From a bacterium BMS3Abin11 (GTDB lineage: Bacteria > Pseudomonadota > Gammaproteobacteria > BMS3Bbin11), in contig BDTD01000018.1 in NCBI GenBank assembly GCA_002897635.1, positions 1 to 64,000 of the forward strand: a stretch of DNA of 64,000 bases, written 5' to 3'. Within the stretch, counting starts at the first letter, position 1. The number at the start of each line of letters is the position of its first letter. Below the pieces are notes generated by a model that did not search any database, was not told the origin of the DNA, and was given only the letters and a program-made list of their open reading frames with translations. This document shows positions 1-64,000 of this stretch, one piece after another. Both the position numbers and the translations under genes were made by a program.

Positions 1-635
1 CATGAAGAATGTCGTGAGACATTCATGCTGTACTAAAGATGAGAGTAGGTCTCTCGGTTTCGGCTGCCAGTAGCTGGAATCAAACTGCCCGATGCGGCTG
101 TTGTAAAGAGCAATGGTCGTGAGCGATTAGGGAAAAGGCAGGCGAGAACTGTCATGTATGTATTATGGAGATGAACGCAAGTGAACCCTCGATGAAGTGT
201 CGAAATGGCAACTGATTCTGTCAAAACCGAGCTCTGAGCTTAAGTTCGGGATAAGTCTTGATGTTAACTGGATTACAGACAAGGCGGCAGGCGGCATATA
301 GGGGGCATGAACATAATACAGGCTTTAGTATGGAACTTGAGAACCTGTCGTCCTGATGCTAAGAGAGACGCCGAAGTGGAAATCCCATAAGGTTAGAGTA
401 TCGATGCAGGGCACAGGGGCGGATCAGCTCGTAGTAGTGATGAAGTTTCTGTAATGGAAACGGAGCGAAGGGGCTGACATGTCCAAAATAGGTTGCTGGT
501 CAACCAGCAATGGGAGGAACTAGTGACTTATGCAAACCTGGTACTTTGCGGGGGACATGAAGAGCCGTATGAAGCGAGAGTTTCACGTACGGTTCTGTGA
601 GAGGCTGAGGGGGAGGTTCCCTCGGCCTACTCTAC
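1..635 (+). mobile_element. Group II intron RNA without an encoded protein (5' end at or beyond window edge)
   Basis: The block shows hallmarks of a bacterial group II intron: a GNRA-looped hairpin near the start (GAATGTC-GTGA-GACATTC), the conserved stretch that normally precedes the intron protein gene (GTAGTAGTGATGAAGTTTCT at about 432-451), domain V at 562-595 and a domain VI-like stem ending in CCTACTCTAC at 626-635. Domain IV, which normally holds the maturase/reverse transcriptase gene, is reduced to a 7-bp hairpin at 493-510. No reverse transcriptase is encoded, so splicing or mobility would need a protein supplied in trans. The 5' boundary (usually GTGYG) is not visible and probably lies outside the window. 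Confidence 0.8.
562..595 (+). ncRNA. Group II intron domain V
   Basis: This 34-nt hairpin begins GAGCCGTATG and ends CGTACGGTTC, with a GAGA tetraloop. It is the catalytic core that defines group II introns. Domain VI follows directly, with a stem of GAGGCTGAGGG paired to CCCTCGGCCT and an unpaired A near the 3' end. Confidence 0.88.
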
Positions 636-662
636 AACGTTATATTTAAAAGAACAAGCACG

Positions 663-693
663 TTGACAGAAAGTATGACTACAGTTATACTTT
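663..693 (+). promoter_or_regulatory. Promoter and operator of the mazEF-like pair (leaderless)
   Basis: TTGACA (663-668), a 17-bp spacer and TATACT (686-691) form a near-consensus sigma-70 promoter just after the intron end. A perfect inverted repeat, AAAGTAT (670-676) and ATACTTT (687-693), covers the spacer and -10 box and is a likely antitoxin binding site. The expected transcription start is about position 698, the A of the antitoxin ATG, so the message is probably leaderless. Confidence 0.65.
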
Positions 694-697
694 TTCT

Positions 698-934
698 ATG
701 AAAACAGCAATTTCCATACCCAATGAAACCTTCGATGCAGCTGAACACTATGCAAGTAGTACAGGCATGTCACGAAGTGAACTCTATACAAAAGCTGTAC
801 TAGAGTATCTGAATAAATACAAATACTTAGACATTACTGAAGCTCTAAATAAAGTATATTCCGAAACAGAGTCAAACTTGGACAGTGAGCTACATTCGAT
901 GCAAATAAGCTCATTTACTAAGGATGAGTGGTAG
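698..934 (+). CDS. MazE/ribbon-helix-helix type antitoxin
   Basis: A 78-residue protein starts MKTAISIPNETFDAAE and continues with a GMSRSELYTKAV segment typical of ribbon-helix-helix antitoxins (beta strand at residues 1-8, helices at about 9-45). The acidic C-terminal tail would bind the toxin. It overlaps the MazF-like gene by 7 bp. The start has no Shine-Dalgarno site, which fits a leaderless message from the adjacent promoter. The family assignment is by motif; it is a MazE functional analogue and not an AbrB-fold MazE. Confidence 0.8.
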   Translation: MKTAISIPNETFDAAEHYASSTGMSRSELYTKAVLEYLNKYKYLDITEALNKVYSETESNLDSELHSMQISSFTKDEW

Positions 935-1272
935 TGAAAAAGGGAGAAATCTGGTGGGCTTCTTTAGAGGAGCTACGTGGTTCAGAGCCCGGATTTCGCA
1001 GACCTGTCGTTATCATTTCATCCAATGAGTTCAATAAAAGCAAAATCCAAACAGTAATAGTCGCGGCTATAACTTCCAATACTCGTTTAGCTGAAGCACC
1101 TGGAAATTTCAAATTAACGAAAAAAGGCTCCGGCTTAAATCGTGAATCAGTTGTAAATGTCTCACAATTATTAACACTAGATAAATCATTTTTAAATGAA
1201 AAATCAGGAAAATTAAACACTAAACAGAATCAATTGTTAAATTATGGTTTACAACTTGCGTTAAATGTATAA
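928..1272 (+). CDS. mazF: MazF/PemK-family endoribonuclease toxin
   Basis: The 114-residue protein begins MVVKKGEIWWASLEELRGSE and contains the family segments GEIWWA, RRPVVIISSNEFN and VNVSQLLTLDK. MazF toxins are small SH3-like RNases that cut mRNA at short motifs; the N-terminal GEIWWA strand and the RRPVVI strand belong to the active groove. The start is GTG at 928 or the in-frame GTG at 934. The overlap with the antitoxin suggests translational coupling. Length is normal for the family, so the gene looks intact. Confidence 0.88.
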   Translation: MVVKKGEIWWASLEELRGSEPGFRRPVVIISSNEFNKSKIQTVIVAAITSNTRLAEAPGNFKLTKKGSGLNRESVVNVSQLLTLDKSFLNEKSGKLNTKQNQLLNYGLQLALNV

Positions 1273-1275
1273 AAA

Positions 1276-1329
1276 ATATAAGGCGCTCCAGCGGACGCAA
1301 AAAACGCGCCGCTGAGCTATGCGTTATGC
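1276..1329 (+). repeat. attC-like recombination site after mazF
   Basis: The block GGCGCTCCAGCGGACGC pairs imperfectly with GCGCCGCTGAGC and ends at GTTATGC (1323-1329), the position of an R' box (consensus GTTRRRY). The partner box ATATAAG (1276-1282) is degenerate. The layout of paired arms with a short central spacer matches integron attC sites. Only its repetition beside other small genes here makes the call reasonable. Confidence 0.5.
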
Positions 1330-1353
1330 GTTAATAGAAAAAGAGAAAAGATC

Positions 1354-1695
1354 ATGACAATAGACATAGACGACTTAACATATGAACAATTGATAAATTT
1401 AAATCATAAAATTGTTGAGCGACTAAAATTCATGGATAGTATGCACATTCACAATGAAATGATGCAATTCAATCCAGGTGATAAAGTCACATTCGAGCCA
1501 CACAACAGAGAAAAACAAACCGGAACATTAGTTAAATTTAATAAAAAAACCGTTACTGTTTTAACTGAGGATGGCCAAAGCTGGAATGTTATGCCTCACT
1601 TACTTAGCAAGGTAAATAAAAAGACAAATAAACAAAAATCAAAAACAAAGAAATCTAATCGCGGTAAAGTAGTCAACCTGCATGGCAAGCAGTAA
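1354..1695 (+). CDS. Conserved hypothetical protein with KOW/SH3-like core
   Basis: The 113-residue protein has an N-terminal helical part (residues 1-37, ending in a Met/His-rich stretch), a beta-rich middle with FNPGDKVTFEPHNREKQTG and NKKTVTVLTEDGQSWNV resembling a small KOW or SH3-like nucleic-acid-binding fold, and a Lys-rich tail (residues 88-113). Similar small proteins occur as integron cassette genes in proteobacteria. No catalytic residues are evident. It lies between two cassette-like units and has a purine-rich stretch before ATG 1354. Function is unknown. Confidence 0.6.
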   Translation: MTIDIDDLTYEQLINLNHKIVERLKFMDSMHIHNEMMQFNPGDKVTFEPHNREKQTGTLVKFNKKTVTVLTEDGQSWNVMPHLLSKVNKKTNKQKSKTKKSNRGKVVNLHGKQ

Positions 1696-1762
1696 TCGTC
1701 CACTTCAGTTTGACCCCTTATTTTATATAGACTTATACTTACCATCTTTTCAAAAATACCCC

Positions 1763-1791
1763 TTGCTAAAGCGTACGGAAAAACGTACGAT
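1763..1791 (+). promoter_or_regulatory. yefM-yoeB promoter with paired GTAC operator
   Basis: TTGCTA (1763-1768), a 17-bp spacer and TACGAT (1786-1791) form a plausible promoter. Two hexamer palindromes CGTACG (1772-1777 and 1784-1789) have centres exactly 12 bp apart and cover the spacer and -10. The known E. coli YefM-YoeB operator uses TGTACA hexamers 12 bp apart, so this looks like a variant autoregulatory operator. Confidence 0.65.
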
Positions 1792-1813
1792 ATAGGTATA
1801 TTGGAGGTGCAAT

Positions 1814-2056
1814 ATGGCAGTATTAAAGGCAACAGACGCGCGATCAAATCTTTATAACCTTATTGATGAGACAGCAGAGTCTCACGAACCCATTGTTATT
1901 ACTGGGAAAAGGAATAATGCTGTCCTCATCTCAGAAAGTGATTGGACCGCAATAAATGAGACACTTTATTTGCTGTCAGTTCCAGGTATGCGCGAATCGA
2001 TAAAAGAAGGACTTGAAGAGGATGTAACTGAATGCTCAAAGGATATTAATTGGTGA
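1814..2056 (+). CDS. yefM: YefM-type antitoxin (Phd/YefM family)
   Basis: The 80-residue protein has the typical N-terminal dimerisation and DNA-binding part (DARSNLYNLIDETAESHEPI, VITGKRNNAVLISESDW) and an acidic C-terminal arm that binds toxin (SIKEGLEEDVTE). A strong GGAGGT site lies 6 nt before the ATG. It overlaps yoeB by 7 bp and has its own promoter with a YefM-like operator, so autorepression is expected. Confidence 0.9.
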   Translation: MAVLKATDARSNLYNLIDETAESHEPIVITGKRNNAVLISESDWTAINETLYLLSVPGMRESIKEGLEEDVTECSKDINW

Positions 2057-2316
2057 GTTGGGAAATAGTCTATACAAAGCAAGCCCAAAAAGATGCTAAA
2101 AAAGTAAACCAGTCTGGCCTTAAAAGTAAGGCACAAAAACTACTGGAAGCTGTAAAAGAAAACCCTTTCCAAAATCCTCCGCCATATGAAAAACTAGTAG
2201 GTGACCTAACTGGTGCATACTCAAGAAGAATCAATATCCAGCACCGTCTTGTGTATCAAATATATGAAAAAGAGAAAATAGTAAAAATTATCCGAATGTG
2301 GACGCATTACGAGTAA
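2050..2316 (+). CDS. yoeB: YoeB ribosome-dependent mRNA interferase toxin
   Basis: The 88-residue protein matches YoeB over its length: WEIVYTKQAQKDAKK at the N-terminus, ENPFQNPPPYEKL in the middle (family ENPFQTPPRYEKL-like), and the C-terminal core YSRRINIQHRLVYQIY and MWTHYE. YoeB is a RelE-fold RNase that cuts A-site codons. The catalytic Arg and His of the SRRINIQHRLVY block and the terminal HYE are present. It follows yefM with an overlap and is apparently intact. Confidence 0.92.
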   Translation: MVSWEIVYTKQAQKDAKKVNQSGLKSKAQKLLEAVKENPFQNPPPYEKLVGDLTGAYSRRINIQHRLVYQIYEKEKIVKIIRMWTHYE

Positions 2317-2320
2317 TGAA

Positions 2321-2403
2321 ATATAACAAAACGCTAAAGTACGTTCTGGCCTTCGGCCTCCACCTGACGCCGCTACGCGGCGTAGCTTAGCTCAGTGTTA
2401 GCC
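2321..2403 (+). repeat. attC-like recombination site after yoeB
   Basis: The site begins with ATATAAC (2321-2327, R''-like RYYYAAC) and ends with GTTAGCC (2397-2403, matching GTTRRRY), starting 4 bp after the yoeB stop. The interior contains the hairpins GGCCTTCGGCC and GCCGCTACGCGGC. It is the best-preserved attC-like site of the array. Confidence 0.62.
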
Positions 2404-2425
2404 ATTCATAATCAAAACAACATGA

Positions 2426-2454
2426 TGCCAATAGGCACACATTTATGCTATACT
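2426..2454 (+). promoter_or_regulatory. Promoter of the brnT-like gene (leaderless)
   Basis: An extended -10 (TGC followed by TATACT at 2449-2454) lies 8 bp before the ATG at 2462, which puts the expected start of transcription at the coding start. The -35 position (TGCCAA, 2426-2431) is weak and lies in the palindrome TGCCAATAGGCA (2426-2437), a possible antitoxin operator. Confidence 0.5.
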
Positions 2455-2461
2455 TTAATGC

Positions 2462-2740
2462 ATGAAACCGATAAATTGGAATTCCACGAAAAATCAACAG
2501 CTTATATCCGAGCGTGGTGTTTCATTTGAGGACATTGTTTTCTACTTACAACAAGGGGCGTTATTAGATGATATTGAACATCCAAATAGTGACAAATACC
2601 CAAACCAGCGTGTATTTGTAATCAATGTTGATAATTATGCGTACCTGGTTCCATATGTAGAAAACCGAAAAGAAATATTTTTAAAAACAGTTATTCCTAG
2701 CAGAAAAGCTACAAAACTGTATTTAGGAGAATCATCATGA
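2462..2740 (+). CDS. BrnT-family ribonuclease toxin
   Basis: The 92-residue protein has the BrnT/DUF497 pattern: INWNSTKNQQLISERGVSFED, then DDIEHPNSDKYPNQRVFVI, LVPYVENRKEIFLKTVIPSR and a terminal KATKLYL. BrnT toxins are RelE-like RNases. Unlike classic relBE order the toxin gene comes first, which is normal for brnTA. It overlaps the following antitoxin by 4 bp (ATGA). Confidence 0.82.
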   Translation: MKPINWNSTKNQQLISERGVSFEDIVFYLQQGALLDDIEHPNSDKYPNQRVFVINVDNYAYLVPYVENRKEIFLKTVIPSRKATKLYLGESS

Positions 2741-3057
2741 GCGACCCTAAACTTAGTAAAGAAGAAAGACAAATTCTTAAAGATTTTGAAGCGGGTGAAT
2801 TCAAATCTATTCTTACGCCAAAACGTAAGAAAATGTTACAAGCCGCTGCAGAAGAAACTTTCAAAAAAGACAAACGAATTAACATCAGGATTTCTAGTCG
2901 TGATCTTGAGTCGCTACAAAGACGTGCACTTGAAGAAGGTATCCCCTATCAAACGTTAGTATCTAGCGTTCTTCATAAATATGTTTCTGGCGGCTTACAC
3001 GACATTATGGCTAATAAGGTGCTCAACACGGACGCGAAAAAACATCGCGCCGGTTAG
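2737..3057 (+). CDS. CopG/BrnA-type antitoxin
   Basis: The 106-residue protein has a charged N-terminal half (residues 1-45), a ribbon-helix-helix core KRINIRISSRDLESLQRRA and the family signature EEGIPYQTLVSSVLHKY. It would bind the BrnT-like toxin and repress the shared promoter. The 3' end of the gene (from 3021) runs into the attC-like palindrome, so the last dozen residues are encoded by the recombination site, as happens with compact integron cassettes. Confidence 0.85.
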   Translation: MSDPKLSKEERQILKDFEAGEFKSILTPKRKKMLQAAAEETFKKDKRINIRISSRDLESLQRRALEEGIPYQTLVSSVLHKYVSGGLHDIMANKVLNTDAKKHRAG

Positions 3058-3070
3058 CTTGTCGTTGAGG
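3021..3070 (+). repeat. attC-like recombination site overlapping antitoxin 3' end
   Basis: GCTCAAC (3021-3027) fits the R'' box RYYYAAC. GTTGAGG (3064-3070) is its near-exact complement and R'-like. Between them GGACGCGA and TCGCGCC form the inner stem. The 50-bp length and layout are typical of short attC sites. Confidence 0.58.
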
Positions 3071-3340
3071 CTGTAGAAAAACCTGTGGATAACTTTTATG
3101 GAGATATTTTCGCAACGGAGAGTGTCCTCGAATATAAATGGCAGAGGTAAACAGACTCAGAATTCACGTAGGAGCCCATTTTTTGGGCTAAAATTCAATC
3201 AAAAAATAAGCTGTAGGTTTTTCTACAGCTTCGTTAGTACAAATCCCGTTGGGGGCGCCACCTTATTCCGCGCAAATCAACGCTGACGCGACAGTTGATC
3301 TGGCGCTCACGAGTGCCAGGATGAGGGGGTTTAAGCCATA
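3058..3340. other. Non-coding junction between cassette region and nif island
   Basis: No convincing gene is seen. The segment holds a 15-bp inverted repeat (GCTGTAGAAAAACCT at 3070-3084 and its complement at about 3214-3228), a smaller hairpin AGCCCA-TTTTT-TGGGCT (3172-3188), and the phrase AATCCCGTTGGGGGCGCCA (3242-3260), which looks like a tRNA 3' end but lacks a pairing T-stem. It may mark an old integration boundary. Confidence 0.4.
3300..3319 (-). terminator. Hairpin downstream of fixX
   Basis: CTGGCGCT and AGTGCCAG form an 8-bp stem (one G-T pair) with a 4-nt loop, 21 bp beyond the fixX stop. No T-run follows on the minus strand, so it may be an RNA 3'-end stabiliser or a weak terminator. 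Confidence 0.4.
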
Positions 3341-3631
3341 TCAGCCGAATTTATAGGCTACGCCATACCCCCCGCGCGGATGGTCCCAGGTGATATTGTT
3401 GTGCTCAGTGCAGATGATTCGGCAGCTTCCGCATTCCAGGCAGCCATCGGTCAACAGTTCGACCGAGCCGTCGTCAAGTGCACGATAACACGCCGCCGGA
3501 CATACGAAAGTGCATTCCTTGCCGGCGCATTCCTCGCGGCAAAGATCAGGATTGACGATTTCAATATGCGGTCGTCCGCTATCCACCCGGTAGCGGTTCT
3601 GAAACAATTTTTCCTCAACTTGTGCGTACAT
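3341..3631 (-). CDS. fixX: FixX ferredoxin-like protein
   Basis: The 96-residue protein starts MYAQVEEKLFQNRYRVD and carries CREECAGKECTFVCPAACY and CLECGSCRIICTEHN, the Cys pattern of FixX ferredoxins. FixX is the small iron-sulfur partner of FixC in the FixABCX complex, which bifurcates electrons from NADH to quinone and to the ferredoxin or flavodoxin that feeds nitrogenase. It is the last gene of a four-gene minus-strand operon. Length is normal. Confidence 0.93.
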   Translation of the reverse strand: MYAQVEEKLFQNRYRVDSGRPHIEIVNPDLCREECAGKECTFVCPAACYRALDDGSVELLTDGCLECGSCRIICTEHNNITWDHPRGGYGVAYKFG

Positions 3632-3691
3632 AAATTCTCTTCCTTTTGGTCTCCGGTATTTCTCGATTCAATATTCCGCGATTCATTTTTT

Positions 3692-4990
3692 CTAACGTAT
3701 GGCGCGAATCACATTAATCCCGTCGCGTATAAGTCCCCAGAGCGAGCGTGATTTCAGGAATTGGCGTTTGATCTCCTTTTCCTTGGTGCGTTTGTCCACC
3801 CCGTCAACGGTCAAGAGATTGTGCGCCGCCTGGTTGAACAGCTCGGGATAGGTAGTGAGGAAGTGCCGGTTCTTGTGCAGCACCCCCGGCAAGTTGCGAT
3901 ATTTCTTCATGTCCTTCATCACGAAGCTGGCCTCGACCCGCTCGCGGTAACGCCGTAAATTCCTGGTGTTCATCGCCCGGCCTTCCCTGGCAAGCTCGGC
4001 GATCGTTTCGCCTGCCATGCACCCCGTAGTCATGGCGAGGTTGGAACCTTCGCGATGAACGGCATTCACGAAACCGCCCGAATCACCCACAATGACCCAG
4101 CCGTCGCCGTGTAATTCCGGGATCTTCTTGTATCCCCCTTCCGGGATGAGATGAGCAGCGTACTCTTTCACCTGCCCGCCGGCGATGAGCGGCTTGATGG
4201 AGGGATGCTCCTTTAAATTCTCCAACAGTTTGTAGGGCGGCACGCCATAGTCCTTGAAGTCCTGCAATATGCAGCCAATACCGATCGAGATGGATCCCTT
4301 ATTGGTATACAAGAACGCCGTGCCGACCATGCCCCTGGTGATTTTGCCCAGTATCTCGATGACCACGCCTTCGGCGGCCTTCAGATTGAAACGCTCATTG
4401 ATGATGTCTTTCGACAAATAGTGGGTTTCCTTGACCGCGAGCGCCACTTCCTCGGGCTTGACCGCGGGACGCAAGCCGGCGCGGGTGGCGGTGAGCGAAT
4501 TCACGCCGTCGGCGAGCACCACGACATCGGCCATGATGTCACCACCCTTGCGGTCGGTACGCACGCCGATCACCTTGCGGCCGTCCATCAGCAGGCTTTC
4601 CACCGTGGTCTCGCAAATCACCAGGGCCCCTGCCTCACGCACTTTTTCAGAGAACCATTTGTCGAACGGTGCGCGCATAATCGTATAGCGATTGGGTTTC
4701 TTTTCGTTGAAATCGTCCGAGCGGTAATGGGTGCCGACATGGGAGGCGTCATCGAGCATCCACATCCTTTGTTCGATGATATGGCGCTCCAGGGGGGCAT
4801 CGCTGCGGAAATCGGGGATCATCTTTTCCAGCGCATCGGCGTACAAAATGGCGCCCTGGACATTTTTCGCGCCCGGATATTCGCCGCGTTCCAATTGCAG
4901 CACCTTGAGCCCGGAGCGGGCCATGGTGTAGGCGGCGGCGTCGCCCGACGGCCCCGCGCCGACAACAATGGCGTCGAATTTCCTGTTCAT
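3692..4990 (-). CDS. fixC: FixC electron-transfer flavoprotein-quinone oxidoreductase
   Basis: The 432-residue protein opens with an FAD-binding Rossmann motif ([19 protein letters not shown], residues 6-24) and has the second flavin-contact segment [19 protein letters not shown] near residue 295. FixC takes electrons from the FixAB flavoprotein and passes them to quinone. The start overlaps fixB by 4 bp (ATGA), indicating coupling. Length is normal for FixC. Confidence 0.95.
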
Positions 4991-6078
4991 TTCACTTCTT
5001 CTCCTTGATTTTCTCCAGTCTGGCCTAGCCGTTCCTCCAGTGCCTCTGCGAGCGCGGGCAGCAGCTGAACCATATCGGCGACTACACCATGGGTGGCAAA
5101 ATCGAAGATCGGCGCATGCGGATCGGTGTTAATGGCCAGGATCCGGTCCGAGCTTTCCATACCCACCCGATGCTGCACCGCACCGGAAACGCCGGCCGCC
5201 ACATAGAGTTTGGGCCGCACGGTCTTGCCGGTCTGCCCGACCTGCCGGTCCGGCGTCATCCAGCCGGAAGCCACCACGGGCCGGGTGGCGCCCACTTCCG
5301 CACCCATAACCTCGGCGAGCCGCCACAATAGCTGCAAGTTTTCCGCCTTGGCCAGGCCTCGCCCGCCGGTGACGATGAAATCGGCGAAGGACAGCTGGGC
5401 CTCGTCCCGTTTCTCATCGGCGATGAAATCGAGCACCTTCGTGATCACCTCCTGTTCCCGCAGATCCAGCGCTTCCTCGACGACTTCGCCCTTGCGGCCT
5501 GGCCGCTTTTCCGGAATCGCCATGACCCGGGGACGTACGGTCGCCATTTGCGGACGGTAATTGAGGATCTGGATGGTGCATAACAGACTGCCGCCGAAAG
5601 TGGGCCGGTCCGCCGCCATGCAGCCGGTTTCCGCATCGATGTTGAGCACCGTGCAATCCGCCGTAAGCCCTGTGCGCAACACGGTCGCAACCGAGCCGGC
5701 CAGGTCGCGGCCCAGCGGGGTGGCGCCCAACAGCATGATGTCCGGCTTGAACTTACGGGCAAGCCGCTGCACGCCATGCGTAAAGGCCTGGTTACGATAA
5801 TCGCCAAGGACATCGTCTTTAATGACGTAAACCAAATCGGCGCCGTAAGCGAAGGCCTCGTCACAGACCGCCGCGGTTTCGGCGCCGGGCCGGCCGAGCA
5901 CGACGCCCGCAAGGCGTGAGCCGATCTCGTCCGCCAATTTACGGCCCTCGCCCAACAGCTCCCATGAAACCGGATGCACCGAACCGCGCTCCAGTTCGAT
6001 AAACACCCAGACGTCTTTCCATGCCGACAAGTCGACGGCCGGCGCCGTGTCCCGTTTTTTCACTGCCGTGCCAGCCAT
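4987..6078 (-). CDS. fixB: FixB electron-transfer flavoprotein alpha-like subunit
   Basis: The 363-residue protein has an ETF-alpha N-terminal domain ([20 protein letters not shown], residues 24-43) and a C-terminal FAD-binding domain with [24 protein letters not shown] and [13 protein letters not shown]. With FixA it forms the flavin heterodimer that performs bifurcation. It sits 3 bp after fixA and overlaps fixC. Confidence 0.95.
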
Positions 6079-6081
6079 GCG

Positions 6082-6945
6082 TCAAGCCTCCGCCCAGCGT
6101 GCGGCCACAGACTTTTTGATGTCATCCAACAGCGTGGGGTAATCCGCTATCAACACATCCAGAATGGCATCCGCCAGGGCGCGGGGTGTACCACCGTCGG
6201 CTTCGATCATGCGCGCCTTTTCGGTCCTGGGTTGGGGCGCGAAAACCTTTTTGACTTTGGTGGGCGAACCTTTAAGGCCGACCGTTGCGGCATCGACCGG
6301 CCCGATGTCGCCGGCATTCCAACATTCAATATCCGTCTCCGCCGCGCGGAATGCATCCTCCATGCTGCCAAAGCGAATTTCGTTCACGCCTTCCAGCATG
6401 GTAATGAGCGCCGGCAGGGCGGTCCTGATGACTTGTACCCCGCCCTCTGTGCGCCGGTGAACGGTTATTTCACGTGCCTGTGCGTCGATTTGTTCGATCT
6501 TGGTGACATAGGTCAGTTGCTGCAGCCCAAGCCGCCATGCAAGGCCCGGGCCCACCTGCCCGGTATCACCATCGATGCTTTGCTTGCCGCAAAAAACAAG
6601 ATCCACCGGCGATGTCTTTTCAATATTCCTGATCGCGTAGGATAGCGCGTTGGAGGTCGCCAGCGTGTCGGAGCCGGCGAAAATCCGATCGCTCAGGAGG
6701 ATGGTTTCATCGGCGCCGTGCGAGAGGCATTTGGCGAGCGCCTCGGTCGCCATTTGCGGCCCCATGGTGATTACAGTGACTTTGCCGCCAAACTGGTCGC
6801 GCAAGCATAGCGCCGCCTCGAGCGAGAACAAATCATAGGGATTGACAATACTGGGGACCCCCTGACGCATGACCGTGTTGGTGACCGGGTGGATCCGGAT
6901 TTGACTGCTGTCCGGCACCTGTTTTATGCAAACGACGCTATGCAT
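6082..6945 (-). CDS. fixA: FixA electron-transfer flavoprotein beta-like subunit
   Basis: The protein MHSVVCIKQVPDSSQIRIHP is 287 residues from the chosen ATG at 6945. A 13-residue longer reading from 6984 is possible but adds residues not seen in FixA. ETF-beta features are VNPYDLFSLEAAL, VTVITMGP, CGKQSIDGDTGQVGP and an LEGVNEIRF segment. FixA is the NADH-side subunit of the bifurcating FixABCX complex. It heads the operon and has a sigma-54 promoter about 145 bp upstream. Confidence 0.94.
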   Translation of the reverse strand: MHSVVCIKQVPDSSQIRIHPVTNTVMRQGVPSIVNPYDLFSLEAALCLRDQFGGKVTVITMGPQMATEALAKCLSHGADETILLSDRIFAGSDTLATSNALSYAIRNIEKTSPVDLVFCGKQSIDGDTGQVGPGLAWRLGLQQLTYVTKIEQIDAQAREITVHRRTEGGVQVIRTALPALITMLEGVNEIRFGSMEDAFRAAETDIECWNAGDIGPVDAATVGLKGSPTKVKKVFAPQPRTEKARMIEADGGTPRALADAILDVLIADYPTLLDDIKKSVAARWAEA

Positions 6946-7088
6946 GACATTCCCGATTGCCGATAACGGAATCGTGGGTGGCAAGTGAAACAGTTATGTT
7001 TTCAGGAACTCGCCACGGCCTCGGCAGAATCATCAGATTCAGATAGTGAGTCATTGTTGTATTCCTCTCGTTATTGCATAAGTGCAGT

Positions 7089-7104
7089 TGCATTAAGCAT
7101 GCCA
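7089..7104 (-). promoter_or_regulatory. Sigma-54 promoter of fixABCX
   Basis: Read on the minus strand the site is TGGCATGCTTAATGCA, with GG and GC separated by 10 bp as required for -24/-12 promoters. It is about 130 bp from a NifA binding site and about 145 bp from the fixA start, giving a long leader. Confidence 0.65.
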
Positions 7105-7233
7105 GCTATGACGCCGACCCAAGGTTCCTGGGAAATGCTTACGAATCGGGGCATTGCGGTTTTCATTGCACCGGATTGGTGCATTTTTCCGTGTCAGCTT
7201 TGTTACGGATGTGGGAAAGCCGCCGGCGGGCCC

Positions 7234-7249
7234 TGTAACAAAAGCAACA
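7234..7249. promoter_or_regulatory. NifA upstream activating site (fixA/nifA region)
   Basis: TGTAACAAAAGCAACA fits TGT-N10-ACA exactly. The distance to the minus-strand sigma-54 promoter is in the usual range for NifA action through DNA looping. Confidence 0.65.
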
Positions 7250-7372
7250 AATCCCGGGGAATATCCCATTTTTAACTACGTGTTTAATGAAAATCTCATT
7301 GTCGGCCTGATTATTGCTAAACCCCTACTGAATGTAGGTGGATATCCCAAGATTAAGGTTAAGGTTAAAGTA

Positions 7373-8929
7373 ATGAGTATGTATGAAGTTACAATTTCTA
7401 ATCGTTCGTCACTGATCGAAGCTGAACTCAAGGCGCTGTATCAGGTCAGCCAGGTCCTGAGCGGTTCGCTTGACCCGCGCGAAATCCTGCAGGGTGTATT
7501 GCAGGAGTTGCACGAACACGCGGGCATGGAGCGCGGCATGGTCAGCCTGCTTGATCCAGACAGTGGCGAGCTGTCGATAGGCGCCGTGCACACCGGTGAC
7601 CCGGTGCGGGCGGCGATGGTACGTTACCGTGTCGGCGAAGGAATCACAGGGGCCATCCTGAAAATGGGAAAGACAGTGGTGGTGGAGCGCATCGCTGACG
7701 AGCCGCGCTTCCTCGACCGCCTGGGGCTTTATGATGCGGTGCTGCCGTTTATCGCTGTGCCCATCCGGGTGGGCGGTGATGAGCCGGTCGGTGTGCTGGC
7801 AGCGCAACCGCACACCGGGGACGATGGTTTACTCGACGAACGGGCCCGGTTTATGGAAATGGTCGCCAATCTTATCGCCCAAAGTGTGCGCCTGTCCTGG
7901 CAAGTGGAACGGGAACGCCGTGACCTGACCGACGAGCGGGATCGTCTGCGGCGCGAAGTGCGCGGCAACTATGGGTTCGACAGCGTTGTCGGGCACGCCC
8001 CCGCCATGCGGCGTGTGTTCGAGCAGGTGCGGCAGGTGGCGAAGTGGAGCACCACGGTGTTGCTTCGCGGTGAATCCGGTACCGGCAAGGAGCTCATTGC
8101 CAACGCCATTCATTACAACTCGCCGCGTGCGAAGCAATCATTTATCAAACTGAACTGCGCCGCCCTGCCGGACAACCTGCTGGAATCGGAATTGTTCGGT
8201 CACGAGAAGGGCGCGTTCACCGGGGCGGTCAGCCAGCGGAAAGGGCGCTTCGAGCAGGCGGATAGCGGCAGCCTGTTTCTGGACGAGATAGGTGAGACCT
8301 CGCCCCGGTTTCAGGCGAAGTTACTGCGGGTGTTGCAGGAAGGCGAGTTTGAGCGGGTGGGAGGCGCCAGGACGCTCAAAGTAGACGTACGTATTATCGC
8401 CGCTACCAACTGTAATCTGGAGGCGGCAGTAGAGACGGGGGATTTTCGCGAGGATCTCTACTATCGCCTCAATGTGATGCCGATATTCATGCCGTCATTG
8501 CGTGAGCGGCCTGAGGATATTCCCGATCTCGCCCGTTTCCTGGTGGCCAAGGTCGCCAAGCAGCAGGGCCGGACCCTGGAGATCGCCGACAGTGCGATTC
8601 GCATACTCATGCGCCATACGTGGCCAGGCAACGTCCGCGAGCTCGAGAACCTGTTGGAGCGTGCGGCCATCATGAGTGTCGAGGGTGCAATCGACCGGGA
8701 TGTCATCAGTCTTACCGGGCTGGAGGACGAGGTATCGCTGAATACCGGCACCGCATCACAGGCGATGGTCGATCTTCAGGATCCCGAGCTCGATGAGCGT
8801 GAGCGGATCATCGCCGCCCTGGAACAGGCCGGTTGGGTGCAGGCCAAGGCGGCGCGGCTGTTGGGTATGACCCCGCGACAAATCGCGTATCGTATTCAGA
8901 CGATGAAAATCAAAATGCGCACGATTTAA
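7373..8929 (+). CDS. nifA: NifA, sigma-54-dependent activator of nitrogen fixation genes
   Basis: From ATG 7373 the protein has 518 residues: an N-terminal GAF domain (about 20-175), an AAA+ domain with Walker A GESGTGKE, the sigma-54 contact motif GAFTGA and Walker B FLDEIGE, and a Fis-type helix-turn-helix at the C-terminus ([20 protein letters not shown]). The reading frame is open 73 codons further upstream, but those residues are not NifA-like. The linker between AAA+ and HTH has no cysteines, unlike the oxygen-sensing NifA of alpha- and betaproteobacteria, so it belongs to the NifL-controlled type. No nifL lies beside it. Confidence 0.95.
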
Positions 8930-8953
8930 CGGGCTTCCCTTCGTTGTACATGC

Positions 8954-8980
8954 CGCGTCTCGAGACGCGCTGTGTTTTTC
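8954..8980 (+). terminator. Terminator after nifA
   Basis: CGCGTC-TCGA-GACGCG forms a 6-bp GC-rich stem with a 4-nt loop 25 bp after the nifA stop, followed by CTGTGTTTTTC. It fits a Rho-independent terminator separating nifA from nifB. Confidence 0.6.
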
Positions 8981-9059
8981 CAGCGTGCAATGACTTTCTT
9001 ATTCTTTCTTCAATCCCCTCCAAGGATGTTAGTTAACCGACAAGTCTTTTGTATTGTCG

Positions 9060-9075
9060 TGTGGTGTTTGCGACA
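9060..9075. promoter_or_regulatory. NifA upstream activating site of nifB
   Basis: TGTGGTGTTTGCGACA matches TGT-N10-ACA and lies about 65 bp before the -24 element of the nifB promoter. Confidence 0.65.
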
Positions 9076-9138
9076 TACGCCTGGCGGAGGACTAAGAATC
9101 GATCAATGAATTGAAATACTTACAACCGGAATAATGTT

Positions 9139-9154
9139 AGGCACGGTGTTTGCT
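9139..9154 (+). promoter_or_regulatory. Sigma-54 promoter of nifB-fdx-nifQ-draG
   Basis: AGGCACGGTGTTTGCT matches the -24/-12 consensus (GGCACG, 4 bp, TTGC) with GG and GC 10 bp apart. Transcription would start near 9165, so NifB translation must begin downstream of that point. Confidence 0.8.
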
Positions 9155-9203
9155 AGCTATAGATATTGACGAACTATCCCTCAAACAACAAGAGTTTCAG
9201 AAT

Positions 9204-10712
9204 GTGGATTTAAAGGTTTTAAGTCAGGATCAAATAATCGCTGCACCGAAAGGTGGTTGCGCCGCCGGTTCCTGTGGCAGCACCGGCGATCAACTTTCGC
9301 ATTTGCCCGATGATATCCGGCGGAGGGTCCATAACCATCCCTGTTATTCCGAACAGGCTCACCATTACTATGCGCGTATGCACGTAGCCGTAGCGCCGGC
9401 GTGTAATATCCAGTGCCATTACTGCAACCGCAAGTACGACTGCGCCAACGAATCACGGCCGGGGGTGGTGTCCGAGTTGCTGACACCGGAGCAGGCGGTG
9501 AAAAAGGCCCTGGCGGTGGCCGCTAACATTCCGCAAATGACGGTGCTGGGCATCGCCGGCCCCGGCGATCCCCTGGCCAATCCCGAGCGCATGTTTGCGA
9601 CCTTCCGCATGTTGTCGGAGCAGGCGCCGGACATCAAGCTGTGTGTGTCCACCAACGGTCTGATGTTGCCTGAATACGTGGATGAGTTGGTCAGGCACAG
9701 AATCGATCACGTGACCGTCACCATCAACTGCGTGGATCCGGAGGTGGGGACAAAGATATACCCCTGGATCTTCTGGAATCACCGCCGCATCAAGGGCAGG
9801 AAGGGCGTGCAGATTCTCATCGAACAGCAGCAGAAAGGTTTGGAGATGCTGGTGGATCGCGGCATCCTGGTGAAGGTCAATTCGGTACTGATCCCCGGCG
9901 TCAACGACAAGCATCTGAAGGAAGTCAGCCGCACCGTCAAGGACAAGGGCGCCTTCCTGCACAACGTCATGCCGCTCATCGCCGAGGTAGAGCACGGCAC
10001 CTTTTACGGTGTCATGGGGCAGCGCGGCCCGACGCACGCGGAACTTAATACTTTGCAAGATTCCTGCGCCGGTGACATGAACATGATGCGTCACTGCCGC
10101 CAATGCCGCGCCGATGCGGTCGGTTTATTGGGCGAGGACCGCGGCGCCGAGTTCACCCTGGACAAGATTGAAAGCATGCAGATCGACTACCGGGCGGCCA
10201 TGGAGAAACGCGCCCGGGTACGCGTGGCCATTGAAAAAATGCGGGCCACTAAAGAAGCCGCCAAAACACCAGTCAACATCGTGTCGCTTGAATCTTCGGC
10301 CGTGCGCAGGAAATACCGCCCGGTATCGATGGCGGTGGCCACCAATGGGGGCGGTATCATCAATCAGCACTTCGGTCATGCGAAGGAGTTCCTCATTTAT
10401 GAGGCATCCCCGGACGGCGTACGCTTCATTGGCCATCGTCAGGCCGGCCAGTATTGTTTTGGTAGCGATACCTGTGGCGAGAGCGACGCCGTGATGGTCG
10501 AGACCATCCGTACCCTGGAAGGTTGTGAGGCGGTGTTGTGCTCGAAGATCGGATACGAACCCTGGCGTCGGTTGGAGGAGGCCGGTATCCAGCCCGACGG
10601 CGAGCACGCCATGGCACCCATCGAGGACGCCGTTATGGCTGTCTATCAGGAGATGATCGACAACGGGAAGCTCGATGATGATGTCACCGCCGGGGTTAAC
10701 GCCAGCGCATAA
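9204..10712 (+). CDS. nifB: NifB, FeMo-cofactor precursor (NifB-co) synthase
   Basis: NifB is a radical SAM protein that builds the 8Fe-9S-carbide core of the nitrogenase cofactor. The SAM cluster motif ACNIQCHYCN is visible, as are HLPDDIRRRVHNHPCYSEQA before it and AGPGDPLANP after it. A NifX-like domain follows (about residues 365-480, from RPVSMAVATNGGGIINQHFG). The frame extends upstream to a TTG at 9150, but that lies on the -12 promoter element, so GTG 9204 is preferred with modest certainty. The true length is about 502 residues. Confidence 0.95.
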   Translation: MDLKVLSQDQIIAAPKGGCAAGSCGSTGDQLSHLPDDIRRRVHNHPCYSEQAHHYYARMHVAVAPACNIQCHYCNRKYDCANESRPGVVSELLTPEQAVKKALAVAANIPQMTVLGIAGPGDPLANPERMFATFRMLSEQAPDIKLCVSTNGLMLPEYVDELVRHRIDHVTVTINCVDPEVGTKIYPWIFWNHRRIKGRKGVQILIEQQQKGLEMLVDRGILVKVNSVLIPGVNDKHLKEVSRTVKDKGAFLHNVMPLIAEVEHGTFYGVMGQRGPTHAELNTLQDSCAGDMNMMRHCRQCRADAVGLLGEDRGAEFTLDKIESMQIDYRAAMEKRARVRVAIEKMRATKEAAKTPVNIVSLESSAVRRKYRPVSMAVATNGGGIINQHFGHAKEFLIYEASPDGVRFIGHRQAGQYCFGSDTCGESDAVMVETIRTLEGCEAVLCSKIGYEPWRRLEEAGIQPDGEHAMAPIEDAVMAVYQEMIDNGKLDDDVTAGVNASA

Positions 10713-10724
10713 GAGGAGCGGGAC

Positions 10725-11003
10725 ATGTCACTGGAGATTATCGAAAGTTGCACCAATTGTTGGGCCTGCGAATCCCAGTGTCCCGGTAACGCCATCTATG
10801 CGGCCAGGCCGCATTTCCTCATCGACCCAAAGAAATGCACCGAGTGCGAAGGCGATTACGCCGAGCCCCAGTGCGCCGGCATTTGCCCCATCGAGGGGGC
10901 CATCCTCGACAGCCTGGGCGAGCCGGCGAATCCCCCGGGCTCCCTGACGGGTATCCCGCCGGCGCGCATGGCGGAGGTCATGGCGGAGATCCAGGCGCGC
11001 TGA
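10725..11003 (+). CDS. 2[4Fe-4S] ferredoxin linked to nifB
   Basis: The 92-residue protein has two clusters of cysteines: CTNCWACESQCPGNA near the N-terminus and CTECEGDYAEPQCAGICP, the latter with the longer insert typical of FdxN-type nif ferredoxins. Such a ferredoxin follows nifB in many diazotrophs and probably supplies electrons for NifB or nitrogenase. It starts 12 bp after nifB behind a GAGGAG site. Confidence 0.9.
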   Translation: MSLEIIESCTNCWACESQCPGNAIYAARPHFLIDPKKCTECEGDYAEPQCAGICPIEGAILDSLGEPANPPGSLTGIPPARMAEVMAEIQAR

Positions 11004-11021
11004 TTGCGAGGAGTTTGAACG

Positions 11022-11624
11022 ATGGGAAATGCGTTAATGAACACCATGCCGGCACCTAAGCATTCGGACAATGAAAGGGCCCAGCCCCTATACGCACGGC
11101 TCAGGCCGTTGGCACGAAACCTGCCGAATGACGAGTTGCTGGCGCGCATGCTTGCAAGCTGGCGCGCAGGGTTCGGCGTGTTGCCGACTTGCATGGGCTT
11201 GAGTCCCGAAACCTATCGTTACATGCTCATACGACATTTCTCCGGCATCGAACTGCGGGAAGAGGCCGCATCCAGGATCGATGCCGACCCGCGACGGCAG
11301 CCTGAACGGGCCGACTTGCAGTCATTGTTACTCGATCACCGTGCAAACGCCGATATATCGGAGGCATGGATGGCAGACATCGTGGTATCGGCCTGCATGG
11401 GTGGCAACCATCTGTGGCGGGATCTGGGGCTGTGGTCGCGCCGCGACCTGACCGACCTGATACGGATCAATTTCCCGGCACTCGCGGCCAGGAACGACCG
11501 CGACATGAAGTGGAAAAAATTCTTTTATAAGCAACTCTGCATCCAGGAAGGCCTATACATCTGCAGTGCGCCTTCGTGCCAGGTGTGCGTGGACTATCAG
11601 GAATGTTTTGGTCCTGAAGACTGA
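11022..11624 (+). CDS. nifQ: NifQ molybdenum-donating iron-sulfur protein
   Basis: The 200-residue protein ends with CSAPSCQVCVDYQECFG, which is the NifQ signature C-X4-C-X2-C-X5-C binding a Mo-Fe-S cluster. The middle has WMADIVVSACMGGNHLW and LGLWSRRDLTDLI typical of NifQ. NifQ passes molybdenum to the NifEN/NifH cofactor maturation complex. A GAGGAG site lies before ATG 11022. Confidence 0.95.
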   Translation: MGNALMNTMPAPKHSDNERAQPLYARLRPLARNLPNDELLARMLASWRAGFGVLPTCMGLSPETYRYMLIRHFSGIELREEAASRIDADPRRQPERADLQSLLLDHRANADISEAWMADIVVSACMGGNHLWRDLGLWSRRDLTDLIRINFPALAARNDRDMKWKKFFYKQLCIQEGLYICSAPSCQVCVDYQECFGPED

Positions 11625-11652
11625 CGCCGGTGGACAGGGCAGTTCACAGATC

Positions 11653-12555
11653 GTGAACGCGTCGGAGGTAAAAGCGCGGGCCGTCGGTGCCTACCTGGGC
11701 TGCGCCGTTGGCGATGCCCTCGGCGCGACCGTTGAATTCATGACGCCGCGCGAAATCCAGACTCACTACGGGACACATGACGCCATTCGTGGCGGCGGCT
11801 GGCTCAGACTGAAACGTGGCCAGGTGACCGACGACACCACCATGGCCCTGGCCCTGGGGCGGTCGATTCTTGAAAGCGGCCGGGTGGACGCCCATGCCGC
11901 GGTTGAGGCCTTCGATGGCTGGATGCGGGCGAAGCCCATAGACATCGGCCATACCGTGCGCCGTGGCATCATCCACTTCCGGCAGACGGGGGAATCCTGT
12001 GTGCCGGAAAATGAGTACGATGCCGGCAACGGCGCCTGCATGCGCACCCTGCCGGTGGCCCTGGCGACCCATGGGCTGGATGCCACACAGGTGCGGGCTG
12101 CATCCCGCGCCCAGGCGCATGTCACGCACAACAATCATCTTTCCGATGCCGGCACCGAGTGTGTGATTGCCATGATCCAGGCGGCGCTGGACGGTGCCAC
12201 GATGACTGAGCTATTGCACGGGCCGGTGCGGGAGTTGGTAACGGCATTCCCGGAGTTTCGCTTCCGTGGCCGGCGCCGGGATAATCCCAGCGCCTATATC
12301 GTGGAGACCCTGCAGGCCGTGTTTCAGGCCCTGTTCGACACCAACACGTTCGAAGATTGTTTGGTAGATGTGGTCAACCGGGGCGGTGATGCCGACACCA
12401 CCGGCGCCATCGCCGGTATGATTGCGGGGGCCGTTTATGGCAGGGATACCATACCAGGGCGTTGGCTGAAGGCGTTGGATCGGGAGGTCCATGACGCCTG
12501 CCGGGATCAGGCACTGGCCATGCTGACCCTCTCCCCCAGATACGCCCAATGCTAG
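11653..12555 (+). CDS. draG: DraG, ADP-ribosyl-[dinitrogenase reductase] hydrolase
   Basis: DraG removes ADP-ribose from NifH and reactivates nitrogenase when nitrogen is short. The 300-residue protein begins near VNASEVKARAVGAYLGCAVG and has all metal-site blocks of the family: TDDTTMALA, GNGACMRTLP, HNNHLSDA and GGDADTTGAIAGM. The frame extends upstream to 11566 inside nifQ, but those residues do not resemble DraG, so GTG 11653 is chosen. It is the last gene of the nifB operon and converges on draT. Confidence 0.93.
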   Translation: MNASEVKARAVGAYLGCAVGDALGATVEFMTPREIQTHYGTHDAIRGGGWLRLKRGQVTDDTTMALALGRSILESGRVDAHAAVEAFDGWMRAKPIDIGHTVRRGIIHFRQTGESCVPENEYDAGNGACMRTLPVALATHGLDATQVRAASRAQAHVTHNNHLSDAGTECVIAMIQAALDGATMTELLHGPVRELVTAFPEFRFRGRRRDNPSAYIVETLQAVFQALFDTNTFEDCLVDVVNRGGDADTTGAIAGMIAGAVYGRDTIPGRWLKALDREVHDACRDQALAMLTLSPRYAQC

Positions 12556-12598
12556 CCTGAACATTGGTCTGGGATTCCCTTGGAAGCATTCGGGCTGA

Positions 12599-13510
12599 TC
12601 ACATGAGCGACATCTTCACTTCGTATACTCCTCCGATCACCACGTACTCATCTTCGCCCTTGAGCATGCCGGGCAGCAAGCGGGTAAAGAAAAAGATTTT
12701 CGACAACGGTACGTCGGCTTCCAGGATGTAGTCGCCGAACTCGTCGGCGCGCTCGCGGCAAGCGGTAAAGGAATTCAGGTTATTCAGCAGCACAATGCAC
12801 TCGCGTCGGCCGGTCTTTTCCAACACTTCATGTTCATCGAGCCGGTTAACGCCGCGGTACAGACGCAGGTGTTTCTGGTTCGTAAACTGTCGCGCCAGCT
12901 CTTCCTGGCAATAGCTGTAAAGCAGGTCCAGTTGCGCCTCCAGGGCGTTGGTGCTGTATAGGCCGGTTGCGCGCGCCTCCAGATAACCGCGATAGGCATC
13001 ACCGCCTGAGTCTTGCAGCGGTCCGTTGTGGTAACGAGGCAGCAACCCAAAGCGCGATTCCACCCATCCCTTGAGTACCGCACCTTCGCGGCTGTTCGGG
13101 TCAAAGTGCCAGCCGCGCGCCATGCGCAGATAGTCGGCCTTGTGACGCTTGTGACGCGAGTCTTTATTCCATCCCGCATCTTCCAGCGAGTCGAGGCGGA
13201 AGTGGACCGTCATGTAGTCCGTGAACAGCCGTGCCCGTGCCGCGGGCTCGTTGAGCGCGTCCAACAGCGGGAACAATTCTCGATGCAGTGCCTGTACGCC
13301 ATCGATCATCAATACCGTCGGATGGCGTTGGAAAGTCAGGCTGCCGAGTATCACTGCGGGGAGGTTGCAGCGGTTGATGGGCACGCGTGCGGCAGCAGGA
13401 AGGGAGGGCGGTTGGGCATCGCACGTCGTGCCGACCCGTTTGTTATCAACCCCACAGTCAACATCATTTTGTCGTACATGCGACGCCGGGTCGGTGTCTT
13501 TGGTGTTCAA
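12599..13510 (-). CDS. draT: DraT, NAD-dinitrogenase-reductase ADP-ribosyltransferase
   Basis: DraT transfers ADP-ribose from NAD to Arg101 of NifH to switch nitrogenase off. The 303-residue protein has CNLPAVILGSLTFQRHP, a LFTDYMTVHFRL segment, and the ADP-ribosyltransferase core LRLYRGVNRL, VLLNNLNSFTA and EADVPLSKIFF. TTG 13510 is preferred because AGGAG lies 7 nt upstream. The longer reading to 13558 would run into the nifH -24/-12 promoter. It is divergent from nifH and convergent with draG; draT and draG are not in one operon. Confidence 0.92.
   Translation of the reverse strand: MNTKDTDPASHVRQNDVDCGVDNKRVGTTCDAQPPSLPAAARVPINRCNLPAVILGSLTFQRHPTVLMIDGVQALHRELFPLLDALNEPAARARLFTDYMTVHFRLDSLEDAGWNKDSRHKRHKADYLRMARGWHFDPNSREGAVLKGWVESRFGLLPRYHNGPLQDSGGDAYRGYLEARATGLYSTNALEAQLDLLYSYCQEELARQFTNQKHLRLYRGVNRLDEHEVLEKTGRRECIVLLNNLNSFTACRERADEFGDYILEADVPLSKIFFFTRLLPGMLKGEDEYVVIGGVYEVKMSLM
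13441..13456. promoter_or_regulatory. NifA upstream activating site of nifH
   Basis: TGTTATCAACCCCACA matches TGT-N10-ACA, about 97 bp before the nifH -24 element. It lies inside the 5' part of draT coding sequence. Confidence 0.65.
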
Positions 13511-13552
13511 AATATCTCCTAAAAACAGATAGATAGCTGATATATCCGAATA

Positions 13553-13568
13553 TGGCACGGTGCTTGCA
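13553..13568 (+). promoter_or_regulatory. Sigma-54 promoter of nifHDK
   Basis: TGGCACGGTGCTTGCA is a perfect match to the -24/-12 consensus. Transcription would start about 12 bp after the GC, leaving a leader of about 43 nt to the nifH ATG with an AAGGAG site. Confidence 0.92.
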
Positions 13569-13619
13569 AAACAGAGCAGTAAGCAAGACTGACTCTGTAT
13601 CCCGTCTAAGGAGAACTGA

Positions 13620-14513
<894 letters not shown>

Positions 14514-14577
14514 CCGTTATTCGACGGCCCGACGTTCATCTACAGATCTGTGATGGCAATGACAAGAGAAACGGCTT

Positions 14578-16044
14578 ATGAGCACAATGACACGTAAAGA
14601 GACCGAGGCCCTCATCCAGGAGGTGCTTGAGGTCTATCCCGAGGAAGTAAAAAAGGACCGCGTGGAGCATCTGGCGGTCAATGGTTGCAGCCCGGGACAA
14701 GCTGAGAAGTGCATCATCTCGAACAAGAAGTCCCTGCCCGGGGTGATGACCGCCCGTGGTTGTGCTTATGCCGGTTCCAAGGGCGTGGTCTGGGGACCGG
14801 TCAAGGACATTATCCACGTCTCCCACGGCCCGGTGGGGTGCGGACAGTATTCCCGCGCCGGGCGCCGCAACTACTACACCGGGACCGTCGGTGTGAATAC
14901 CTTCGGCACCATGAACTTCACCTCGGATTTCCAGGAAAAGGATATCGTCTTTGGTGGTGACAAGAAGCTGGGCAAGCTCATCGATGAGATCGAAAGCCTG
15001 TTTCCCTTGAGCAAGGGCATTACCATCCAGTCTGAATGCCCCGTCGGCCTTATCGGTGACGATATCAGCGCGGTGGCCAAGGAGAAGTCCAAGGAATTAA
15101 ACAAGACAGTGGTACCCGTGCGCTGCGAGGGTTTCCGCGGCGTGTCCCAGTCGCTGGGGCATCACATCGCCAACGACTCCATACGCGATTGGGTGTTGGG
15201 CGCCCGCGACGATGATAACAGCTTCGAGGTTACACCTTATGACGTGGCCATCATCGGCGATTACAACATCGGTGGCGACGCCTGGGCCTCGCGCACCCTG
15301 CTGGAGGAGATGGGCTTGCGCGTGGTCGCCCAGTGGTCCGGTGACGGCACCCTGTCCGAGATCGAGCTTACCCCCAAGGTCAAACTCAACTTGCTGCACT
15401 GTTACCGGTCCATGAACTACATCTCCCGGCACATGGAAGAGAAGTACGGCATTCCGTGGATAGAATACAACTTCTTCGGCCCGACCAAGATCGAGGAGAG
15501 CCTGCGCAGGATCGCCGCATTTTTTGACGACAAGATCAAGCAGGGCGCCGAGCGCGTGATTGAAAAGTACAGGCCGGAATGCACGGCGGTGATCGAAAAA
15601 TACCGCCCGCGCCTGGAAGGCAAGAAGGTGATGTTATACGTCGGTGGTCTGCGTCCGCGTCACACCATCGGCGCCTACGAAGATCTGGGCATGGAGATCG
15701 TTGGAACCGGCTACGAGTTCGGCCACGACGACGATTACGACCGCACCCTGAAGGAAGCGGGTGACGCCACTTTGCTGTACGACGACCTCACCGGTTATGA
15801 ATTCGAGGAGTTCGTCAAGCGCATACGGCCGGATCTGATCGGCGCCGGAGTCAAGGAGAAGTATCTGTTCCAGAAGATGGGGATTCCGTTTCGCCAGATG
15901 CACTCCTGGGATTACTCGGGGCCCTATCACGGCTATGACGGCTTCGCCATATTTGCCCGTGACATGGACATGACCTTGAACAACCCTTGCTGGTCTCAGC
16001 TCACGGCGCCCTGGAAGCGCGAGCAACAGCAAGGTGGCGAGTAA
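14578..16044 (+). CDS. nifD: NifD nitrogenase MoFe protein alpha chain
   Basis: The 488-residue protein has P-cluster ligands Cys62 (RGCAYAG), Cys88 ([10 protein letters not shown]) and Cys154 ([11 protein letters not shown]), and FeMo-cofactor ligands Cys275 ([10 protein letters not shown]) and His442 ([13 protein letters not shown]), at the same numbering as the Azotobacter protein. The sequence is of the molybdenum type, not Vnf or Anf. It is intact and about 65 bp downstream of nifH. Confidence 0.98.
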
Positions 16045-16129
16045 GTGATGCGTACTTAATGCGTCGCCACTAAACCCTAACCCAATGCAACCGTAGTCCA
16101 CGAATTTGTGGTGCGGCAGGAAAGTTACC

Positions 16130-17701
16130 ATGAGCCAGAATGTAGACGACATCAAGCCCAGTTATCCCTTGTTCCGGGATGACGACTACAAGGAGAGCCT
16201 CGCCAGAAAGAGGGCGCTGTTCGAGGAATGTCATCCTCAGGAGAAGATCGATGAGGTCTTTAAGTGGACCACCACCGAGGAGTACCAGGAACTGAACTTC
16301 AAGCGCGAGGCCCTGACCATCGATCCGGCCAAGGCCTGTCAGCCGTTGGGAGCGGTGCTGTGCGCCCTGGGCTTCGAAAAGACCCTGCCCTATGTGCACG
16401 GCAGTCAGGGTTGCACGGCCTATTTCCGGACTTATTTCAACCGCCACTTCAAGGAGCCCATTGCCTGTGTGTCCGACTCCATGACTGAGGACTCGGCGGT
16501 GTTCGGCGGCCAGAAGAACATGATAGCCGGGCTTGCAAATGCCAGGGCCCTGTACAAGCCGGATATGATCGCCGTATCCAGCACCTGTATGGCAGAGGTG
16601 ATCGGCGACGATCTCAACGGCTTCATCGGCAACGCCAAGAATGCAGGTAGCATCCCCGAGGATTTTCCCACTCCGTTTGCGCATACGCCGAGTTTCGTCG
16701 GCAGCCACACCGCCGGTTGGGACAACATGTTGGAGGGGATTCTGCGCTACTTCACCCTGAACCACATGGAAGACAAAGAGGCCGGCAGTAATGGCAAGCT
16801 CAACATCGTGCCGGGCTTCGAGACCTATCTCGGTAACTTCCGCGTCATCAAGCGTATGTTGAACGAGATGGGCGTGGATCACAGCCTTCTCTCTGATCCC
16901 TCCGAGGTGCTGGATACACCGGCCGACGGCGAGTATCGCATGTACGCTGGCGGTACCACGCAGGACGAAATCAAGGACGCGCCCAATGCTATCGATACCC
17001 TGTTATTGCAGCCCTGGCAATCGGACAAGACCAAAAAATATGTCAAGAATACCTGGAACCACAAGGCGAGCGCAATCAACATCCCTATGGGTCTGGCGTG
17101 GACCGACGAATTCCTGATGCAGGTCTCGGCGCTTACCGGCAAGCCCATTCCGGCGTCCCTGGAAAAAGAGCGCGGCCGCCTGGTGGATATGATGACCGAC
17201 TCCCATACCTGGTTGCACGGTAAGAAATATGCCCTGTGGGGCGATCCCGATTTTGTTATGGGTATGAGCCGGTTCCTGATGGAACTGGGGGCGGAGCCGA
17301 CCCATGTACTTTGCAACAACGCCAGGAAGCGCTGGCGCAAGGCTATGGAGAAGATGCTGGAGGAATCACCCTATGGCCGGAACGCGAAGGTGTATGCCGG
17401 CAAGGATCTGTGGCACATGCGCTCGCTGGTGTTTACCGACAAACCGGATTTTATGATCGGTAATTCATACGGCAAGTTCATCCAGCGGGATACCCTGGCC
17501 AAGGGCAAGGAGTACGAGGTGCCGTTGGTGCGCATCGGCTTTCCGATCTTCGACCGGCATCACCTGCACCGCATGACGACCCTGGGCTATGAAGGCGCCA
17601 TGTACATCCTTACTACCCTGGTGAACGCGGTGCTGGAACGTCTGGACCAGGAGACCATGATCCTGGGGGTGACGGACTATAACTACGACCTCATCCGTTG
17701 A
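16130..17701 (+). CDS. nifK: NifK nitrogenase MoFe protein beta chain
   Basis: From ATG 16130 the protein has 523 residues. P-cluster ligands Cys70 (AKACQPLGA), Cys95 (GSQGCTAYF), Cys153 (STCMAEVIGDD) and Ser188 are at the usual places. The frame is open 8 codons further upstream, but the AGGAAAG site and family alignment favour MSQNVDD. With NifD it forms the catalytic heterotetramer. Confidence 0.98.
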   Translation: MSQNVDDIKPSYPLFRDDDYKESLARKRALFEECHPQEKIDEVFKWTTTEEYQELNFKREALTIDPAKACQPLGAVLCALGFEKTLPYVHGSQGCTAYFRTYFNRHFKEPIACVSDSMTEDSAVFGGQKNMIAGLANARALYKPDMIAVSSTCMAEVIGDDLNGFIGNAKNAGSIPEDFPTPFAHTPSFVGSHTAGWDNMLEGILRYFTLNHMEDKEAGSNGKLNIVPGFETYLGNFRVIKRMLNEMGVDHSLLSDPSEVLDTPADGEYRMYAGGTTQDEIKDAPNAIDTLLLQPWQSDKTKKYVKNTWNHKASAINIPMGLAWTDEFLMQVSALTGKPIPASLEKERGRLVDMMTDSHTWLHGKKYALWGDPDFVMGMSRFLMELGAEPTHVLCNNARKRWRKAMEKMLEESPYGRNAKVYAGKDLWHMRSLVFTDKPDFMIGNSYGKFIQRDTLAKGKEYEVPLVRIGFPIFDRHHLHRMTTLGYEGAMYILTTLVNAVLERLDQETMILGVTDYNYDLIR

Positions 17702-17722
17702 GGTCTTGACAGGGGTAGAACC

Positions 17723-17851
17723 ATGCCAAATGTGATGATACGCCAAAACGAAACCGGGGCATGGATGTTCTATGTGGCGAAGAAAGGTCAGTTTGCGGGC
17801 GAGGTGTTTGTGAGTCTTATCCGCGGAGGCGGTAGGGCCCGGTGTTGTTAA
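17723..17851 (+). pseudogene. nifT: Truncated nifT remnant
   Basis: Just after nifK a 42-codon frame reads MPNVMIRQNETG and then MFYVAKKGQ, matching the first third of NifT (normally about 70 residues: PSVMIRRN..., FYVAKKD...). It then departs into an Arg/Gly-rich tail ending RARCC and stops. Only 24 bp separate the stop from the next gene, so the normal C-terminal half is missing. NifT has no established essential role. It could be a short expressed peptide, but decay is more likely. Confidence 0.7.
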
Positions 17852-17875
17852 CTTACTATATAAGGAGGACGAGCC

Positions 17876-18079
17876 ATGGCTATGTATATTGTTGCTGATG
17901 AATGTATTTGCTGCGGCGACTGTGTGCCGGAATGCCCCACAGAGTCTATCGATGAGGGCAAGATTGTGTTCGAGATCAATGCCGAGACCTGTAAAGAGTG
18001 CGAGGGGGAGTACGATTCGCCGAAATGCGTCGAACTGTGTCCCATTGATAACTGCATTCTTCCCCTGGAGGCTGCCTGA
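17876..18079 (+). CDS. 2[4Fe-4S] ferredoxin (FdxN-like) in nif operon
   Basis: The 67-residue protein has ECICCGDCVPECPTESI and CKECEGEYDSPKCVELCP, giving two 4Fe-4S sites with the nif-type insert in the second. An AAGGAGG site lies 8 nt before ATG 17876. It probably carries electrons to nitrogenase or to cofactor assembly. Confidence 0.92.
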   Translation: MAMYIVADECICCGDCVPECPTESIDEGKIVFEINAETCKECEGEYDSPKCVELCPIDNCILPLEAA

Positions 18080-18090
18080 GGGGGTCTGCC

Positions 18091-18558
18091 ATGGGAGAGA
18101 TGGTTCAACGCGGTCTGCCCGAACCCCGGCCCTATGCGGAAGGCGATATGCTCGGCTCCATCCGCGTGGCCTGTGCATCCCGGGGCGATGAGCAAGTGGA
18201 TGGGCATTTCGGCTCCTGTCCCCTGTTTCTGATTTATCAGGTTTCTGCCGATAAGATTCGTCTCATCGATCTGCGTGTGACTGAAAACGCAGCTCAGACG
18301 GATGACGGAAGCGCCTACCGCGCTGGTTTGATCAAGGACTGCCATATCCTTTATATACAGTCCATCGGCGGGCCCGCCGCGGCCAAGGTGGTCAAGGCCG
18401 GGGTCCATCCGATCAAGCTTCTCGAAGGCGGCGAGGCCCCGGAAGTGCTGGCACAACTGCAAAAGGTGCTGGCCGGATCGCCGCCGCCATGGCTGGCCAA
18501 GGTCATGGGCGTGGTTCCGGAAGAACGCGTGCGCTACAGGCAGCCGGAGGCGCCATGA
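18091..18558 (+). CDS. nifY: NifY/NafY-type dinitrogenase cofactor-binding protein
   Basis: The 155-residue protein has a single NifX/NafY fold (about residues 22-130): [23 protein letters not shown], an EN..QTDDG loop and [17 protein letters not shown]. Family members bind FeMo-cofactor or its precursors and stabilise apo-nitrogenase. The place right after nifHDK(T) fits NifY. The stop overlaps the nifE start by 4 bp. Confidence 0.8.
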
Positions 18559-19967
18559 AGGCTAATGATATTGCTGAGCTGCTTGACGAGCCGGGGTGCG
18601 TCCACAACAAGAAGTCCAAATCAGGTTGTGCCCGGCCCACGCCCGGCACGGCCGCGGGCGGTTGCGCCTTCGACGGTGCCCAGATCGCCCTGTTGCCCAT
18701 CACCGATGTAGCCCATATCGTCCATGGTCCTATCGGTTGCGCCGGCAGTTCCTGGGACAACCGCGGCACGCGCTCCTCCGGGCCCGCCCTGTACCGGCTC
18801 GGCATGACCACGGACCTGACCGAGCAGGACATCATCATGGGTCGCGGCGAGAAGCGCCTGTTCCATTCCATCAAGCAGGCCATCGACGATTACCAACCGG
18901 CGGCGGTGTTCGTCTACAACACCTGCGTACCGGCGCTGATCGGCGACGACATCGAGGCGGTTTGCAAGGCGGCTGCAGAGCGCTGGGGCGTGCCCGTGGT
19001 ACCGGTGGATGCGGCCGGTTTCTACGGTACCAAGAACCTGGGCAACCGCATCGCCGGTGAGACCATGCTGAAGTACGTAGTGGGTCGCCGCGAACCGGAT
19101 CCCCTGCCGCCGGAGGCGCAACGCCCCGGCATCAAGGTGTACGATATCAATTTGATCGCTGAATACAACATCGCCGGTGAGTTCTGGCACGTGCTGCCGT
19201 TGCTGGACGAGCTGGGGCTGCGAGTACTGTGTACCCTGTCCGGTGATGCACGCTATCGTGATGTGCAGATCATGCACCGTGCCGAGGTGAACATGATGGT
19301 CTGTTCCAAGGCCATGATCAACGTGGCGCGCAAGCTCCGGGAACAATACGGCACGCCCTGGTTCGAGGGCAGCTTCTACGGTATCGCCGACACCTCCCAC
19401 GCCCTGCGCGAGTTCGCGCGCCTCATCGGCGATGGGAATCTGACCGCACGCACTGAGGCCCTCATCACCCGGGAGGAGGCGCTTATCCATGCCAGGCTCG
19501 AACCCTGGCGTGAACGTTTACAGGACAAATGGGCGCTGCTTTATACGGGTGGCGTGAAGTCGTGGTCGGTGGTCTCGGCGCTGCAGGACCTCGGTATAGA
19601 CGTGGTGGCCACCGGTACCCGGAAATCCACCGAGGAGGACAAGGCGCGCATCCGCGAACTCATGGGCGAGGACGCCAGGATGATCGAAGACGGCAGCCCC
19701 AAGGAGTTGCTGGAGATCGTCCGCGAATACCGCGCCGACATCCTCATCGCTGGCGGGCGCAACATGTACACGGCGCTGAAGGCGCGCCTGCCGTTCCTGG
19801 ACATCAACCAGGAGCGTGAATTCGGTTACGCCGGTTATCAAGGCATGCTGGAGCTGGCGCGCCAACTCACACTCACCATGGAGAGCCCGGTGTGGGATGC
19901 AGTGCGCAGGCCGGCCCCATGGACCGTATCTTCCAGGGCGGGCCGGGCGGTGGTCGGCGGAGGCTGA
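18555..19967 (+). CDS. nifE: NifE FeMo-cofactor scaffold alpha-like subunit
   Basis: From ATG 18555 the protein has 470 residues and is homologous to NifD. It has a Cys-rich N-terminus ([26 protein letters not shown]), [11 protein letters not shown], and [13 protein letters not shown]. The FeMo-cofactor His ligand of NifD is not used in NifE. NifEN receives NifB-co and matures it. It is coupled to nifY (ATGA) and lies 1 bp from nifN. Confidence 0.96.
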
Positions 19968-19968
19968 C

Positions 19969-21375
19969 ATGGCTAAGATCATCAAACGCAACAAGGCCCT
20001 GTCCGTCAGTCCTTTAAAGACCAACCAGGCAATGGGCGCGTCGCTGGCCTTTCTGGGGATCAACCGCGCCATTCCCATGTTGCACGGCTCCCAGGGTTGC
20101 GCCGCCTTTGCCAAGGTGTTCTTCGTACGCCACTTCCGCGAGCCTATTCCACTACAGACCACTGCCATGGACCAGGTGAGTACCGTAATGGGTGCTGAAG
20201 ACAACATCATCGAAGGGTTGAAGACCCTCTGCGAAAAGGCTGAACCGGCGCTGATCGGTGTGCCGACGACGGGGCTATCGGAGACCCAGGGTATCGATAT
20301 GAAACCGGTGGTGAAGGTGTTTCGCCAGCGCTATCCTCAATTCTCTTCCGTAAAGGTCGTGCCTGTCAGCACCCCCGACTTCAGCGGCTGCCTGGAATCG
20401 GGCTTTGCCGCCGCCGTGCGTGCCCTGATTGAGGAGCTGGTGCCCCAGGCCGAAGAGGCCGGCACCCAACCCGGGCGGCAACAGCGACAGGTTAATGTAC
20501 TGGCGAGTTCCCATTTGACGCCCGGCGATGTGGAAGTGCTCAAAGGAATCATCGAGGGTTTTGGGTTGCGCCCCGTGCTTATCCCCGATCTGTCGGATTC
20601 CCTCGACGGTCGTCTCACGGAGTTGGAGTTCAGTCCCATTACCGTGGGCGGTACACCGGTATCGGAGTTCGCCACACTGGGAGACGCCGCCGCAAGCCTG
20701 GTGATAGGGCCCTCGCTGGCCAAGGCTGCGGATATTCTAAGGCAGCGCACCGGCGTACCGGAGCACCGCTTCGACCACTTGATGGGGCTGGAGGCCGTTG
20801 ACGAATTACTCATGACACTGGCAGCAATCAGCGGCAACCCGGTACCGGAATGTTTACAACGCCAGCGCGCCCAACTCCAGGACGCCATGTTAGATACCCA
20901 TTTCATGTTGGGCCAGGCGCGCTTCGCTATTGCTGCGGACCCGGACCTGCTGAATGCCTTCGGTCAATTTTTAAACGGCATGGGGGCCGAGGTGGTGGCG
21001 GTGGTGGCGTCGAGTCGTGCACCGGTGCTGGAGCGTATCCCAGCGAGAGATGTAACGATCGGCGATCTGGAAGATCTGGAGTACATAGCGAAGGATCGAA
21101 ATGCGGAATTGCTGATTGGCAATTCCCATGCTGCGGTGTTGGCGGAGCGCCTGGGGCTGCCGCTGTTGCGCGCCGGTTTTCCGCAGTACGATCGGCTAGG
21201 CGGTTACCAGCGCAACTGGATCGGATACCGCGGGATACGCCAGGCGCTGTTCGACCTGGCTGATATCCTGCTCGCCAGCAACCGCCATGAGATAAAACCC
21301 TACCGGTCTATTTACGCACAGAAACGCCAGGAGGTATTCAGCGATGGGATTGCAGCGGTGTCTGAGAATGGTTAA
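19969..21375 (+). CDS. nifN: NifN FeMo-cofactor scaffold beta-like subunit
   Basis: From ATG 19969 the 468-residue protein has [20 protein letters not shown] and [18 protein letters not shown], as in NifN and NifK. The open frame extends 51 codons upstream inside nifE, but [11 protein letters not shown] is the normal NifN start. It pairs with NifE as the assembly scaffold. Confidence 0.96.
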
Positions 21376-21829
21376 CAGCGATACCAGTACGAATACAGCG
21401 AATAAGGCGTTGAAACTGGCGTTCGCCACCACGGACATGAAACATGTGGACCAGCACTTCGGTTCGGCGCGGGTGTTCGCTATCTATGCGGTGGACATAG
21501 AGCATGCCAAATTGCTCGAAGCGGCCCAGTTCGACAGAGTGGAACAAGACGGTCACGAGGACAAACTGGTTGCCAAGATCGCCATGTTGGAAGGTTGCGC
21601 CGCGGTCTATTGTCAGGCGGTCGGATCATCCGCTATCCGCCAGTTATTGGCGCACACCATCCAGCCGGTCAAGGTCGTCGCAGGCGTCGCCATCGCCGAT
21701 CTGATTGGGTCCGTTCAGGATATGTTGCGCGCCGGTACGTCGGTGTGGCCGGCCAGGACCGTCGTTCGCCGGCAGGAGTCGGACACGAGGCGCTTTGACG
21801 CGATGGAGGCGGAAGGGTGGGAGGAATGA
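21344..21829 (+). CDS. nifX: NifX cofactor carrier protein
   Basis: The 161-residue protein has a NifX core: [27 protein letters not shown], then [19 protein letters not shown] and [14 protein letters not shown]. NifX carries cofactor precursors between NifB, NifEN and NifDK. Two starts are possible: ATG 21344, 9 nt after AGGAGG and inside nifN, or ATG 21368, overlapping the nifN stop. The first is chosen because of the strong ribosome site. Confidence 0.9.
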
Positions 21830-21885
21830 GTTCCGTGATTCGTGATTGGTTTCTTGAGACTTTTACTTTTTAAGGAGAACGTGCA

Positions 21886-22359
21886 ATGACTGAAGGCGCA
21901 GTAGCAGTTGCCGAAGACGATCCAATATTGGAATCGGAATTTATGAAAGAAATTGTAAAGCAGATGCAGGCGCTTGACACCTGCGGCAACTATGATGAGT
22001 GGTCGGTGGTCCGTATCCTCGCCCCCTTTGTATTGACCGGGGAGCGAAAGCAGGATGTCTCCGCAACCGACGATCCCGATGAGATCATCGTGCTGCGGGT
22101 GAAGGCGTTCTATAACGCCATCGCTTCACTGGTTGAGAAGGAATGCGGTCTGAAGGCCGTCCTCATGGTTGCCCCCATTTATGAAGGCTCCGGCCGCGCC
22201 GTCATCACCACGGGCAAGTTGGTGGTGATGGACAAGCCCCTGGGCAATGTACACCGTTTCGGTTTCCCGAGCCTGTCGAAGATGAAGGATGAGGCCGACA
22301 AGCTACTTTCCGTGGCTCTCGAAATCATTGGCAAGTACCCTGGAGCGGCGGGTATGTAG
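21886..22359 (+). CDS. NifX-associated nitrogen fixation protein (DUF269)
   Basis: The 157-residue protein belongs to the conserved family that follows nifX in many diazotrophs. Visible segments are ESEFMKEIVKQMQALDTCG, NYDEWSVVRILAPFVL and PLGNVHRFGFPSL. Its precise role is not established. An AAGGAGA site precedes the ATG. Confidence 0.93.
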   Translation: MTEGAVAVAEDDPILESEFMKEIVKQMQALDTCGNYDEWSVVRILAPFVLTGERKQDVSATDDPDEIIVLRVKAFYNAIASLVEKECGLKAVLMVAPIYEGSGRAVITTGKLVVMDKPLGNVHRFGFPSLSKMKDEADKLLSVALEIIGKYPGAAGM

Positions 22360-22384
22360 AGAAGATGAGCCCCGGTAAGTGAAC

Positions 22385-23548
22385 ATGTCTAGAGCTAAAC
22401 ATACCGTCGTAATCGATGACACCACCTTGCGTGACGGGGAACAATCGGCGGGGGTGGCGTTCAGCGTGCATGAAAAGCTGGACATCGCCAGCCGCCTGGA
22501 TGCTCTGGGGGTGCCGGAACTTGAGATCGGTGTCCCCGCCATGGGTGAGGAAGAGTGCGAAAGTATACGTGCCGTGGTCAATTCAGGTGTTAATGCACGA
22601 CTGCTGGTGTGGAGCAGAATGTGCGCCGATGACTTGATCGCCTGCCGTCATCTCGGTGTGCAGATGGTAGACCTGTCCATCCCGGTGTCCGACCAGCAGA
22701 TCCGCAACAAGCTGGGGAAAGATCATGGCTGGGTGTTGGACGCGATTGCCCGGCATGTTCCGCAGGCGTTGGATATGGGTCTTGAGGTATGTGTTGGAGG
22801 GGAGGACGCCTCGCGCGCGGATCCCGAGTTTCTGTTACGCGTAGCCGAAGCCGCACAGGCGAGTGGGGCGCGGCGCTTCCGCTTCGCCGATACCGTCGGG
22901 ATCATGGAACCGTTTGGGGTGCTGGCGCGCATACGCCGCCTGCGGGCCGCTGTCGATCTGGAGATTGAAATGCACGCCCACGACGACCTGGGTCTGGCTA
23001 CTGCCAATAGCCTGGCGGCGGCCCTGGCCGGAGCAACGCACCTGAATACCACAGTCAACGGTCTGGGCGAACGGGCCGGCAACGCAGCACTGGAAGAGGT
23101 GGTGTTGGGTCTGCAACAACTTTACGGTTTTGAGGTCGGTATTGATCTGCAGGATTATCCGGCGTTGTCGCACCGGGTTGAAACTGCGGCTGGACGGCCA
23201 TTGTCGTGGCAGAAGAGTTTGGTGGGCGAGGGGGCGTTTACTCACGAAGCGGGACTCCACGTGGACGGTTTACTCAAAGACCCCTTGAACTACCAGGGCG
23301 TGAACCCGGCACAACTGGGCCGGCAACATCGGCTCGTATTAGGAAAACACTCCGGCACCCGGGCTGTCATGCAAGCTTATTCCGATTTGGGCCTGTCGCT
23401 TACCCGCGAGGAAGCGGCGCTGATGCTCGCCCAGGTGCGGGTCTTTGTGACCCGCGCCAAGCGTCTCCCGACACCTCATGATCTGGAGAGCTTCCACCGG
23501 GACCTGCGGGGTGGCGGCGTAAGGAGCAGTTTCATCCCGAACGGATGA
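22385..23548 (+). CDS. nifV: NifV homocitrate synthase
   Basis: NifV condenses acetyl-CoA and 2-oxoglutarate to homocitrate, the organic part of FeMo-cofactor. The protein has the DRE-TIM start IDDTTLRDGEQSAGVAF, the metal site EMHAHDDLGLATAN, the GLGERAGNA loop and the C-terminal GKHSGTRAV. ATG 22385 is chosen; GTG 22379, two codons upstream, is also possible. It is about 387 residues, normal for NifV, and the last gene of the island. Confidence 0.95.
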   Translation: MSRAKHTVVIDDTTLRDGEQSAGVAFSVHEKLDIASRLDALGVPELEIGVPAMGEEECESIRAVVNSGVNARLLVWSRMCADDLIACRHLGVQMVDLSIPVSDQQIRNKLGKDHGWVLDAIARHVPQALDMGLEVCVGGEDASRADPEFLLRVAEAAQASGARRFRFADTVGIMEPFGVLARIRRLRAAVDLEIEMHAHDDLGLATANSLAAALAGATHLNTTVNGLGERAGNAALEEVVLGLQQLYGFEVGIDLQDYPALSHRVETAAGRPLSWQKSLVGEGAFTHEAGLHVDGLLKDPLNYQGVNPAQLGRQHRLVLGKHSGTRAVMQAYSDLGLSLTREEAALMLAQVRVFVTRAKRLPTPHDLESFHRDLRGGGVRSSFIPNG

Positions 23549-23579
23549 CTTTAAGGCAAAGAGCAAGACCCTTATACTT

Positions 23580-23597
23580 CACGCCGTTAACGGCGTG
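23580..23597 (+). terminator. Perfect palindrome after nifV
   Basis: CACGCCGTTAACGGCGTG is an 18-bp perfect palindrome 31 bp after the nifV stop. No T-run follows, so it may be a weak terminator or a protein site. It lies at the right edge of the GC-rich island. Confidence 0.4.
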
Positions 23598-23666
23598 CGA
23601 CCTGACCCTTATACCTTAATACTCTACTTATACTTTATATTCACACCAAAAAAAGGAGACTATCAA

Positions 23667-24029
23667 ATGATCAAGAAGATACCTGATCTACCAGATAATG
23701 CCCTCGGCTTCACTGCAAAAGGGACGGTAACTGTAAATGACTACGAGTCCATCATAATTCCAGCGGTGGAGGAACTGTTCTCTCACCAGAGCAAGATTCG
23801 GTTCCTTTACCACCTCGGTGAAGAGTTCACAGGATTCGAAGTCGGCGCCATGTGGGATGATATAAGATTAGGCCTGAAGCACTTCACAGGCTGGGAGAGA
23901 ATGGCAGTCGTATCGGATATCGAGTGGATACGGATAGCCATCAAAATCTTTGGACTTGGGATCCCAGGGCATGTCCGTGTATTTCATAACAGCGAATTTG
24001 CTGAAGCAACACAGTGGATCAGCGAATAG
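23667..24029 (+). CDS. SpoIIAA-like (STAS-related) protein
   Basis: The 120-residue protein from ATG 23667 (AAAGGAG upstream) matches the SpoIIAA-like family: GFTAKGTVTVNDYESIIIPAVEEL, KIRFLYHLGEEFTGFEVGAMWDD and GWERMAVVSDIEWIR. These small proteins have a STAS-like lipid- or partner-binding fold with no established role. It follows nifV but has its own ribosome site and lower GC, so it need not belong to the nif system. Confidence 0.8.
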   Translation: MIKKIPDLPDNALGFTAKGTVTVNDYESIIIPAVEELFSHQSKIRFLYHLGEEFTGFEVGAMWDDIRLGLKHFTGWERMAVVSDIEWIRIAIKIFGLGIPGHVRVFHNSEFAEATQWISE

Positions 24030-24137
24030 CTTGTCCGTTGCTTTTGGGATAAAGCCACCATACAAGGCGCTGAATAAAATCATGAAAAAAATATGTTTTC
24101 GATTCGACGTTGATACATACCTTTGCGCTTTCAAAGG

Positions 24138-24407
24138 TTAAGGAACCTCTGATCAATTATGCCATACCTCTGGCTTACAGTCTGATTCACAATCAAGGCG
24201 GAACTTTGAAGGCATGCCTGGGCCTGGTGAAAAGTGACAACGCAGAGTGTGAATCAGACTGTAAGCCCCGCAGGGCGAGGCCTGAAGCGCACATCTACGG
24301 TATTGTGCTTCTTGCAAAGGACCGGGCCATTCGCTGCGAAGCACGCTTTGTAGCTGCACGCTTCAGGTCTCGCAGAGGCATGGCATAATTGATCAGAGGT
24401 TCCTTAA
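24138..24407. mobile_element. MITE-like element with nested palindromes (copy 1)
   Basis: This 270-bp element has perfect 28-bp terminal inverted repeats beginning TTAAGGAACCTCTGAT. Inside are two further inverted pairs: a 20-bp perfect one (24172-24191 with 24248-24267) and a 13-bp near-perfect one (24277-24289 with 24359-24371). No protein is encoded. The single-stranded form would fold into a three-arm structure. Ends match those of the element at 37349-37515. Confidence 0.85.
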
Positions 24408-24690
24408 AGCGAGAGTGGCAACTGTACTGCTTGATACATAATATCAAGAAGTTAAATCATTTTGGGAAGATGGCCGCATGAACCAGGAGAAACAGCATGG
24501 CTTGAGTATGCAGACAGTAATGCACTATGTTATGGTTTAGAGTAGGTAGATATTTAGGAAACGAAATGACGATAAAAAGAAAAGGCTGTGCAGGATCGAT
24601 TAGAGAAATCAAGAAACAAGACGATCATGCTGATTGCGCTGGAAAATGGATTTTTCTACAGCCTTGTTAACTTAAATACGGTATTTATAG
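24408..24690. other. Non-coding stretch between MITE and DUF3592 gene
   Basis: No gene is seen. An 8-bp inverted repeat, AAGGCTGT (about 24581) and ACAGCCTT (about 24658-24665), is followed by GTTAACTT, and the phrase TTTTTCTACAGC recurs from 3217-3228. It may be a degenerate attC-like or other repeat. Confidence 0.4.
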
Positions 24691-25497
24691 TTGAGTGCGC
24701 GTTCTAAACATCTCAAAAATCTCCTGAGGTTGATAACCCTGCTTATTACCATCGCCGGAATCGCACTTGCTATCGAGTATTATCAGATCCGCGATGGTGA
24801 GAGGGTCGACGGGCGTATTATCGAAAAACACAGGAAGGCGAAAGGCGGTGGGCCATACGGCGATGCTTACGAAATCATTATCGAATATCCGGCATATGGG
24901 CAGCTCAGACGTTTTACTACCTCACGGGCGGTTTGGGATACGTGGGGAGCGTTAAATACTATTGGTGCCACCGTACCTGTGTTGTACCTGAAAGATGGGG
25001 AAGCATTCATCGACCGCTTTAGTTATCTGTATCCCTTTACAGCAATACTTCTAGGTCTCTCGATAACGGCGATAGCTGCACTTCTCTGGCTTCTTGTTAT
25101 TCCTCAGTCACGCATCGAAACTGCCTCCTCACGCGTAAAGCGATATAGAAACGCAAAAAGTGGTACGCACAAGCACCTTAGCCCCAACCGCAGACTGCTG
25201 CTCAAGCGCCTGAATCTCTGGTTGCTTATGGCAGGAGGTATACTTGGTCTGCTGGTTATTGGCATCCTGCGCTCATCCCCATGGTTAGTCATTTTCAGCT
25301 TTGTCGCCTTCGTGTTACTTCGGTTTGCTATGCGGTGGATATTGGTTTGTCCCTACTGTGGTGCTCCACTCACGAAAGATCTGCAGGAGATAGGGCCACG
25401 TATTGTTTCAAGAACCAACTGGCTGGTAGTAAGGGACTACCTGGCGAAGGGAGTCCCTGTCACCTGCAGGAATTGTGGTCGTTCGCTGGATGACTGA
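24691..25497 (+). CDS. DUF3592-type membrane protein with C-terminal zinc ribbon
   Basis: The 268-residue protein has an N-terminal membrane helix (LLRLITLLITIAGIALAIEY), a periplasmic-type domain with GERVDGRIIEKHRK and VPVLYLKDGEAFIDRF (DUF3592 pattern), a second helix pair near residues 112-135, two more near 174-212, and a C-terminal zinc ribbon with CPYCG and CRNCG. The start is probably TTG 24691; no clear ribosome site is seen. Function is unknown. MITE sequence lies on the left and an isolated MITE end on the right. Confidence 0.75.
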   Translation: MSARSKHLKNLLRLITLLITIAGIALAIEYYQIRDGERVDGRIIEKHRKAKGGGPYGDAYEIIIEYPAYGQLRRFTTSRAVWDTWGALNTIGATVPVLYLKDGEAFIDRFSYLYPFTAILLGLSITAIAALLWLLVIPQSRIETASSRVKRYRNAKSGTHKHLSPNRRLLLKRLNLWLLMAGGILGLLVIGILRSSPWLVIFSFVAFVLLRFAMRWILVCPYCGAPLTKDLQEIGPRIVSRTNWLVVRDYLAKGVPVTCRNCGRSLDD

Positions 25498-25656
25498 CTA
25501 TAAAAAATTAACACATATGAGCCGCTTTCAAGTCAAATAGGTATTACAAACTATTTCAGTCACACGATATGTGTCCGAAAATAAAGCAATGAAGAAAATC
25601 GGCTACCATATCTGTCATGGTAGCTGTTAAGTCAGTCGCTTACTGCAAACACATAT

Positions 25657-25669
25657 AGAGGTTCCTTAA
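25657..25669. repeat. Solo MITE end
   Basis: AGAGGTTCCTTAA is identical to the outer 13 bp of the right end of MITE copies 1 and 2. No matching left end is nearby, so this is a decayed or partial copy in the otherwise empty 25498-25746 gap. Confidence 0.5.
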
Positions 25670-25746
25670 CCAATGGGAGGCCCCTTTTATTTTTCGACCG
25701 AAGGGAGAAATCCTGTAATTGCCTGAGGGGCAGGATAGCATCTGTT

Positions 25747-26826
25747 TTATGTTTGTCTCTTCACAAGCTCCATTCCTTCACCTTTTATAAACAGGAGCCA
25801 GATTAAGGAAATTATAAAAATCAGCGCACCAGAGAGGACAATTACGGCGCCCGGATCCCTGTTGATAGTCAGAATAGCATATGGCCTATAGGTGAGCCCG
25901 GAGAAAACAAGCTTGAGCCCGTCGAAAGCAAGGGGTGTCTTGTCTGGGTATTGCAACAAAAACCAGCCAGTCACCAGGAACTTCTCTCCCTTGTATACCT
26001 TTACTTCCAGCGCAGGGTTTCGGTATTGTTTCGAGGCCGAATACACTTTCCCCTTACTGTCTCTGGCAAAGTCTGGAATGAGGCCTTCCAGTTTGAGCGT
26101 ATAACCCCTGCTGCTCGTAACACTCTTTTCATGAAGCTTGATCTTGATTATCTCCTGGGTACCGTTGCCTGAAAGTTCAAACTTCATACTCTCGGGGGCC
26201 TCACCGTGGTGGGTGATATAGACCGCATTACCCTGATACAGGAGAGGTTCATTTAATCTCACCACCTTGTCCTTGACGACTCCTTTGTCCCGTATGAGAC
26301 TGAGGTAGGCATCCATTCTTTGCATGTCGCCATTTTTGGTAAATGCAACGTCCAGTTTGTTCAGCCGTAGCGATAGCTCACTGCTCTGTGGCATGGGGAT
26401 GCTGCTGCCTTCGAAAAGGCGGTTGTCCATTGTCCGAAACCCGGAGGCGCTGGATACCAGGTGCCCCAAAAGACCGATGATGAAGCCCAGATGGATGGCC
26501 TGGGAAAGTATTCTTCTGGGTTTGATCCTGGCCGCGTCCCGTCGAGGTCTTAACATAAACACGATCGAGTCTACAGTGCAGACAATAGTATTTACCACAA
26601 AGAGAGCTAGCAGGATAAGGAGGAGAAATATCCACCATGAAGCGGTGAGATTGTTCAGGCCCGCGCCAAAAAGCCAGTAAAAGAATATTTCCAGATCTAT
26701 CGCCCCGAGGGCTTTTGGAGAACTGGAAAGCAGAATGGTTCCCGTCAGCACATCGATTGTAATGAGAAGGGACAATACAACCGCCAGGCGGGTGGAAGTG
26801 AAGAATTTCCAGATACTCTTCATCAT
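25747..26826 (-). CDS. resB: ResB/Ccs1-family cytochrome c biogenesis protein
   Basis: The 359-residue protein has three N-terminal membrane helices (about 10-30, 60-85, 110-130), a large periplasmic domain (about 135-325) and a final helix (about 330-350), the layout of ResB/Ccs1. These proteins, with CcsA, export heme and attach it to apocytochromes c in system II. It follows ccsA by 3 bp. It is shorter than Bacillus ResB but similar to compact forms seen in Desulfo- and Nitrospira-type bacteria. Confidence 0.85.
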   Translation of the reverse strand: MMKSIWKFFTSTRLAVVLSLLITIDVLTGTILLSSSPKALGAIDLEIFFYWLFGAGLNNLTASWWIFLLLILLALFVVNTIVCTVDSIVFMLRPRRDAARIKPRRILSQAIHLGFIIGLLGHLVSSASGFRTMDNRLFEGSSIPMPQSSELSLRLNKLDVAFTKNGDMQRMDAYLSLIRDKGVVKDKVVRLNEPLLYQGNAVYITHHGEAPESMKFELSGNGTQEIIKIKLHEKSVTSSRGYTLKLEGLIPDFARDSKGKVYSASKQYRNPALEVKVYKGEKFLVTGWFLLQYPDKTPLAFDGLKLVFSGLTYRPYAILTINRDPGAVIVLSGALIFIISLIWLLFIKGEGMELVKRQT

Positions 26827-26829
26827 GCC

Positions 26830-27612
26830 TTACATCCCGTGAGAACTTTTCAGGAAGATGCTAACCCCAAGGTAGGTAAACATCACCAGGGCAAAGCCGA
26901 TTATGGCCATGACAGACACTGTTTTTCCCCGCCACCCCTTAAGCATGCGTGTGTGTAATACGCCAACATAATAAAACCAGAGCAGCAGTGACGCCGCACT
27001 CTTTGATTCCCATAGCCAGTAATTGCCCCATGCCAGATAGCCCCAGATTGCGCCAAGCAGCATGGAACCCGAGAAGAATGCAAATCCCCACAGAATCGCC
27101 CGGTAAGTAATGTTTTGATATATCCCGAGTTCGGTGCCTGTACCCGTCTTTTCCCTGAGGAGATAAAATGCCCCGGCCGCTGCCGCAAGGGTGAAAAGCG
27201 CGTAGGCAAAGAAGGAAGTCACGACGTGGATTTCGAACCACCATGTCTTGAGGACAAGAGGCAGGCGATATACACCTGAATCAGAAAAGGCGGCAAGAAG
27301 GAGTGCGAGAAAAATGACAGGAATGGTCAGCGTGTCTGTTGTCCTGAGCCTGTAACGAAACAGAAGTATCGTATTCAATACAGCGATTGACCAGCTGAAA
27401 AAGAGCAGGGTCTCGAATCGCCCGGCCATGGGGGCATGGCCTGTTTCCATTATTCTCAGAGCCAGGACAATGGTGAGGAAAGCCAGGGCGAGTATCAGTA
27501 TGTATGTGGATACACGCTGCAATGTACGACGTGATTCGTTTCGAGCGAGAACATGGCTGATGAAGCCTGCGCCATAAAAGGCTATGGACAGCCAGAGAAA
27601 TATCTCCGTCAT
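26830..27612 (-). CDS. ccsA: CcsA/ResC-family heme handling protein
   Basis: The 260-residue protein has eight predicted membrane helices and the tryptophan-rich heme motif WGYLAWGNYWLWESK near residue 190, with conserved histidines at about 84-90 and near the end. CcsA carries heme across the membrane for cytochrome c synthesis. ATG 27612 overlaps the kamA stop as TAATG; a GTG three codons upstream is an alternative. It forms a pair with ResB. Confidence 0.88.
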   Translation of the reverse strand: MTEIFLWLSIAFYGAGFISHVLARNESRRTLQRVSTYILILALAFLTIVLALRIMETGHAPMAGRFETLLFFSWSIAVLNTILLFRYRLRTTDTLTIPVIFLALLLAAFSDSGVYRLPLVLKTWWFEIHVVTSFFAYALFTLAAAAGAFYLLREKTGTGTELGIYQNITYRAILWGFAFFSGSMLLGAIWGYLAWGNYWLWESKSAASLLLWFYYVGVLHTRMLKGWRGKTVSVMAIIGFALVMFTYLGVSIFLKSSHGM

Positions 27613-28679
27613 TATTTCCACGGCTCCCTGTTCCCAATGGGAGTGACCTGGGGGTAACGGTAAATCTTGTTCTCATAATTCTTTACTATTACCTCTACTT
27701 CATTAATTTCTATAACCGTGTCCGAAGGGAGCAGCGAAATCTTTCCACCCCCGCCAGGAAGATCAATAATGAACTTTGGTATAGCAAACCCTGATATATG
27801 CCCCTGCAGGCCCCTGAGTATATCCAGACCGCACTCAACGCTTGTCCGCATGTGATCAGTGCCACGTGTCAAATCGGCCTGATACAGATAATACGGCTTT
27901 ACCCTGATGGCAATGAGTTTTTGCATCAGCTCTTTGATAGTCTCCAGGTCGTCATTAATCCCTTTAAGGAGGACTGTCTGGCTACCCAGTGGAATACCCG
28001 CATCGGCGAGCCTGTTGCAGGCGGTCGTCACCTCCCTGGTTATTTCTCGTGGATGAATAAAGTTTATGTTTATATAGAGGGGGTGATATTTTTTAAGCAT
28101 CCTGCAGAGATTTTTTGTTATACGTTGTGGGAGGGCGCCTGGCATACGGGTCCCGATTCTGATTATCTCGATATGCGGTATATCCCGTACCTTTTCCAGT
28201 ATCTCTTCAAGTACTTTATCTTTTAGTATTAACGGGTCTCCACCCGAGAGTATTACATCTTTAATCTCTTCATGGTCCCTGATGTAATCAATACCCCTGC
28301 GAACCATCTTCCTTGATATGGGTCTCTTTCCTGCAAGTCGCTTCCTTGTGCAGAATCTGCAATAGATTGCACACTGATTTGTAACCATCAATAGCGCCCT
28401 GTCTTCATAGCGATGCACAATAGACGGGACAGGGCTATCACCTTCTTCATTGAGGGGGTCATCCACACCTACGTCATCATAAATCTCACGTTCATCAGGT
28501 ACTACTTGTTTGTATATAGGGTCATCCTTTTTCTGTATGAGCGCCGTAAAGTAGGGATTTATCTTTGCCGGATATTCTGCGACGACTTTATCGGTCTTCC
28601 CGTTCTCAAGATCAAATACCGTCGAGATTTGATCGGCCTCTTTAAGGCTCTTTTTTAATATATGTTGCCAGCGTTCCAT
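27612..28679 (-). CDS. kamA: Lysine 2,3-aminomutase-family radical SAM enzyme
   Basis: The 355-residue protein has the SAM cluster motif CAIYCRFC in VTNQCAIYCRFCTRKR, LSGGDPL and PLYININFIHPREIT, all as in KamA. The CRFCTRKR form is closer to KamA/AblA than to EpmB, which modifies EF-P. The likely reaction is conversion of L-lysine to beta-lysine using PLP and SAM. The PLP-binding PGGGGK motif is at about residue 307. It lies between an ATP-grasp-like gene and ccsA-resB; the usual partner AblB acetyltransferase is absent. Confidence 0.9.
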   Translation of the reverse strand: MERWQHILKKSLKEADQISTVFDLENGKTDKVVAEYPAKINPYFTALIQKKDDPIYKQVVPDEREIYDDVGVDDPLNEEGDSPVPSIVHRYEDRALLMVTNQCAIYCRFCTRKRLAGKRPISRKMVRRGIDYIRDHEEIKDVILSGGDPLILKDKVLEEILEKVRDIPHIEIIRIGTRMPGALPQRITKNLCRMLKKYHPLYININFIHPREITREVTTACNRLADAGIPLGSQTVLLKGINDDLETIKELMQKLIAIRVKPYYLYQADLTRGTDHMRTSVECGLDILRGLQGHISGFAIPKFIIDLPGGGGKISLLPSDTVIEINEVEVIVKNYENKIYRYPQVTPIGNREPWK

Positions 28680-28712
28680 AGTCCTATACCGTTATTTAAC
28701 CGTTTAGATTGT

Positions 28713-30239
28713 TCAGCTGCTTGCAACGACGGTTATTACCGAATCCGTCATTCCGTGTATAAGCTTTTTATCAAGGGGACATACAGTAGCCAGTATGCCC
28801 GCCAACTTTACATCTTTTCTATACACAAAATAGTATGGACAGAGACGTACCCGCCCCTTCATTGTTTTTATATCGCCTGTGGACTGGTCTAAATAGTTGA
28901 CCTCAACATGTCGTCCCTTATGATATTTCTGGAGTATATGCGGAGTTCTATAAAAATCTTCGAGTGTCCTGTCTATGACATCTCCCCATTCTTTTTTTGA
29001 TACGTCATGTCCGACCACAACACCTCTACTCCCCCACGCCAGCTCTGAAAACCCGGATGGCTTTATAACAAACTCCTTCCTTTCGCTTTGTGTCGCCTGT
29101 TTCAGTTCTGCCCAGCAGGCGACAGGTCGTTTGCCGACTTTAAGCCCTGGAATTATCCCGTAAGGAGGTAGCTCCGCCGGATCGAGTATCCATGTAGGGG
29201 GTAAAATCTTGTGTAGTACAGAAAATACCTTTTCCCCTAATGTAGTCATCCAGTATTCCCTGAGCATGGGGTGATGAAACAGGGCATACAGCATTTTCTC
29301 CTCGAGAAAGGGTTTAAAGGGCGGGGTTATAGACACCCGGTTTTTTTTGGCGCTATACATAATCAGTTCAGCTTTCGGGATATTCATCAGATCGAACAAC
29401 TCAAAGAATCTATAAAGGACGTCGATCTTGCATCGGTTCTCTCCCGATTTAATGTACAGGCCTTCCTCCGTAAATATAATATCCTCGGGTTTAATAGTTG
29501 ATACATTTACGCCAACTTCCCGCATGGCCCCTGCCAGCCACTCCATCTCAGACCGGTAATCCCTGGATTCCTCGGAGACCACAATAGCAATGACTGGATC
29601 ATCTATCCGGGGGGCGGCAGACTTAAGCATATTCAGGAAGCCATCTGCCATTCCCTCTCCCTCACCGACTATCTTATTATCTGTTTCTATAAACAAGGTG
29701 GATGAATAGGCACTGTTGAGGCTTCCAGTAATACCCATACCACCCGGGACGGCATCTAATTCTGTCGCAACCATTCCGTCCTTCGTCAGTATAATGTCAG
29801 GTCTTATGATACCGGGAAGCAGGTTTTTCATCCTGTTCATACGGGCATATTCTATAAGGGACTGAGGTTTCCCCTGATCCAGATATCCGGCAATCCATTC
29901 TGGTTGCTTTCCATGTATGCTTTGATAATAGAGATTGTTTGAGGCGCTATAAAACAGATAAAGACATCTGCCAAGAGACTCGATAAAGGTGAGTTCTTTT
30001 TTTTCCATAAAGAAAGGTTCTGGGGATATATTCCAGTTAATGTAGACTCCGTCCTCAATCAACCTGTCCTTAATATATAGGCACTGCTCTTTATATGCTG
30101 TGTGTCTGATCATTTTGTTGTTTGGGCGATGGTTGTTATTGGTCATCGAAGAAGACGGTCGTCCGACAGATACCGTCCCTGGGTTCGTGAGCGGAATTTC
30201 TCTGATGTATTTCGAGCTGTGATATTCCCGTTTCTGCAC
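28713..30239 (-). CDS. Putative ATP-grasp ligase next to kamA
   Basis: The protein has up to 508 residues. Its first 40 residues look non-conserved, and internal ATGs (30146, 30113) may be the real start. It has ELDAVPGGMGITGSLN near residue 165 and a C-terminal part with EFVIKPSGFSELAWGSRGV, HILQKYHKGRHVEV and MKGRVRLCPYYFV, which resemble the Lys-containing ATP clamp and metal-binding segments of ATP-grasp enzymes. The match is by pattern only. Position 33 bp upstream of kamA suggests it could join beta-lysine to another molecule; that is inference. Confidence 0.55.
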   Translation of the reverse strand: MQKREYHSSKYIREIPLTNPGTVSVGRPSSSMTNNNHRPNNKMIRHTAYKEQCLYIKDRLIEDGVYINWNISPEPFFMEKKELTFIESLGRCLYLFYSASNNLYYQSIHGKQPEWIAGYLDQGKPQSLIEYARMNRMKNLLPGIIRPDIILTKDGMVATELDAVPGGMGITGSLNSAYSSTLFIETDNKIVGEGEGMADGFLNMLKSAAPRIDDPVIAIVVSEESRDYRSEMEWLAGAMREVGVNVSTIKPEDIIFTEEGLYIKSGENRCKIDVLYRFFELFDLMNIPKAELIMYSAKKNRVSITPPFKPFLEEKMLYALFHHPMLREYWMTTLGEKVFSVLHKILPPTWILDPAELPPYGIIPGLKVGKRPVACWAELKQATQSERKEFVIKPSGFSELAWGSRGVVVGHDVSKKEWGDVIDRTLEDFYRTPHILQKYHKGRHVEVNYLDQSTGDIKTMKGRVRLCPYYFVYRKDVKLAGILATVCPLDKKLIHGMTDSVITVVASS

Positions 30240-30353
30240 TGGCCACCTCTCTCCGATCTAAATTGATTAGTGACATCCTAGAACATGTCTGCTAGACACA
30301 GGTCAATCCAGATATTTGGCTTGACATCTTATTGTAAAGCCCCCCTTCACCAT

Positions 30354-30992
30354 TTAACTGCTTCGTCGATAGACCGTGAGCGCCAGTGATTTGGCCAGTG
30401 CTTCCGCCTGCTGTTCCATAACATTGCTAATGGCCTGTGTGATAGCATCCCGGGCCAGGGTGAGCAGATGGGGGATGCGTACTGACCGGCTTAACATACG
30501 AGTTTCCCTGGCATAGAGCATGAGTATGTCCTGTAGCAGGTCCCGGAACTGCGACTCGCTATAAAGCTCATTCACTGCTGCGCGAAATGAACTGACGTTT
30601 TGCCATTGGGTAAGGATGCGGTAACTTGTTTGCAGCAGTAGTTCAATACGCTGCTGCCGATAGCGTTCAATGTCCTGATACTGGATCTGGATATCGATAG
30701 GAAACACGGATGCTTTGCGCAAAAAGGTTTGATCGATTTTCCGTGCTTCCTGCAACAGGGCAGCCACATGGGCAGGGCCAGGTTTTATTCCGGATTGAAG
30801 CACTGTGGCTGCCCGGGTGATGACCATCCGGTCTTTCTCCACTTCCTTGCCGACATTAATGTCCAGAAAAGACTGAAAGGCAGGCAATGCCAATCTGAAC
30901 AGGGTGTAAGCTTTAAGGCCTTCCACAGTGCGCTGACTGAAGTCCTCCATCATAACGCGGTTCATGGCACAAAGTACGTTGACTCTGTTCAC
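30354..30992 (-). CDS. Hypothetical helical protein paired with a methyltransferase
   Basis: The 212-residue protein is almost entirely helical by composition and has no cysteine cluster, signal peptide or membrane helix. GTG 30992 follows GGCGGAAC; ATG 30965 is an alternative. It lies 15 bp after the methyltransferase gene, so the two are likely cotranscribed. I do not recognise the family. Confidence 0.6.
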   Translation of the reverse strand: MNRVNVLCAMNRVMMEDFSQRTVEGLKAYTLFRLALPAFQSFLDINVGKEVEKDRMVITRAATVLQSGIKPGPAHVAALLQEARKIDQTFLRKASVFPIDIQIQYQDIERYRQQRIELLLQTSYRILTQWQNVSSFRAAVNELYSESQFRDLLQDILMLYARETRMLSRSVRIPHLLTLARDAITQAISNVMEQQAEALAKSLALTVYRRSS

Positions 30993-31007
30993 GGTTCCGC
31001 CAGGTGA

Positions 31008-31781
31008 TTAGGTATCGAGAGACTTCATCGCCGTGTGATAGCCTATCATGCCGCCTAACAGGGACTGGCTTGAAACCTCCTCAAATCCCACATCACGAAG
31101 TAAGTCTGAGAACTCATCAGCAGAATAAAACATGCGCAGGGCATTGATGAAATATTGCTTGCAGCCACGGGTCATGGTGGAGCTTCGAAATAGCAGGGCG
31201 GTAAAGTTCAGACAAAAACGCAGGTAGGAATAATAGCTCAACTCCACGAATTTGTTGGCCGGGCGCAGCATATCGCAGTGATAGAAGCGCCCACCCGGTT
31301 TCAGCACCCGCCTGATTTCAAGGCAGACATCTATGATGCGTAAATGTCGCGAGGCATACTGCAGGGTGACCACATCGAAATGATTGTCGGGGAAGGGCAG
31401 GGTATGGACATCGCCGATAGTACTGTCGATATGCATTCCGAGCTTGTTAGCCAATTCATACCCCACCGCCTGCATGGCTTTGCTGCGGTCCATAGCGTGA
31501 ACCTGCAGATCTGGCTGTTTTTTCAAGAGTGCGATACCAATAGCGTTGGTTCCGGCACAAACATCCAGCACCTTCTGCTTACTTTGCACGTCTATGGTAG
31601 AGAGAAAACGGTTGCGAAAGAAGGGCCAGAGACCAAGGCTGGCCACATGATTGGCGTGGTCATAATAATGGGCGACATCAGAAAAGACATCATCCAGTTC
31701 TTCTACCCAAACTTGCTTGAATTGGTGCTCGCGATTATCCTCTTTTGTGGCAAACTGGATTGCGCGCTCACCGTTGGCCAT
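31008..31781 (-). CDS. SAM-dependent methyltransferase, UbiE/COQ5-like
   Basis: The 257-residue protein has SAM-binding motif I VLDVCAGTNAIGIALL, an acidic loop HAMDRSKAM, motif LPFPDNHFDVVTLQYASRHL and the post-core RRVLKPGGRFYHCDML. UbiE/COQ5 enzymes methylate quinone rings. This one differs in the motif I (CAGTN instead of GGGTGD), so the substrate may not be a quinone. It starts the pair with the helical gene. Confidence 0.8.
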   Translation of the reverse strand: MANGERAIQFATKEDNREHQFKQVWVEELDDVFSDVAHYYDHANHVASLGLWPFFRNRFLSTIDVQSKQKVLDVCAGTNAIGIALLKKQPDLQVHAMDRSKAMQAVGYELANKLGMHIDSTIGDVHTLPFPDNHFDVVTLQYASRHLRIIDVCLEIRRVLKPGGRFYHCDMLRPANKFVELSYYSYLRFCLNFTALLFRSSTMTRGCKQYFINALRMFYSADEFSDLLRDVGFEEVSSQSLLGGMIGYHTAMKSLDT

Positions 31782-32030
31782 ATTTCCTCCTCTGTGTAGT
31801 TTTATTGTTGATGTAATTATAACAGTGATGTCTCTACATTATTAATGTAAACCAGCACGATTAGCAGCAATCGCATGTATTTTCAGCCTGCGACCAACCC
31901 ATCCGCAAGTGTTGTTGAGAAAATTGGGGCTCGACCGAAGTTTACGCTAGTATTAGAAACAATTGAAGTAAATGGGGTATGCCATTAGCAGTTTTCAGTC
32001 AACAGGGGAATTTAATGGCAAACCCCTTTT
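31782..32030. other. Intergenic region upstream of methyltransferase
   Basis: It holds a minus-strand -10-like TATAAT (31816-31821) and a palindrome TACATTATTAATGTA (31835-31849) at the expected -35 position, a possible operator. The rest shows nothing recognisable. Confidence 0.4.
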
Positions 32031-32087
32031 TCACAACAAGTGGCTCAGGCGGACGTAAAAAATACACCGATTAGCATGGTGTTAGTC
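32031..32087 (+). repeat. Isolated attC-like site
   Basis: TCACAAC (32031-32037) and GTTAGTC (32081-32087, fitting GTTRRRY) bound a core with GGCTCAGGCGG and CCGATTAGC that can pair imperfectly. It resembles the attC-like sites at 1276-3070 but stands alone. Confidence 0.45.
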
Positions 32088-32106
32088 CCGAAGGAATGTA
32101 TAGTAA

Positions 32107-32511
32107 ATGGAAACTGAATGTCGCAGAAATATTAAAGAGTTGCATGTATTTATTGAGTCATGGCTGAAAGGTCTGGTAGAGAAATCCAGGCTGGAGTTTC
32201 AGTACTTTGAAGATGCACTCGATAAGGATTTTATCATTATACATCCGAGCGGTAAGCTTCAAACTAAGCCAGATATCACCAGTGATTTGTGGGAGGTGTA
32301 TGGAGTCCGGCCCAAAAGTTTCACAATTACAATTCGAGATATCAAAATTAGATCTATATCAGAGAATATTTGTATATTGAATTATGAAGAATGGCAAACA
32401 GGTGTAGAAGAATTAGCTCGTATAAGTACTGTAATTTTTCGAAAACCTGCAAACAGTAGCAAAAATTACTGGTTTCATTTACATGAAACCTGGGTGCCAG
32501 GTTTCATGTAA
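32107..32511 (+). CDS. DUF4440/SnoaL-like small protein
   Basis: The 134-residue protein has an N-terminal helix pair followed by beta strands with FEDALDKDFIIIHPSGKLQTKPD, IKIRSISENICILNYEEWQ and WFHLHETWVP, the pattern of NTF2-like DUF4440 proteins. No catalytic role is known. It begins 20 bp after the attC-like site and may be a captured cassette gene. Confidence 0.65.
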   Translation: METECRRNIKELHVFIESWLKGLVEKSRLEFQYFEDALDKDFIIIHPSGKLQTKPDITSDLWEVYGVRPKSFTITIRDIKIRSISENICILNYEEWQTGVEELARISTVIFRKPANSSKNYWFHLHETWVPGFM

Positions 32512-32704
32512 TCGTATGTTCAGATCAGATAAATAATGACTCTGGATATAGCAAATAATTCCATAAAAGGACAGAATCTCGATTTAAAAATACCAGTAAA
32601 CACACTCTCCAGGGAATAAAAATGCTTGATTTAGGATTTACTAATCCGATGATTGAATTTACACTCACCTGCCAATAAAACAATAGGCTTGAGAGGATAT
32701 TCAT

Positions 32705-33160
32705 GTGAAGAATAAACCATTAAAATTGACCGCACGTAGTGTAGCGTTCGGGATTACAGTGATCTTGACGGTATTTTCAAACAGTTCGTGGGCTGAAAAA
32801 GATAATCGTGTAGCGGTAGTACTTGATGATGAGAATCGCGCATTTGTCCTTCATGAGATGCGGCAAAACGTGAGCGGCCTTCAACAAGCAATAACCGCCC
32901 TGTCCAAAGATGATATGAAAGGTGTTGCGTCCGCGTTGCGGCCTTTGGGGATGCAAAGTATGGCCAGCGTACCTCCGACTCTAATGAGCTCAGTTCCGGG
33001 TGGATTTATGCAAATCGGTATGCCAAATCACCTGGCTTTTGACAAGATAGCGGATGCCGCGGAAAAAGGTGCCTCAACAAAAGATATATTGTCCAGTCTT
33101 GGTATGGCAATGAACCGCTGTGTTGCCTGTCACGCTGCTTATCGGATTGAATCCAAATAA
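32705..33160 (+). CDS. Exported cytochrome c-like protein
   Basis: The 151-residue protein has a signal peptide (ending about NSSWA) and one heme site CVACH near the C-terminus, in MNRCVACHAAYRIES, the layout of class II (cytochrome c'-type) proteins. The start is GTG 32705, since the nearby ATG at 32703 is followed at once by a stop. It converges with a Tat-exported protein of unknown role. Confidence 0.8.
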   Translation: MKNKPLKLTARSVAFGITVILTVFSNSSWAEKDNRVAVVLDDENRAFVLHEMRQNVSGLQQAITALSKDDMKGVASALRPLGMQSMASVPPTLMSSVPGGFMQIGMPNHLAFDKIADAAEKGASTKDILSSLGMAMNRCVACHAAYRIESK

Positions 33161-33188
33161 TCCTATGTTCCTGCAATAAGAAAGGGCT

Positions 33189-34127
33189 TTACACTCCGCA
33201 ATTACTCGCATTACCAAGCTGCCCACCTGGCAATAGACCAGCTACAACCATCGGCTTGTGCACATTCTTCTGCCACCCTCCGATGGATGAGTGATTTTTA
33301 TCAAGAATCGTTTTGGATGCAACCTGATTCCATGATTTATTCTCTAACTTCTGGAAATAATAGGCCATCTCGATATATTCACTGGCATACCAGAAGCTGT
33401 TGGCGTTCCGACCAATGTCATAAAGTTCATCGATACTGGCACCCTGGGACGCCGCAAGTTCATAGAGTCCGAGCAATGCAGAGCCATGGTTGCAGTCCTG
33501 GAAAAAGGTGTCGTTATTGCAGCATGGCCGGTAACTGTTTTTCGCTACTTCGAGAACTCGGGCCTCCTGCTCGGGAGTCAGGTCAATGGCGGAGACCTTG
33601 TTGAAGTAGCCCCCACCGCTGCGTGCTTCACCCAGAACCCATCCACCTGTACTCGCAAAGCGACCGACTGCCGGGCTATTGAGCTTGCTTTTTTCATTAA
33701 ACTGGGTCTTTGTTGCCATTCCTAGTGGCCACATGAGATTGAGCAAAAATGGTGCTGTCTGAAAGCTCATGGTAACTGGTTCGGATGATGGCTGAGTGAA
33801 TAATTCCTCAACCCATGTCGGAAGGCCTCCCCGTTTGGCGTACACAAACTTGAATTTTTCGGGGGAAATAACACCGGCTTCTACCAGTCGTTGTATGGAA
33901 TCGCCGAATGATACATTCAGTTTATGTCCTTCCAGTGGCAATACATCACGAGACATCCTGCCCAGAGCTGCAGTTTGTTTCCCCTTGATATACATTAAAA
34001 ATCTCGTGTCGTTACTGGCCCAGAATAGCGAGCCTATCACGCCCCCCAGCGCTCCCACACCGAGCGCGGCCGAGGTGCCTATAAGGAAACGTCGTCTAGA
34101 GTTAGACGGTTGATCAGAATTCTTCAT
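33189..34127 (-). CDS. Tat-exported conserved protein of unknown function
   Basis: The 312-residue protein starts with a twin-arginine signal (SRRRFLIGTSAALGVGALGG). The mature part has no known cofactor motif but carries a cysteine-rich patch CCNNDTFFQDCNHG near residue 200 that may bind a metal or heme. Tat export suggests folding with a cofactor in the cytoplasm. It faces the cytochrome gene across 28 bp. I do not recognise the family. Confidence 0.75.
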   Translation of the reverse strand: MKNSDQPSNSRRRFLIGTSAALGVGALGGVIGSLFWASNDTRFLMYIKGKQTAALGRMSRDVLPLEGHKLNVSFGDSIQRLVEAGVISPEKFKFVYAKRGGLPTWVEELFTQPSSEPVTMSFQTAPFLLNLMWPLGMATKTQFNEKSKLNSPAVGRFASTGGWVLGEARSGGGYFNKVSAIDLTPEQEARVLEVAKNSYRPCCNNDTFFQDCNHGSALLGLYELAASQGASIDELYDIGRNANSFWYASEYIEMAYYFQKLENKSWNQVASKTILDKNHSSIGGWQKNVHKPMVVAGLLPGGQLGNASNCGV

Positions 34128-34287
34128 GTAATAATGCTCCGTGTACCAGGATTAGTGTCTGAATGACATCTATCAATTTTAGCTTTTGGATGAAGTTTTT
34201 TCCAGCTAATTATGCCCCGAAAGAAAATCGAACCATTACTGTTACTATGGGAATTGCACTATAGGATATGAATCCAGGTGTGCTGTG

Positions 34288-35316
34288 TTAGTCCTTCTGC
34301 CCCTGTTTACGATCTGCGAACTGATGTTGTGTTAAAGCACTTGCGAATCGTTCAATAATAATGCCTGCTGGCTCGATCGTATTGATACCAGTAACACTTT
34401 TCCCTGCCTGCCAGTAATCAAGCGAACCGGTTTTGTCGAGTACAGCTTGTTTCAATTTCCACAAAGATCTCAGTATATAGATTGTGCGCATGAGATATTT
34501 ACGTTTTTGTCCACGCAACATCCATTTTTCGAACTGGTTGGCCTTCATACCAAGGCGGTCGGTATAAGGTGTGCGTATCAATGATACGGGCGTGCCGCTG
34601 ACGCGTTCGCTCAACACGATATCAGATTCATTCGCATCTACGATTGCCTGTTTGTACGGTAGAGGTGCATTACATTCAGTTGTCGCGATAAATCGGGTTC
34701 CCATCTGTACACCGGCATAACCCTGATCCAGGGCATGCAGGAAATTGTTCGGGGTACTGATACCGCCTGCGCATATTATCGGTAGGCCGGAATACTGCAA
34801 TTCATCATACAGCTCCTGTGTCGACCTGCTACCTGCGTGACCACCGGCACGATTGTTCACTGCGATAAGGCCATCGACGCCGGCATTGATTGCCTTCTCG
34901 GCCCATTTTGTTTCGGTGACGTCGTGGTAAACGACTCCGCCGGCATCGTGTACGCGTTTGACGACCCAGTCGGGTTTGCCCATGGAGGTAATAAAAAATC
35001 GCACACCTTCTTCCAATGCGATTTCGATCCACTGCACCATGCGTTCGTGATAGCGCTTGCTACTCTTTTCAATCAGCGCGTTCATGCCAATGGGTTCATT
35101 CGTAAGCGAGCGGATGTAACGCAGGCCCTGGCGGAAACCATAACCATGGACATAAGTCAGCGAGATCGGTTGAACAATGCCCAATGCCCCGGCCTTCGAT
35201 GCCGCTGCCACCAGTTCTGGGTTACTACAGGGATACATTGGCCCGCAGATAATGGGGAGTGCAATGCCCGCATGAAGGGTAAACACGTTCTCGAATTTTT
35301 GTGGGTGTGTTGTCAC
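34288..35316 (-). CDS. Nitronate monooxygenase-like flavoprotein
   Basis: The 342-residue protein has the TIM-barrel FMN features of the 2-nitropropane dioxygenase family: LPIICGPMYPCSNPELVAA, NNRAGGHAG, LPIICAGGIST and GVQMGTRFIAT. Members oxidise nitronates or act as FMN enoyl reductases. Substrate is not predictable. The start overlaps the hotdog gene by 4 bp. Confidence 0.85.
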   Translation of the reverse strand: MTTHPQKFENVFTLHAGIALPIICGPMYPCSNPELVAAASKAGALGIVQPISLTYVHGYGFRQGLRYIRSLTNEPIGMNALIEKSSKRYHERMVQWIEIALEEGVRFFITSMGKPDWVVKRVHDAGGVVYHDVTETKWAEKAINAGVDGLIAVNNRAGGHAGSRSTQELYDELQYSGLPIICAGGISTPNNFLHALDQGYAGVQMGTRFIATTECNAPLPYKQAIVDANESDIVLSERVSGTPVSLIRTPYTDRLGMKANQFEKWMLRGQKRKYLMRTIYILRSLWKLKQAVLDKTGSLDYWQAGKSVTGINTIEPAGIIIERFASALTQHQFADRKQGQKD

Positions 35317-35807
35317 TGTTCTGGTGGTACTGGACCCAGACGCCAGTTCACGGTTGTTCGGGCAACCACATCGCCATTTGTATCTCGTATATCAGCGTGG
35401 ACCTCGAAATCTGTGTCTTCGGTAATTGTCGGTGGTGAGCAATGACTCTCCGCAATCAAACCACCTCGCGCCTTTTTGTAAAATTCGATAGACAACCTGG
35501 TGGGGATACCGCGAGTATCTGCAGACAGGGCGTCTAGCATCGCCAGTCCGCTGGCGACCTCACCCAAATTAGCCAAAGCCAGGGCATGTATCGAGTGCAG
35601 GTGGTTGCGAACCCGTCGGCGATCGCGCATATGAATTTGGGCATAACCGGGTTTAAGTTTCCTTACGTCGGCGCCAATTGTTCCTGTATAAGGGATGACC
35701 CAACCAAGAATTCGGCTAAATAACCAGGCTCCTCCGGGCAGGTGCTCCAGGCGTTGCCAAAGATGCTGTAGGCGTGCGATTGGGTTGTCTTTGATAGATG
35801 AAGTCAT
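35313..35807 (-). CDS. Hotdog-fold DUF4442 protein, possible thioesterase
   Basis: The 164-residue protein has the DUF4442 pattern: PYTGTIGADVRKLKPGYAQI, the helix HSIHALALANLGEVASGLAML and SIEFYKKARG. The family belongs to hotdog acyl-CoA thioesterase relatives. It is coupled to the flavoprotein gene, so the pair may act on acyl or enoyl substrates; this is inference. Confidence 0.8.
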   Translation of the reverse strand: MTSSIKDNPIARLQHLWQRLEHLPGGAWLFSRILGWVIPYTGTIGADVRKLKPGYAQIHMRDRRRVRNHLHSIHALALANLGEVASGLAMLDALSADTRGIPTRLSIEFYKKARGGLIAESHCSPPTITEDTDFEVHADIRDTNGDVVARTTVNWRLGPVPPEQ

Positions 35808-36193
35808 TACATCCTCCTTTGTTGCCCGCTACTATACAATCAATGGCAAAATAAAAACCGGGTTAGAGACATCTGATGTTTAAGCACTTGAAAAAAGCAG
35901 CGTATCTGGTTGATTTGATGTTGCAAGATAATCAAATATCTAAAAAGAGGATATGCCAGTATGATAAAGATAATGTTGTAGAATTGAATAGTCCAGTCAC
36001 AATCCTGGATCTATTAACCGACATGCCAGGAGCGGGTCACAGTAATTTATCCAACAGGGGATACCACTGGGGTGAAACCCGAATACATGCGATTTATGCG
36101 CGGGGAAACAACCAGGGATGAGGAATAGCCGCCATAATAAATCTGCTGCTATACTCAGAAATTTCACGCTAACCTAAACACAAAGGAAAAACT
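35808..36193. other. Intergenic region with doubtful small frame
   Basis: The 386-bp gap has an 81-codon frame (35876-36121) without a ribosome site, recognisable domain or strong codon bias. No other feature is seen. Confidence 0.4.
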
Positions 36194-36742
36194 ATGAAAG
36201 CCACATTATTAACTATCGGAACAGCAATGCTATTTACTATTGCCTCTGTAGCTACAACTGCCTTCGCAAGTCCTGGCGAGAAACATGTTGAAGAAAAGGG
36301 GGGTCATCACGAACAAGGAGAAGGCAGTCAGGCAGGGGGGCATTCGGGTCGCATGGCCGATGTGATGAAAAGATTAAAAAGCGAACTTGGCGATAAATAC
36401 AGTCAGCCGGTGCCTGTAGCCAGCAAAGAACAACTGGCTTCTGGGAAAAAAATCTATACTAATTCATGTGTGGCCTGTCATGGCAAGAGTGGTAAAGGAG
36501 ATGGTCCGGCCGCTGCTGCTCTTCAGCAAAAGCCAGCTGACTTTACCGACCCTGAACACTCAAGATTTTATTCTGACCAGGGGCGTATACAGATAATCAG
36601 AAAAGGCAGTGAAGGTACAGCCATGGCAGCCTGGGAAGGTGTACTCAATGAAAAAGAAATCCAGTCGGTGTATGCTTATGTTCGTTCACTAAGAAGTCCC
36701 GAAAATGAAGAAAAACAGGGGCACGGTGAGCATGCTCATTAA
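36194..36742 (+). CDS. Exported class I cytochrome c
   Basis: The 182-residue protein has a signal peptide (ending about TTAFA), a His/Gly-rich linker, a CVACHGKSGKGDGPAA heme site at about residues 92-107 and a C-terminal Met/His-containing helix (EIQSVYAYVRSL). The His-rich head and tail (HGEHAH) are unusual and may bind metal. It stands alone ahead of mobB. Confidence 0.88.
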   Translation: MKATLLTIGTAMLFTIASVATTAFASPGEKHVEEKGGHHEQGEGSQAGGHSGRMADVMKRLKSELGDKYSQPVPVASKEQLASGKKIYTNSCVACHGKSGKGDGPAAAALQQKPADFTDPEHSRFYSDQGRIQIIRKGSEGTAMAAWEGVLNEKEIQSVYAYVRSLRSPENEEKQGHGEHAH

Positions 36743-36781
36743 AAACGTTCAATGAATGGCATGCCTATGGACAGGACTCGA

Positions 36782-37324
36782 TTATTTCTTCGTTGTACTC
36801 TCAATAACAAACCGGGCTATCTCTTCGGGCTGATTTAAATCCAGCATGCTAAGGTCATCACGAGTACTGACGTCTGATTCAATCGGACCATCACAGGCAA
36901 TTGCAAAAATATCTTTGTCATCAGGAAACATTAGAGGTTTCCCCAGTGCTGGTCTATGCAGTTCAATCTTGGGGAAGTGTTCATGTTTGAAACCTTCCAC
37001 CAGTATCAGATCCAGTTTCTCAAGATCGAGGGCATTTATTGCATCAGTCAGTGATGGCTCATCCTGTTCTTCATCTATTTCACGTATCCAGGCCATGCGG
37101 TGACGTGAGGTAACCAGTGTCTGTTTGGCCCCGGCTTTACGCAGCACATAACTGTCCTTACCTGGGTAGTCGATGTCAAAGTGGTGATGGGCGTGTTTGA
37201 TGACACCGACTTGCAGGCCGCTTGCAGATAAAAGCGTGATCAATTTTGTCAACAGGGTAGTTTTACCTGTGCCACTCCAGGCGCAGAAGCCAAGCAGAGG
37301 CGGTCTCTTAGTGTTTTTTGTCAT
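36782..37324 (-). CDS. mobB: MobB molybdopterin-guanine dinucleotide biosynthesis adaptor
   Basis: The 180-residue P-loop protein has CAWSGTGKTTLLTKLI near residue 14, VGVIKHAHHHFDIDYPGKDS and LILVEGFKHEHFPKIE. MobB is a GTP-binding partner of MobA in making bis-MGD. The two genes were probably one operon now split by a MITE. Confidence 0.92.
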   Translation of the reverse strand: MTKNTKRPPLLGFCAWSGTGKTTLLTKLITLLSASGLQVGVIKHAHHHFDIDYPGKDSYVLRKAGAKQTLVTSRHRMAWIREIDEEQDEPSLTDAINALDLEKLDLILVEGFKHEHFPKIELHRPALGKPLMFPDDKDIFAIACDGPIESDVSTRDDLSMLDLNQPEEIARFVIESTTKK

Positions 37325-37348
37325 TGTGTTAGTCCTGCTGCAGCTTCC

Positions 37349-37515
37349 TTAAGGAACCTCTGATCAATTCATGAACTCGTATCTTACGCCTAAAATATCC
37401 AGTTTTTTCGTTGCAAACCTTCGCAATAGCTAGCTATTACGTGCGATTTACGCCTCAAACCTGAACATTTTAGATCGCAATCTACTTCGTCCAGAATTAA
37501 TCAGAGGTTCCTTAA
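37349..37515. mobile_element. MITE copy 2 between mobB and mobA
   Basis: The 167-bp element has ends starting TTAAGGAACCTCTGAT on both sides (slightly imperfect beyond 16 bp) and an inner palindrome AATAGCTAGCTATT. Its right end provides the last codons and the TGA stop of mobA. It shares ends with copy 1 and the internal motif with copy 3 (55198-55363). Confidence 0.82.
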
Positions 37516-38097
37516 TTCTTCATCGGTATTTATATTCAGGAACATCTCCGGGTAGTCAGAAAAATCTGCTATGGCGACCTTATGTTGTGCAAGCCAGAGC
37601 TTGATGGCGCGGTTGCCCTGTTTCAGGAAAGCAGTGAGATCTACTGCCAGCGAGGCTGGTATCAAAGCATACATCTGCTGCATGCGAAATCCATCGTGGG
37701 CAACAGCAATTTCTGCGCTGTTTTCAGCTAGTGTTGTAGACAAACGTGCAACGTAATCTGCAGCTAACTGAGGTCCATCGCAGGGTAGAGTAATGATAAA
37801 CTCTGTATTGACGGTATCCAGGGCCGTCAGAATTCCTGCAAGTGGTCCCTGAAAGCCGGGTATTTTGTCTTTTATGACAGGGAATCCAAACTGCCGGTAT
37901 TGTTCCCGGTTACGATTGGCATTGATAATAACCCGGTCAAGCTGTGGTGAAATTTGCTCGATGATTTGCTCGATTATGGTTTTTCCATGCAGTTTGATCA
38001 GGCCTTTATCCTGACCTCCCATGCGTGAACTCTGACCACCAGCTACAATGACTGCTGTGATGTTTGTTTTATCGGGTATGTGTATTTGTGTCTTCAT
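37501..38097 (-). CDS. mobA: MobA molybdenum cofactor guanylyltransferase
   Basis: The 198-residue protein has the nucleotidyltransferase start AVIVAGGQSSRMGGQDKGLI, the LPCDGPQL metal site and FLNINTDEEL near the end. MobA attaches GMP to Mo-molybdopterin. The C-terminal residues RNL and the stop are encoded by the MITE end, so the native terminus was replaced by a few residues. Length is close to the family norm and function is probably kept. Confidence 0.93.
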   Translation of the reverse strand: MKTQIHIPDKTNITAVIVAGGQSSRMGGQDKGLIKLHGKTIIEQIIEQISPQLDRVIINANRNREQYRQFGFPVIKDKIPGFQGPLAGILTALDTVNTEFIITLPCDGPQLAADYVARLSTTLAENSAEIAVAHDGFRMQQMYALIPASLAVDLTAFLKQGNRAIKLWLAQHKVAIADFSDYPEMFLNINTDEELRNL

Positions 38098-38230
38098 CTT
38101 GCGTGATTGTCGATATAATCATGGAACAGACGGGTAGAAAGAGATTTGATTTGCGGTATGGCTCTATGCCGATTATTCTGCGCAGAATATCCAGAGAGCC
38201 ACACTGTGACAGACTAAGGAAAAGTTCGCA

Positions 38231-38752
38231 ATGACAAAAGAAAGACAATTTATTCCGTTGAACATCGCCATTATGACGGTTTCAGACAGCCGTAACGAGG
38301 AAACCGATAAATCGGGCGCTACCCTTGTTAAAATGCTGACTGAGGCAGGGCATAAGCTGGCTGATAAGGTAATTGTACCTGATGATATGTACCGCATACG
38401 TGCGGACATTTCTCGCTGGATAGTTGATGAGGAGATTCAGGTGGTTATTTCGACAGGTGGTACAGGTTTGACGGGACGCGACGGTACGCCAGAGGCGGTC
38501 ACACCGCTGCTGGATAAGGTGATTGAGGGATTCGGTGAGATGTTTCGTGTCATTTCCTATGATCTTATCGGTGTGTCGACTATACAGTCACGTGCACTGG
38601 CCGGTACGGCGAACGGTACATTTATTTTCTGTCTGCCGGGGTCAACGGGTGCCTGTAAAGATGCCTGGCAGCACCTGATATCGGTACAGCTGGATTATCG
38701 TACTCGCCCCTGTAACCTGGTGGAGATAATGCCGCGCTTACTGGAGAAATAG
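38231..38752 (+). CDS. moaB: MoaB molybdopterin biosynthesis protein
   Basis: The 173-residue protein has NIAIMTVSDSRNEETDKSG, VVISTGGTGLTGRDGTPEA and FCLPGSTGACKDAWQ, as in MoaB/Mog. Such proteins adenylate molybdopterin. It is divergent from mobA. Confidence 0.93.
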   Translation: MTKERQFIPLNIAIMTVSDSRNEETDKSGATLVKMLTEAGHKLADKVIVPDDMYRIRADISRWIVDEEIQVVISTGGTGLTGRDGTPEAVTPLLDKVIEGFGEMFRVISYDLIGVSTIQSRALAGTANGTFIFCLPGSTGACKDAWQHLISVQLDYRTRPCNLVEIMPRLLEK

Positions 38753-38801
38753 AGTACATTTACACAATAACGACTACCACCATTCAGAGGAGAAGGAAAA
38801 A

Positions 38802-39389
38802 GTGAAATTCAACATCCCCGGATACCAGCGCAAGATTATTATTGTTGGATTACTATCATCCTTGCTACTGTTATTACAGGGCTGTGGCAGTGGCAGAAAA
38901 GGCATCACCATTGATTCTGACCCACAGGGTGCCGATATTCTTGCTGATGGAAAGAATATCGGTAAGACGCCCATGCAGATCAAACAGGATGATGTTTTCC
39001 CTCCCCATTGGTACGGGAGGAGTTACATGGTGAAAGGAAAGCTGGAAATACAGAAAGAGGGTTGCGAAGGAGTCAGTATGGAGGTCAACGACCTGGTTCT
39101 GTCGAAAGATATCAGGAAAAACCTGACCTGTAAGCCAGGGATAATACAAAAGGCTCCAGTAGCAAATATGCCTGGGAAGAAAAAGCCAGTTACGCAAAAA
39201 CCAGCAGCACAAAAGGCAGTACCGGCAGCCATACCCGTAACAGTGGAATCCAGGCCTGCTGTGAAGGCCAGCAGTGTTGATGATGAAATTGAAAACCGTC
39301 TATCCAGACTGAAAGGTCTGCGTGATCGTGGTGTCATCAGTTCTAAGGAATATACTGAGCAGAGAAAGAGGATTCTGGAGTCAATATAG
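38802..39389 (+). CDS. PEGA-domain lipoprotein with SHOCT-like tail
   Basis: The 195-residue protein has a lipoprotein signal ending in LLLLQGCGS, a PEGA-like segment ITIDSDPQGADILADGKNIG, a Pro/Ala/Lys linker (about 115-160) and a C-terminal SHOCT-like helix pair IENRLSRLKGLRDRGVISSKEY. Start GTG 38802 follows AGGAGAAGG. A role in envelope is likely but unknown. Confidence 0.78.
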   Translation: MKFNIPGYQRKIIIVGLLSSLLLLLQGCGSGRKGITIDSDPQGADILADGKNIGKTPMQIKQDDVFPPHWYGRSYMVKGKLEIQKEGCEGVSMEVNDLVLSKDIRKNLTCKPGIIQKAPVANMPGKKKPVTQKPAAQKAVPAAIPVTVESRPAVKASSVDDEIENRLSRLKGLRDRGVISSKEYTEQRKRILESI

Positions 39390-39423
39390 TTTTAATAGAT
39401 TAATTTAAACAAAGGGTTAACTA

Positions 39424-39897
39424 ATGAAATTAATGTTATATCACATATTTTTTATACTTATTTTTACACTCTCATCAGTGTCACTGGCAAATGACAAAAG
39501 CACAGAGGGCAATTCGATGGACAAAATTAAAGGGGCAGCAGGTGAAGCCTGTAAGACCAGTAAAAAGGTAGCTGGTGCCACCTATGATGCAGGAAAAGAA
39601 GTTGCACATGATGCTGCGGCTGCAACAGAAAAAGCGGTACACCATGTTGCAGATAAAAGTACAGAATTAGCGCATGACGCTGCTGAAGCAGGCGAACAGG
39701 CCTGGGACGCAACGAAAGCTGCGGCACATAAAACAGCAGAGAAAAGCAGGGAAATCGCTCACGATGCTGCTGAAGCCAGCGGGGAGGCATGGGATACCAC
39801 TAAAGACGCCACGGGCAAGGCTGTTGAATACACCGGTAAGAAAATGCAAGAGGCTGGAGATGCTGTGCAGAAGTCAGGTAGCTCAATGCAGAATTAA
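39424..39897 (+). CDS. Exported helical repeat protein (LEA/apolipophorin-like)
   Basis: The 157-residue protein has a signal peptide (to about SVSLA) and Ala/Lys/Asp-rich repeats, the clearest being two copies of about 30 residues with AHDAAEA followed by AWD-TK. Such low-complexity amphipathic helices resemble LEA-type stress proteins. Its last two codons and stop lie in a partial MITE end. Confidence 0.65.
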   Translation: MKLMLYHIFFILIFTLSSVSLANDKSTEGNSMDKIKGAAGEACKTSKKVAGATYDAGKEVAHDAAAATEKAVHHVADKSTELAHDAAEAGEQAWDATKAAAHKTAEKSREIAHDAAEASGEAWDTTKDATGKAVEYTGKKMQEAGDAVQKSGSSMQN

Positions 39898-39905
39898 TCA
39901 GAGGT
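39889..39905. repeat. Partial MITE end
   Basis: CAGAATTAATCAGAGGT matches the inner right end of MITE copy 2. It supplies the Gln-Asn-stop at the end of the helical repeat protein. No left end is nearby. Confidence 0.5.
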
Positions 39906-39930
39906 GCTAAAACCGTAACCAGGAAACACA

Positions 39931-40170
39931 ATGAAAAAACTTCTTTGTATCTTCAGTATTACTCTGACACTTATAATCTTTTCAGGCTATGGTTACACTG
40001 CTCAGGTATCAGCTGATGCCCCGGTGCTGTCGCGGATCGTGAAAAATGGACAGTTGGTACCAGGAACCTCCGGCAACTTCCTGGAACGACTGGATAAGAC
40101 GCTAACCCTGGAAGTGCTGGCAAAAAAATGGCTGGGTGACTTGATGAGAAATACTGAAAATGCCAGGTAA
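39931..40170 (+). CDS. Small exported protein of unknown function
   Basis: The 79-residue protein has a signal peptide (MKKLLCIFSITLTLIIFSG, cleavage after about TA), and a short mature part of about 55 residues without known motif. An AGGAAA site precedes the ATG and a terminator follows, which supports a real gene. Confidence 0.6.
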   Translation: MKKLLCIFSITLTLIIFSGYGYTAQVSADAPVLSRIVKNGQLVPGTSGNFLERLDKTLTLEVLAKKWLGDLMRNTENAR

Positions 40171-40207
40171 AATCTCTGTTCATCAGCTTCCCCGGCTATA
40201 AAATACC

Positions 40208-40234
40208 AGGTCGGCCTTTGCCGGCCTTGTTTTA
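40208..40234 (+). terminator. Rho-independent terminator
   Basis: AGGTCGGC-CTTT-GCCGGCCT forms an 8-bp stem followed by TGTTTT. It ends the small exported protein unit. Confidence 0.75.
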
Positions 40235-40256
40235 TTGATTCTGATCAGTAGTAGAA

Positions 40257-40703
40257 ATGAAAAAGAAAATAAATTTTTTCACAATACCTCTGTTATTGTT
40301 AAGTGTTTTTAATATGGTTCAGTCTGGCGCAAACGAACAGGCTGGGTTGGTGCCAGCTGGGCTGGTGAATACTTACTGGCGACTCGTTGAGCTCGAGGGC
40401 CAGCCGGTCAAAACAGCGGAAGGTCAGCGGGAGATGAAATTTACCTTGCGAGAAGAAAACCGGGTTACAGGGTATGGCGGCTGTAACAGTTTTTTTGGTT
40501 CCTACAGCCACGATGCGTCTGTACTAACATTCAGTCAGCTTGCGGCAACACGCAAGTTCTGTGCTGATACCATGGACAGGGAGAGTCTGTTTATGAAGGC
40601 CCTTTCTCATGCAGCAACATATAAACTAACTGGACAGACCTTGCAATTGTTTGATGATGGCGGACAATTGCTTGCAAGTCTTGAAGCCGTCTATCTAAAT
40701 TAA
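40257..40703 (+). CDS. META-domain (HslJ-like) exported protein
   Basis: The 148-residue protein has a signal-like N-terminus and the META pattern: NTYWRLVELEGQPVKT, RVTGYGGCNSFFGSY, ATRKFCADTMDRE and LFDDGGQLLASLE. HslJ-type proteins are linked to heat and antibiotic stress in the envelope. Confidence 0.82.
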   Translation: MKKKINFFTIPLLLLSVFNMVQSGANEQAGLVPAGLVNTYWRLVELEGQPVKTAEGQREMKFTLREENRVTGYGGCNSFFGSYSHDASVLTFSQLAATRKFCADTMDRESLFMKALSHAATYKLTGQTLQLFDDGGQLLASLEAVYLN

Positions 40704-40771
40704 TTTTTGCTTGCAACAGTAAAATAATTTCATCAACAGAGCAGGTCAGTGTAAGATGCCGCTGCTTCTCA

Positions 40772-40945
40772 TGCCCGGGTGGCGTTGTGGTAGACAGTAG
40801 GGCGAAGCGCTACCTTGAGAGAGTAAGATAGAATGTACGAGTAAGTCCGCCTCGTGTATGCCCGGGTGGCGTTGTGGTAGACAGTAGGGCGAAGCGCTAC
40901 CTTGAGAGAGTAAGATAGAATGTACGAGTAAGTCCGCCTCGTGTA
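40772..40945 (+). repeat. Two exact 87-bp tandem repeats beginning like tRNA-Leu
   Basis: Units 40772-40858 and 40859-40945 appear identical and directly abut the tRNA-Leu gene. Each starts TGCCCGGGTGGCG, then has TGGTAGAC, as in the tRNA 5' region, but then diverges and cannot form the acceptor stem (its 3' end is TCCGCCTCGTGTA). A hairpin GTAGGGC-GAA-GCGCTAC occurs in each. Unit length equals the tRNA including CCA (87 bp). Confidence 0.85.
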
Positions 40946-40946
40946 T

Positions 40947-41033
40947 GCCCGGGTGGCGAAATTGGTAGACGCAAGGGACTTAAAATCCCTCGGAGGCGAC
41001 TCCATGCCGGTTCGATTCCGGCCCCGGGCACCA
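40947..41033 (+). tRNA. tRNA-Leu (anticodon UAA)
   Basis: The gene begins GCCCGGGTGGCG and ends CCCCGGGCACCA with encoded CCA. The acceptor stem pairs GCCCGGG with CCCGGGC. The anticodon arm GGGA-CTTAAAA-TCCC gives UAA. A long variable arm and a TTCGATT T-loop fit a class II Leu tRNA. Confidence 0.95.
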
Positions 41034-41131
41034 CATCATAATCTCGAAATTACTAGAGTGAATGTGTCTTTCAAATAAATTCCACACCATGCATATCCTG
41101 ACTTTTTTGAAGGTAGATTGAGGTAACAAAG

Positions 41132-42334
41132 ATGGTTACTCACCTTAAAGATTTTCTAAGGCTGGAATCTGCGGGCGGTATTTTGTTAGTTATCGCTATG
41201 TTGCTGGCAATGATTGTTGTGAATACAGGGCTATGGCCTTTGTATAAAGGCCTGTTGGCCATTCCTCTTGAGATTCGCGTTGGTGACTTTGAAATCGCCA
41301 AGCCACTGCTGATGTGGATCAATGACGGTCTGATGGCTATCTTTTTCTTCCTCATCGGTCTTGAGGTGAAGCGCGAGGTTCTCGAAGGGGAATTATCTGA
41401 ACCAGCACAGATTATGTTGCCTGCTGTAGCTGCGGTGGGTGGTGTTGTGGTTCCCGCACTGGTATTTACCTGGTTTAATTATGGCGATGAGTCTGCGATG
41501 AAAGGCTGGGCGATTCCTACAGCTACGGACATCGCTTTTGCTCTGGGGATTCTCTCACTACTGGGCAAACGTGTCCCTCCCTCATTAAAACTTTTTCTGC
41601 TAACCCTGGCAATCATCGACGATCTGGTAGCTATCCTGATTATTGCTATTTTTTATTCAGTTGATATTTCTACTCTCTCTCTGATCATTGCTGCTATCGC
41701 TTATGCCGCACTGATGATTCAGAACTGGCGCGGCGTAATGCGGCTGACATCATATCTGGTGTTCGGGCTGATCATGTGGGCGGCTGTACTCAAGTCTGGC
41801 GTACATGCAACTATCGCGGGCGTCTTACTTGCCTTTACCATCCCCCTGAAGCATCCTAAGGGTGAGAACTTCTCACCCTTGCGCAACCTTGAGCATGATC
41901 TTCATCCGACAGTGGCATTTATAATTCTTCCGTTGTTTGCTTTTGCCAATACCGGGATTCCGCTAGCAGGGATGAGTCTTGAGAACTTGCTGGAACCTGA
42001 GCCTCTCGGTATTGCTATGGGGCTATTTCTGGGTAAACAACTGGGTGTTTTTACCTTTACCTGGGCGGCAGTAAAAACGGGTGTGGCAAAGTTACCTACG
42101 GGGGTCGGATGGATGGAAATCTATGGCTTATCGATTCTGACAGGTATTGGTTTTACCATGAGTCTGTTTATCAGTTCTCTGGCTTTCGAGGAAGGTTCAA
42201 CCAATCTTAACACTGACCGCCTTGGTATTCTCGCCGGTTCATTTTCTTCGGCGGCAGTTGGCTATGTTGTTCTTGCTTACGCGCTTGGTAGAAATAAGGC
42301 AGTTGCAGCACCGGACGAAGACACCTCGCCATGA
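41132..42334 (+). CDS. nhaA: NhaA sodium/proton antiporter
   Basis: The 400-residue membrane protein has the NhaA signature: NDGLMAIFFFLIGLEVKRE, WAIPTATDIAFALGIL, the ion-binding Asp pair in LAIIDDLVAILIIA and FTMSLFISSLAF near the end. It exchanges Na+ for H+ at alkaline pH. The stop overlaps moaD. Confidence 0.95.
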   Translation: MVTHLKDFLRLESAGGILLVIAMLLAMIVVNTGLWPLYKGLLAIPLEIRVGDFEIAKPLLMWINDGLMAIFFFLIGLEVKREVLEGELSEPAQIMLPAVAAVGGVVVPALVFTWFNYGDESAMKGWAIPTATDIAFALGILSLLGKRVPPSLKLFLLTLAIIDDLVAILIIAIFYSVDISTLSLIIAAIAYAALMIQNWRGVMRLTSYLVFGLIMWAAVLKSGVHATIAGVLLAFTIPLKHPKGENFSPLRNLEHDLHPTVAFIILPLFAFANTGIPLAGMSLENLLEPEPLGIAMGLFLGKQLGVFTFTWAAVKTGVAKLPTGVGWMEIYGLSILTGIGFTMSLFISSLAFEEGSTNLNTDRLGILAGSFSSAAVGYVVLAYALGRNKAVAAPDEDTSP

Positions 42335-42570
42335 AGTTACGGATACTTTTTTTTGCCAGTTTACGCGATGCTTCTGGTGTTGGCGAAAAGCAGATGGATG
42401 TTGAACCAGGGCAATCTGTAGCAGATTTATGGCAAGGGGTATCGGCGGGTTTTGAGCAGCTACCGGCTAAAGTTCTCTGTGCAGTCAATCAGGAGTATGT
42501 TGATAACGATTACCTGTTGCAAGAGGGTGATATTGAGGTGGCTTTTTTCCCGCCGGTGACCGGGGGCTGA
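42331..42570 (+). CDS. moaD: MoaD molybdopterin synthase small subunit
   Basis: The 79-residue ubiquitin-like protein starts MKLRILFFASLRDASG and ends in the Gly-Gly tail (FFPPVTGG) that becomes a thiocarboxylate. MoaD provides sulfur to MoaE. It overlaps nhaA by 4 bp; moaE is not present here. Confidence 0.93.
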   Translation: MKLRILFFASLRDASGVGEKQMDVEPGQSVADLWQGVSAGFEQLPAKVLCAVNQEYVDNDYLLQEGDIEVAFFPPVTGG

Positions 42571-42572
42571 CT

Positions 42573-43469
42573 TTGAGCGTATCCGGCAGCCTTTTTGTAG
42601 ATCTTGACGACAGTGTGCACTATCAACGCTGGCGCGATCAGAAGTTGTCCCATATGCCAGCCAGTATCGATGAATACCTTGTTCCAGTAAAAGACCCGGT
42701 ACGTCTGACCAGAAATGAGTTTGAGGTCATTCGCAGTCTGCTTGAAAGGGCAAATATGGCAATTTTTATCGCTGAACCGGATGACAGGCGCAATAAAACT
42801 ATTCCCCTCAATATTGCTGCGCAGTATGCAATGCATCGGCTGGATCATAATATGGGTGCTGACCATGATGGTGTCAGTGAGCTGACAGTGCGTGACGGTC
42901 AGTGGCGGGGTGGATATATCCCCTATACCGACAAACCTATTCATTGGCATACCGATGGTTACTATAACGAAGAGCAGCGCAAGATCCATGGTCTGGTGTT
43001 GTACTGCGTGCAGAACGCGCTGCGTGGGGGTGAGAATGCATTACTGGATCATGAAATAGCCTACATTCATCTGCGTGACAATAATCCTGATTATATTCGT
43101 GCGCTACTGCATCCGCAGGCGATGACTATTCCGGCCAATGTTATTAATGGCAGAGAAATTCGTCCCGATCGGAGCGGGCCGGTGTTTTCGATCGATACTA
43201 ATGGTTCATTACACATGCGTTATACAGCCCGCACGCGCAGTGTTATCTGGCGTGATGATGTGTTAACTCGGGAAGCGACTGCCTGTTTGACTGAATTCCT
43301 GGCCTCTGATTCGCCGCATATAATGAGAGCCGTACTTGAACCAGGTCAGGGGTTGATCTGTAATAATGTATTGCATGACCGCAGTGGTTTCGATGAAGAT
43401 GAAAACCATAAACGATTGCTTTACAGGCTGCGCTATTATGATCGGACAGATACTTCGATTTCAATGTAG
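42573..43469 (+). CDS. TauD/TfdA-like Fe(II)/2-oxoglutarate dioxygenase
   Basis: The 298-residue protein has HWHTDGYYN (HxD metal site, about residues 128-136) and a distal LHDRSGF with the third His near residue 271, and RYTARTR and RLLYRLRYYDR for oxoglutarate. The start is probably TTG 42573, 2 bp after the moaD stop. Substrate is not predictable. Confidence 0.75.
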   Translation: MSVSGSLFVDLDDSVHYQRWRDQKLSHMPASIDEYLVPVKDPVRLTRNEFEVIRSLLERANMAIFIAEPDDRRNKTIPLNIAAQYAMHRLDHNMGADHDGVSELTVRDGQWRGGYIPYTDKPIHWHTDGYYNEEQRKIHGLVLYCVQNALRGGENALLDHEIAYIHLRDNNPDYIRALLHPQAMTIPANVINGREIRPDRSGPVFSIDTNGSLHMRYTARTRSVIWRDDVLTREATACLTEFLASDSPHIMRAVLEPGQGLICNNVLHDRSGFDEDENHKRLLYRLRYYDRTDTSISM

Positions 43470-43471
43470 CG

Positions 43472-43530
43472 TCGCTCGGCGCGATTCTTTTTTAAAGCCT
43501 GTTAGAATCTGAAACGATCGCGCCGAGCGA
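43472..43530. repeat. 14-bp inverted repeat after the dioxygenase gene
   Basis: TCGCTCGGCGCGAT (43472-43485) and ATCGCGCCGAGCGA (43517-43530) are perfect complements with a 31-bp loop containing CTTTTTT. It may act as a terminator or be a small palindromic repeat. Confidence 0.6.
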
Positions 43531-43591
43531 TGTTCCTGCAAAGATGTTATCCTGACCCACAGAGAAACGGTGTAAATGACGGAGTAGAATC

Positions 43592-44110
43592 ATGCCAAAG
43601 AAAAAAATTAACGACCCGTTGGATATTATGGGTGATGCCTACGAAACTATGCTGGAACGCAGTACGACAGAGTTTCGCAAGCTGGAAAAGAAGACAGGGC
43701 CGGCTCTGCATTCATTGATTGACAGTGCCAAAGAGAAAGCAATCGAGCTTGAAGAGCTGACAGAAGAAGAGGCTGCCAGGCTGGCAGAATATCTTAAACG
43801 TGATCTATCTGATGCTGCCATTTATACTTCTGAACAGGGAAAGGAATTAAAGGACTGGCTGGGGTTTGAAGATAGTCTGCTTGCTGTGGAACTACTGGAT
43901 ATGTTCCTGCAGGCTGCTGATCCGACTACTGTTGAGATGAATGAATTGAAACTGGAGCTGGCTGCGAACTCACTCTATAAAACTGGAGAAGTGACGGGGC
44001 CGGGTGCGCTGGTTTGTGATAGCTGTGGTGAGATATTACATTTCCACAAGGCTGGATGTATCCCTCCCTGCCCTAAGTGCCATAAGACAAGTTATCACAG
44101 GCAATCCTAG
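43592..44110 (+). CDS. DUF1451 zinc-ribbon protein (YbeL-like)
   Basis: The 172-residue protein has a charged helical N-terminal part (about residues 15-80) and a C-terminal zinc ribbon CDSCGEILHFHKAG with CPKCHKTSYHR. It matches DUF1451/YbeL, of unknown role. It converges on the PP2C gene. Confidence 0.82.
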   Translation: MPKKKINDPLDIMGDAYETMLERSTTEFRKLEKKTGPALHSLIDSAKEKAIELEELTEEEAARLAEYLKRDLSDAAIYTSEQGKELKDWLGFEDSLLAVELLDMFLQAADPTTVEMNELKLELAANSLYKTGEVTGPGALVCDSCGEILHFHKAGCIPPCPKCHKTSYHRQS

Positions 44111-44111
44111 C

Positions 44112-44143
44112 ACGGTTTAAGAATTGCGTGTTACGTAAACCGT
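44112..44143. terminator. Convergent hairpin between zinc-ribbon and PP2C genes
   Basis: ACGGTTTA (44112-44119) and TAAACCGT (44136-44143) form an 8-bp stem in the 39-bp gap between converging genes. The loop is 16 nt and no long T-run follows, so it is a weak terminator candidate. Confidence 0.35.
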
Positions 44144-44149
44144 AAACCG

Positions 44150-44944
44150 TTATTCTCTGGCTGGCAATATTTTTACCACTATGACCGAAATATTGTCTGG
44201 ACCTCCATTTTCATTAGCCAGCTCAACAAGTTTTTCAGCAGTTTTTTGCGGGCTTCCATTCTGGTTGAGCACAAATCCAATCGTATTGTTACTGACCACT
44301 TCCGTCAGACCGTCTGAACAGAGGACGAATACATCACCAGCCTGAGAGCAGCCAGATGTGAATGTGGGATCAACTTCACGGTTCCCCAGCGCCTGCAGTA
44401 ACAGGCCTCTTTGCGGGTGACGTTTGGCATCTTCCATTTTGATAGTTCCCTGTTTAATCATGCCCTGTATCCAGCTATGATCTTCAGATAACTGGCTGAT
44501 TTTCCCATCACGAAAACGGTAGCAGCGGGAGTCTCCAATGTTACCAATGACAAACCAGCTCTTGCAAAAGAGCAGGCAGACGACCGTCGTTCCCATACCA
44601 CTTTTTGTATTATCTTTGCCGGATTCTTCAATGATTTTTCGGTTTGCCAACTGGATGGACTTTTCCAGCAGGTCTTTCATTGGCTTGGGAGTAGAAAAGG
44701 CATCATCCATTCGGCTTTCTATATGCAGGCCTGCGATTAAGAACTGGCTGGTGACATCGATAGCTATCTGACTGGCTACCTCACCGGCATTATGTCCACC
44801 CATACCGTCGGCAACGATTGCAAGTGCATGCTGCATATCAACAAGGATATTATCCTCATTGTTATTACGTCGTAGTCCGGTGTCAGTTATACCGGCCATT
44901 TTTATACGTATGTGTTTGGGAAAGCAGGGAAAGGCCTGTTTCAT
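44150..44944 (-). CDS. PP2C-family protein serine/threonine phosphatase
   Basis: The 264-residue protein has all PP2C metal motifs: DTGLRRNNNEDN, AIVADGMGGHNAGE, GNIGDSRCYRF, CSDGLTE and GGPDNISVI. It removes phosphate from Ser/Thr and resembles Stp1/PrpC. No partner kinase is adjacent. It overlaps dapE by 4 bp. Confidence 0.92.
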   Translation of the reverse strand: MKQAFPCFPKHIRIKMAGITDTGLRRNNNEDNILVDMQHALAIVADGMGGHNAGEVASQIAIDVTSQFLIAGLHIESRMDDAFSTPKPMKDLLEKSIQLANRKIIEESGKDNTKSGMGTTVVCLLFCKSWFVIGNIGDSRCYRFRDGKISQLSEDHSWIQGMIKQGTIKMEDAKRHPQRGLLLQALGNREVDPTFTSGCSQAGDVFVLCSDGLTEVVSNNTIGFVLNQNGSPQKTAEKLVELANENGGPDNISVIVVKILPARE

Positions 44945-46110
44945 ATTTTTTTGTTGGTGTTCAAAGTAAGTTCAAGGATACGTTGATATGTTGTTGACAG
45001 TCGCTCAGGATCTGTCAGCATAACATGTTCATCTATCTGGTGAATACTGCCATTACAGGGCCCAAGTTCTACTACTTCGGCTCCCGTCGGTGCGATAAAA
45101 CGGCCATCTGATGTACCACCGGAAGTTGATAGCTCAGGTGTAATCTCAAGCACCTCAGCACAGGCATTGCTGACTGCATCGACCAGTACGCCGTTTACCG
45201 TCAAAAATGGATTGCCTGACAGACACCAGTCTATTGAGTAGCGTAACTTATATTTTTCAAGAATCTCAAGCACACGTTTCTTTATCTGTTTTTCAGTTAA
45301 TTCAGAAGAGAAACGGAAATTAAATCTAATCGTCACAACGCCAGGTATGATATTTTCTACATCTGTATCTGTTGTGACACTGGAAATTTGAAAACTGGTA
45401 GCTGGGAAAAATTCATTTCCCTGATCCCATTCAATACCTGCCAGTTCATTTAATGCAGGCAGGGCACGATGGAACGGATTCTCTGCCAGCTGCGGGTAAG
45501 CGACATGGCCCTGTTTCCCATAAACGGTCATATAACCATTCAGGGATCCGCGTCGCCCGACTTTAACTGTATCACCCAGAGTCTCAACAGATGAGGGCTC
45601 ACCAACAATACAATAATCAATCTTAATCGACTGTGTTTCCAGCCACTGTATGACTTTAACTGTCCCGTTAATAGACGGGCCTTCTTCATCAGATGTGATC
45701 AGCAGAGCAATAGTGCCCGGGTGGTCAGGGTTTTCTGCAACATATTGTTCAACGGAGGTCACAAAGGCAGCTATTGATGTCTTCATGTCGGCACTGCCGC
45801 GACCATACAACTTTCCATCCCGTTGCGTCGGCTCAAACGGGGGGCTGGACCAGTTGCTTTCCGGGCCGGTGGGCACCACATCGGTATGGCCGGCAAAAAC
45901 AAACAGCGGCCTGCCTGTCCCGTGCGTCAGCCAGAGGTTGTCGACATCTTCAAAACGGAGATGCTGACAGGCGAAGCCTGCAGACTCAAGCCGTTTACAG
46001 ATAAGCTTCTGGCAGCCCTGATCATCGGGCGTGACGGATGGGTGGCTGATTAGTTCGCAGCACAGCCGCAGGGTGTTATTTACGGTTTTTTCAGCTACTT
46101 CTTCAATCAT
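44941..46110 (-). CDS. dapE: DapE succinyl-diaminopimelate desuccinylase
   Basis: The 389-residue zinc hydrolase has VFAGHTDVVPTGP, GRGSADMKTSIAAF, LITSDEEGPSINGT and TSGGTSDGRFIA near the end. It makes LL-diaminopimelate for lysine and peptidoglycan. It lies in a cluster dapC-dapD-arsC-like-dapE. Confidence 0.95.
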   Translation of the reverse strand: MIEEVAEKTVNNTLRLCCELISHPSVTPDDQGCQKLICKRLESAGFACQHLRFEDVDNLWLTHGTGRPLFVFAGHTDVVPTGPESNWSSPPFEPTQRDGKLYGRGSADMKTSIAAFVTSVEQYVAENPDHPGTIALLITSDEEGPSINGTVKVIQWLETQSIKIDYCIVGEPSSVETLGDTVKVGRRGSLNGYMTVYGKQGHVAYPQLAENPFHRALPALNELAGIEWDQGNEFFPATSFQISSVTTDTDVENIIPGVVTIRFNFRFSSELTEKQIKKRVLEILEKYKLRYSIDWCLSGNPFLTVNGVLVDAVSNACAEVLEITPELSTSGGTSDGRFIAPTGAEVVELGPCNGSIHQIDEHVMLTDPERLSTTYQRILELTLNTNKKI

Positions 46111-46113
46111 TTA

Positions 46114-46470
46114 TCAGGGCTTGAGTAACTTGGCATATCGCTCAGCGGAGAAGCCGACTTCAATGATATTTTCCATCTGTAAAACAGGCCGCTTGATCAA
46201 GGTTGGATGTTTCATCATCAATGACATGGCACGGGCTTCATCAAGTCCAGTGCGGTCCTTGTCATCAAGGCCTCGCCAGGTTGCACTGCGTTTATTCAGC
46301 AGCGTTGTCCAGTCGACCTTTTCCATCCACTTGCCAAGAATATGACGTACAAAAAGATCGGATCTGAGGTCGAGAAAAACATATTCAATACTATTTTCTT
46401 CCAGCCAGCGTTGCGCCGACTGCACACCGTCACAGTTTCTGATTCCTGCAAGAATAATAGAAGTCGCCAT
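46114..46470 (-). CDS. ArsC/Spx-family reductase (YffB-like)
   Basis: The 118-residue thioredoxin-fold protein has GIRNCDGVQSAQRWLEENSIEY and KRPVLQ, as in YffB. Members normally have GIPNCDTVKKA; the variation Pro to Arg next to the Cys is notable. It is commonly located beside dapE in Gammaproteobacteria. Confidence 0.88.
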   Translation of the reverse strand: MATSIILAGIRNCDGVQSAQRWLEENSIEYVFLDLRSDLFVRHILGKWMEKVDWTTLLNKRSATWRGLDDKDRTGLDEARAMSLMMKHPTLIKRPVLQMENIIEVGFSAERYAKLLKP

Positions 46471-46509
46471 AGCATTCTTTATTTTATTAGCTTTTTCATA
46501 TCACTGACA

Positions 46510-47331
46510 TCAGGCTTCACGCAGTAATTCATTAATACCTACTTTACTACGGGTTTTCTCATCCACCTGTTTAACGATAATAGCGCAATTCAGGTTATAA
46601 CTACCATCTTTTGATGGTAATGAACCGGGGACAACGACTGAATATGCTGGTACACGACCGTATGTGTACTCACCGGTTTTCCTGTCATAGATCTTGGTGC
46701 TCTGGCTAATGAAGACACCCATGGCAAGAACTGCACCTTCTTCTATGATAACGCCTTCGACGACTTCGGAGCGAGCGCCGATGAAACAATTATCCTCTAT
46801 AATAGTGGGGGTAGCCTGCAGTGGTTCCAGCACACCGCCAATACCCACGCCACCACTAAGGTGGACATTTTTACCAATCTGGGCACAGGAGCCAACCGTC
46901 GCCCATGTATCTACCATGGTGCCTTCATCGACATAGGCGCCGATATTGACATAGCTTGGCATTAGCACGACATTTGAGGCGATATAGGAACCGCGACGCG
47001 CGGTTGCCGGTGGCACAACACGAAAACCACCCTGCCGGAAATCGCGTGAATTGTAGTCGCTGAATTTTGATGGAATTTTATCGAAATAATTTGTGAAGCC
47101 ACCTTTGATAAAATTATTGTCTTCGATGCGAAAATATAGCAAAACAGCCTTTTTCAACCAGTCATTTACGATCCAGTTGCCATCTTTCTTCTCGGCGACC
47201 CGAGTTTCACCGGTGTCCAGCTTCTCAATGACTCTGTAGACTGCATCTTTGACATGACTGGCAGCGGTACGCGGGGTGATTCTGGTACGTTGTTCGTAGG
47301 CTTCTTCAATCTGGGTTTTCAGGTCTTGCAT
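46510..47331 (-). CDS. dapD: DapD tetrahydrodipicolinate N-succinyltransferase
   Basis: The 273-residue protein has a helical N-terminus and a left-handed beta helix (hexapeptide repeats from about residue 105): [40 protein letters not shown] and [15 protein letters not shown]. It succinylates tetrahydrodipicolinate in the lysine pathway. Confidence 0.96.
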
Positions 47332-47392
47332 GGGGTTTCCTCGGGGGATATATTCAGTCTCAGGTTTCAGGTTTCAAGTAAAGTTTCAAGGG

Positions 47393-48598
47393 TTACATTT
47401 TCTCTGTAACAAATTCACGAATTCGTTTGGCTGCTTCTATGCATTCCTGCTGTTCGGCTACCAGGGCGATACGTATCCGGTTTTTCCCGGGGTTGCCGTC
47501 AAGGGTATCGCGTGCCAGGTAGGTGCCCGGCAGGGTGACCACGTGCTCATTCAGAAATAGCCGGCGGCTGAACTCTTCCTCGTTGATCGGTGTCTCTGGC
47601 CATAGATAGAAACCAGCAGCAGGTTGATTCAATTTCAGAACAGGCTGTAGTATATCAATAACGGCGGTGAATTTATCACGATAGACGGCACGATTCTGAA
47701 CTACATGTTCGTCATCATCCCATGCCGCGGTAGAAATGGCCTGGGTCAGCCGATTGGGGACGCAACCGTGATAGGTGCGGTATTTGAAATAGGCATCAAT
47801 AATTTTACTGTCTCCAGCGACAAAGCCTGAGCGCAGTCCAGGTAGACTAGATCGTTTGGACAGGCTGTGAAAAACAATACAACGCTCAAAGTCGTTACGT
47901 TCCTGTTCTGTTGCGACTTGCAGCAGGCCGACAGGTGGCGTGCTTTCATCCCTGTAGAGCTCGCTATAGCATTCATCTGCAGCAACGATGAAGTCGTAGC
48001 GGTCAGCAAGTGACAGCACCCTGGTATAGATCTCTGCCGGAATAACCGAGCCTACCGGGTTATCGGGTGAGCAGAGGATCAGCAACTGTGTTTCTCGCCA
48101 GATATGTTCCGGCACTTTATCCAGCTGCGGCTGCCAGTCATTTTCTTCAATGCTGTTCAGGAAATAAGGTGTGGCACCTGCCATGATGGCGGCCCCTTCA
48201 TAGATCTGATAAAAGGGGTTGGGCATGACGACACGTGCCGGGCCGTGGCAGCTGCAATCAACAGCGGCCTGGATGAAGGAAAAAATGGCTTCCCGACTGC
48301 CGCTAACCGGCAGCACATGCTGAGCCGGATCGAGTTTTCCTTCAGTAATATGAAATCTGCGACTAAGCCAACTGCAGATCGACTCCCTCAGTTTTTCTTC
48401 ACCACGTGTACCTGGATAGCCGGAAAGTAGATGACCGCTTTTCGCCAGCAAGTCATGGATGAAAGGTGGAGGAGCATGTTTCGGTTCGCCCAGCGACAGC
48501 ATGATCCTCTCATTTTTTGATGGTGCTTCAATGTCTGTCAGCAAACGATTGAGTCTTTGAAAGGGGTATTCCTTCAGGTCATCCAGTCGTGAATTCAT
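47393..48598 (-). CDS. dapC: DapC succinyldiaminopimelate transaminase
   Basis: The 401-residue fold-type I aminotransferase has CSPDNPVGSVI, AADECYSELY and the PLP lysine in FHSLSKRSSLPGLRSGFVAG. It supplies the amino group step between DapD and DapE. Its place beside both supports DapC. Confidence 0.93.
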   Translation of the reverse strand: MNSRLDDLKEYPFQRLNRLLTDIEAPSKNERIMLSLGEPKHAPPPFIHDLLAKSGHLLSGYPGTRGEEKLRESICSWLSRRFHITEGKLDPAQHVLPVSGSREAIFSFIQAAVDCSCHGPARVVMPNPFYQIYEGAAIMAGATPYFLNSIEENDWQPQLDKVPEHIWRETQLLILCSPDNPVGSVIPAEIYTRVLSLADRYDFIVAADECYSELYRDESTPPVGLLQVATEQERNDFERCIVFHSLSKRSSLPGLRSGFVAGDSKIIDAYFKYRTYHGCVPNRLTQAISTAAWDDDEHVVQNRAVYRDKFTAVIDILQPVLKLNQPAAGFYLWPETPINEEEFSRRLFLNEHVVTLPGTYLARDTLDGNPGKNRIRIALVAEQQECIEAAKRIREFVTEKM

Positions 48599-48609
48599 GG
48601 GGTCAGTAT

Positions 48610-51354
48610 TTAGTTGTTAGTTACTGGTTGCTTTTTATTGAAAATGATTGTGTTATCAGAGGCCTGGGTTGAATTCAAATCCAGTCTATCGATTATGTTT
48701 TGCCTGATGTAGCCCTGCTGTTCACAGTCAGTTATGGGTTTGTTCCCGAGATCGCTAACAAAAAAGATATCCTCGATTCGTGCGCCGTAGGTTGCCACCT
48801 TGGCATTATGCAGCTTGATATCACATTTTTCGAAAACTTCTGCAATCTGGTACAAAAGACCTGGCCTGTCCTGAGCAATGACCTCTAAAAGGGTATATTG
48901 ACCCTGTCGGATTTCCAGGAAGTTTACCTGTGTCGGAATTGGGAACTGCTTCAGTACTCTGGGCAGATGTGTTTTCCATGGGTCACGACCTTTGCGAGGC
49001 ATCAGCAACTGATCTTTTAGTGCCTCTTCTATCTCCTTCTGTTCAGTATCAGTGCAGATGGCATTGTCATTCTGATCCAGCACAAGATAGTTGTGCAGGG
49101 CAAAGCCCATTTGTGTCGTATGTAAGCGTGCGTCCACGATATTCAGGTTCAGACGATCAAAGCCAGCCGTGGTTCTTACCAGCAGATTTGCCAGATCCGG
49201 GGTAAATACCAGTACCTCGGTACTACCTGAATTTCGTGCATAACGAACGGCCACAACCGGCAGCTCAAGGATCTTGACATTGGCGAGTGTTTTTATGTGC
49301 CATTTTAAGGTGTCGACCTCATAACGCAGATAATAATCGTTGTCGAATAAAGACCAATAGCGCTGGAATCCTGTGGCTGAAATTTGTGTTGGAACCAGAC
49401 TGCTGGAAAGCGTCTGCCGCAGATTGGCAAGGCGTTCTTCATTGCGTTCACTATCAATATTCCCACGCCTCAAGTGCCTCGATGTTGTATTATAAAGCTG
49501 CAGTAACAGCTTGTTTATCCAGTCATTCCATACTTTTGGGCTAGTGCCTCGCATATCTGCCATGGTCAAAAGATATATATTGTCCAGGTGCTCCTGGTCG
49601 CCAACTGTATGTGCAAATTCTGCAATGACTTCCGGATCAGAAATATCCATTTTCTGCGCCGTCCAGGACATGATCAGATGATTGCGCACCATCCAGGCAA
49701 CAAGCCTTGAGTCGTATTCACTGAGATCATGTTGACGACAGAACTTGATACTTATCTTTTCACCTTTTTCAGAATGGTTACCACCCCGTCCTTTTGCAAT
49801 GTCGTGCAGCAGGGCAGCGAGATACAGGCGCTCAGGCTTGAACAGACTGGCCAATAATTTGCTGGCCAGGGGATGTTCATCGCGAAATTTATCAACACTC
49901 AGCCTGCGCAGGTTTCGTATAACGAAAAGGATGTGAACATCCACCGTGTAGATATGAAAAAGATCATGCTGCATCAGGCCTACTATACGACCAAAGGCAG
50001 GAAAATAGGCACCCAGTACACCATAGTCATTCATTTTCCGCATGATGTGCGTAAGGCCTGTGCCATTGCGAAATAATGTGATAAACAGGCTGCGGCAGGC
50101 AATGTCCTGGCGAAATTCAGGGGTTATCAGGTTTAAGGTGTTATGAATCAGGCGAATAGTATTTGCTCTAATGCCTTTCAGGTCGGGAAAATCTTGAAGA
50201 ATGTAAAATACCTCCAGCAAAGCAAAAGGCTGTCGATTAAAAACATCGTTATCCACAACGTCTACATAGCCATTTATTGCATTGAACCGGCGATTGATCT
50301 CTACTGAGGTATTGTCCTTCTGCACCAGGAAGACTTCTTCAAAATGTTGCAGCAGGATGTCATTCAATAGCCCGAGCTCTTTTACCGTCCGGTAATAGTG
50401 CTTCATCAATTGCTCTACTGCCAGATTACCGAGTTTGTCTGTGTAGCCGAATTCAGTTGCCAGTACACGCTGGTGTTCAAACAGCAGTCTGTCTTCCCGG
50501 CGGCCAGTTAGAAAGTGCAGGCCATTGCGTATGCGCCAGAGGAAATTGCGACACCGAATCAGTGTTTGATACTCACCCCCGGTCAGAAATTCATGCTGTA
50601 CCAGCTCTTCCAGGGATGTTGCATTGAAGTAACGCATTGTGGCCCAGGCGATCATGTGTAAATCTCGCAGACCACCCGGACTTTCCTTGATATTTGGTTC
50701 AAGTTTGTATGCTGTTTCACCGAAACGGATGTGGCGTGCCTGCTGTTCCTGCAGTTTGGCATGGAAATATTCATCGGCAGGCCAGATTTGATCGGGTGAG
50801 ATGGCGGCCTGCATTTTCTGCAGCAACTCCACCGAGCCGGACAACAGACGCGCTTCCATCAGGTTGGTGACGACTGTCAGGTCGATGGCTGCTTCTTTAC
50901 ATTCATCGACTGTACGTACGCTGTGGCCGATATCCAGACCGATATCCCATAAAATATGCAGAAACTGTTCGCCTGATTCGGCGAAGGTATCATCAATATT
51001 TTCGCCGGCTTCATCATCGTCGAGGAGAATCATCAGGTCGATGTCCGAGGAGGGATGCAGTTCGTTTCGGCCGTATCCCCCGACCGCGATCAGGCTGCAG
51101 CAGTTGGAGCTTGATTCAGGGGTCTGCACAGAATGCCAGATATTGATCAGCAACTGGTCGATGAACCAGGTCCAGAGGCTGATGATATTGGTGCTGGAGG
51201 CACCGTCAGACTGAGCGTGGTGAAGAATCTCCCGGGTCTCCTGCAGTATGCGCTTTATAGTTTTATGCGGCTGTGGGTCGTTGCTAAGAATGCCCACAAT
51301 TTTCGCCGCAGCTGGGAAGTTCCTGCGCGACAGGCTTGCTCGCTTATTTTTCAT
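48610..51354 (-). CDS. glnD: GlnD bifunctional uridylyltransferase/uridylyl-removing enzyme
   Basis: The 914-residue protein has a nucleotidyltransferase site GGYGRNELHPSSDIDLMIL (about residues 92-110), an HD domain with LHDIAKGRGGNHSEKG and two ACT domains at the C-terminus. It modifies PII proteins according to glutamine and so links nitrogen status to nif control, which is relevant for the nif island here. It overlaps map by 4 bp. Confidence 0.96.
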   Translation of the reverse strand: MKNKRASLSRRNFPAAAKIVGILSNDPQPHKTIKRILQETREILHHAQSDGASSTNIISLWTWFIDQLLINIWHSVQTPESSSNCCSLIAVGGYGRNELHPSSDIDLMILLDDDEAGENIDDTFAESGEQFLHILWDIGLDIGHSVRTVDECKEAAIDLTVVTNLMEARLLSGSVELLQKMQAAISPDQIWPADEYFHAKLQEQQARHIRFGETAYKLEPNIKESPGGLRDLHMIAWATMRYFNATSLEELVQHEFLTGGEYQTLIRCRNFLWRIRNGLHFLTGRREDRLLFEHQRVLATEFGYTDKLGNLAVEQLMKHYYRTVKELGLLNDILLQHFEEVFLVQKDNTSVEINRRFNAINGYVDVVDNDVFNRQPFALLEVFYILQDFPDLKGIRANTIRLIHNTLNLITPEFRQDIACRSLFITLFRNGTGLTHIMRKMNDYGVLGAYFPAFGRIVGLMQHDLFHIYTVDVHILFVIRNLRRLSVDKFRDEHPLASKLLASLFKPERLYLAALLHDIAKGRGGNHSEKGEKISIKFCRQHDLSEYDSRLVAWMVRNHLIMSWTAQKMDISDPEVIAEFAHTVGDQEHLDNIYLLTMADMRGTSPKVWNDWINKLLLQLYNTTSRHLRRGNIDSERNEERLANLRQTLSSSLVPTQISATGFQRYWSLFDNDYYLRYEVDTLKWHIKTLANVKILELPVVAVRYARNSGSTEVLVFTPDLANLLVRTTAGFDRLNLNIVDARLHTTQMGFALHNYLVLDQNDNAICTDTEQKEIEEALKDQLLMPRKGRDPWKTHLPRVLKQFPIPTQVNFLEIRQGQYTLLEVIAQDRPGLLYQIAEVFEKCDIKLHNAKVATYGARIEDIFFVSDLGNKPITDCEQQGYIRQNIIDRLDLNSTQASDNTIIFNKKQPVTNN

Positions 51355-52121
51355 GGAGCCTCTTCATCTTCTCGCAGGGTGAGTACTTCATGGCCATCGG
51401 TGGTAACCAGAATTGTATGCTCCCATTGCGCAGATAGCTTGTGGTCATGGGTAACAACCGACCAGCCATCGGGCAGCAGTTTCACATCCTTTTTCCCAGC
51501 ATTGATCATTGGTTCAATAGTAAAAGTCATGCCTTCCAGCAACGTGATGCCTGACCCCGCTTCGCCATAATGGAGAACCTGAGGCTCTTCGTGGAATTCC
51601 CGTCCTATGCCATGGCCGCAGTATTCACGGACCACAGAAAAACGATTTTTTTCAGCATGGGTCTGGATGGCATGGCCGATATCGCCAAGGTGAGCACCGG
51701 GTTTAACCAGAGCGATACCTTTAAGCATGCACTCCCGACTATTTTGTATCAGGCGCTGGGCGAGAGTAGAAGGCTTGCCAACAGTAAACATCTGGCTGGT
51801 GTCGCCGTGAAATTCATCCTTGATAACGGTAATGTCGATATTAATAATATCGCCCTTTTTTAGTATGCGGTCACTGGGTATACCATGACATACCTGATGG
51901 TTGAGTGAGGTGCAGATAGATTTTGGGAAACCGTGATAGTTCAACGGAGCAGGGACGGCATCCTGTTCCTCTACTATATATTTGTGGCAGATTGCATCCA
52001 GCTCATCTGTACTAATCCCTGCCTGGATAAAAGGCTCTATCATTTCCAGAACCTGTGCTGCAAGCCGGCCAGCCACCCGCATTTTTTCTATTTCATCCGC
52101 CGTCTTGATAGTAATGCTCAT
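51351..52121 (-). CDS. map: Methionine aminopeptidase type I
   Basis: The 256-residue protein has metal ligands in NIDITVIKDEFHGDTS, the CGHGIGREFHEEP His site and MTFTIEPMINAG. It removes the N-terminal Met. It is divergent from rpsB, the usual order in Gammaproteobacteria. Confidence 0.96.
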   Translation of the reverse strand: MSITIKTADEIEKMRVAGRLAAQVLEMIEPFIQAGISTDELDAICHKYIVEEQDAVPAPLNYHGFPKSICTSLNHQVCHGIPSDRILKKGDIINIDITVIKDEFHGDTSQMFTVGKPSTLAQRLIQNSRECMLKGIALVKPGAHLGDIGHAIQTHAEKNRFSVVREYCGHGIGREFHEEPQVLHYGEAGSGITLLEGMTFTIEPMINAGKKDVKLLPDGWSVVTHDHKLSAQWEHTILVTTDGHEVLTLREDEEAP

Positions 52122-52198
52122 TGATGATTCCGCTAAGTTCTTTTACAGCGGGGCATTATAACCGGACTCTGCATAAAATAATGATATCGTTATTAAAA

Positions 52199-52285
52199 GA
52201 AGTTCAAGTTCCAAGTTTCAAGTGTCAAGACGAAAACCCTACACGTCCTGGGCCTTGAAACTTGAAACCTGAAACTTGGAACTTC
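52199..52285. repeat. Long inverted repeat upstream of rpsB
   Basis: GAAGTTCAAGTTCCAAGTTT (52199-52218) and a complement-like arm ending ACTTGGAACTTC (52254-52285) form a long stem of tandem AAGTTTCAAG-like words. Related words occur at 47361-47391 beside dapC. The right arm supplies the -35 box of the rpsB promoter. Confidence 0.75.
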
Positions 52286-52304
52286 TTAGTATTTATGCTA
52301 TAAA
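52276..52304 (+). promoter_or_regulatory. rpsB promoter
   Basis: TTGGAA (52276-52281), a 17-bp spacer and TATAAA (52299-52304) preceded by TGC form an extended -10 promoter. It lies about 175 bp before the rpsB start. Confidence 0.65.
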
Positions 52305-52310
52305 CCCGCC

Positions 52311-52483
52311 TCTTTTCAGGGGTTCTGAATTATGGACTGCCTGATTCTGAAATACACTGTCATTTGATGACTTAACTAAAATGATCGTGGGAACAATAGC
52401 AGGGCCCGGGTGTTTGAGAGACTAGTTGTCGATCAGACTGGCGTTGCAACCCATGTGAATGTAACCCGAACGGAGAAATTAAG
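52311..52483 (+). promoter_or_regulatory. rpsB 5' leader, possible S2 autoregulatory RNA
   Basis: From the predicted start to the rpsB ATG there are about 170 nt without a gene. Leaders of rpsB in Gammaproteobacteria commonly bind S2 for feedback control. Base pairing was not resolved here, so this is inference from position and length. Confidence 0.4.
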
Positions 52484-53464
52484 ATGTCTAAGGTTTCGCT
52501 TCGCGATATGCTGGAAGCTGGTGTTCACTTCGGCCACCGTACACGTTTCTGGTACCCCAAAATGCGCCCCTATATCTTTGGTGAGCGTAACCAGATCCAT
52601 ATCATTAATCTGGAAAAAACCCTGCCCCTGTTTGAGGAAGCCTGTAATTTTCTTGGCAATATTGCTGCTAATGGCGGCAATGTAATGTTTGTCGGCACCA
52701 AGCGCCAGGCAAGTAAAGTTATTCGTGAAGCAGCAACACGTTGTGCTTCACCTTATGTGGATCACCGCTGGCTGGGCGGTATGCTGACCAATTTTAAGAC
52801 TGTACGTAATTCGATCAAGCGCCTGAAAGAGCTGGACGAACAATTTGAAAGTGGCCAGGCAGATAAACTGATCAAAAAAGAACGTCTGCGTATCGAGCGT
52901 GAACGCACCAAGTTGGAACGTTCCCTGTCCGGCATCAAGAATATGAATGGTCTGCCAGATGCACTATTCATCATCGATGTGAAATATGAATATATCGCTA
53001 TAGCAGAAGCCAAAAAGCTCGGCATACCTGTGGTTGCTGTGGTTGATACCAACTGTAAGCCGGAGGGTATTGATTATGTAATTCCAGGCAATGATGATGC
53101 GATTCGCTCAATTCGTCTCTATGCTGAAACGATTGCCGATGCCATTATAGAAGGGCGCCATTCTGTTGCGACCGTTCCGGTGGTTGCAGCGTCTGATGAC
53201 TTTGTCGAAATGGACGACGTTAAGGCTGAGGCGCTGATAAAGAAAGTGAAATCGGACAAGGATGTAATTACCGCCGCAAAGAAAGCAGATGCCGGCAAGG
53301 CAGACACTGATGAAGTAACTACTGAAATAGCACCAGTTGCAGAGGAAATACCCGTAGTTAAAAAAGCAGTCAGGAAAAAGGCTGTGAAAAAGAAAGTGGT
53401 AAAGAAAAAGACTGTAAAAAAGAAGACTGTCAAAAAGGCGGCAGTGGATAAGGGCGACGAGTAA
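52484..53464 (+). CDS. rpsB: 30S ribosomal protein S2 with Lys-rich C-terminal extension
   Basis: The first 225 residues are normal S2 ([55 protein letters not shown]). The protein runs to 326 residues because of an added acidic then Lys-rich tail ([20 protein letters not shown]) like a histone H1-type tail. E. coli S2 is 241 residues. An AGAA-rich ribosome site precedes the ATG. Confidence 0.96.
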
Positions 53465-53577
53465 GAAAGGGCCGACTGCACGGCTTTATCAATATTGTGA
53501 CAATATTCGGGTTAAATAATCGGGACATTTCACTTTAATCTTACAGATTTAATACTAAAAAATAGAGGTTATTCGAG

Positions 53578-54462
53578 ATGGCTGTTACTGCATCTATGGT
53601 TAAGGAACTGCGTGAACGTACCAGCGCAGGCATGATGGAATGTAAAAAAGCACTGACTGAAACTGACGGGGACATGGATGCTGCTGTACAATTGCTGCGC
53701 ACCAGCGGGGCAGCAAAGGCTGACAAGAAAGCCGGTCGTGTCGCAGCGGAAGGTGTGGTAAGTATTTATGTCAATGATGACAGTAAGTTAGGTGTTATTA
53801 TTGAGGTAAATTCTGAAACAGATTTCGTTGCTAAAGGTGATGATTTTCAGGATTTTGCCGCTGATATTGCGGCACTCGTGGCAGACATTAATCCTTTAGA
53901 TATTGATGCATTGAATGCTGCAGAGCTGCCATCCGGTGAAACCGTTGATAACACTCGCCGTACTCTGATTGCGAAGTTAGGTGAGAATATTACCGTACGC
54001 CGCTTTGAAAGAATCGAGGCAGAAGGTGATGCGGTGCTCAGTAGTTATCAGCATGGCTTGAAAATTGGTGTACTGGTAAGCAGTACCGGCGGCAATGTAA
54101 ACCTGGGCAAGGATATTGCTATGCATGTCGCAGCAATGAAGCCACTTTGCATCAGCCCTGATGAAGTCCCGGCTGACGCAGTGGAAAAAGAGAAAGAAGT
54201 TTTCACTGCCCAGGCGGCAGAAAGCGGCAAATCACCAGAGATCATAGAAAAAATGATTACCGGTCGTATCAATAAATTCCTCAATGAGGTGGCTTTGCAA
54301 GGTCAACCCTTTGTTAAGGATCCAGGGACTTCTGTCGGAAAGTTGCTGAAATCAGAAAATGCGTCAGTCAGCCGATTTTCACGCATTGAAGTAGGCGAAG
54401 GCATAGAGAAAAAGGTCGAAGATTTTGCCGCAGAAGTCGCTGCGCAGGTAAAGGGAGCCTAA
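53578..54462 (+). CDS. tsf: Elongation factor Ts
   Basis: The 294-residue protein has the EF-Ts N-terminus (VKELRERTSAGMMECKKAL) and VNSETDFVAKGDDF. It recycles EF-Tu. It follows rpsB with a 113-bp gap containing a small AATATTGTGACAATATT hairpin. Confidence 0.96.
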   Translation: MAVTASMVKELRERTSAGMMECKKALTETDGDMDAAVQLLRTSGAAKADKKAGRVAAEGVVSIYVNDDSKLGVIIEVNSETDFVAKGDDFQDFAADIAALVADINPLDIDALNAAELPSGETVDNTRRTLIAKLGENITVRRFERIEAEGDAVLSSYQHGLKIGVLVSSTGGNVNLGKDIAMHVAAMKPLCISPDEVPADAVEKEKEVFTAQAAESGKSPEIIEKMITGRINKFLNEVALQGQPFVKDPGTSVGKLLKSENASVSRFSRIEVGEGIEKKVEDFAAEVAAQVKGA

Positions 54463-54468
54463 GTAGTG

Positions 54469-55197
54469 ATGAGCGGATCTGGCTCTAACAGCATCCGCCG
54501 CATCCTTTTGAAACTCAGCGGCGAAGCCCTTATGGGCGAGCAGGATTTCGGCATCAGCCAGGATGTGCTGGAATATGTCAGTGCTGAAATAAAAACGGCA
54601 ATTCATCGTGATACACAGACAGGTATCGTTGTTGGCGGCGGTAACATTTTTCGTGGTGTGTCCGGTGCCGCACAGAGCATGGATAGAGTACCTGCAGACC
54701 AGATGGGTATGCTGGCAACGGTAATTAATGCAATTGCTGTTGCTGAAAACCTCAATCGCAACGATATCCCTGCAAAAGTACTTTCCGCCATTCCGGTAGG
54801 AACATTTACTGAATCTTTCAGCCGCCGTCTGGCGCTAGAATACCTCGAAGCAGGTACGGTGGTGGTTTTTGCGGCGGGTACCGGCAATCCCTATTTTACG
54901 ACGGATACCGCTGCCAGCCTGCGAGCTATCGAAATAAACGCGGATTTGCTGTTAAAAGCAACTCAGGTTGACGGTGTTTACGATGCAGACCCGAAAATCC
55001 ACCCTGCAGCAAAGAAATTCCAGCAACTTGGCTTCGATGAAGTTCTCCAGCGCCAACTGGGAGTTATGGATCTGACAGCTATTACGCTTTGTATGGAGAA
55101 TGACCTGCCGTTGCGTGTTTATGCAATGCGTTCTGCCGGCGCTCTTGCTAGAATACTCGATGGTCAACCGGAAGGTACCCTGGTGACGAATCAATAG
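54469..55197 (+). CDS. pyrH: UMP kinase
   Basis: The 242-residue amino-acid-kinase-fold protein has LLKLSGEALMGEQ, VVGGGNIFRG and TGNPYFTTDTAA. It phosphorylates UMP. ATG 54469 is chosen; GTG 54466 is adjacent. The stop is directly followed by a MITE. Confidence 0.96.
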   Translation: MSGSGSNSIRRILLKLSGEALMGEQDFGISQDVLEYVSAEIKTAIHRDTQTGIVVGGGNIFRGVSGAAQSMDRVPADQMGMLATVINAIAVAENLNRNDIPAKVLSAIPVGTFTESFSRRLALEYLEAGTVVVFAAGTGNPYFTTDTAASLRAIEINADLLLKATQVDGVYDADPKIHPAAKKFQQLGFDEVLQRQLGVMDLTAITLCMENDLPLRVYAMRSAGALARILDGQPEGTLVTNQ

Positions 55198-55363
55198 TAT
55201 AGGGCACCTCTATTAATCCATGAATATTCATCTTCCATCCCAAATCGTCCCTCTCTGCGTTAAGAATCTTCGCAATAGCAAGCTATTACGCGCGATCCTT
55301 GCCTTGAGATGAACAATTTGGAATGCAATCTGATCTATCCAGAATTAATAGAGGTACCCTATA
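55198..55363. mobile_element. MITE copy 3 between pyrH and frr
   Basis: The 166-bp element has imperfect ends beginning TATAGGG(C/T)ACCTCTATTAAT and an inner AATAGCAAGCTATT palindrome like copy 2. It begins on the base after the pyrH stop. It encodes no protein. Confidence 0.78.
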
Positions 55364-55400
55364 GTCAATCTCTTATTTATTGGTAACAAGGGAAAACAGA

Positions 55401-55958
55401 ATGATTAATGAAATCCTTGATGATGCAAAGAAGCGTATGGGCAAAAGTGTTGATGCGCTTAAGGGTGAGTTGTCACGGTTACGTACGGGCAGGGCAAATA
55501 CTGCGTTACTGGATAATATAAAAGTAGATTATTACGGTAATCCGGCGCCGTTAAGTCAGGTGGCAAACGTCACTGTAGCTGATTCCCGCACACTCGGTGT
55601 CCAGCCCTGGGAAAAAGGCATGGTACAGGCAATTGAGAAGGCCATACTGGAGTCAGATCTGGATCTTAACCCAATGTCTGCCGGTGATATTATACGTATT
55701 CCAATTCCTCCCCTGTCGCAGGAACGCAGGCTGGATCTGGTGAAACTGGTTAAAAGTGAAGGAGAGGGCGGCAAGGTAGCGGTCAGGAATATACGCCGTG
55801 ATGCAATTTCTCATATCAAGGAATTACTGAAAGAGAAGGAAATTTCTGAAGATGATGAGCGTCATGGCGAAGAACAGGTACAGAAATTGACTGATTCCAG
55901 TATTGCTAATATCGATAACCTGTTGAAGGGAAAAGAAGAAGAATTAATGGAGATATAA
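55401..55958 (+). CDS. frr: Ribosome recycling factor
   Basis: From ATG 55401 the 185-residue protein has the Frr pattern: [38 protein letters not shown] and [16 protein letters not shown]. Length equals the E. coli protein. A TTG 7 codons upstream is open but unlikely. A GGGAAAA site lies before ATG. Confidence 0.97.
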
Positions 55959-55974
55959 ATCTCCTGATTATAAT

Positions 55975-56041
55975 GAGTACTCTATTAATTCATGAATAGC
56001 CATATCGAATCTGACGTATCCAGAATTAATAGAGGAGCCCA
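55975..56041. mobile_element. Internally deleted MITE remnant between frr and uppS
   Basis: About 67 bp keep the left end (CTCTATTAATTCATGAATA) and right end (CCAGAATTAATAGAGG) of the MITE family, with nearly all the middle lost. Confidence 0.65.
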
Positions 56042-56112
56042 TATTCTTTAAGTATCGTACAGGCTGGGCTAAACTGTAGGTTTCCCCTTTCTTGTGTTCT
56101 TGATTTGGAATA

Positions 56113-56889
56113 ATGTCCCCGGCCGAAAATACAAAAATACCCTGTCAGAAAAACCCTGAACCCGGTACTCCTCGCCATATTGCTGTCATAATGGATGGCA
56201 ATGGCCGCTGGGCGAAAAGCAGGGGGCAGCCTCGTGTAATGGGGCACCGCAAAGGTGCAGAGGCTGTGCGACGAATCATTCGTTTGTGTGGCGACGAAGG
56301 GGTAGAGCACCTGACATTGTTTGCCTTCAGCAGTGAAAACTGGCAAAGACCGCCGCGAGAAGTAAAGCTGCTGATGGAGCTTTTCATCTCTGTCCTGGAA
56401 AAGGATATTGATGTCCTGGTAGAGAATGGGGTGTGTTTGCGTATCATTGGCGACCTGGACCGTTTCGGTAAGCGAATCAACAGGTTAATCAAAAAGGCAG
56501 AAATGCGCACGGCATGTAATGACCGCATGACGTTGACGATTGCCGCAAACTACGGTGGCCGCTGGGATATCACGCAGTCATGCAGACAACTGGCGGAAAA
56601 ATCTTGCCGAGGTGAAATAGACCCCGAAAATATCGATGAAGAGCTGATTTCCAGTTACCTGACTAGCGATGGAATCCCCGATCCTGATCTGTTTATTCGC
56701 ACCGGTGGTGAGAAACGAATTAGTAATTTTCTGATCTGGCAACTGGCTTATTGCGAGTTATATTTCACCGATGTGCTATGGCCTGATTTTTCAAAAGAGG
56801 ATTTTTCTAATGCCCTGCAATGGTTTGCCAGTCGGGAACGTCGATTCGGGAAAACCAGCGAGCAAATAACTAAGTCCAGGCATGCTTAA
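56113..56889 (+). CDS. uppS: Undecaprenyl diphosphate synthase
   Basis: The 258-residue protein has HIAVIMDGNGRWAK, LTLFAFSSENW and DLFIRTGGEKRISNFL. It makes the lipid carrier for peptidoglycan. It overlaps cdsA by 8 bp. Confidence 0.96.
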   Translation: MSPAENTKIPCQKNPEPGTPRHIAVIMDGNGRWAKSRGQPRVMGHRKGAEAVRRIIRLCGDEGVEHLTLFAFSSENWQRPPREVKLLMELFISVLEKDIDVLVENGVCLRIIGDLDRFGKRINRLIKKAEMRTACNDRMTLTIAANYGGRWDITQSCRQLAEKSCRGEIDPENIDEELISSYLTSDGIPDPDLFIRTGGEKRISNFLIWQLAYCELYFTDVLWPDFSKEDFSNALQWFASRERRFGKTSEQITKSRHA

Positions 56890-57727
56890 ACAGCGCTTGC
56901 TGACCGCGGCTATCCTGATGCCGGTCTTTATTGCGGCATTATTTTTAATGGATACACTGAGTTTCGCACTTTTTCTTCTTGTTATTCTAGTTATCAGTCT
57001 CTTTGAGTGGGCAAATTTAAGTGCGATCAAGTCTCCTTTCACGAGGGTGGTGTATATAGCAGCAGGTGTGGCTATCGTCGTGACGATTCAATACTACGAG
57101 CTGGCAGGAAGGGAGTTGTTTATATTTGTCTTCGCATTGTGGCTGGTGGTGATAGTCCGTCTGTTTCGCTTTGGACATAAGGAAAATGCGTCGCAAAGCC
57201 CTTCTGGAAACGGCAGGCTGGCATGGTTGGACGGTTATTTCGTATTGCTTCCCACAATACTCGGCCTGGAGATACTCAAGGCGCAGGATATAGATGCACC
57301 TCAACTGCTGCTGGTTTTTTTCTTTATCATCTGGTCTGCTGATACGGGTGCCTATCTGGCTGGCCGTAGCCTGGGGAAACATAAACTGGCTCCACGAATC
57401 AGTCCGGGCAAAACAATTGAAGGACTCATTGGCGGACTTGTCGGGGCCTTAACAATCGCTGCTATAGTTGGTCTGCAGGTATGGGGGTTGCCGGTAGGGA
57501 AATTAATTTACTGGCTACTTGCGGTTGTCTTTATCACACTGTTTTCACTGGCGGGTGATCTGTTTGAGAGTATTTACAAGCGCAGGGCAGGGGTTAAGGA
57601 TTCAGGTAAGCTGCTACCGGGGCACGGTGGTTTACTGGATCGTATCGATAGTGCCTGTGCCGCTTTACCGCTGTACATACTTTTACTTTATCAGTTTGAC
57701 TTTCTTGCTTCGGGTATTTCTACATAG
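56882..57727 (+). CDS. cdsA: Phosphatidate cytidylyltransferase
   Basis: The 281-residue membrane protein ends with the CdsA signature: GDLFESIYKRRAGVKDSG, then LPGHGGLLDRIDS. It makes CDP-diacylglycerol. The stop overlaps the dxr GTG by one base. Confidence 0.95.
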   Translation: MLKQRLLTAAILMPVFIAALFLMDTLSFALFLLVILVISLFEWANLSAIKSPFTRVVYIAAGVAIVVTIQYYELAGRELFIFVFALWLVVIVRLFRFGHKENASQSPSGNGRLAWLDGYFVLLPTILGLEILKAQDIDAPQLLLVFFFIIWSADTGAYLAGRSLGKHKLAPRISPGKTIEGLIGGLVGALTIAAIVGLQVWGLPVGKLIYWLLAVVFITLFSLAGDLFESIYKRRAGVKDSGKLLPGHGGLLDRIDSACAALPLYILLLYQFDFLASGIST

Positions 57728-58935
57728 TGAAACAGCAGGGCATTTGCATACTAGGCTCTACCGGTAGCATCGGTATAAATACGCTTGATGTGATCAGGCG
57801 CCACCCACAGCAATTCAAAGTCATAGCACTGACAGGCAACCGACAAACCAGGCGGATGTTTCAGCAATGTGAGGAATGGCAACCGAAAATTGTCGTGATG
57901 GCTGATGAAGGGGCAGCGGCAGAGCTCAGGCAGTTGCTTGGTCAAAAAGGCTATCCTGTAAAAGTATTGGCTGGCAAGTCAGCGCTTGCTGAGGTGGTAC
58001 AGCTGGGCGAAGTGGATGCGGTAATGGCCGGTATAGTTGGTGCTGTAGGGCTATTGCCGACACTGGCCGCTGTCAAAGCCGGCAAGCGAGTCTTGATTGC
58101 AAACAAGGAACCACTGGTGATGTTAGGGCAGGTCTTTATCGAGGAGGCGAAACTTTCCGGTGCTATTTTGTTGCCCATAGACAGTGAGCATAATGCTATT
58201 TTTCAGTGTTTGCCAGCTGCCGTTCAGCAGGCAACTGCTGCACCGGTAGAGCATGAACTGTCAGACTACGGAGTTCGCCGGCTCTTACTCACTGGCTCAG
58301 GCGGGCCTTTTCTCAATCTGGATCGGGCGGCTTTTGGCTCAATTACACCGGATCAGGCCTGCACTCACCCAAACTGGGTAATGGGTCGCAAGATTTCTGT
58401 AGATTCTGCCACTATGATGAACAAGGGACTTGAATTAATAGAAGCCTGTGCGCTGTTTTCAACTGGGCCCGAGCAGATTCATATTGTGGTGCATCCACAA
58501 AGTGTTATCCATTCGATGGTTGAATATGCCGATGGCTCCCTTCTCGCGCAGTTAGGTAATCCAGACATGCGCACACCGATAGCACATGCTCTTGCCTGGC
58601 CGGAACGCATAGAAGCAGGTGTAGAAAGGCTGGATCTTTTACAAATTGCTGCCTTAGAATTTCAGGCACCAGATATGCTAAAATTTCCTGCTCTGTCGTT
58701 GGCACGCATCGCGGCTGAGACTGGCGGCACGCTGCCGGCAATATTGAATGCTGGAAATGAGGTTGCTGTGCAGGCATTTCTCGATAGTGAAATACGTTTT
58801 GACCAGATTATTCAGCTGGTAGAAGAGACCATGGAAGCCATTGACCATGAACCCGAACAGACGTTGGAGAATGTACTTGCTGCAGATCAGCTTGCACGGA
58901 GTTTTGCTGTGAATCGTCTTGCTGCGATTTCATAG
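57727..58935 (+). CDS. dxr: 1-deoxy-D-xylulose 5-phosphate reductoisomerase
   Basis: The 402-residue protein has the NADPH motif ILGSTGSIGINTLDVIRR, LLPIDSEHNAIFQCL, LTGSGGPFL and VDSATMMNKGLELIEA. It is the first committed enzyme of the MEP isoprenoid pathway. The start is GTG. Confidence 0.97.
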   Translation: MKQQGICILGSTGSIGINTLDVIRRHPQQFKVIALTGNRQTRRMFQQCEEWQPKIVVMADEGAAAELRQLLGQKGYPVKVLAGKSALAEVVQLGEVDAVMAGIVGAVGLLPTLAAVKAGKRVLIANKEPLVMLGQVFIEEAKLSGAILLPIDSEHNAIFQCLPAAVQQATAAPVEHELSDYGVRRLLLTGSGGPFLNLDRAAFGSITPDQACTHPNWVMGRKISVDSATMMNKGLELIEACALFSTGPEQIHIVVHPQSVIHSMVEYADGSLLAQLGNPDMRTPIAHALAWPERIEAGVERLDLLQIAALEFQAPDMLKFPALSLARIAAETGGTLPAILNAGNEVAVQAFLDSEIRFDQIIQLVEETMEAIDHEPEQTLENVLAADQLARSFAVNRLAAIS

Positions 58936-58972
58936 ATGGTGTATGGGACACAAATAATATAATTATATCAAT

Positions 58973-60334
58973 ATGTTAGAATTTATTTACAGTATTGCTG
59001 GGTTCATCCTTGCACTGGGTATTCTGGTGACTGTGCATGAGTTCGGGCACTTTTGGGTTGCGCGAAGACTCGGTATTAAAGTTTTGAAGTTTTCTGTCGG
59101 TTTTGGCCGGCCAATCTGGTCACGTACAGCAAGTGACGGCACGGTTTATGCCCTCGGTTCTCTACCGCTCGGCGGTTACGTCAAAATGCTGGATGAAAGC
59201 GAAGGCGAAGTCGCTGAGGAAGATAAGCATGTAGCCTTTAACCGGCAGCCAATCTGGAAGCGAACGCTGGTTGTGCTGGCTGGCCCCATGTTTAATTTCC
59301 TTTTTGCTATAGCGGCCTACAGCCTTGTTTTTGCTGGGGGTATAGAAGGCCTTAGTCCTGTTGTTGGCAAGGTGGTCGAGGGCTCTGTTGCACAGAAAGA
59401 TGGTTTTCGCAGTGGTGATGTGCTGCTGTCAGTGGATGGACGGAAGCTGAATATATGGCAGGAGCAGCGCCTGTATTTATTCAGTAAGGCGCTGGCGCGT
59501 AAAACTGTTCAATATGATGTACAGACCAGTGACGGCAGAAAAGTTACCCGTTCCTTGAATCTCGCTGATGTACCAATGTCAAAAATTGATGCCAGACTGG
59601 TGGCTCGTGGTATCGGGCTTATTGCCTGGTATCCAACAGTGCCGCCAGTTATTGATCAGGTAGTCAATGGCAAGCCTGCATTTAAATCAGGACTTAAGCA
59701 TGGTGATTTGATTACTGCCATTGATGGTGAAAAAACTGACAGTTGGGATGATGTCGTAAGATTGATATCAGCCAGCCCGGGACGGCAGCTAAAACTTGAT
59801 ATTTCCCGGAATGGCCATTCTGAATCTATTTTTGTCACACCGGAGAAGGCAATGGATGGCGACAGGGAGGTTGGCCGCATAGGAATCAGTGTGCAGCCGG
59901 TAAAGATCCCTGAAGACAGGAAGGTCATGGTCAGCTATGGCCCGTTGGAGTCCCTGTACAAGGGAACAGAAACAACCTGGATGATGTCTGTATTGACCCT
60001 GCGTATGCTGGTGAAAATGGTTACCCTTGAAATATCCAGCAAAAATATAAGTGGCCCGATTACCATCGCTCAATATGCGGGAAAATCAGCACAGGTAGGC
60101 TTCAGTAGTTTTATATTGTTTCTGGCTATTGTAAGTGTGAGCCTGGGCGTACTTAATCTTCTGCCTGTACCCCTTCTTGATGGCGGCCATTTGCTTTATT
60201 ATTCGATAGAGGCGGTCACCAGAAAGCCGGTTCCTGAAAAAGTGATGATATTGGGCCAGCAAGTTGGTATCCTGCTGCTTTTTTTATTAATGTCTCTTGC
60301 TGTATATAACGATCTGGGACGACTGTTCCCCTAA
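58973..60334 (+). CDS. rseP: RseP site-2 protease
   Basis: The 453-residue membrane metalloprotease has TVHEFGHFWVARR (HExxH) at residue 22, two PDZ domains (about 115-310) and PVPLLDGGHLLYY. It cuts the anti-sigma factor RseA in the envelope stress response. Confidence 0.96.
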   Translation: MLEFIYSIAGFILALGILVTVHEFGHFWVARRLGIKVLKFSVGFGRPIWSRTASDGTVYALGSLPLGGYVKMLDESEGEVAEEDKHVAFNRQPIWKRTLVVLAGPMFNFLFAIAAYSLVFAGGIEGLSPVVGKVVEGSVAQKDGFRSGDVLLSVDGRKLNIWQEQRLYLFSKALARKTVQYDVQTSDGRKVTRSLNLADVPMSKIDARLVARGIGLIAWYPTVPPVIDQVVNGKPAFKSGLKHGDLITAIDGEKTDSWDDVVRLISASPGRQLKLDISRNGHSESIFVTPEKAMDGDREVGRIGISVQPVKIPEDRKVMVSYGPLESLYKGTETTWMMSVLTLRMLVKMVTLEISSKNISGPITIAQYAGKSAQVGFSSFILFLAIVSVSLGVLNLLPVPLLDGGHLLYYSIEAVTRKPVPEKVMILGQQVGILLLFLLMSLAVYNDLGRLFP

Positions 60335-60387
60335 GAGATCCCTAATGAGATCACAAAGGGAACCATAAACAAAATAAGAACTGGATA

Positions 60388-62682
60388 ATGATCAAAACAA
60401 AGATACTTTCTGTGAGCTTTCTTGCATTCTTCATGTGGTCTATACAGGCCCTTGCGCTGGAGGAATTTGAGGTTACAGACATCCAGGTCAATGGAATACA
60501 ACGGATTTCTGCCGGGACTATCTTTAATTATTTACCGATTAAGGTAGGTGATTTTGTTGATGACAATGAAATAAACGATGCCATAAAAGCCTTGTTTGAT
60601 ACGGGCTTTTTCCAGGACATCGAGATAAGCCGGAAAGGCGGCGTGCTGATTATCGATATCGTTGAGCGCCCGACTGTTGCCAGTATAGAGTTTTCCGGTA
60701 ACAAGGAATTCAAAACCGAAGCACTAAAAAAAGGTATGTTACAGGTGGGATTTGGTGAGGGCCTGGTATTCAAAAAGGCTATCCTGGAAAAGGTGACCCA
60801 GGAACTTCGCACACAATATTACAGTATCGGCAAATATTCTGTAGATATTAAAACAACCGTTACACCACTGGAAAGAAACCGGGTAAAAATCAATATTGAC
60901 ATAAAGGAAGGAAAAACAGCCAGAGTGGGTGAAGTTTCCATTGTAGGAAATCACGTGTTCTCTGACAAAAAACTATTAAAGCTTTTTAAAGTAAAACCCA
61001 AAACAGGATGGAGGAAACTGAATTTTCTTAGCAAGTCAGATCAGTATTCAAAGCAGAAGCTGGCCGGTGATCTTGAGGCCTTGCGCAGTTATTACCAGGA
61101 TCGGGGCTATCTGGATTTCAGAATTGATTCTACCCAGGTGTCAATCAGTGAGAATAAAAAGAAAATATTTATCACCATCAATATTACTGAAGGTAAGGTC
61201 TATACAATAAATAAGGTCAGTCTGCGAGGGAAATTTGTGGTACCTGAAAAGGATCTGAAGGCACTGGTGACGATTTTCCAGGGTGATATTTTCTCCCGCA
61301 AGGAAGTAGAAAAAACCAGTAAGGCAATCAGCGATCGTCTGGCTGAGTCCGGATATACCTTTGCTAATGTTAATGCGATACCCGATATTGACAAGGAAAA
61401 TCGGACGGTTTCCTTTGTTTTTAATATTGAGCCATCTAAAAGGGTTTATGTCAGGCGAATTAATATTTATGGAAATACAACAACAAGAGATGAAGTTATT
61501 CGGCGGGAGCTCAGGCAACTTGAAGGCGGCTGGCTGTCTACCAAAGATGTCAGGCGTTCAAAAATACGTTTGCAGCGGCTGAGTTTTTTTGAGGATGTCA
61601 ACATTGAAACACCGGCAGTCCCGGGTACTGAAGACCAGGTTGATATAAATGTGCGGGTAAAAGAGCGTCAGACCGGCAGCATGATGTTCGGTCTGGGTTA
61701 TTCCGAGTCAGATGGTGTCCTGTTGCAGGCGAGTATCAACCAGAAGAATTTGTTTGGGTCTGGCCGGGAACTGGCTGTAAGTATAGATACGTCCAAAATC
61801 ACAAGATCAGCTAGAATACGCTATTTTAACCCATACTATACAGTCAACGGCGTCAGTCGTGGTTTTTATCTGACATATACAGATATTGATGCGGCAAGGG
61901 CGAATCTCTCCAGGTATATCAATGAAACCATCAGTGTTGGTGTTAATTACCGTATACCACTGTCAGAAGATAACAGTTTCAGCTTTAGTTTTGGTCCTGA
62001 TCGCAGCAATCTTTCTGCAACAGATGGGACACCTGATGAAATTCTGGCTTATATTGCCCTTCATCCAAGTGACTGGTACCTGAAGACCACAGCGAGTTGG
62101 GTGCATGACTCGCGAGACAGTATTCTTTATCCAACAACGGGGTTTTATGCCCGACTTCTTGGTGAGGCATCGCTTCCGGGTAGCCAGCTTGATTACTACA
62201 AAACCGGTCTGAGCTTTTCCTGGCATCTACCCACAATAAGTGAGGTGGTTCTGAAGTTTAGCGGTGATATGGGATACGGTGATGTTTACGGTGATACCCA
62301 GATATTCCCGTTCTACAAGAACTATTATGCTGGCGGCAGCAGTTCTGTCAGAGGCTATAAGGCCCGATCACTGGGACCTCTGGACAGTACTGGAAATCCT
62401 ATAGGCGGCAGCCGTAGAGTCGTTGGTGGAATTGATATACTGATTCCGTTCCCCGGCAGTGAAAAGAAAGATAAACGGCTGTCTTTGTTTGTCGATGGCG
62501 GCATGGTATTTAGCCCAAGCGAGCAAGTCGACCTGGCTGATTTACGCTATTCCTATGGTTTTGGGTTGTACTGGTATTCACCCGTTGGCCCACTTTCCCT
62601 TAGCTATGCATTACCAATCAATAATAAGCCTGCAGATCGACTGGAAAAATTCCAGTTCACAATTGGCAGGGGATTCAGATAA
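60388..62682 (+). CDS. bamA: BamA outer membrane protein assembly factor
   Basis: The 764-residue protein has a signal peptide (cleaved after about QALA), five POTRA repeats (about 24-420) and a C-terminal barrel with GGSSSVRGYKARSLGP (the VRGY motif). It inserts beta-barrel proteins. The protein ends FTIGRGFR, with an Arg after the usual aromatic end. Confidence 0.97.
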   Translation: MIKTKILSVSFLAFFMWSIQALALEEFEVTDIQVNGIQRISAGTIFNYLPIKVGDFVDDNEINDAIKALFDTGFFQDIEISRKGGVLIIDIVERPTVASIEFSGNKEFKTEALKKGMLQVGFGEGLVFKKAILEKVTQELRTQYYSIGKYSVDIKTTVTPLERNRVKINIDIKEGKTARVGEVSIVGNHVFSDKKLLKLFKVKPKTGWRKLNFLSKSDQYSKQKLAGDLEALRSYYQDRGYLDFRIDSTQVSISENKKKIFITINITEGKVYTINKVSLRGKFVVPEKDLKALVTIFQGDIFSRKEVEKTSKAISDRLAESGYTFANVNAIPDIDKENRTVSFVFNIEPSKRVYVRRINIYGNTTTRDEVIRRELRQLEGGWLSTKDVRRSKIRLQRLSFFEDVNIETPAVPGTEDQVDINVRVKERQTGSMMFGLGYSESDGVLLQASINQKNLFGSGRELAVSIDTSKITRSARIRYFNPYYTVNGVSRGFYLTYTDIDAARANLSRYINETISVGVNYRIPLSEDNSFSFSFGPDRSNLSATDGTPDEILAYIALHPSDWYLKTTASWVHDSRDSILYPTTGFYARLLGEASLPGSQLDYYKTGLSFSWHLPTISEVVLKFSGDMGYGDVYGDTQIFPFYKNYYAGGSSSVRGYKARSLGPLDSTGNPIGGSRRVVGGIDILIPFPGSEKKDKRLSLFVDGGMVFSPSEQVDLADLRYSYGFGLYWYSPVGPLSLSYALPINNKPADRLEKFQFTIGRGFR

Positions 62683-62715
62683 ACTATCAACCTGACGGTA
62701 CCACTACCCTGAGAA

Positions 62716-63231
62716 ATGAAAACCATGTCTAATAAAATTAAAGTTATTGCGATCCTGACTTTTGCAATGGTATTTTTTCCAGCAATATCTTCCGCTGAGA
62801 CAAAAATTGGCTTTGTAAATCTGGTCAAATTGATTGAACAAGCACCACAGGGTGCGTCTGCTACGAAGAAGATTGAAGCCGAGTTCAGCCCGCGCGACAA
62901 AGCGATACGTAAGAAACAGAAGAAGATTAAGAAACTGGAGTCGGATCTGGAAAAAAATGCACTGGTTATGAAGGCCTCTGAGTTGTCAAAGAAAGGAGCG
63001 GAAATAACCAAACTCAAACGCAGCATCAAACGGGAAGCAGATGAATTTCGCGAAGATTATAACCTGCGTAGAAACGAAGAACTAAAAGTTTTACAAAAGG
63101 TTGTACGGGAAGCCATTAATGAAGTTGGAAAGGAAAATAAGTTTGATTTAATCCTGGCAGAAGGCGTGCTTTTTGCCAGTAAAAAGGCAAATATCACTGA
63201 GCTGGTTTTAAAGAAACTGCGTAGTAAGTGA
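62716..63231 (+). CDS. skp: Skp/OmpH periplasmic chaperone
   Basis: The 171-residue protein has a signal peptide (ending about ISSAE), KIGFVNLVKLIEQAP and a long charged coiled coil (about 55-135), the Skp layout. It guards outer membrane proteins on the way to BamA. ATG 62716 or 62725 are possible starts. Confidence 0.93.
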   Translation: MKTMSNKIKVIAILTFAMVFFPAISSAETKIGFVNLVKLIEQAPQGASATKKIEAEFSPRDKAIRKKQKKIKKLESDLEKNALVMKASELSKKGAEITKLKRSIKREADEFREDYNLRRNEELKVLQKVVREAINEVGKENKFDLILAEGVLFASKKANITELVLKKLRSK

Positions 63232-63247
63232 GGTCTTCAGCGGTACA

Positions 63248-64000
63248 GTGAGTTTTCTGTTATCTGAACTGGCTACTCGATTTGATCTCAGACTGAAGGG
63301 CTTACCTGAAGCAAAAATATGGGCTGTTGCCAGTTTGCAGGACGCGGGTAAAGGTGATATCAGCTTCTGTACAGGTCATCGACATCTTTCTGAACTTGAA
63401 GGGACTAAGGCAACAGCAGTTATTCTTCACCCTGATATTTTTGAGCAATACCAGGGCAATGCTTTATTGAGTGAAAATCCGCACCTGGCTTTTGCAAGAA
63501 TTGCCCGTTTATTATACCCGGAGAGACGCAAGCCAGCAGGAATCCATCCATCTTCCATTGTCCATGCCGAGGCTTTTATCCATGAAACGGCAAGCGTAGC
63601 TGAAAATGTCATTATTGAAAAGTCAGTAAACATAGCCGCTGGATGCGAAATTGGGGCAGGGAGTTTTCTGGGCGAAGATACCGTTATTGGTGAAGATACA
63701 GTACTAAAAAATAATACTACCATCCATCATGAAACAGTGGTGGGCAGGAACTGCATCCTGCACAGTGGATGTGTTATTGGCTCCGAAGGCTTTGGGCATG
63801 CACGTGAAGGCGATCACTGGTTACCCATTCCTCAACTCGGAAAGGTGGTGATCGGTAATGATGTCAGAATTGGGGCAAATACAACCATAGATCGTGGCGC
63901 ACTGGGTGACACCTTGATAGGCAATGGCGTCAAAATAGATAACCTGGTACATATTGCCCACAATGTCTGCATTGGAGATGACACTGCCATTGCCGCCTGC
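63248..64000 (+). CDS. lpxD: LpxD UDP-3-O-acylglucosamine N-acyltransferase (3' end outside window)
   Basis: A frame from GTG 63248 is open for 251 codons to the window end. It reads SFLLSELATRFDLRLKG, then hexapeptide-repeat segments and the LpxD core GSEGFGHAREGDHW, RIGANTTIDRGALGDT and IDNLVHIAHNV with the catalytic His. It adds the second acyl chain in lipid A synthesis. Confidence 0.93.
   Translation, partial: MSFLLSELATRFDLRLKGLPEAKIWAVASLQDAGKGDISFCTGHRHLSELEGTKATAVILHPDIFEQYQGNALLSENPHLAFARIARLLYPERRKPAGIHPSSIVHAEAFIHETASVAENVIIEKSVNIAAGCEIGAGSFLGEDTVIGEDTVLKNNTTIHHETVVGRNCILHSGCVIGSEGFGHAREGDHWLPIPQLGKVVIGNDVRIGANTTIDRGALGDTLIGNGVKIDNLVHIAHNVCIGDDTAIAAC

Follow-up and report, generated by a model that had tools for sequence, protein, structure and literature searches.

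The best known product of free beta-lysine is the osmolyte N-epsilon-acetyl-beta-lysine, which is formed via ablA/ablB (PMC3543383). In this system a lysine 2,3-aminomutase (AblA) carries out the first step and a GNAT acetyltransferase (AblB) the second. In the EpmB/EpmA system a KamA-family enzyme is followed by ATP-dependent ligation of beta-lysine, which is carried out by EpmA, a relative of lysyl-tRNA synthetase. On the side of ATP-grasp ligases, homoglutathione synthetase, YgiC/YjfC and Cp1B are solved enzymes coupling an acid to a small amine (PMC12568646). Here we analyzed a locus within 64,000 nucleotides of contig BDTD01000018.1 of the gammaproteobacterium BMS3Abin11, a stretch referred to as the window. 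Like AblA/AblB the locus encodes a probable lysine 2,3-aminomutase as the first enzyme, and like EpmB/EpmA it would follow a KamA-family enzyme with an ATP-dependent ligation of beta-lysine. The second enzyme, however, is a predicted ATP-grasp ligase and neither a GNAT acetyltransferase nor a relative of lysyl-tRNA synthetase. The initial annotation of the locus had already placed an ATP-grasp ligase where AblB would be expected, and indeed no AblB-type acetyltransferase was found among the annotated neighbors in the inspected neighborhoods of the ligase-KamA pair.

Table 1. Positions, strand and assignment basis of the four genes in the window.
Feature	Position	Strand	Basis
ResB-like protein	25747-26826	-	PF05140, 80 bits
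CcsA-type cytochrome c assembly protein	26830-27621	-	PF01578
KamA-family radical SAM enzyme, probable lysine 2,3-aminomutase	27612-28679	-	TIGR00238 and 2a5h alignment
Predicted circularly permuted ATP-grasp ligase, 508 aa	28713-30239	-	AlphaFold/Foldseek, metal motif

The four open reading frames are tightly packed on one strand and lie where they had been located before (Table 1). The kamA/ccsA junction reads CCGTGGAAATAATGACGGAG and confirms the reported TAATG overlap between the stop codon of KamA and an ATG of CcsA; alternatively, CcsA could start from the GTG at 27621. Pfam and NCBIfam searches with the open reading frames of the window returned the ResB, Cytochrom_C_asm/CcsB-like and KamA families. 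CcsA plus ResB, the components of system II cytochrome c biogenesis, are encoded at 25747–27621 (PF01578, PF05140), with CcsA reaching 147 bits on the NCBIfam model TIGR03144 and thus staying under its cut-off of 188. Upstream of the ligase (30354–31781) lie genes for a UbiE-like methyltransferase and for a protein of 212 aa that belongs to no family; the sister species retains both.

The four-gene block had been described as differing in style from its surroundings. This does not apply to its overall GC content of 0.43–0.50, which is backbone-like; the region that deviates is the nif-like cluster at about 4–24 kb, with a GC content of 0.54–0.64 versus 0.43–0.51 elsewhere in the window. A difference does exist inside the block, where KamA and the ligase (GC 0.45, GC3 0.48) are AT-richer than CcsA, ResB and the two upstream genes (GC3 0.57–0.59). 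The nif-like cluster (about 4000–24000) contains NifN-, NifX- and NifV-like open reading frames as read by eye and is probably a transferred nitrogen-fixation island.

KamA passes the TIGR00238 cut-off (NCBIfam) and aligns to the Clostridium lysine 2,3-aminomutase 2a5h with an E-value of 2.9e-106. Residues C103/C107/C110, R112, D269, D306 and K313 correspond to C125/C129/C132, R134, D293, D330 and K337 of 2a5h. The protein therefore retains the radical SAM CxxxCxxC motif, the PLP lysine and the two substrate aspartates, and every lysine 2,3-aminomutase residue checked against 2a5h is kept, supporting the earlier assignment as a lysine-type KamA. The epsilon-amine of lysine is held by D293 and D330, two positions at which glutamate 2,3-aminomutase carries different residues. 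On the NCBIfam equivalog models KamA scored 417 bits for AblA (cut-off 525) and 241 bits for EpmB (cut-off 369). Judged from its residues, the enzyme is likely to yield free beta-lysine.

An AlphaFold model of the window ligase (pTM 0.78) matched human glutathione synthetase in Foldseek with an E-value of 3e-16 and a probability of 1.00, and the model of a Nitrospina homologue (pTM 0.86) gave 2.4e-16 and 1.00. Both models matched human, plant and yeast glutathione synthetases, homoglutathione synthetase, glutathionylspermidine synthase and YgiC/YjfC; Cp1B was matched by the window model only. The nearest solved fold is that of the eukaryotic-type glutathione and homoglutathione synthetases (8fbz, 2hgs, 3kal), matched over near full length with a TM of about 0.6 and E-values to 2e-16. 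Like these enzymes the ligase is predicted to be a circularly permuted ATP-grasp protein with spaced metal-binding acidic residues, but it is paired with KamA, most of its hosts are without a known gamma-glutamylcysteine ligase, and its identity to any characterized ligase amounts to about 10–15%. The motif consists of R146-x-D148 and E160-x-D162 separated by 11 residues, a spacing equal to that of R316-x-D318 and E330-x-N332 in E. coli Gss and near that of YgiC. Further stretches of the ATP site, compared by eye only, follow in the same order (EEK and IKP in the ligase, NK and VKP in Gss and YgiC). Gss and YgiC/YjfC share the fold and couple an acid to a small amine; the ligase differs from them by D162 in place of Asn, by the absence of an amidase domain, by KamA as partner gene and, in its C-terminal segment, by an invariant CxxxKKxxHGM where Gss has Arg. 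The fungal ATP-grasp ligase Cp1B (9cjn) resembles it in having the same fold and no detectable sequence identity to characterized ligases, but acts in the E-64 pathway, where it couples a dicarboxylic acid to an amino acid without an aminomutase.

Every Pfam and NCBIfam score of the ligase stayed under the cut-off, with CP_ATPgrasp_2 and GSP_synth appearing sub-threshold only (best 15.7 bits versus a cut-off of 32). Neither the ligase sequence nor its profile retrieved a solved structure, and a comparison of the ligase profile with the Gss profile gave no match. An alignment of 18 ligase homologues contains 99 invariant columns. Because of the modeled fold, the motif spaced as in Gss and YgiC and the failed sequence-only searches we assign the protein to a new subfamily of circularly permuted ATP-grasp amide ligases of the glutathione synthetase/glutathionylspermidine synthase type. 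The former designation as ATP-grasp-like, which an absence of the fold in structure prediction would have contradicted, is thus borne out by two models and the metal motif. Residues 1–42 were modeled with low confidence, are unmatched in the other phyla and, compared with the two near relatives, show differences that are not enriched at third codon positions; the true start may lie inside the first 42–52 codons. Weak matches to the ligase profile (frames of about 260–406 aa) were also seen in one family of small-genome Pseudomonadota, perhaps as a remote offshoot of the circularly permuted ATP-grasp enzymes.

Relatives of the ligase occur on 22 genome contigs, which belong to Gammaproteobacteria, Nitrospirota, Nitrospinota, Poribacteria, Armatimonadota and Verrucomicrobiota. 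Nitrospirota and Nitrospinota are the phyla of the main nitrite oxidizers. Among 246 Nitrospirota genomes the ligase is present in 122 and a clear KamA in 135; 120 genomes hold both genes, 117 of them adjacent on one strand (Fisher p 3e-50, in a test that takes no account of relatedness, many of the genomes being close kin). The two Nitrospirota genomes with the ligase only have it near the edge of a contig, which breaks off on the side expected for KamA. A KamA on the same strand follows the ligase in Gammaproteobacteria (few genomes), Nitrospirota, Nitrospinota and Armatimonadota (one genome). Since the armatimonadotal neighbor is a different KamA with 34% identity, function and not just common descent seems to hold the pair together. 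All genomes reached via ligase loci (23 entries, one duplicated) carry a KamA-family gene, which is unlinked to the ligase in Poribacteria, Verrucomicrobiota and three Nitrospirota. Distances between the ligases mirror those between the KamA proteins (r 0.79; 0 of 2000 permutations as high). Ligase and KamA are thus associated far beyond chance, and the real unit consists of these two genes. Of the four-gene block proposed in the initial annotation, the ligase/KamA pair recurs widely, but all four genes were seen together in one genus only. Downstream of KamA, Nitrospirota usually carry a dCTP deaminase of a long (about 375 aa) or short (183 aa) form, which is absent from the window.

A strong ligase match was obtained in only one of 399 sampled Pseudomonadota genomes, namely the window's own, and within the genus the ligase is present in two of seven genomes. 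The gammaproteobacterial ligases are nested in a supported Nitrospirota group, and the gammaproteobacterial KamA sequences fall into the same supported group of ten in the KamA tree, of which, with its very long branches, only the inner part was used. Both trees suggest that the ligase and KamA of the window were probably taken up together from Nitrospirota. A transfer had been suspected for the whole block; the trees support it for the ligase-KamA pair.

We consider it reasonably probable, at roughly 0.6, that the two genes form a module in which beta-lysine produced by KamA is linked to a carboxylic acid by the ligase through an amide bond, with the window copy derived from Nitrospirota. KamA would rearrange L-lysine to free beta-lysine, a step that is well supported by its residues, from which the identity of the product is predicted. 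The ligase would then turn a carboxylate into an acyl phosphate and form an amide bond, most likely with the amino group of beta-lysine, because glycine, beta-alanine and spermidine fill that place in related enzymes. That the ligase uses beta-lysine, and as the amine, we infer from the fold, the linkage of the genes and this analogy. Alternatively, the carboxylate could come from beta-lysine, or the ligase could act first and KamA second. Against the two-gene module as a whole stand the distance to characterized ligases with its empty sequence-only searches, the KamA score under the AblA cut-off, the separate location of KamA in Poribacteria, Verrucomicrobiota and three Nitrospirota, and the kinship of the Nitrospirota genomes, for which the co-occurrence test is uncorrected.

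In all ten Nitrospinota loci holding both genes a glutaredoxin (PF00462, GST_N_3) is located between ligase and KamA, and the same arrangement was found in 14 of 15 Nitrospirota gaps of more than 200 bp that were read, a sample next to which 68 more pairs have gaps of 200–1000 bp. This position, together with glutathione synthetases as the nearest fold, would fit a module that makes a low-molecular-weight thiol, a cysteine-containing beta-lysine conjugate serving the intervening glutaredoxin. The hosts point in the same direction: GCS2, Glu_cys_ligase and GshA gave no match in 30 of the 31 non-proteobacterial ligase hosts, and BshC is absent from all 31, which also rules out bacillithiol. GshB-type matches over the cut-off were found in six of these 31 hosts, one of them strong. 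However, gaps below 200 bp contain no glutaredoxin, so that the window branch and other Nitrospirota are without it at this place; the gammaproteobacterial hosts already possess GshA and GshB, cysteine as a substrate of the ligase is purely hypothetical, and other systems can also reduce glutaredoxins. We therefore regard a thiol product as rather unlikely, and the same low probability applies to the more specific proposal that ligase, glutaredoxin and KamA make and use a previously unknown beta-lysine-containing redox thiol replacing glutathione in nitrite-oxidizing Nitrospirota and Nitrospinota. Glutathione and gamma-glutamylcysteine themselves were considered as general acid partners of the ligase and are unlikely, since most hosts are without known gamma-glutamylcysteine ligases; where these are missing, neither compound would be the partner unless it is made by another enzyme.

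The product might also be a compatible solute, an amide analogue of N-epsilon-acetyl-beta-lysine. That compound is itself an osmolyte (PMC3543383), and several hosts of the pair are marine. The pair, however, is found in half of the sampled Nitrospirota genomes, groundwater ones among them, and papers on marine nitrite oxidizers name betaine, ectoine, trehalose or sucrose and no beta-lysine compound, so that we consider a solute improbable. Transfer of beta-lysine by the ligase onto EF-P or another protein, in place of EpmA, is very unlikely. In E. coli the KamA-family enzyme EpmB does provide beta-lysine for EF-P, and certain ATP-grasp enzymes modify proteins, but the nearest folds work on small molecules and peptides, KamA lies far under the EpmB cut-off, and no EF-P gene was seen next to the ligase or the unlinked poribacterial KamA. 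A gene beside the latter, suspected from its length to encode EF-P, encodes a cyclophilin.

The two remaining genes of the block, ccsA and resB, adjoin the pair in the window and the sister species only, as seen in 42 neighborhoods, and a relative from the Acidiferrobacteraceae carries the pair without them. The contig of the window also carries a complete Ccm (system I) cluster of the host (C18, 100000–116000), and the host genome has a second ResB/CcsA pair (C6, 80000–94000); we therefore treat CcsA and ResB of the window simply as neighbors of the pair. A CcsA-like neighbor in one Nitrospirota group was rejected as support for a cytochrome link: it is divergently oriented, lies beside genes of haem-synthesis size and is HemX-like as judged from length and order. 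That all four genes act as one system joining beta-lysine chemistry to cytochrome c assembly, as the initial annotation had implied, is hardly credible: the close packing with its TAATG overlap speaks for it, as does the finding that within the genus this CcsA is confined to the two genomes that carry the ligase, but the arrangement was seen at no locus outside the genus, kamA and ccsA are separated by a gap in the sister species, the KamA/ligase and CcsA/ResB halves are unlike in base composition, and the host has its own Ccm cluster and other ResB/CcsA pair.

All parts of the two-gene module belong to known superfamilies, but the combination of genes and the ligase subfamily appear to be undescribed. 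No description of an aminomutase paired with an ATP-grasp enzyme was found in the openly available literature, and genome papers on Nitrospina and Nitrospirales, in the passages found, speak of glutaredoxins and of other osmolytes without naming the ligase-KamA module. The presence of the pair in Nitrospinota and in about half of the sampled Nitrospirota predicts a beta-lysine metabolite that is as yet undescribed, and points to the enzyme family that would be responsible for it. It also opens to experiment the question of how bacteria that seemingly are without known gamma-glutamylcysteine ligases, yet possess glutaredoxins, manage their thiol chemistry.
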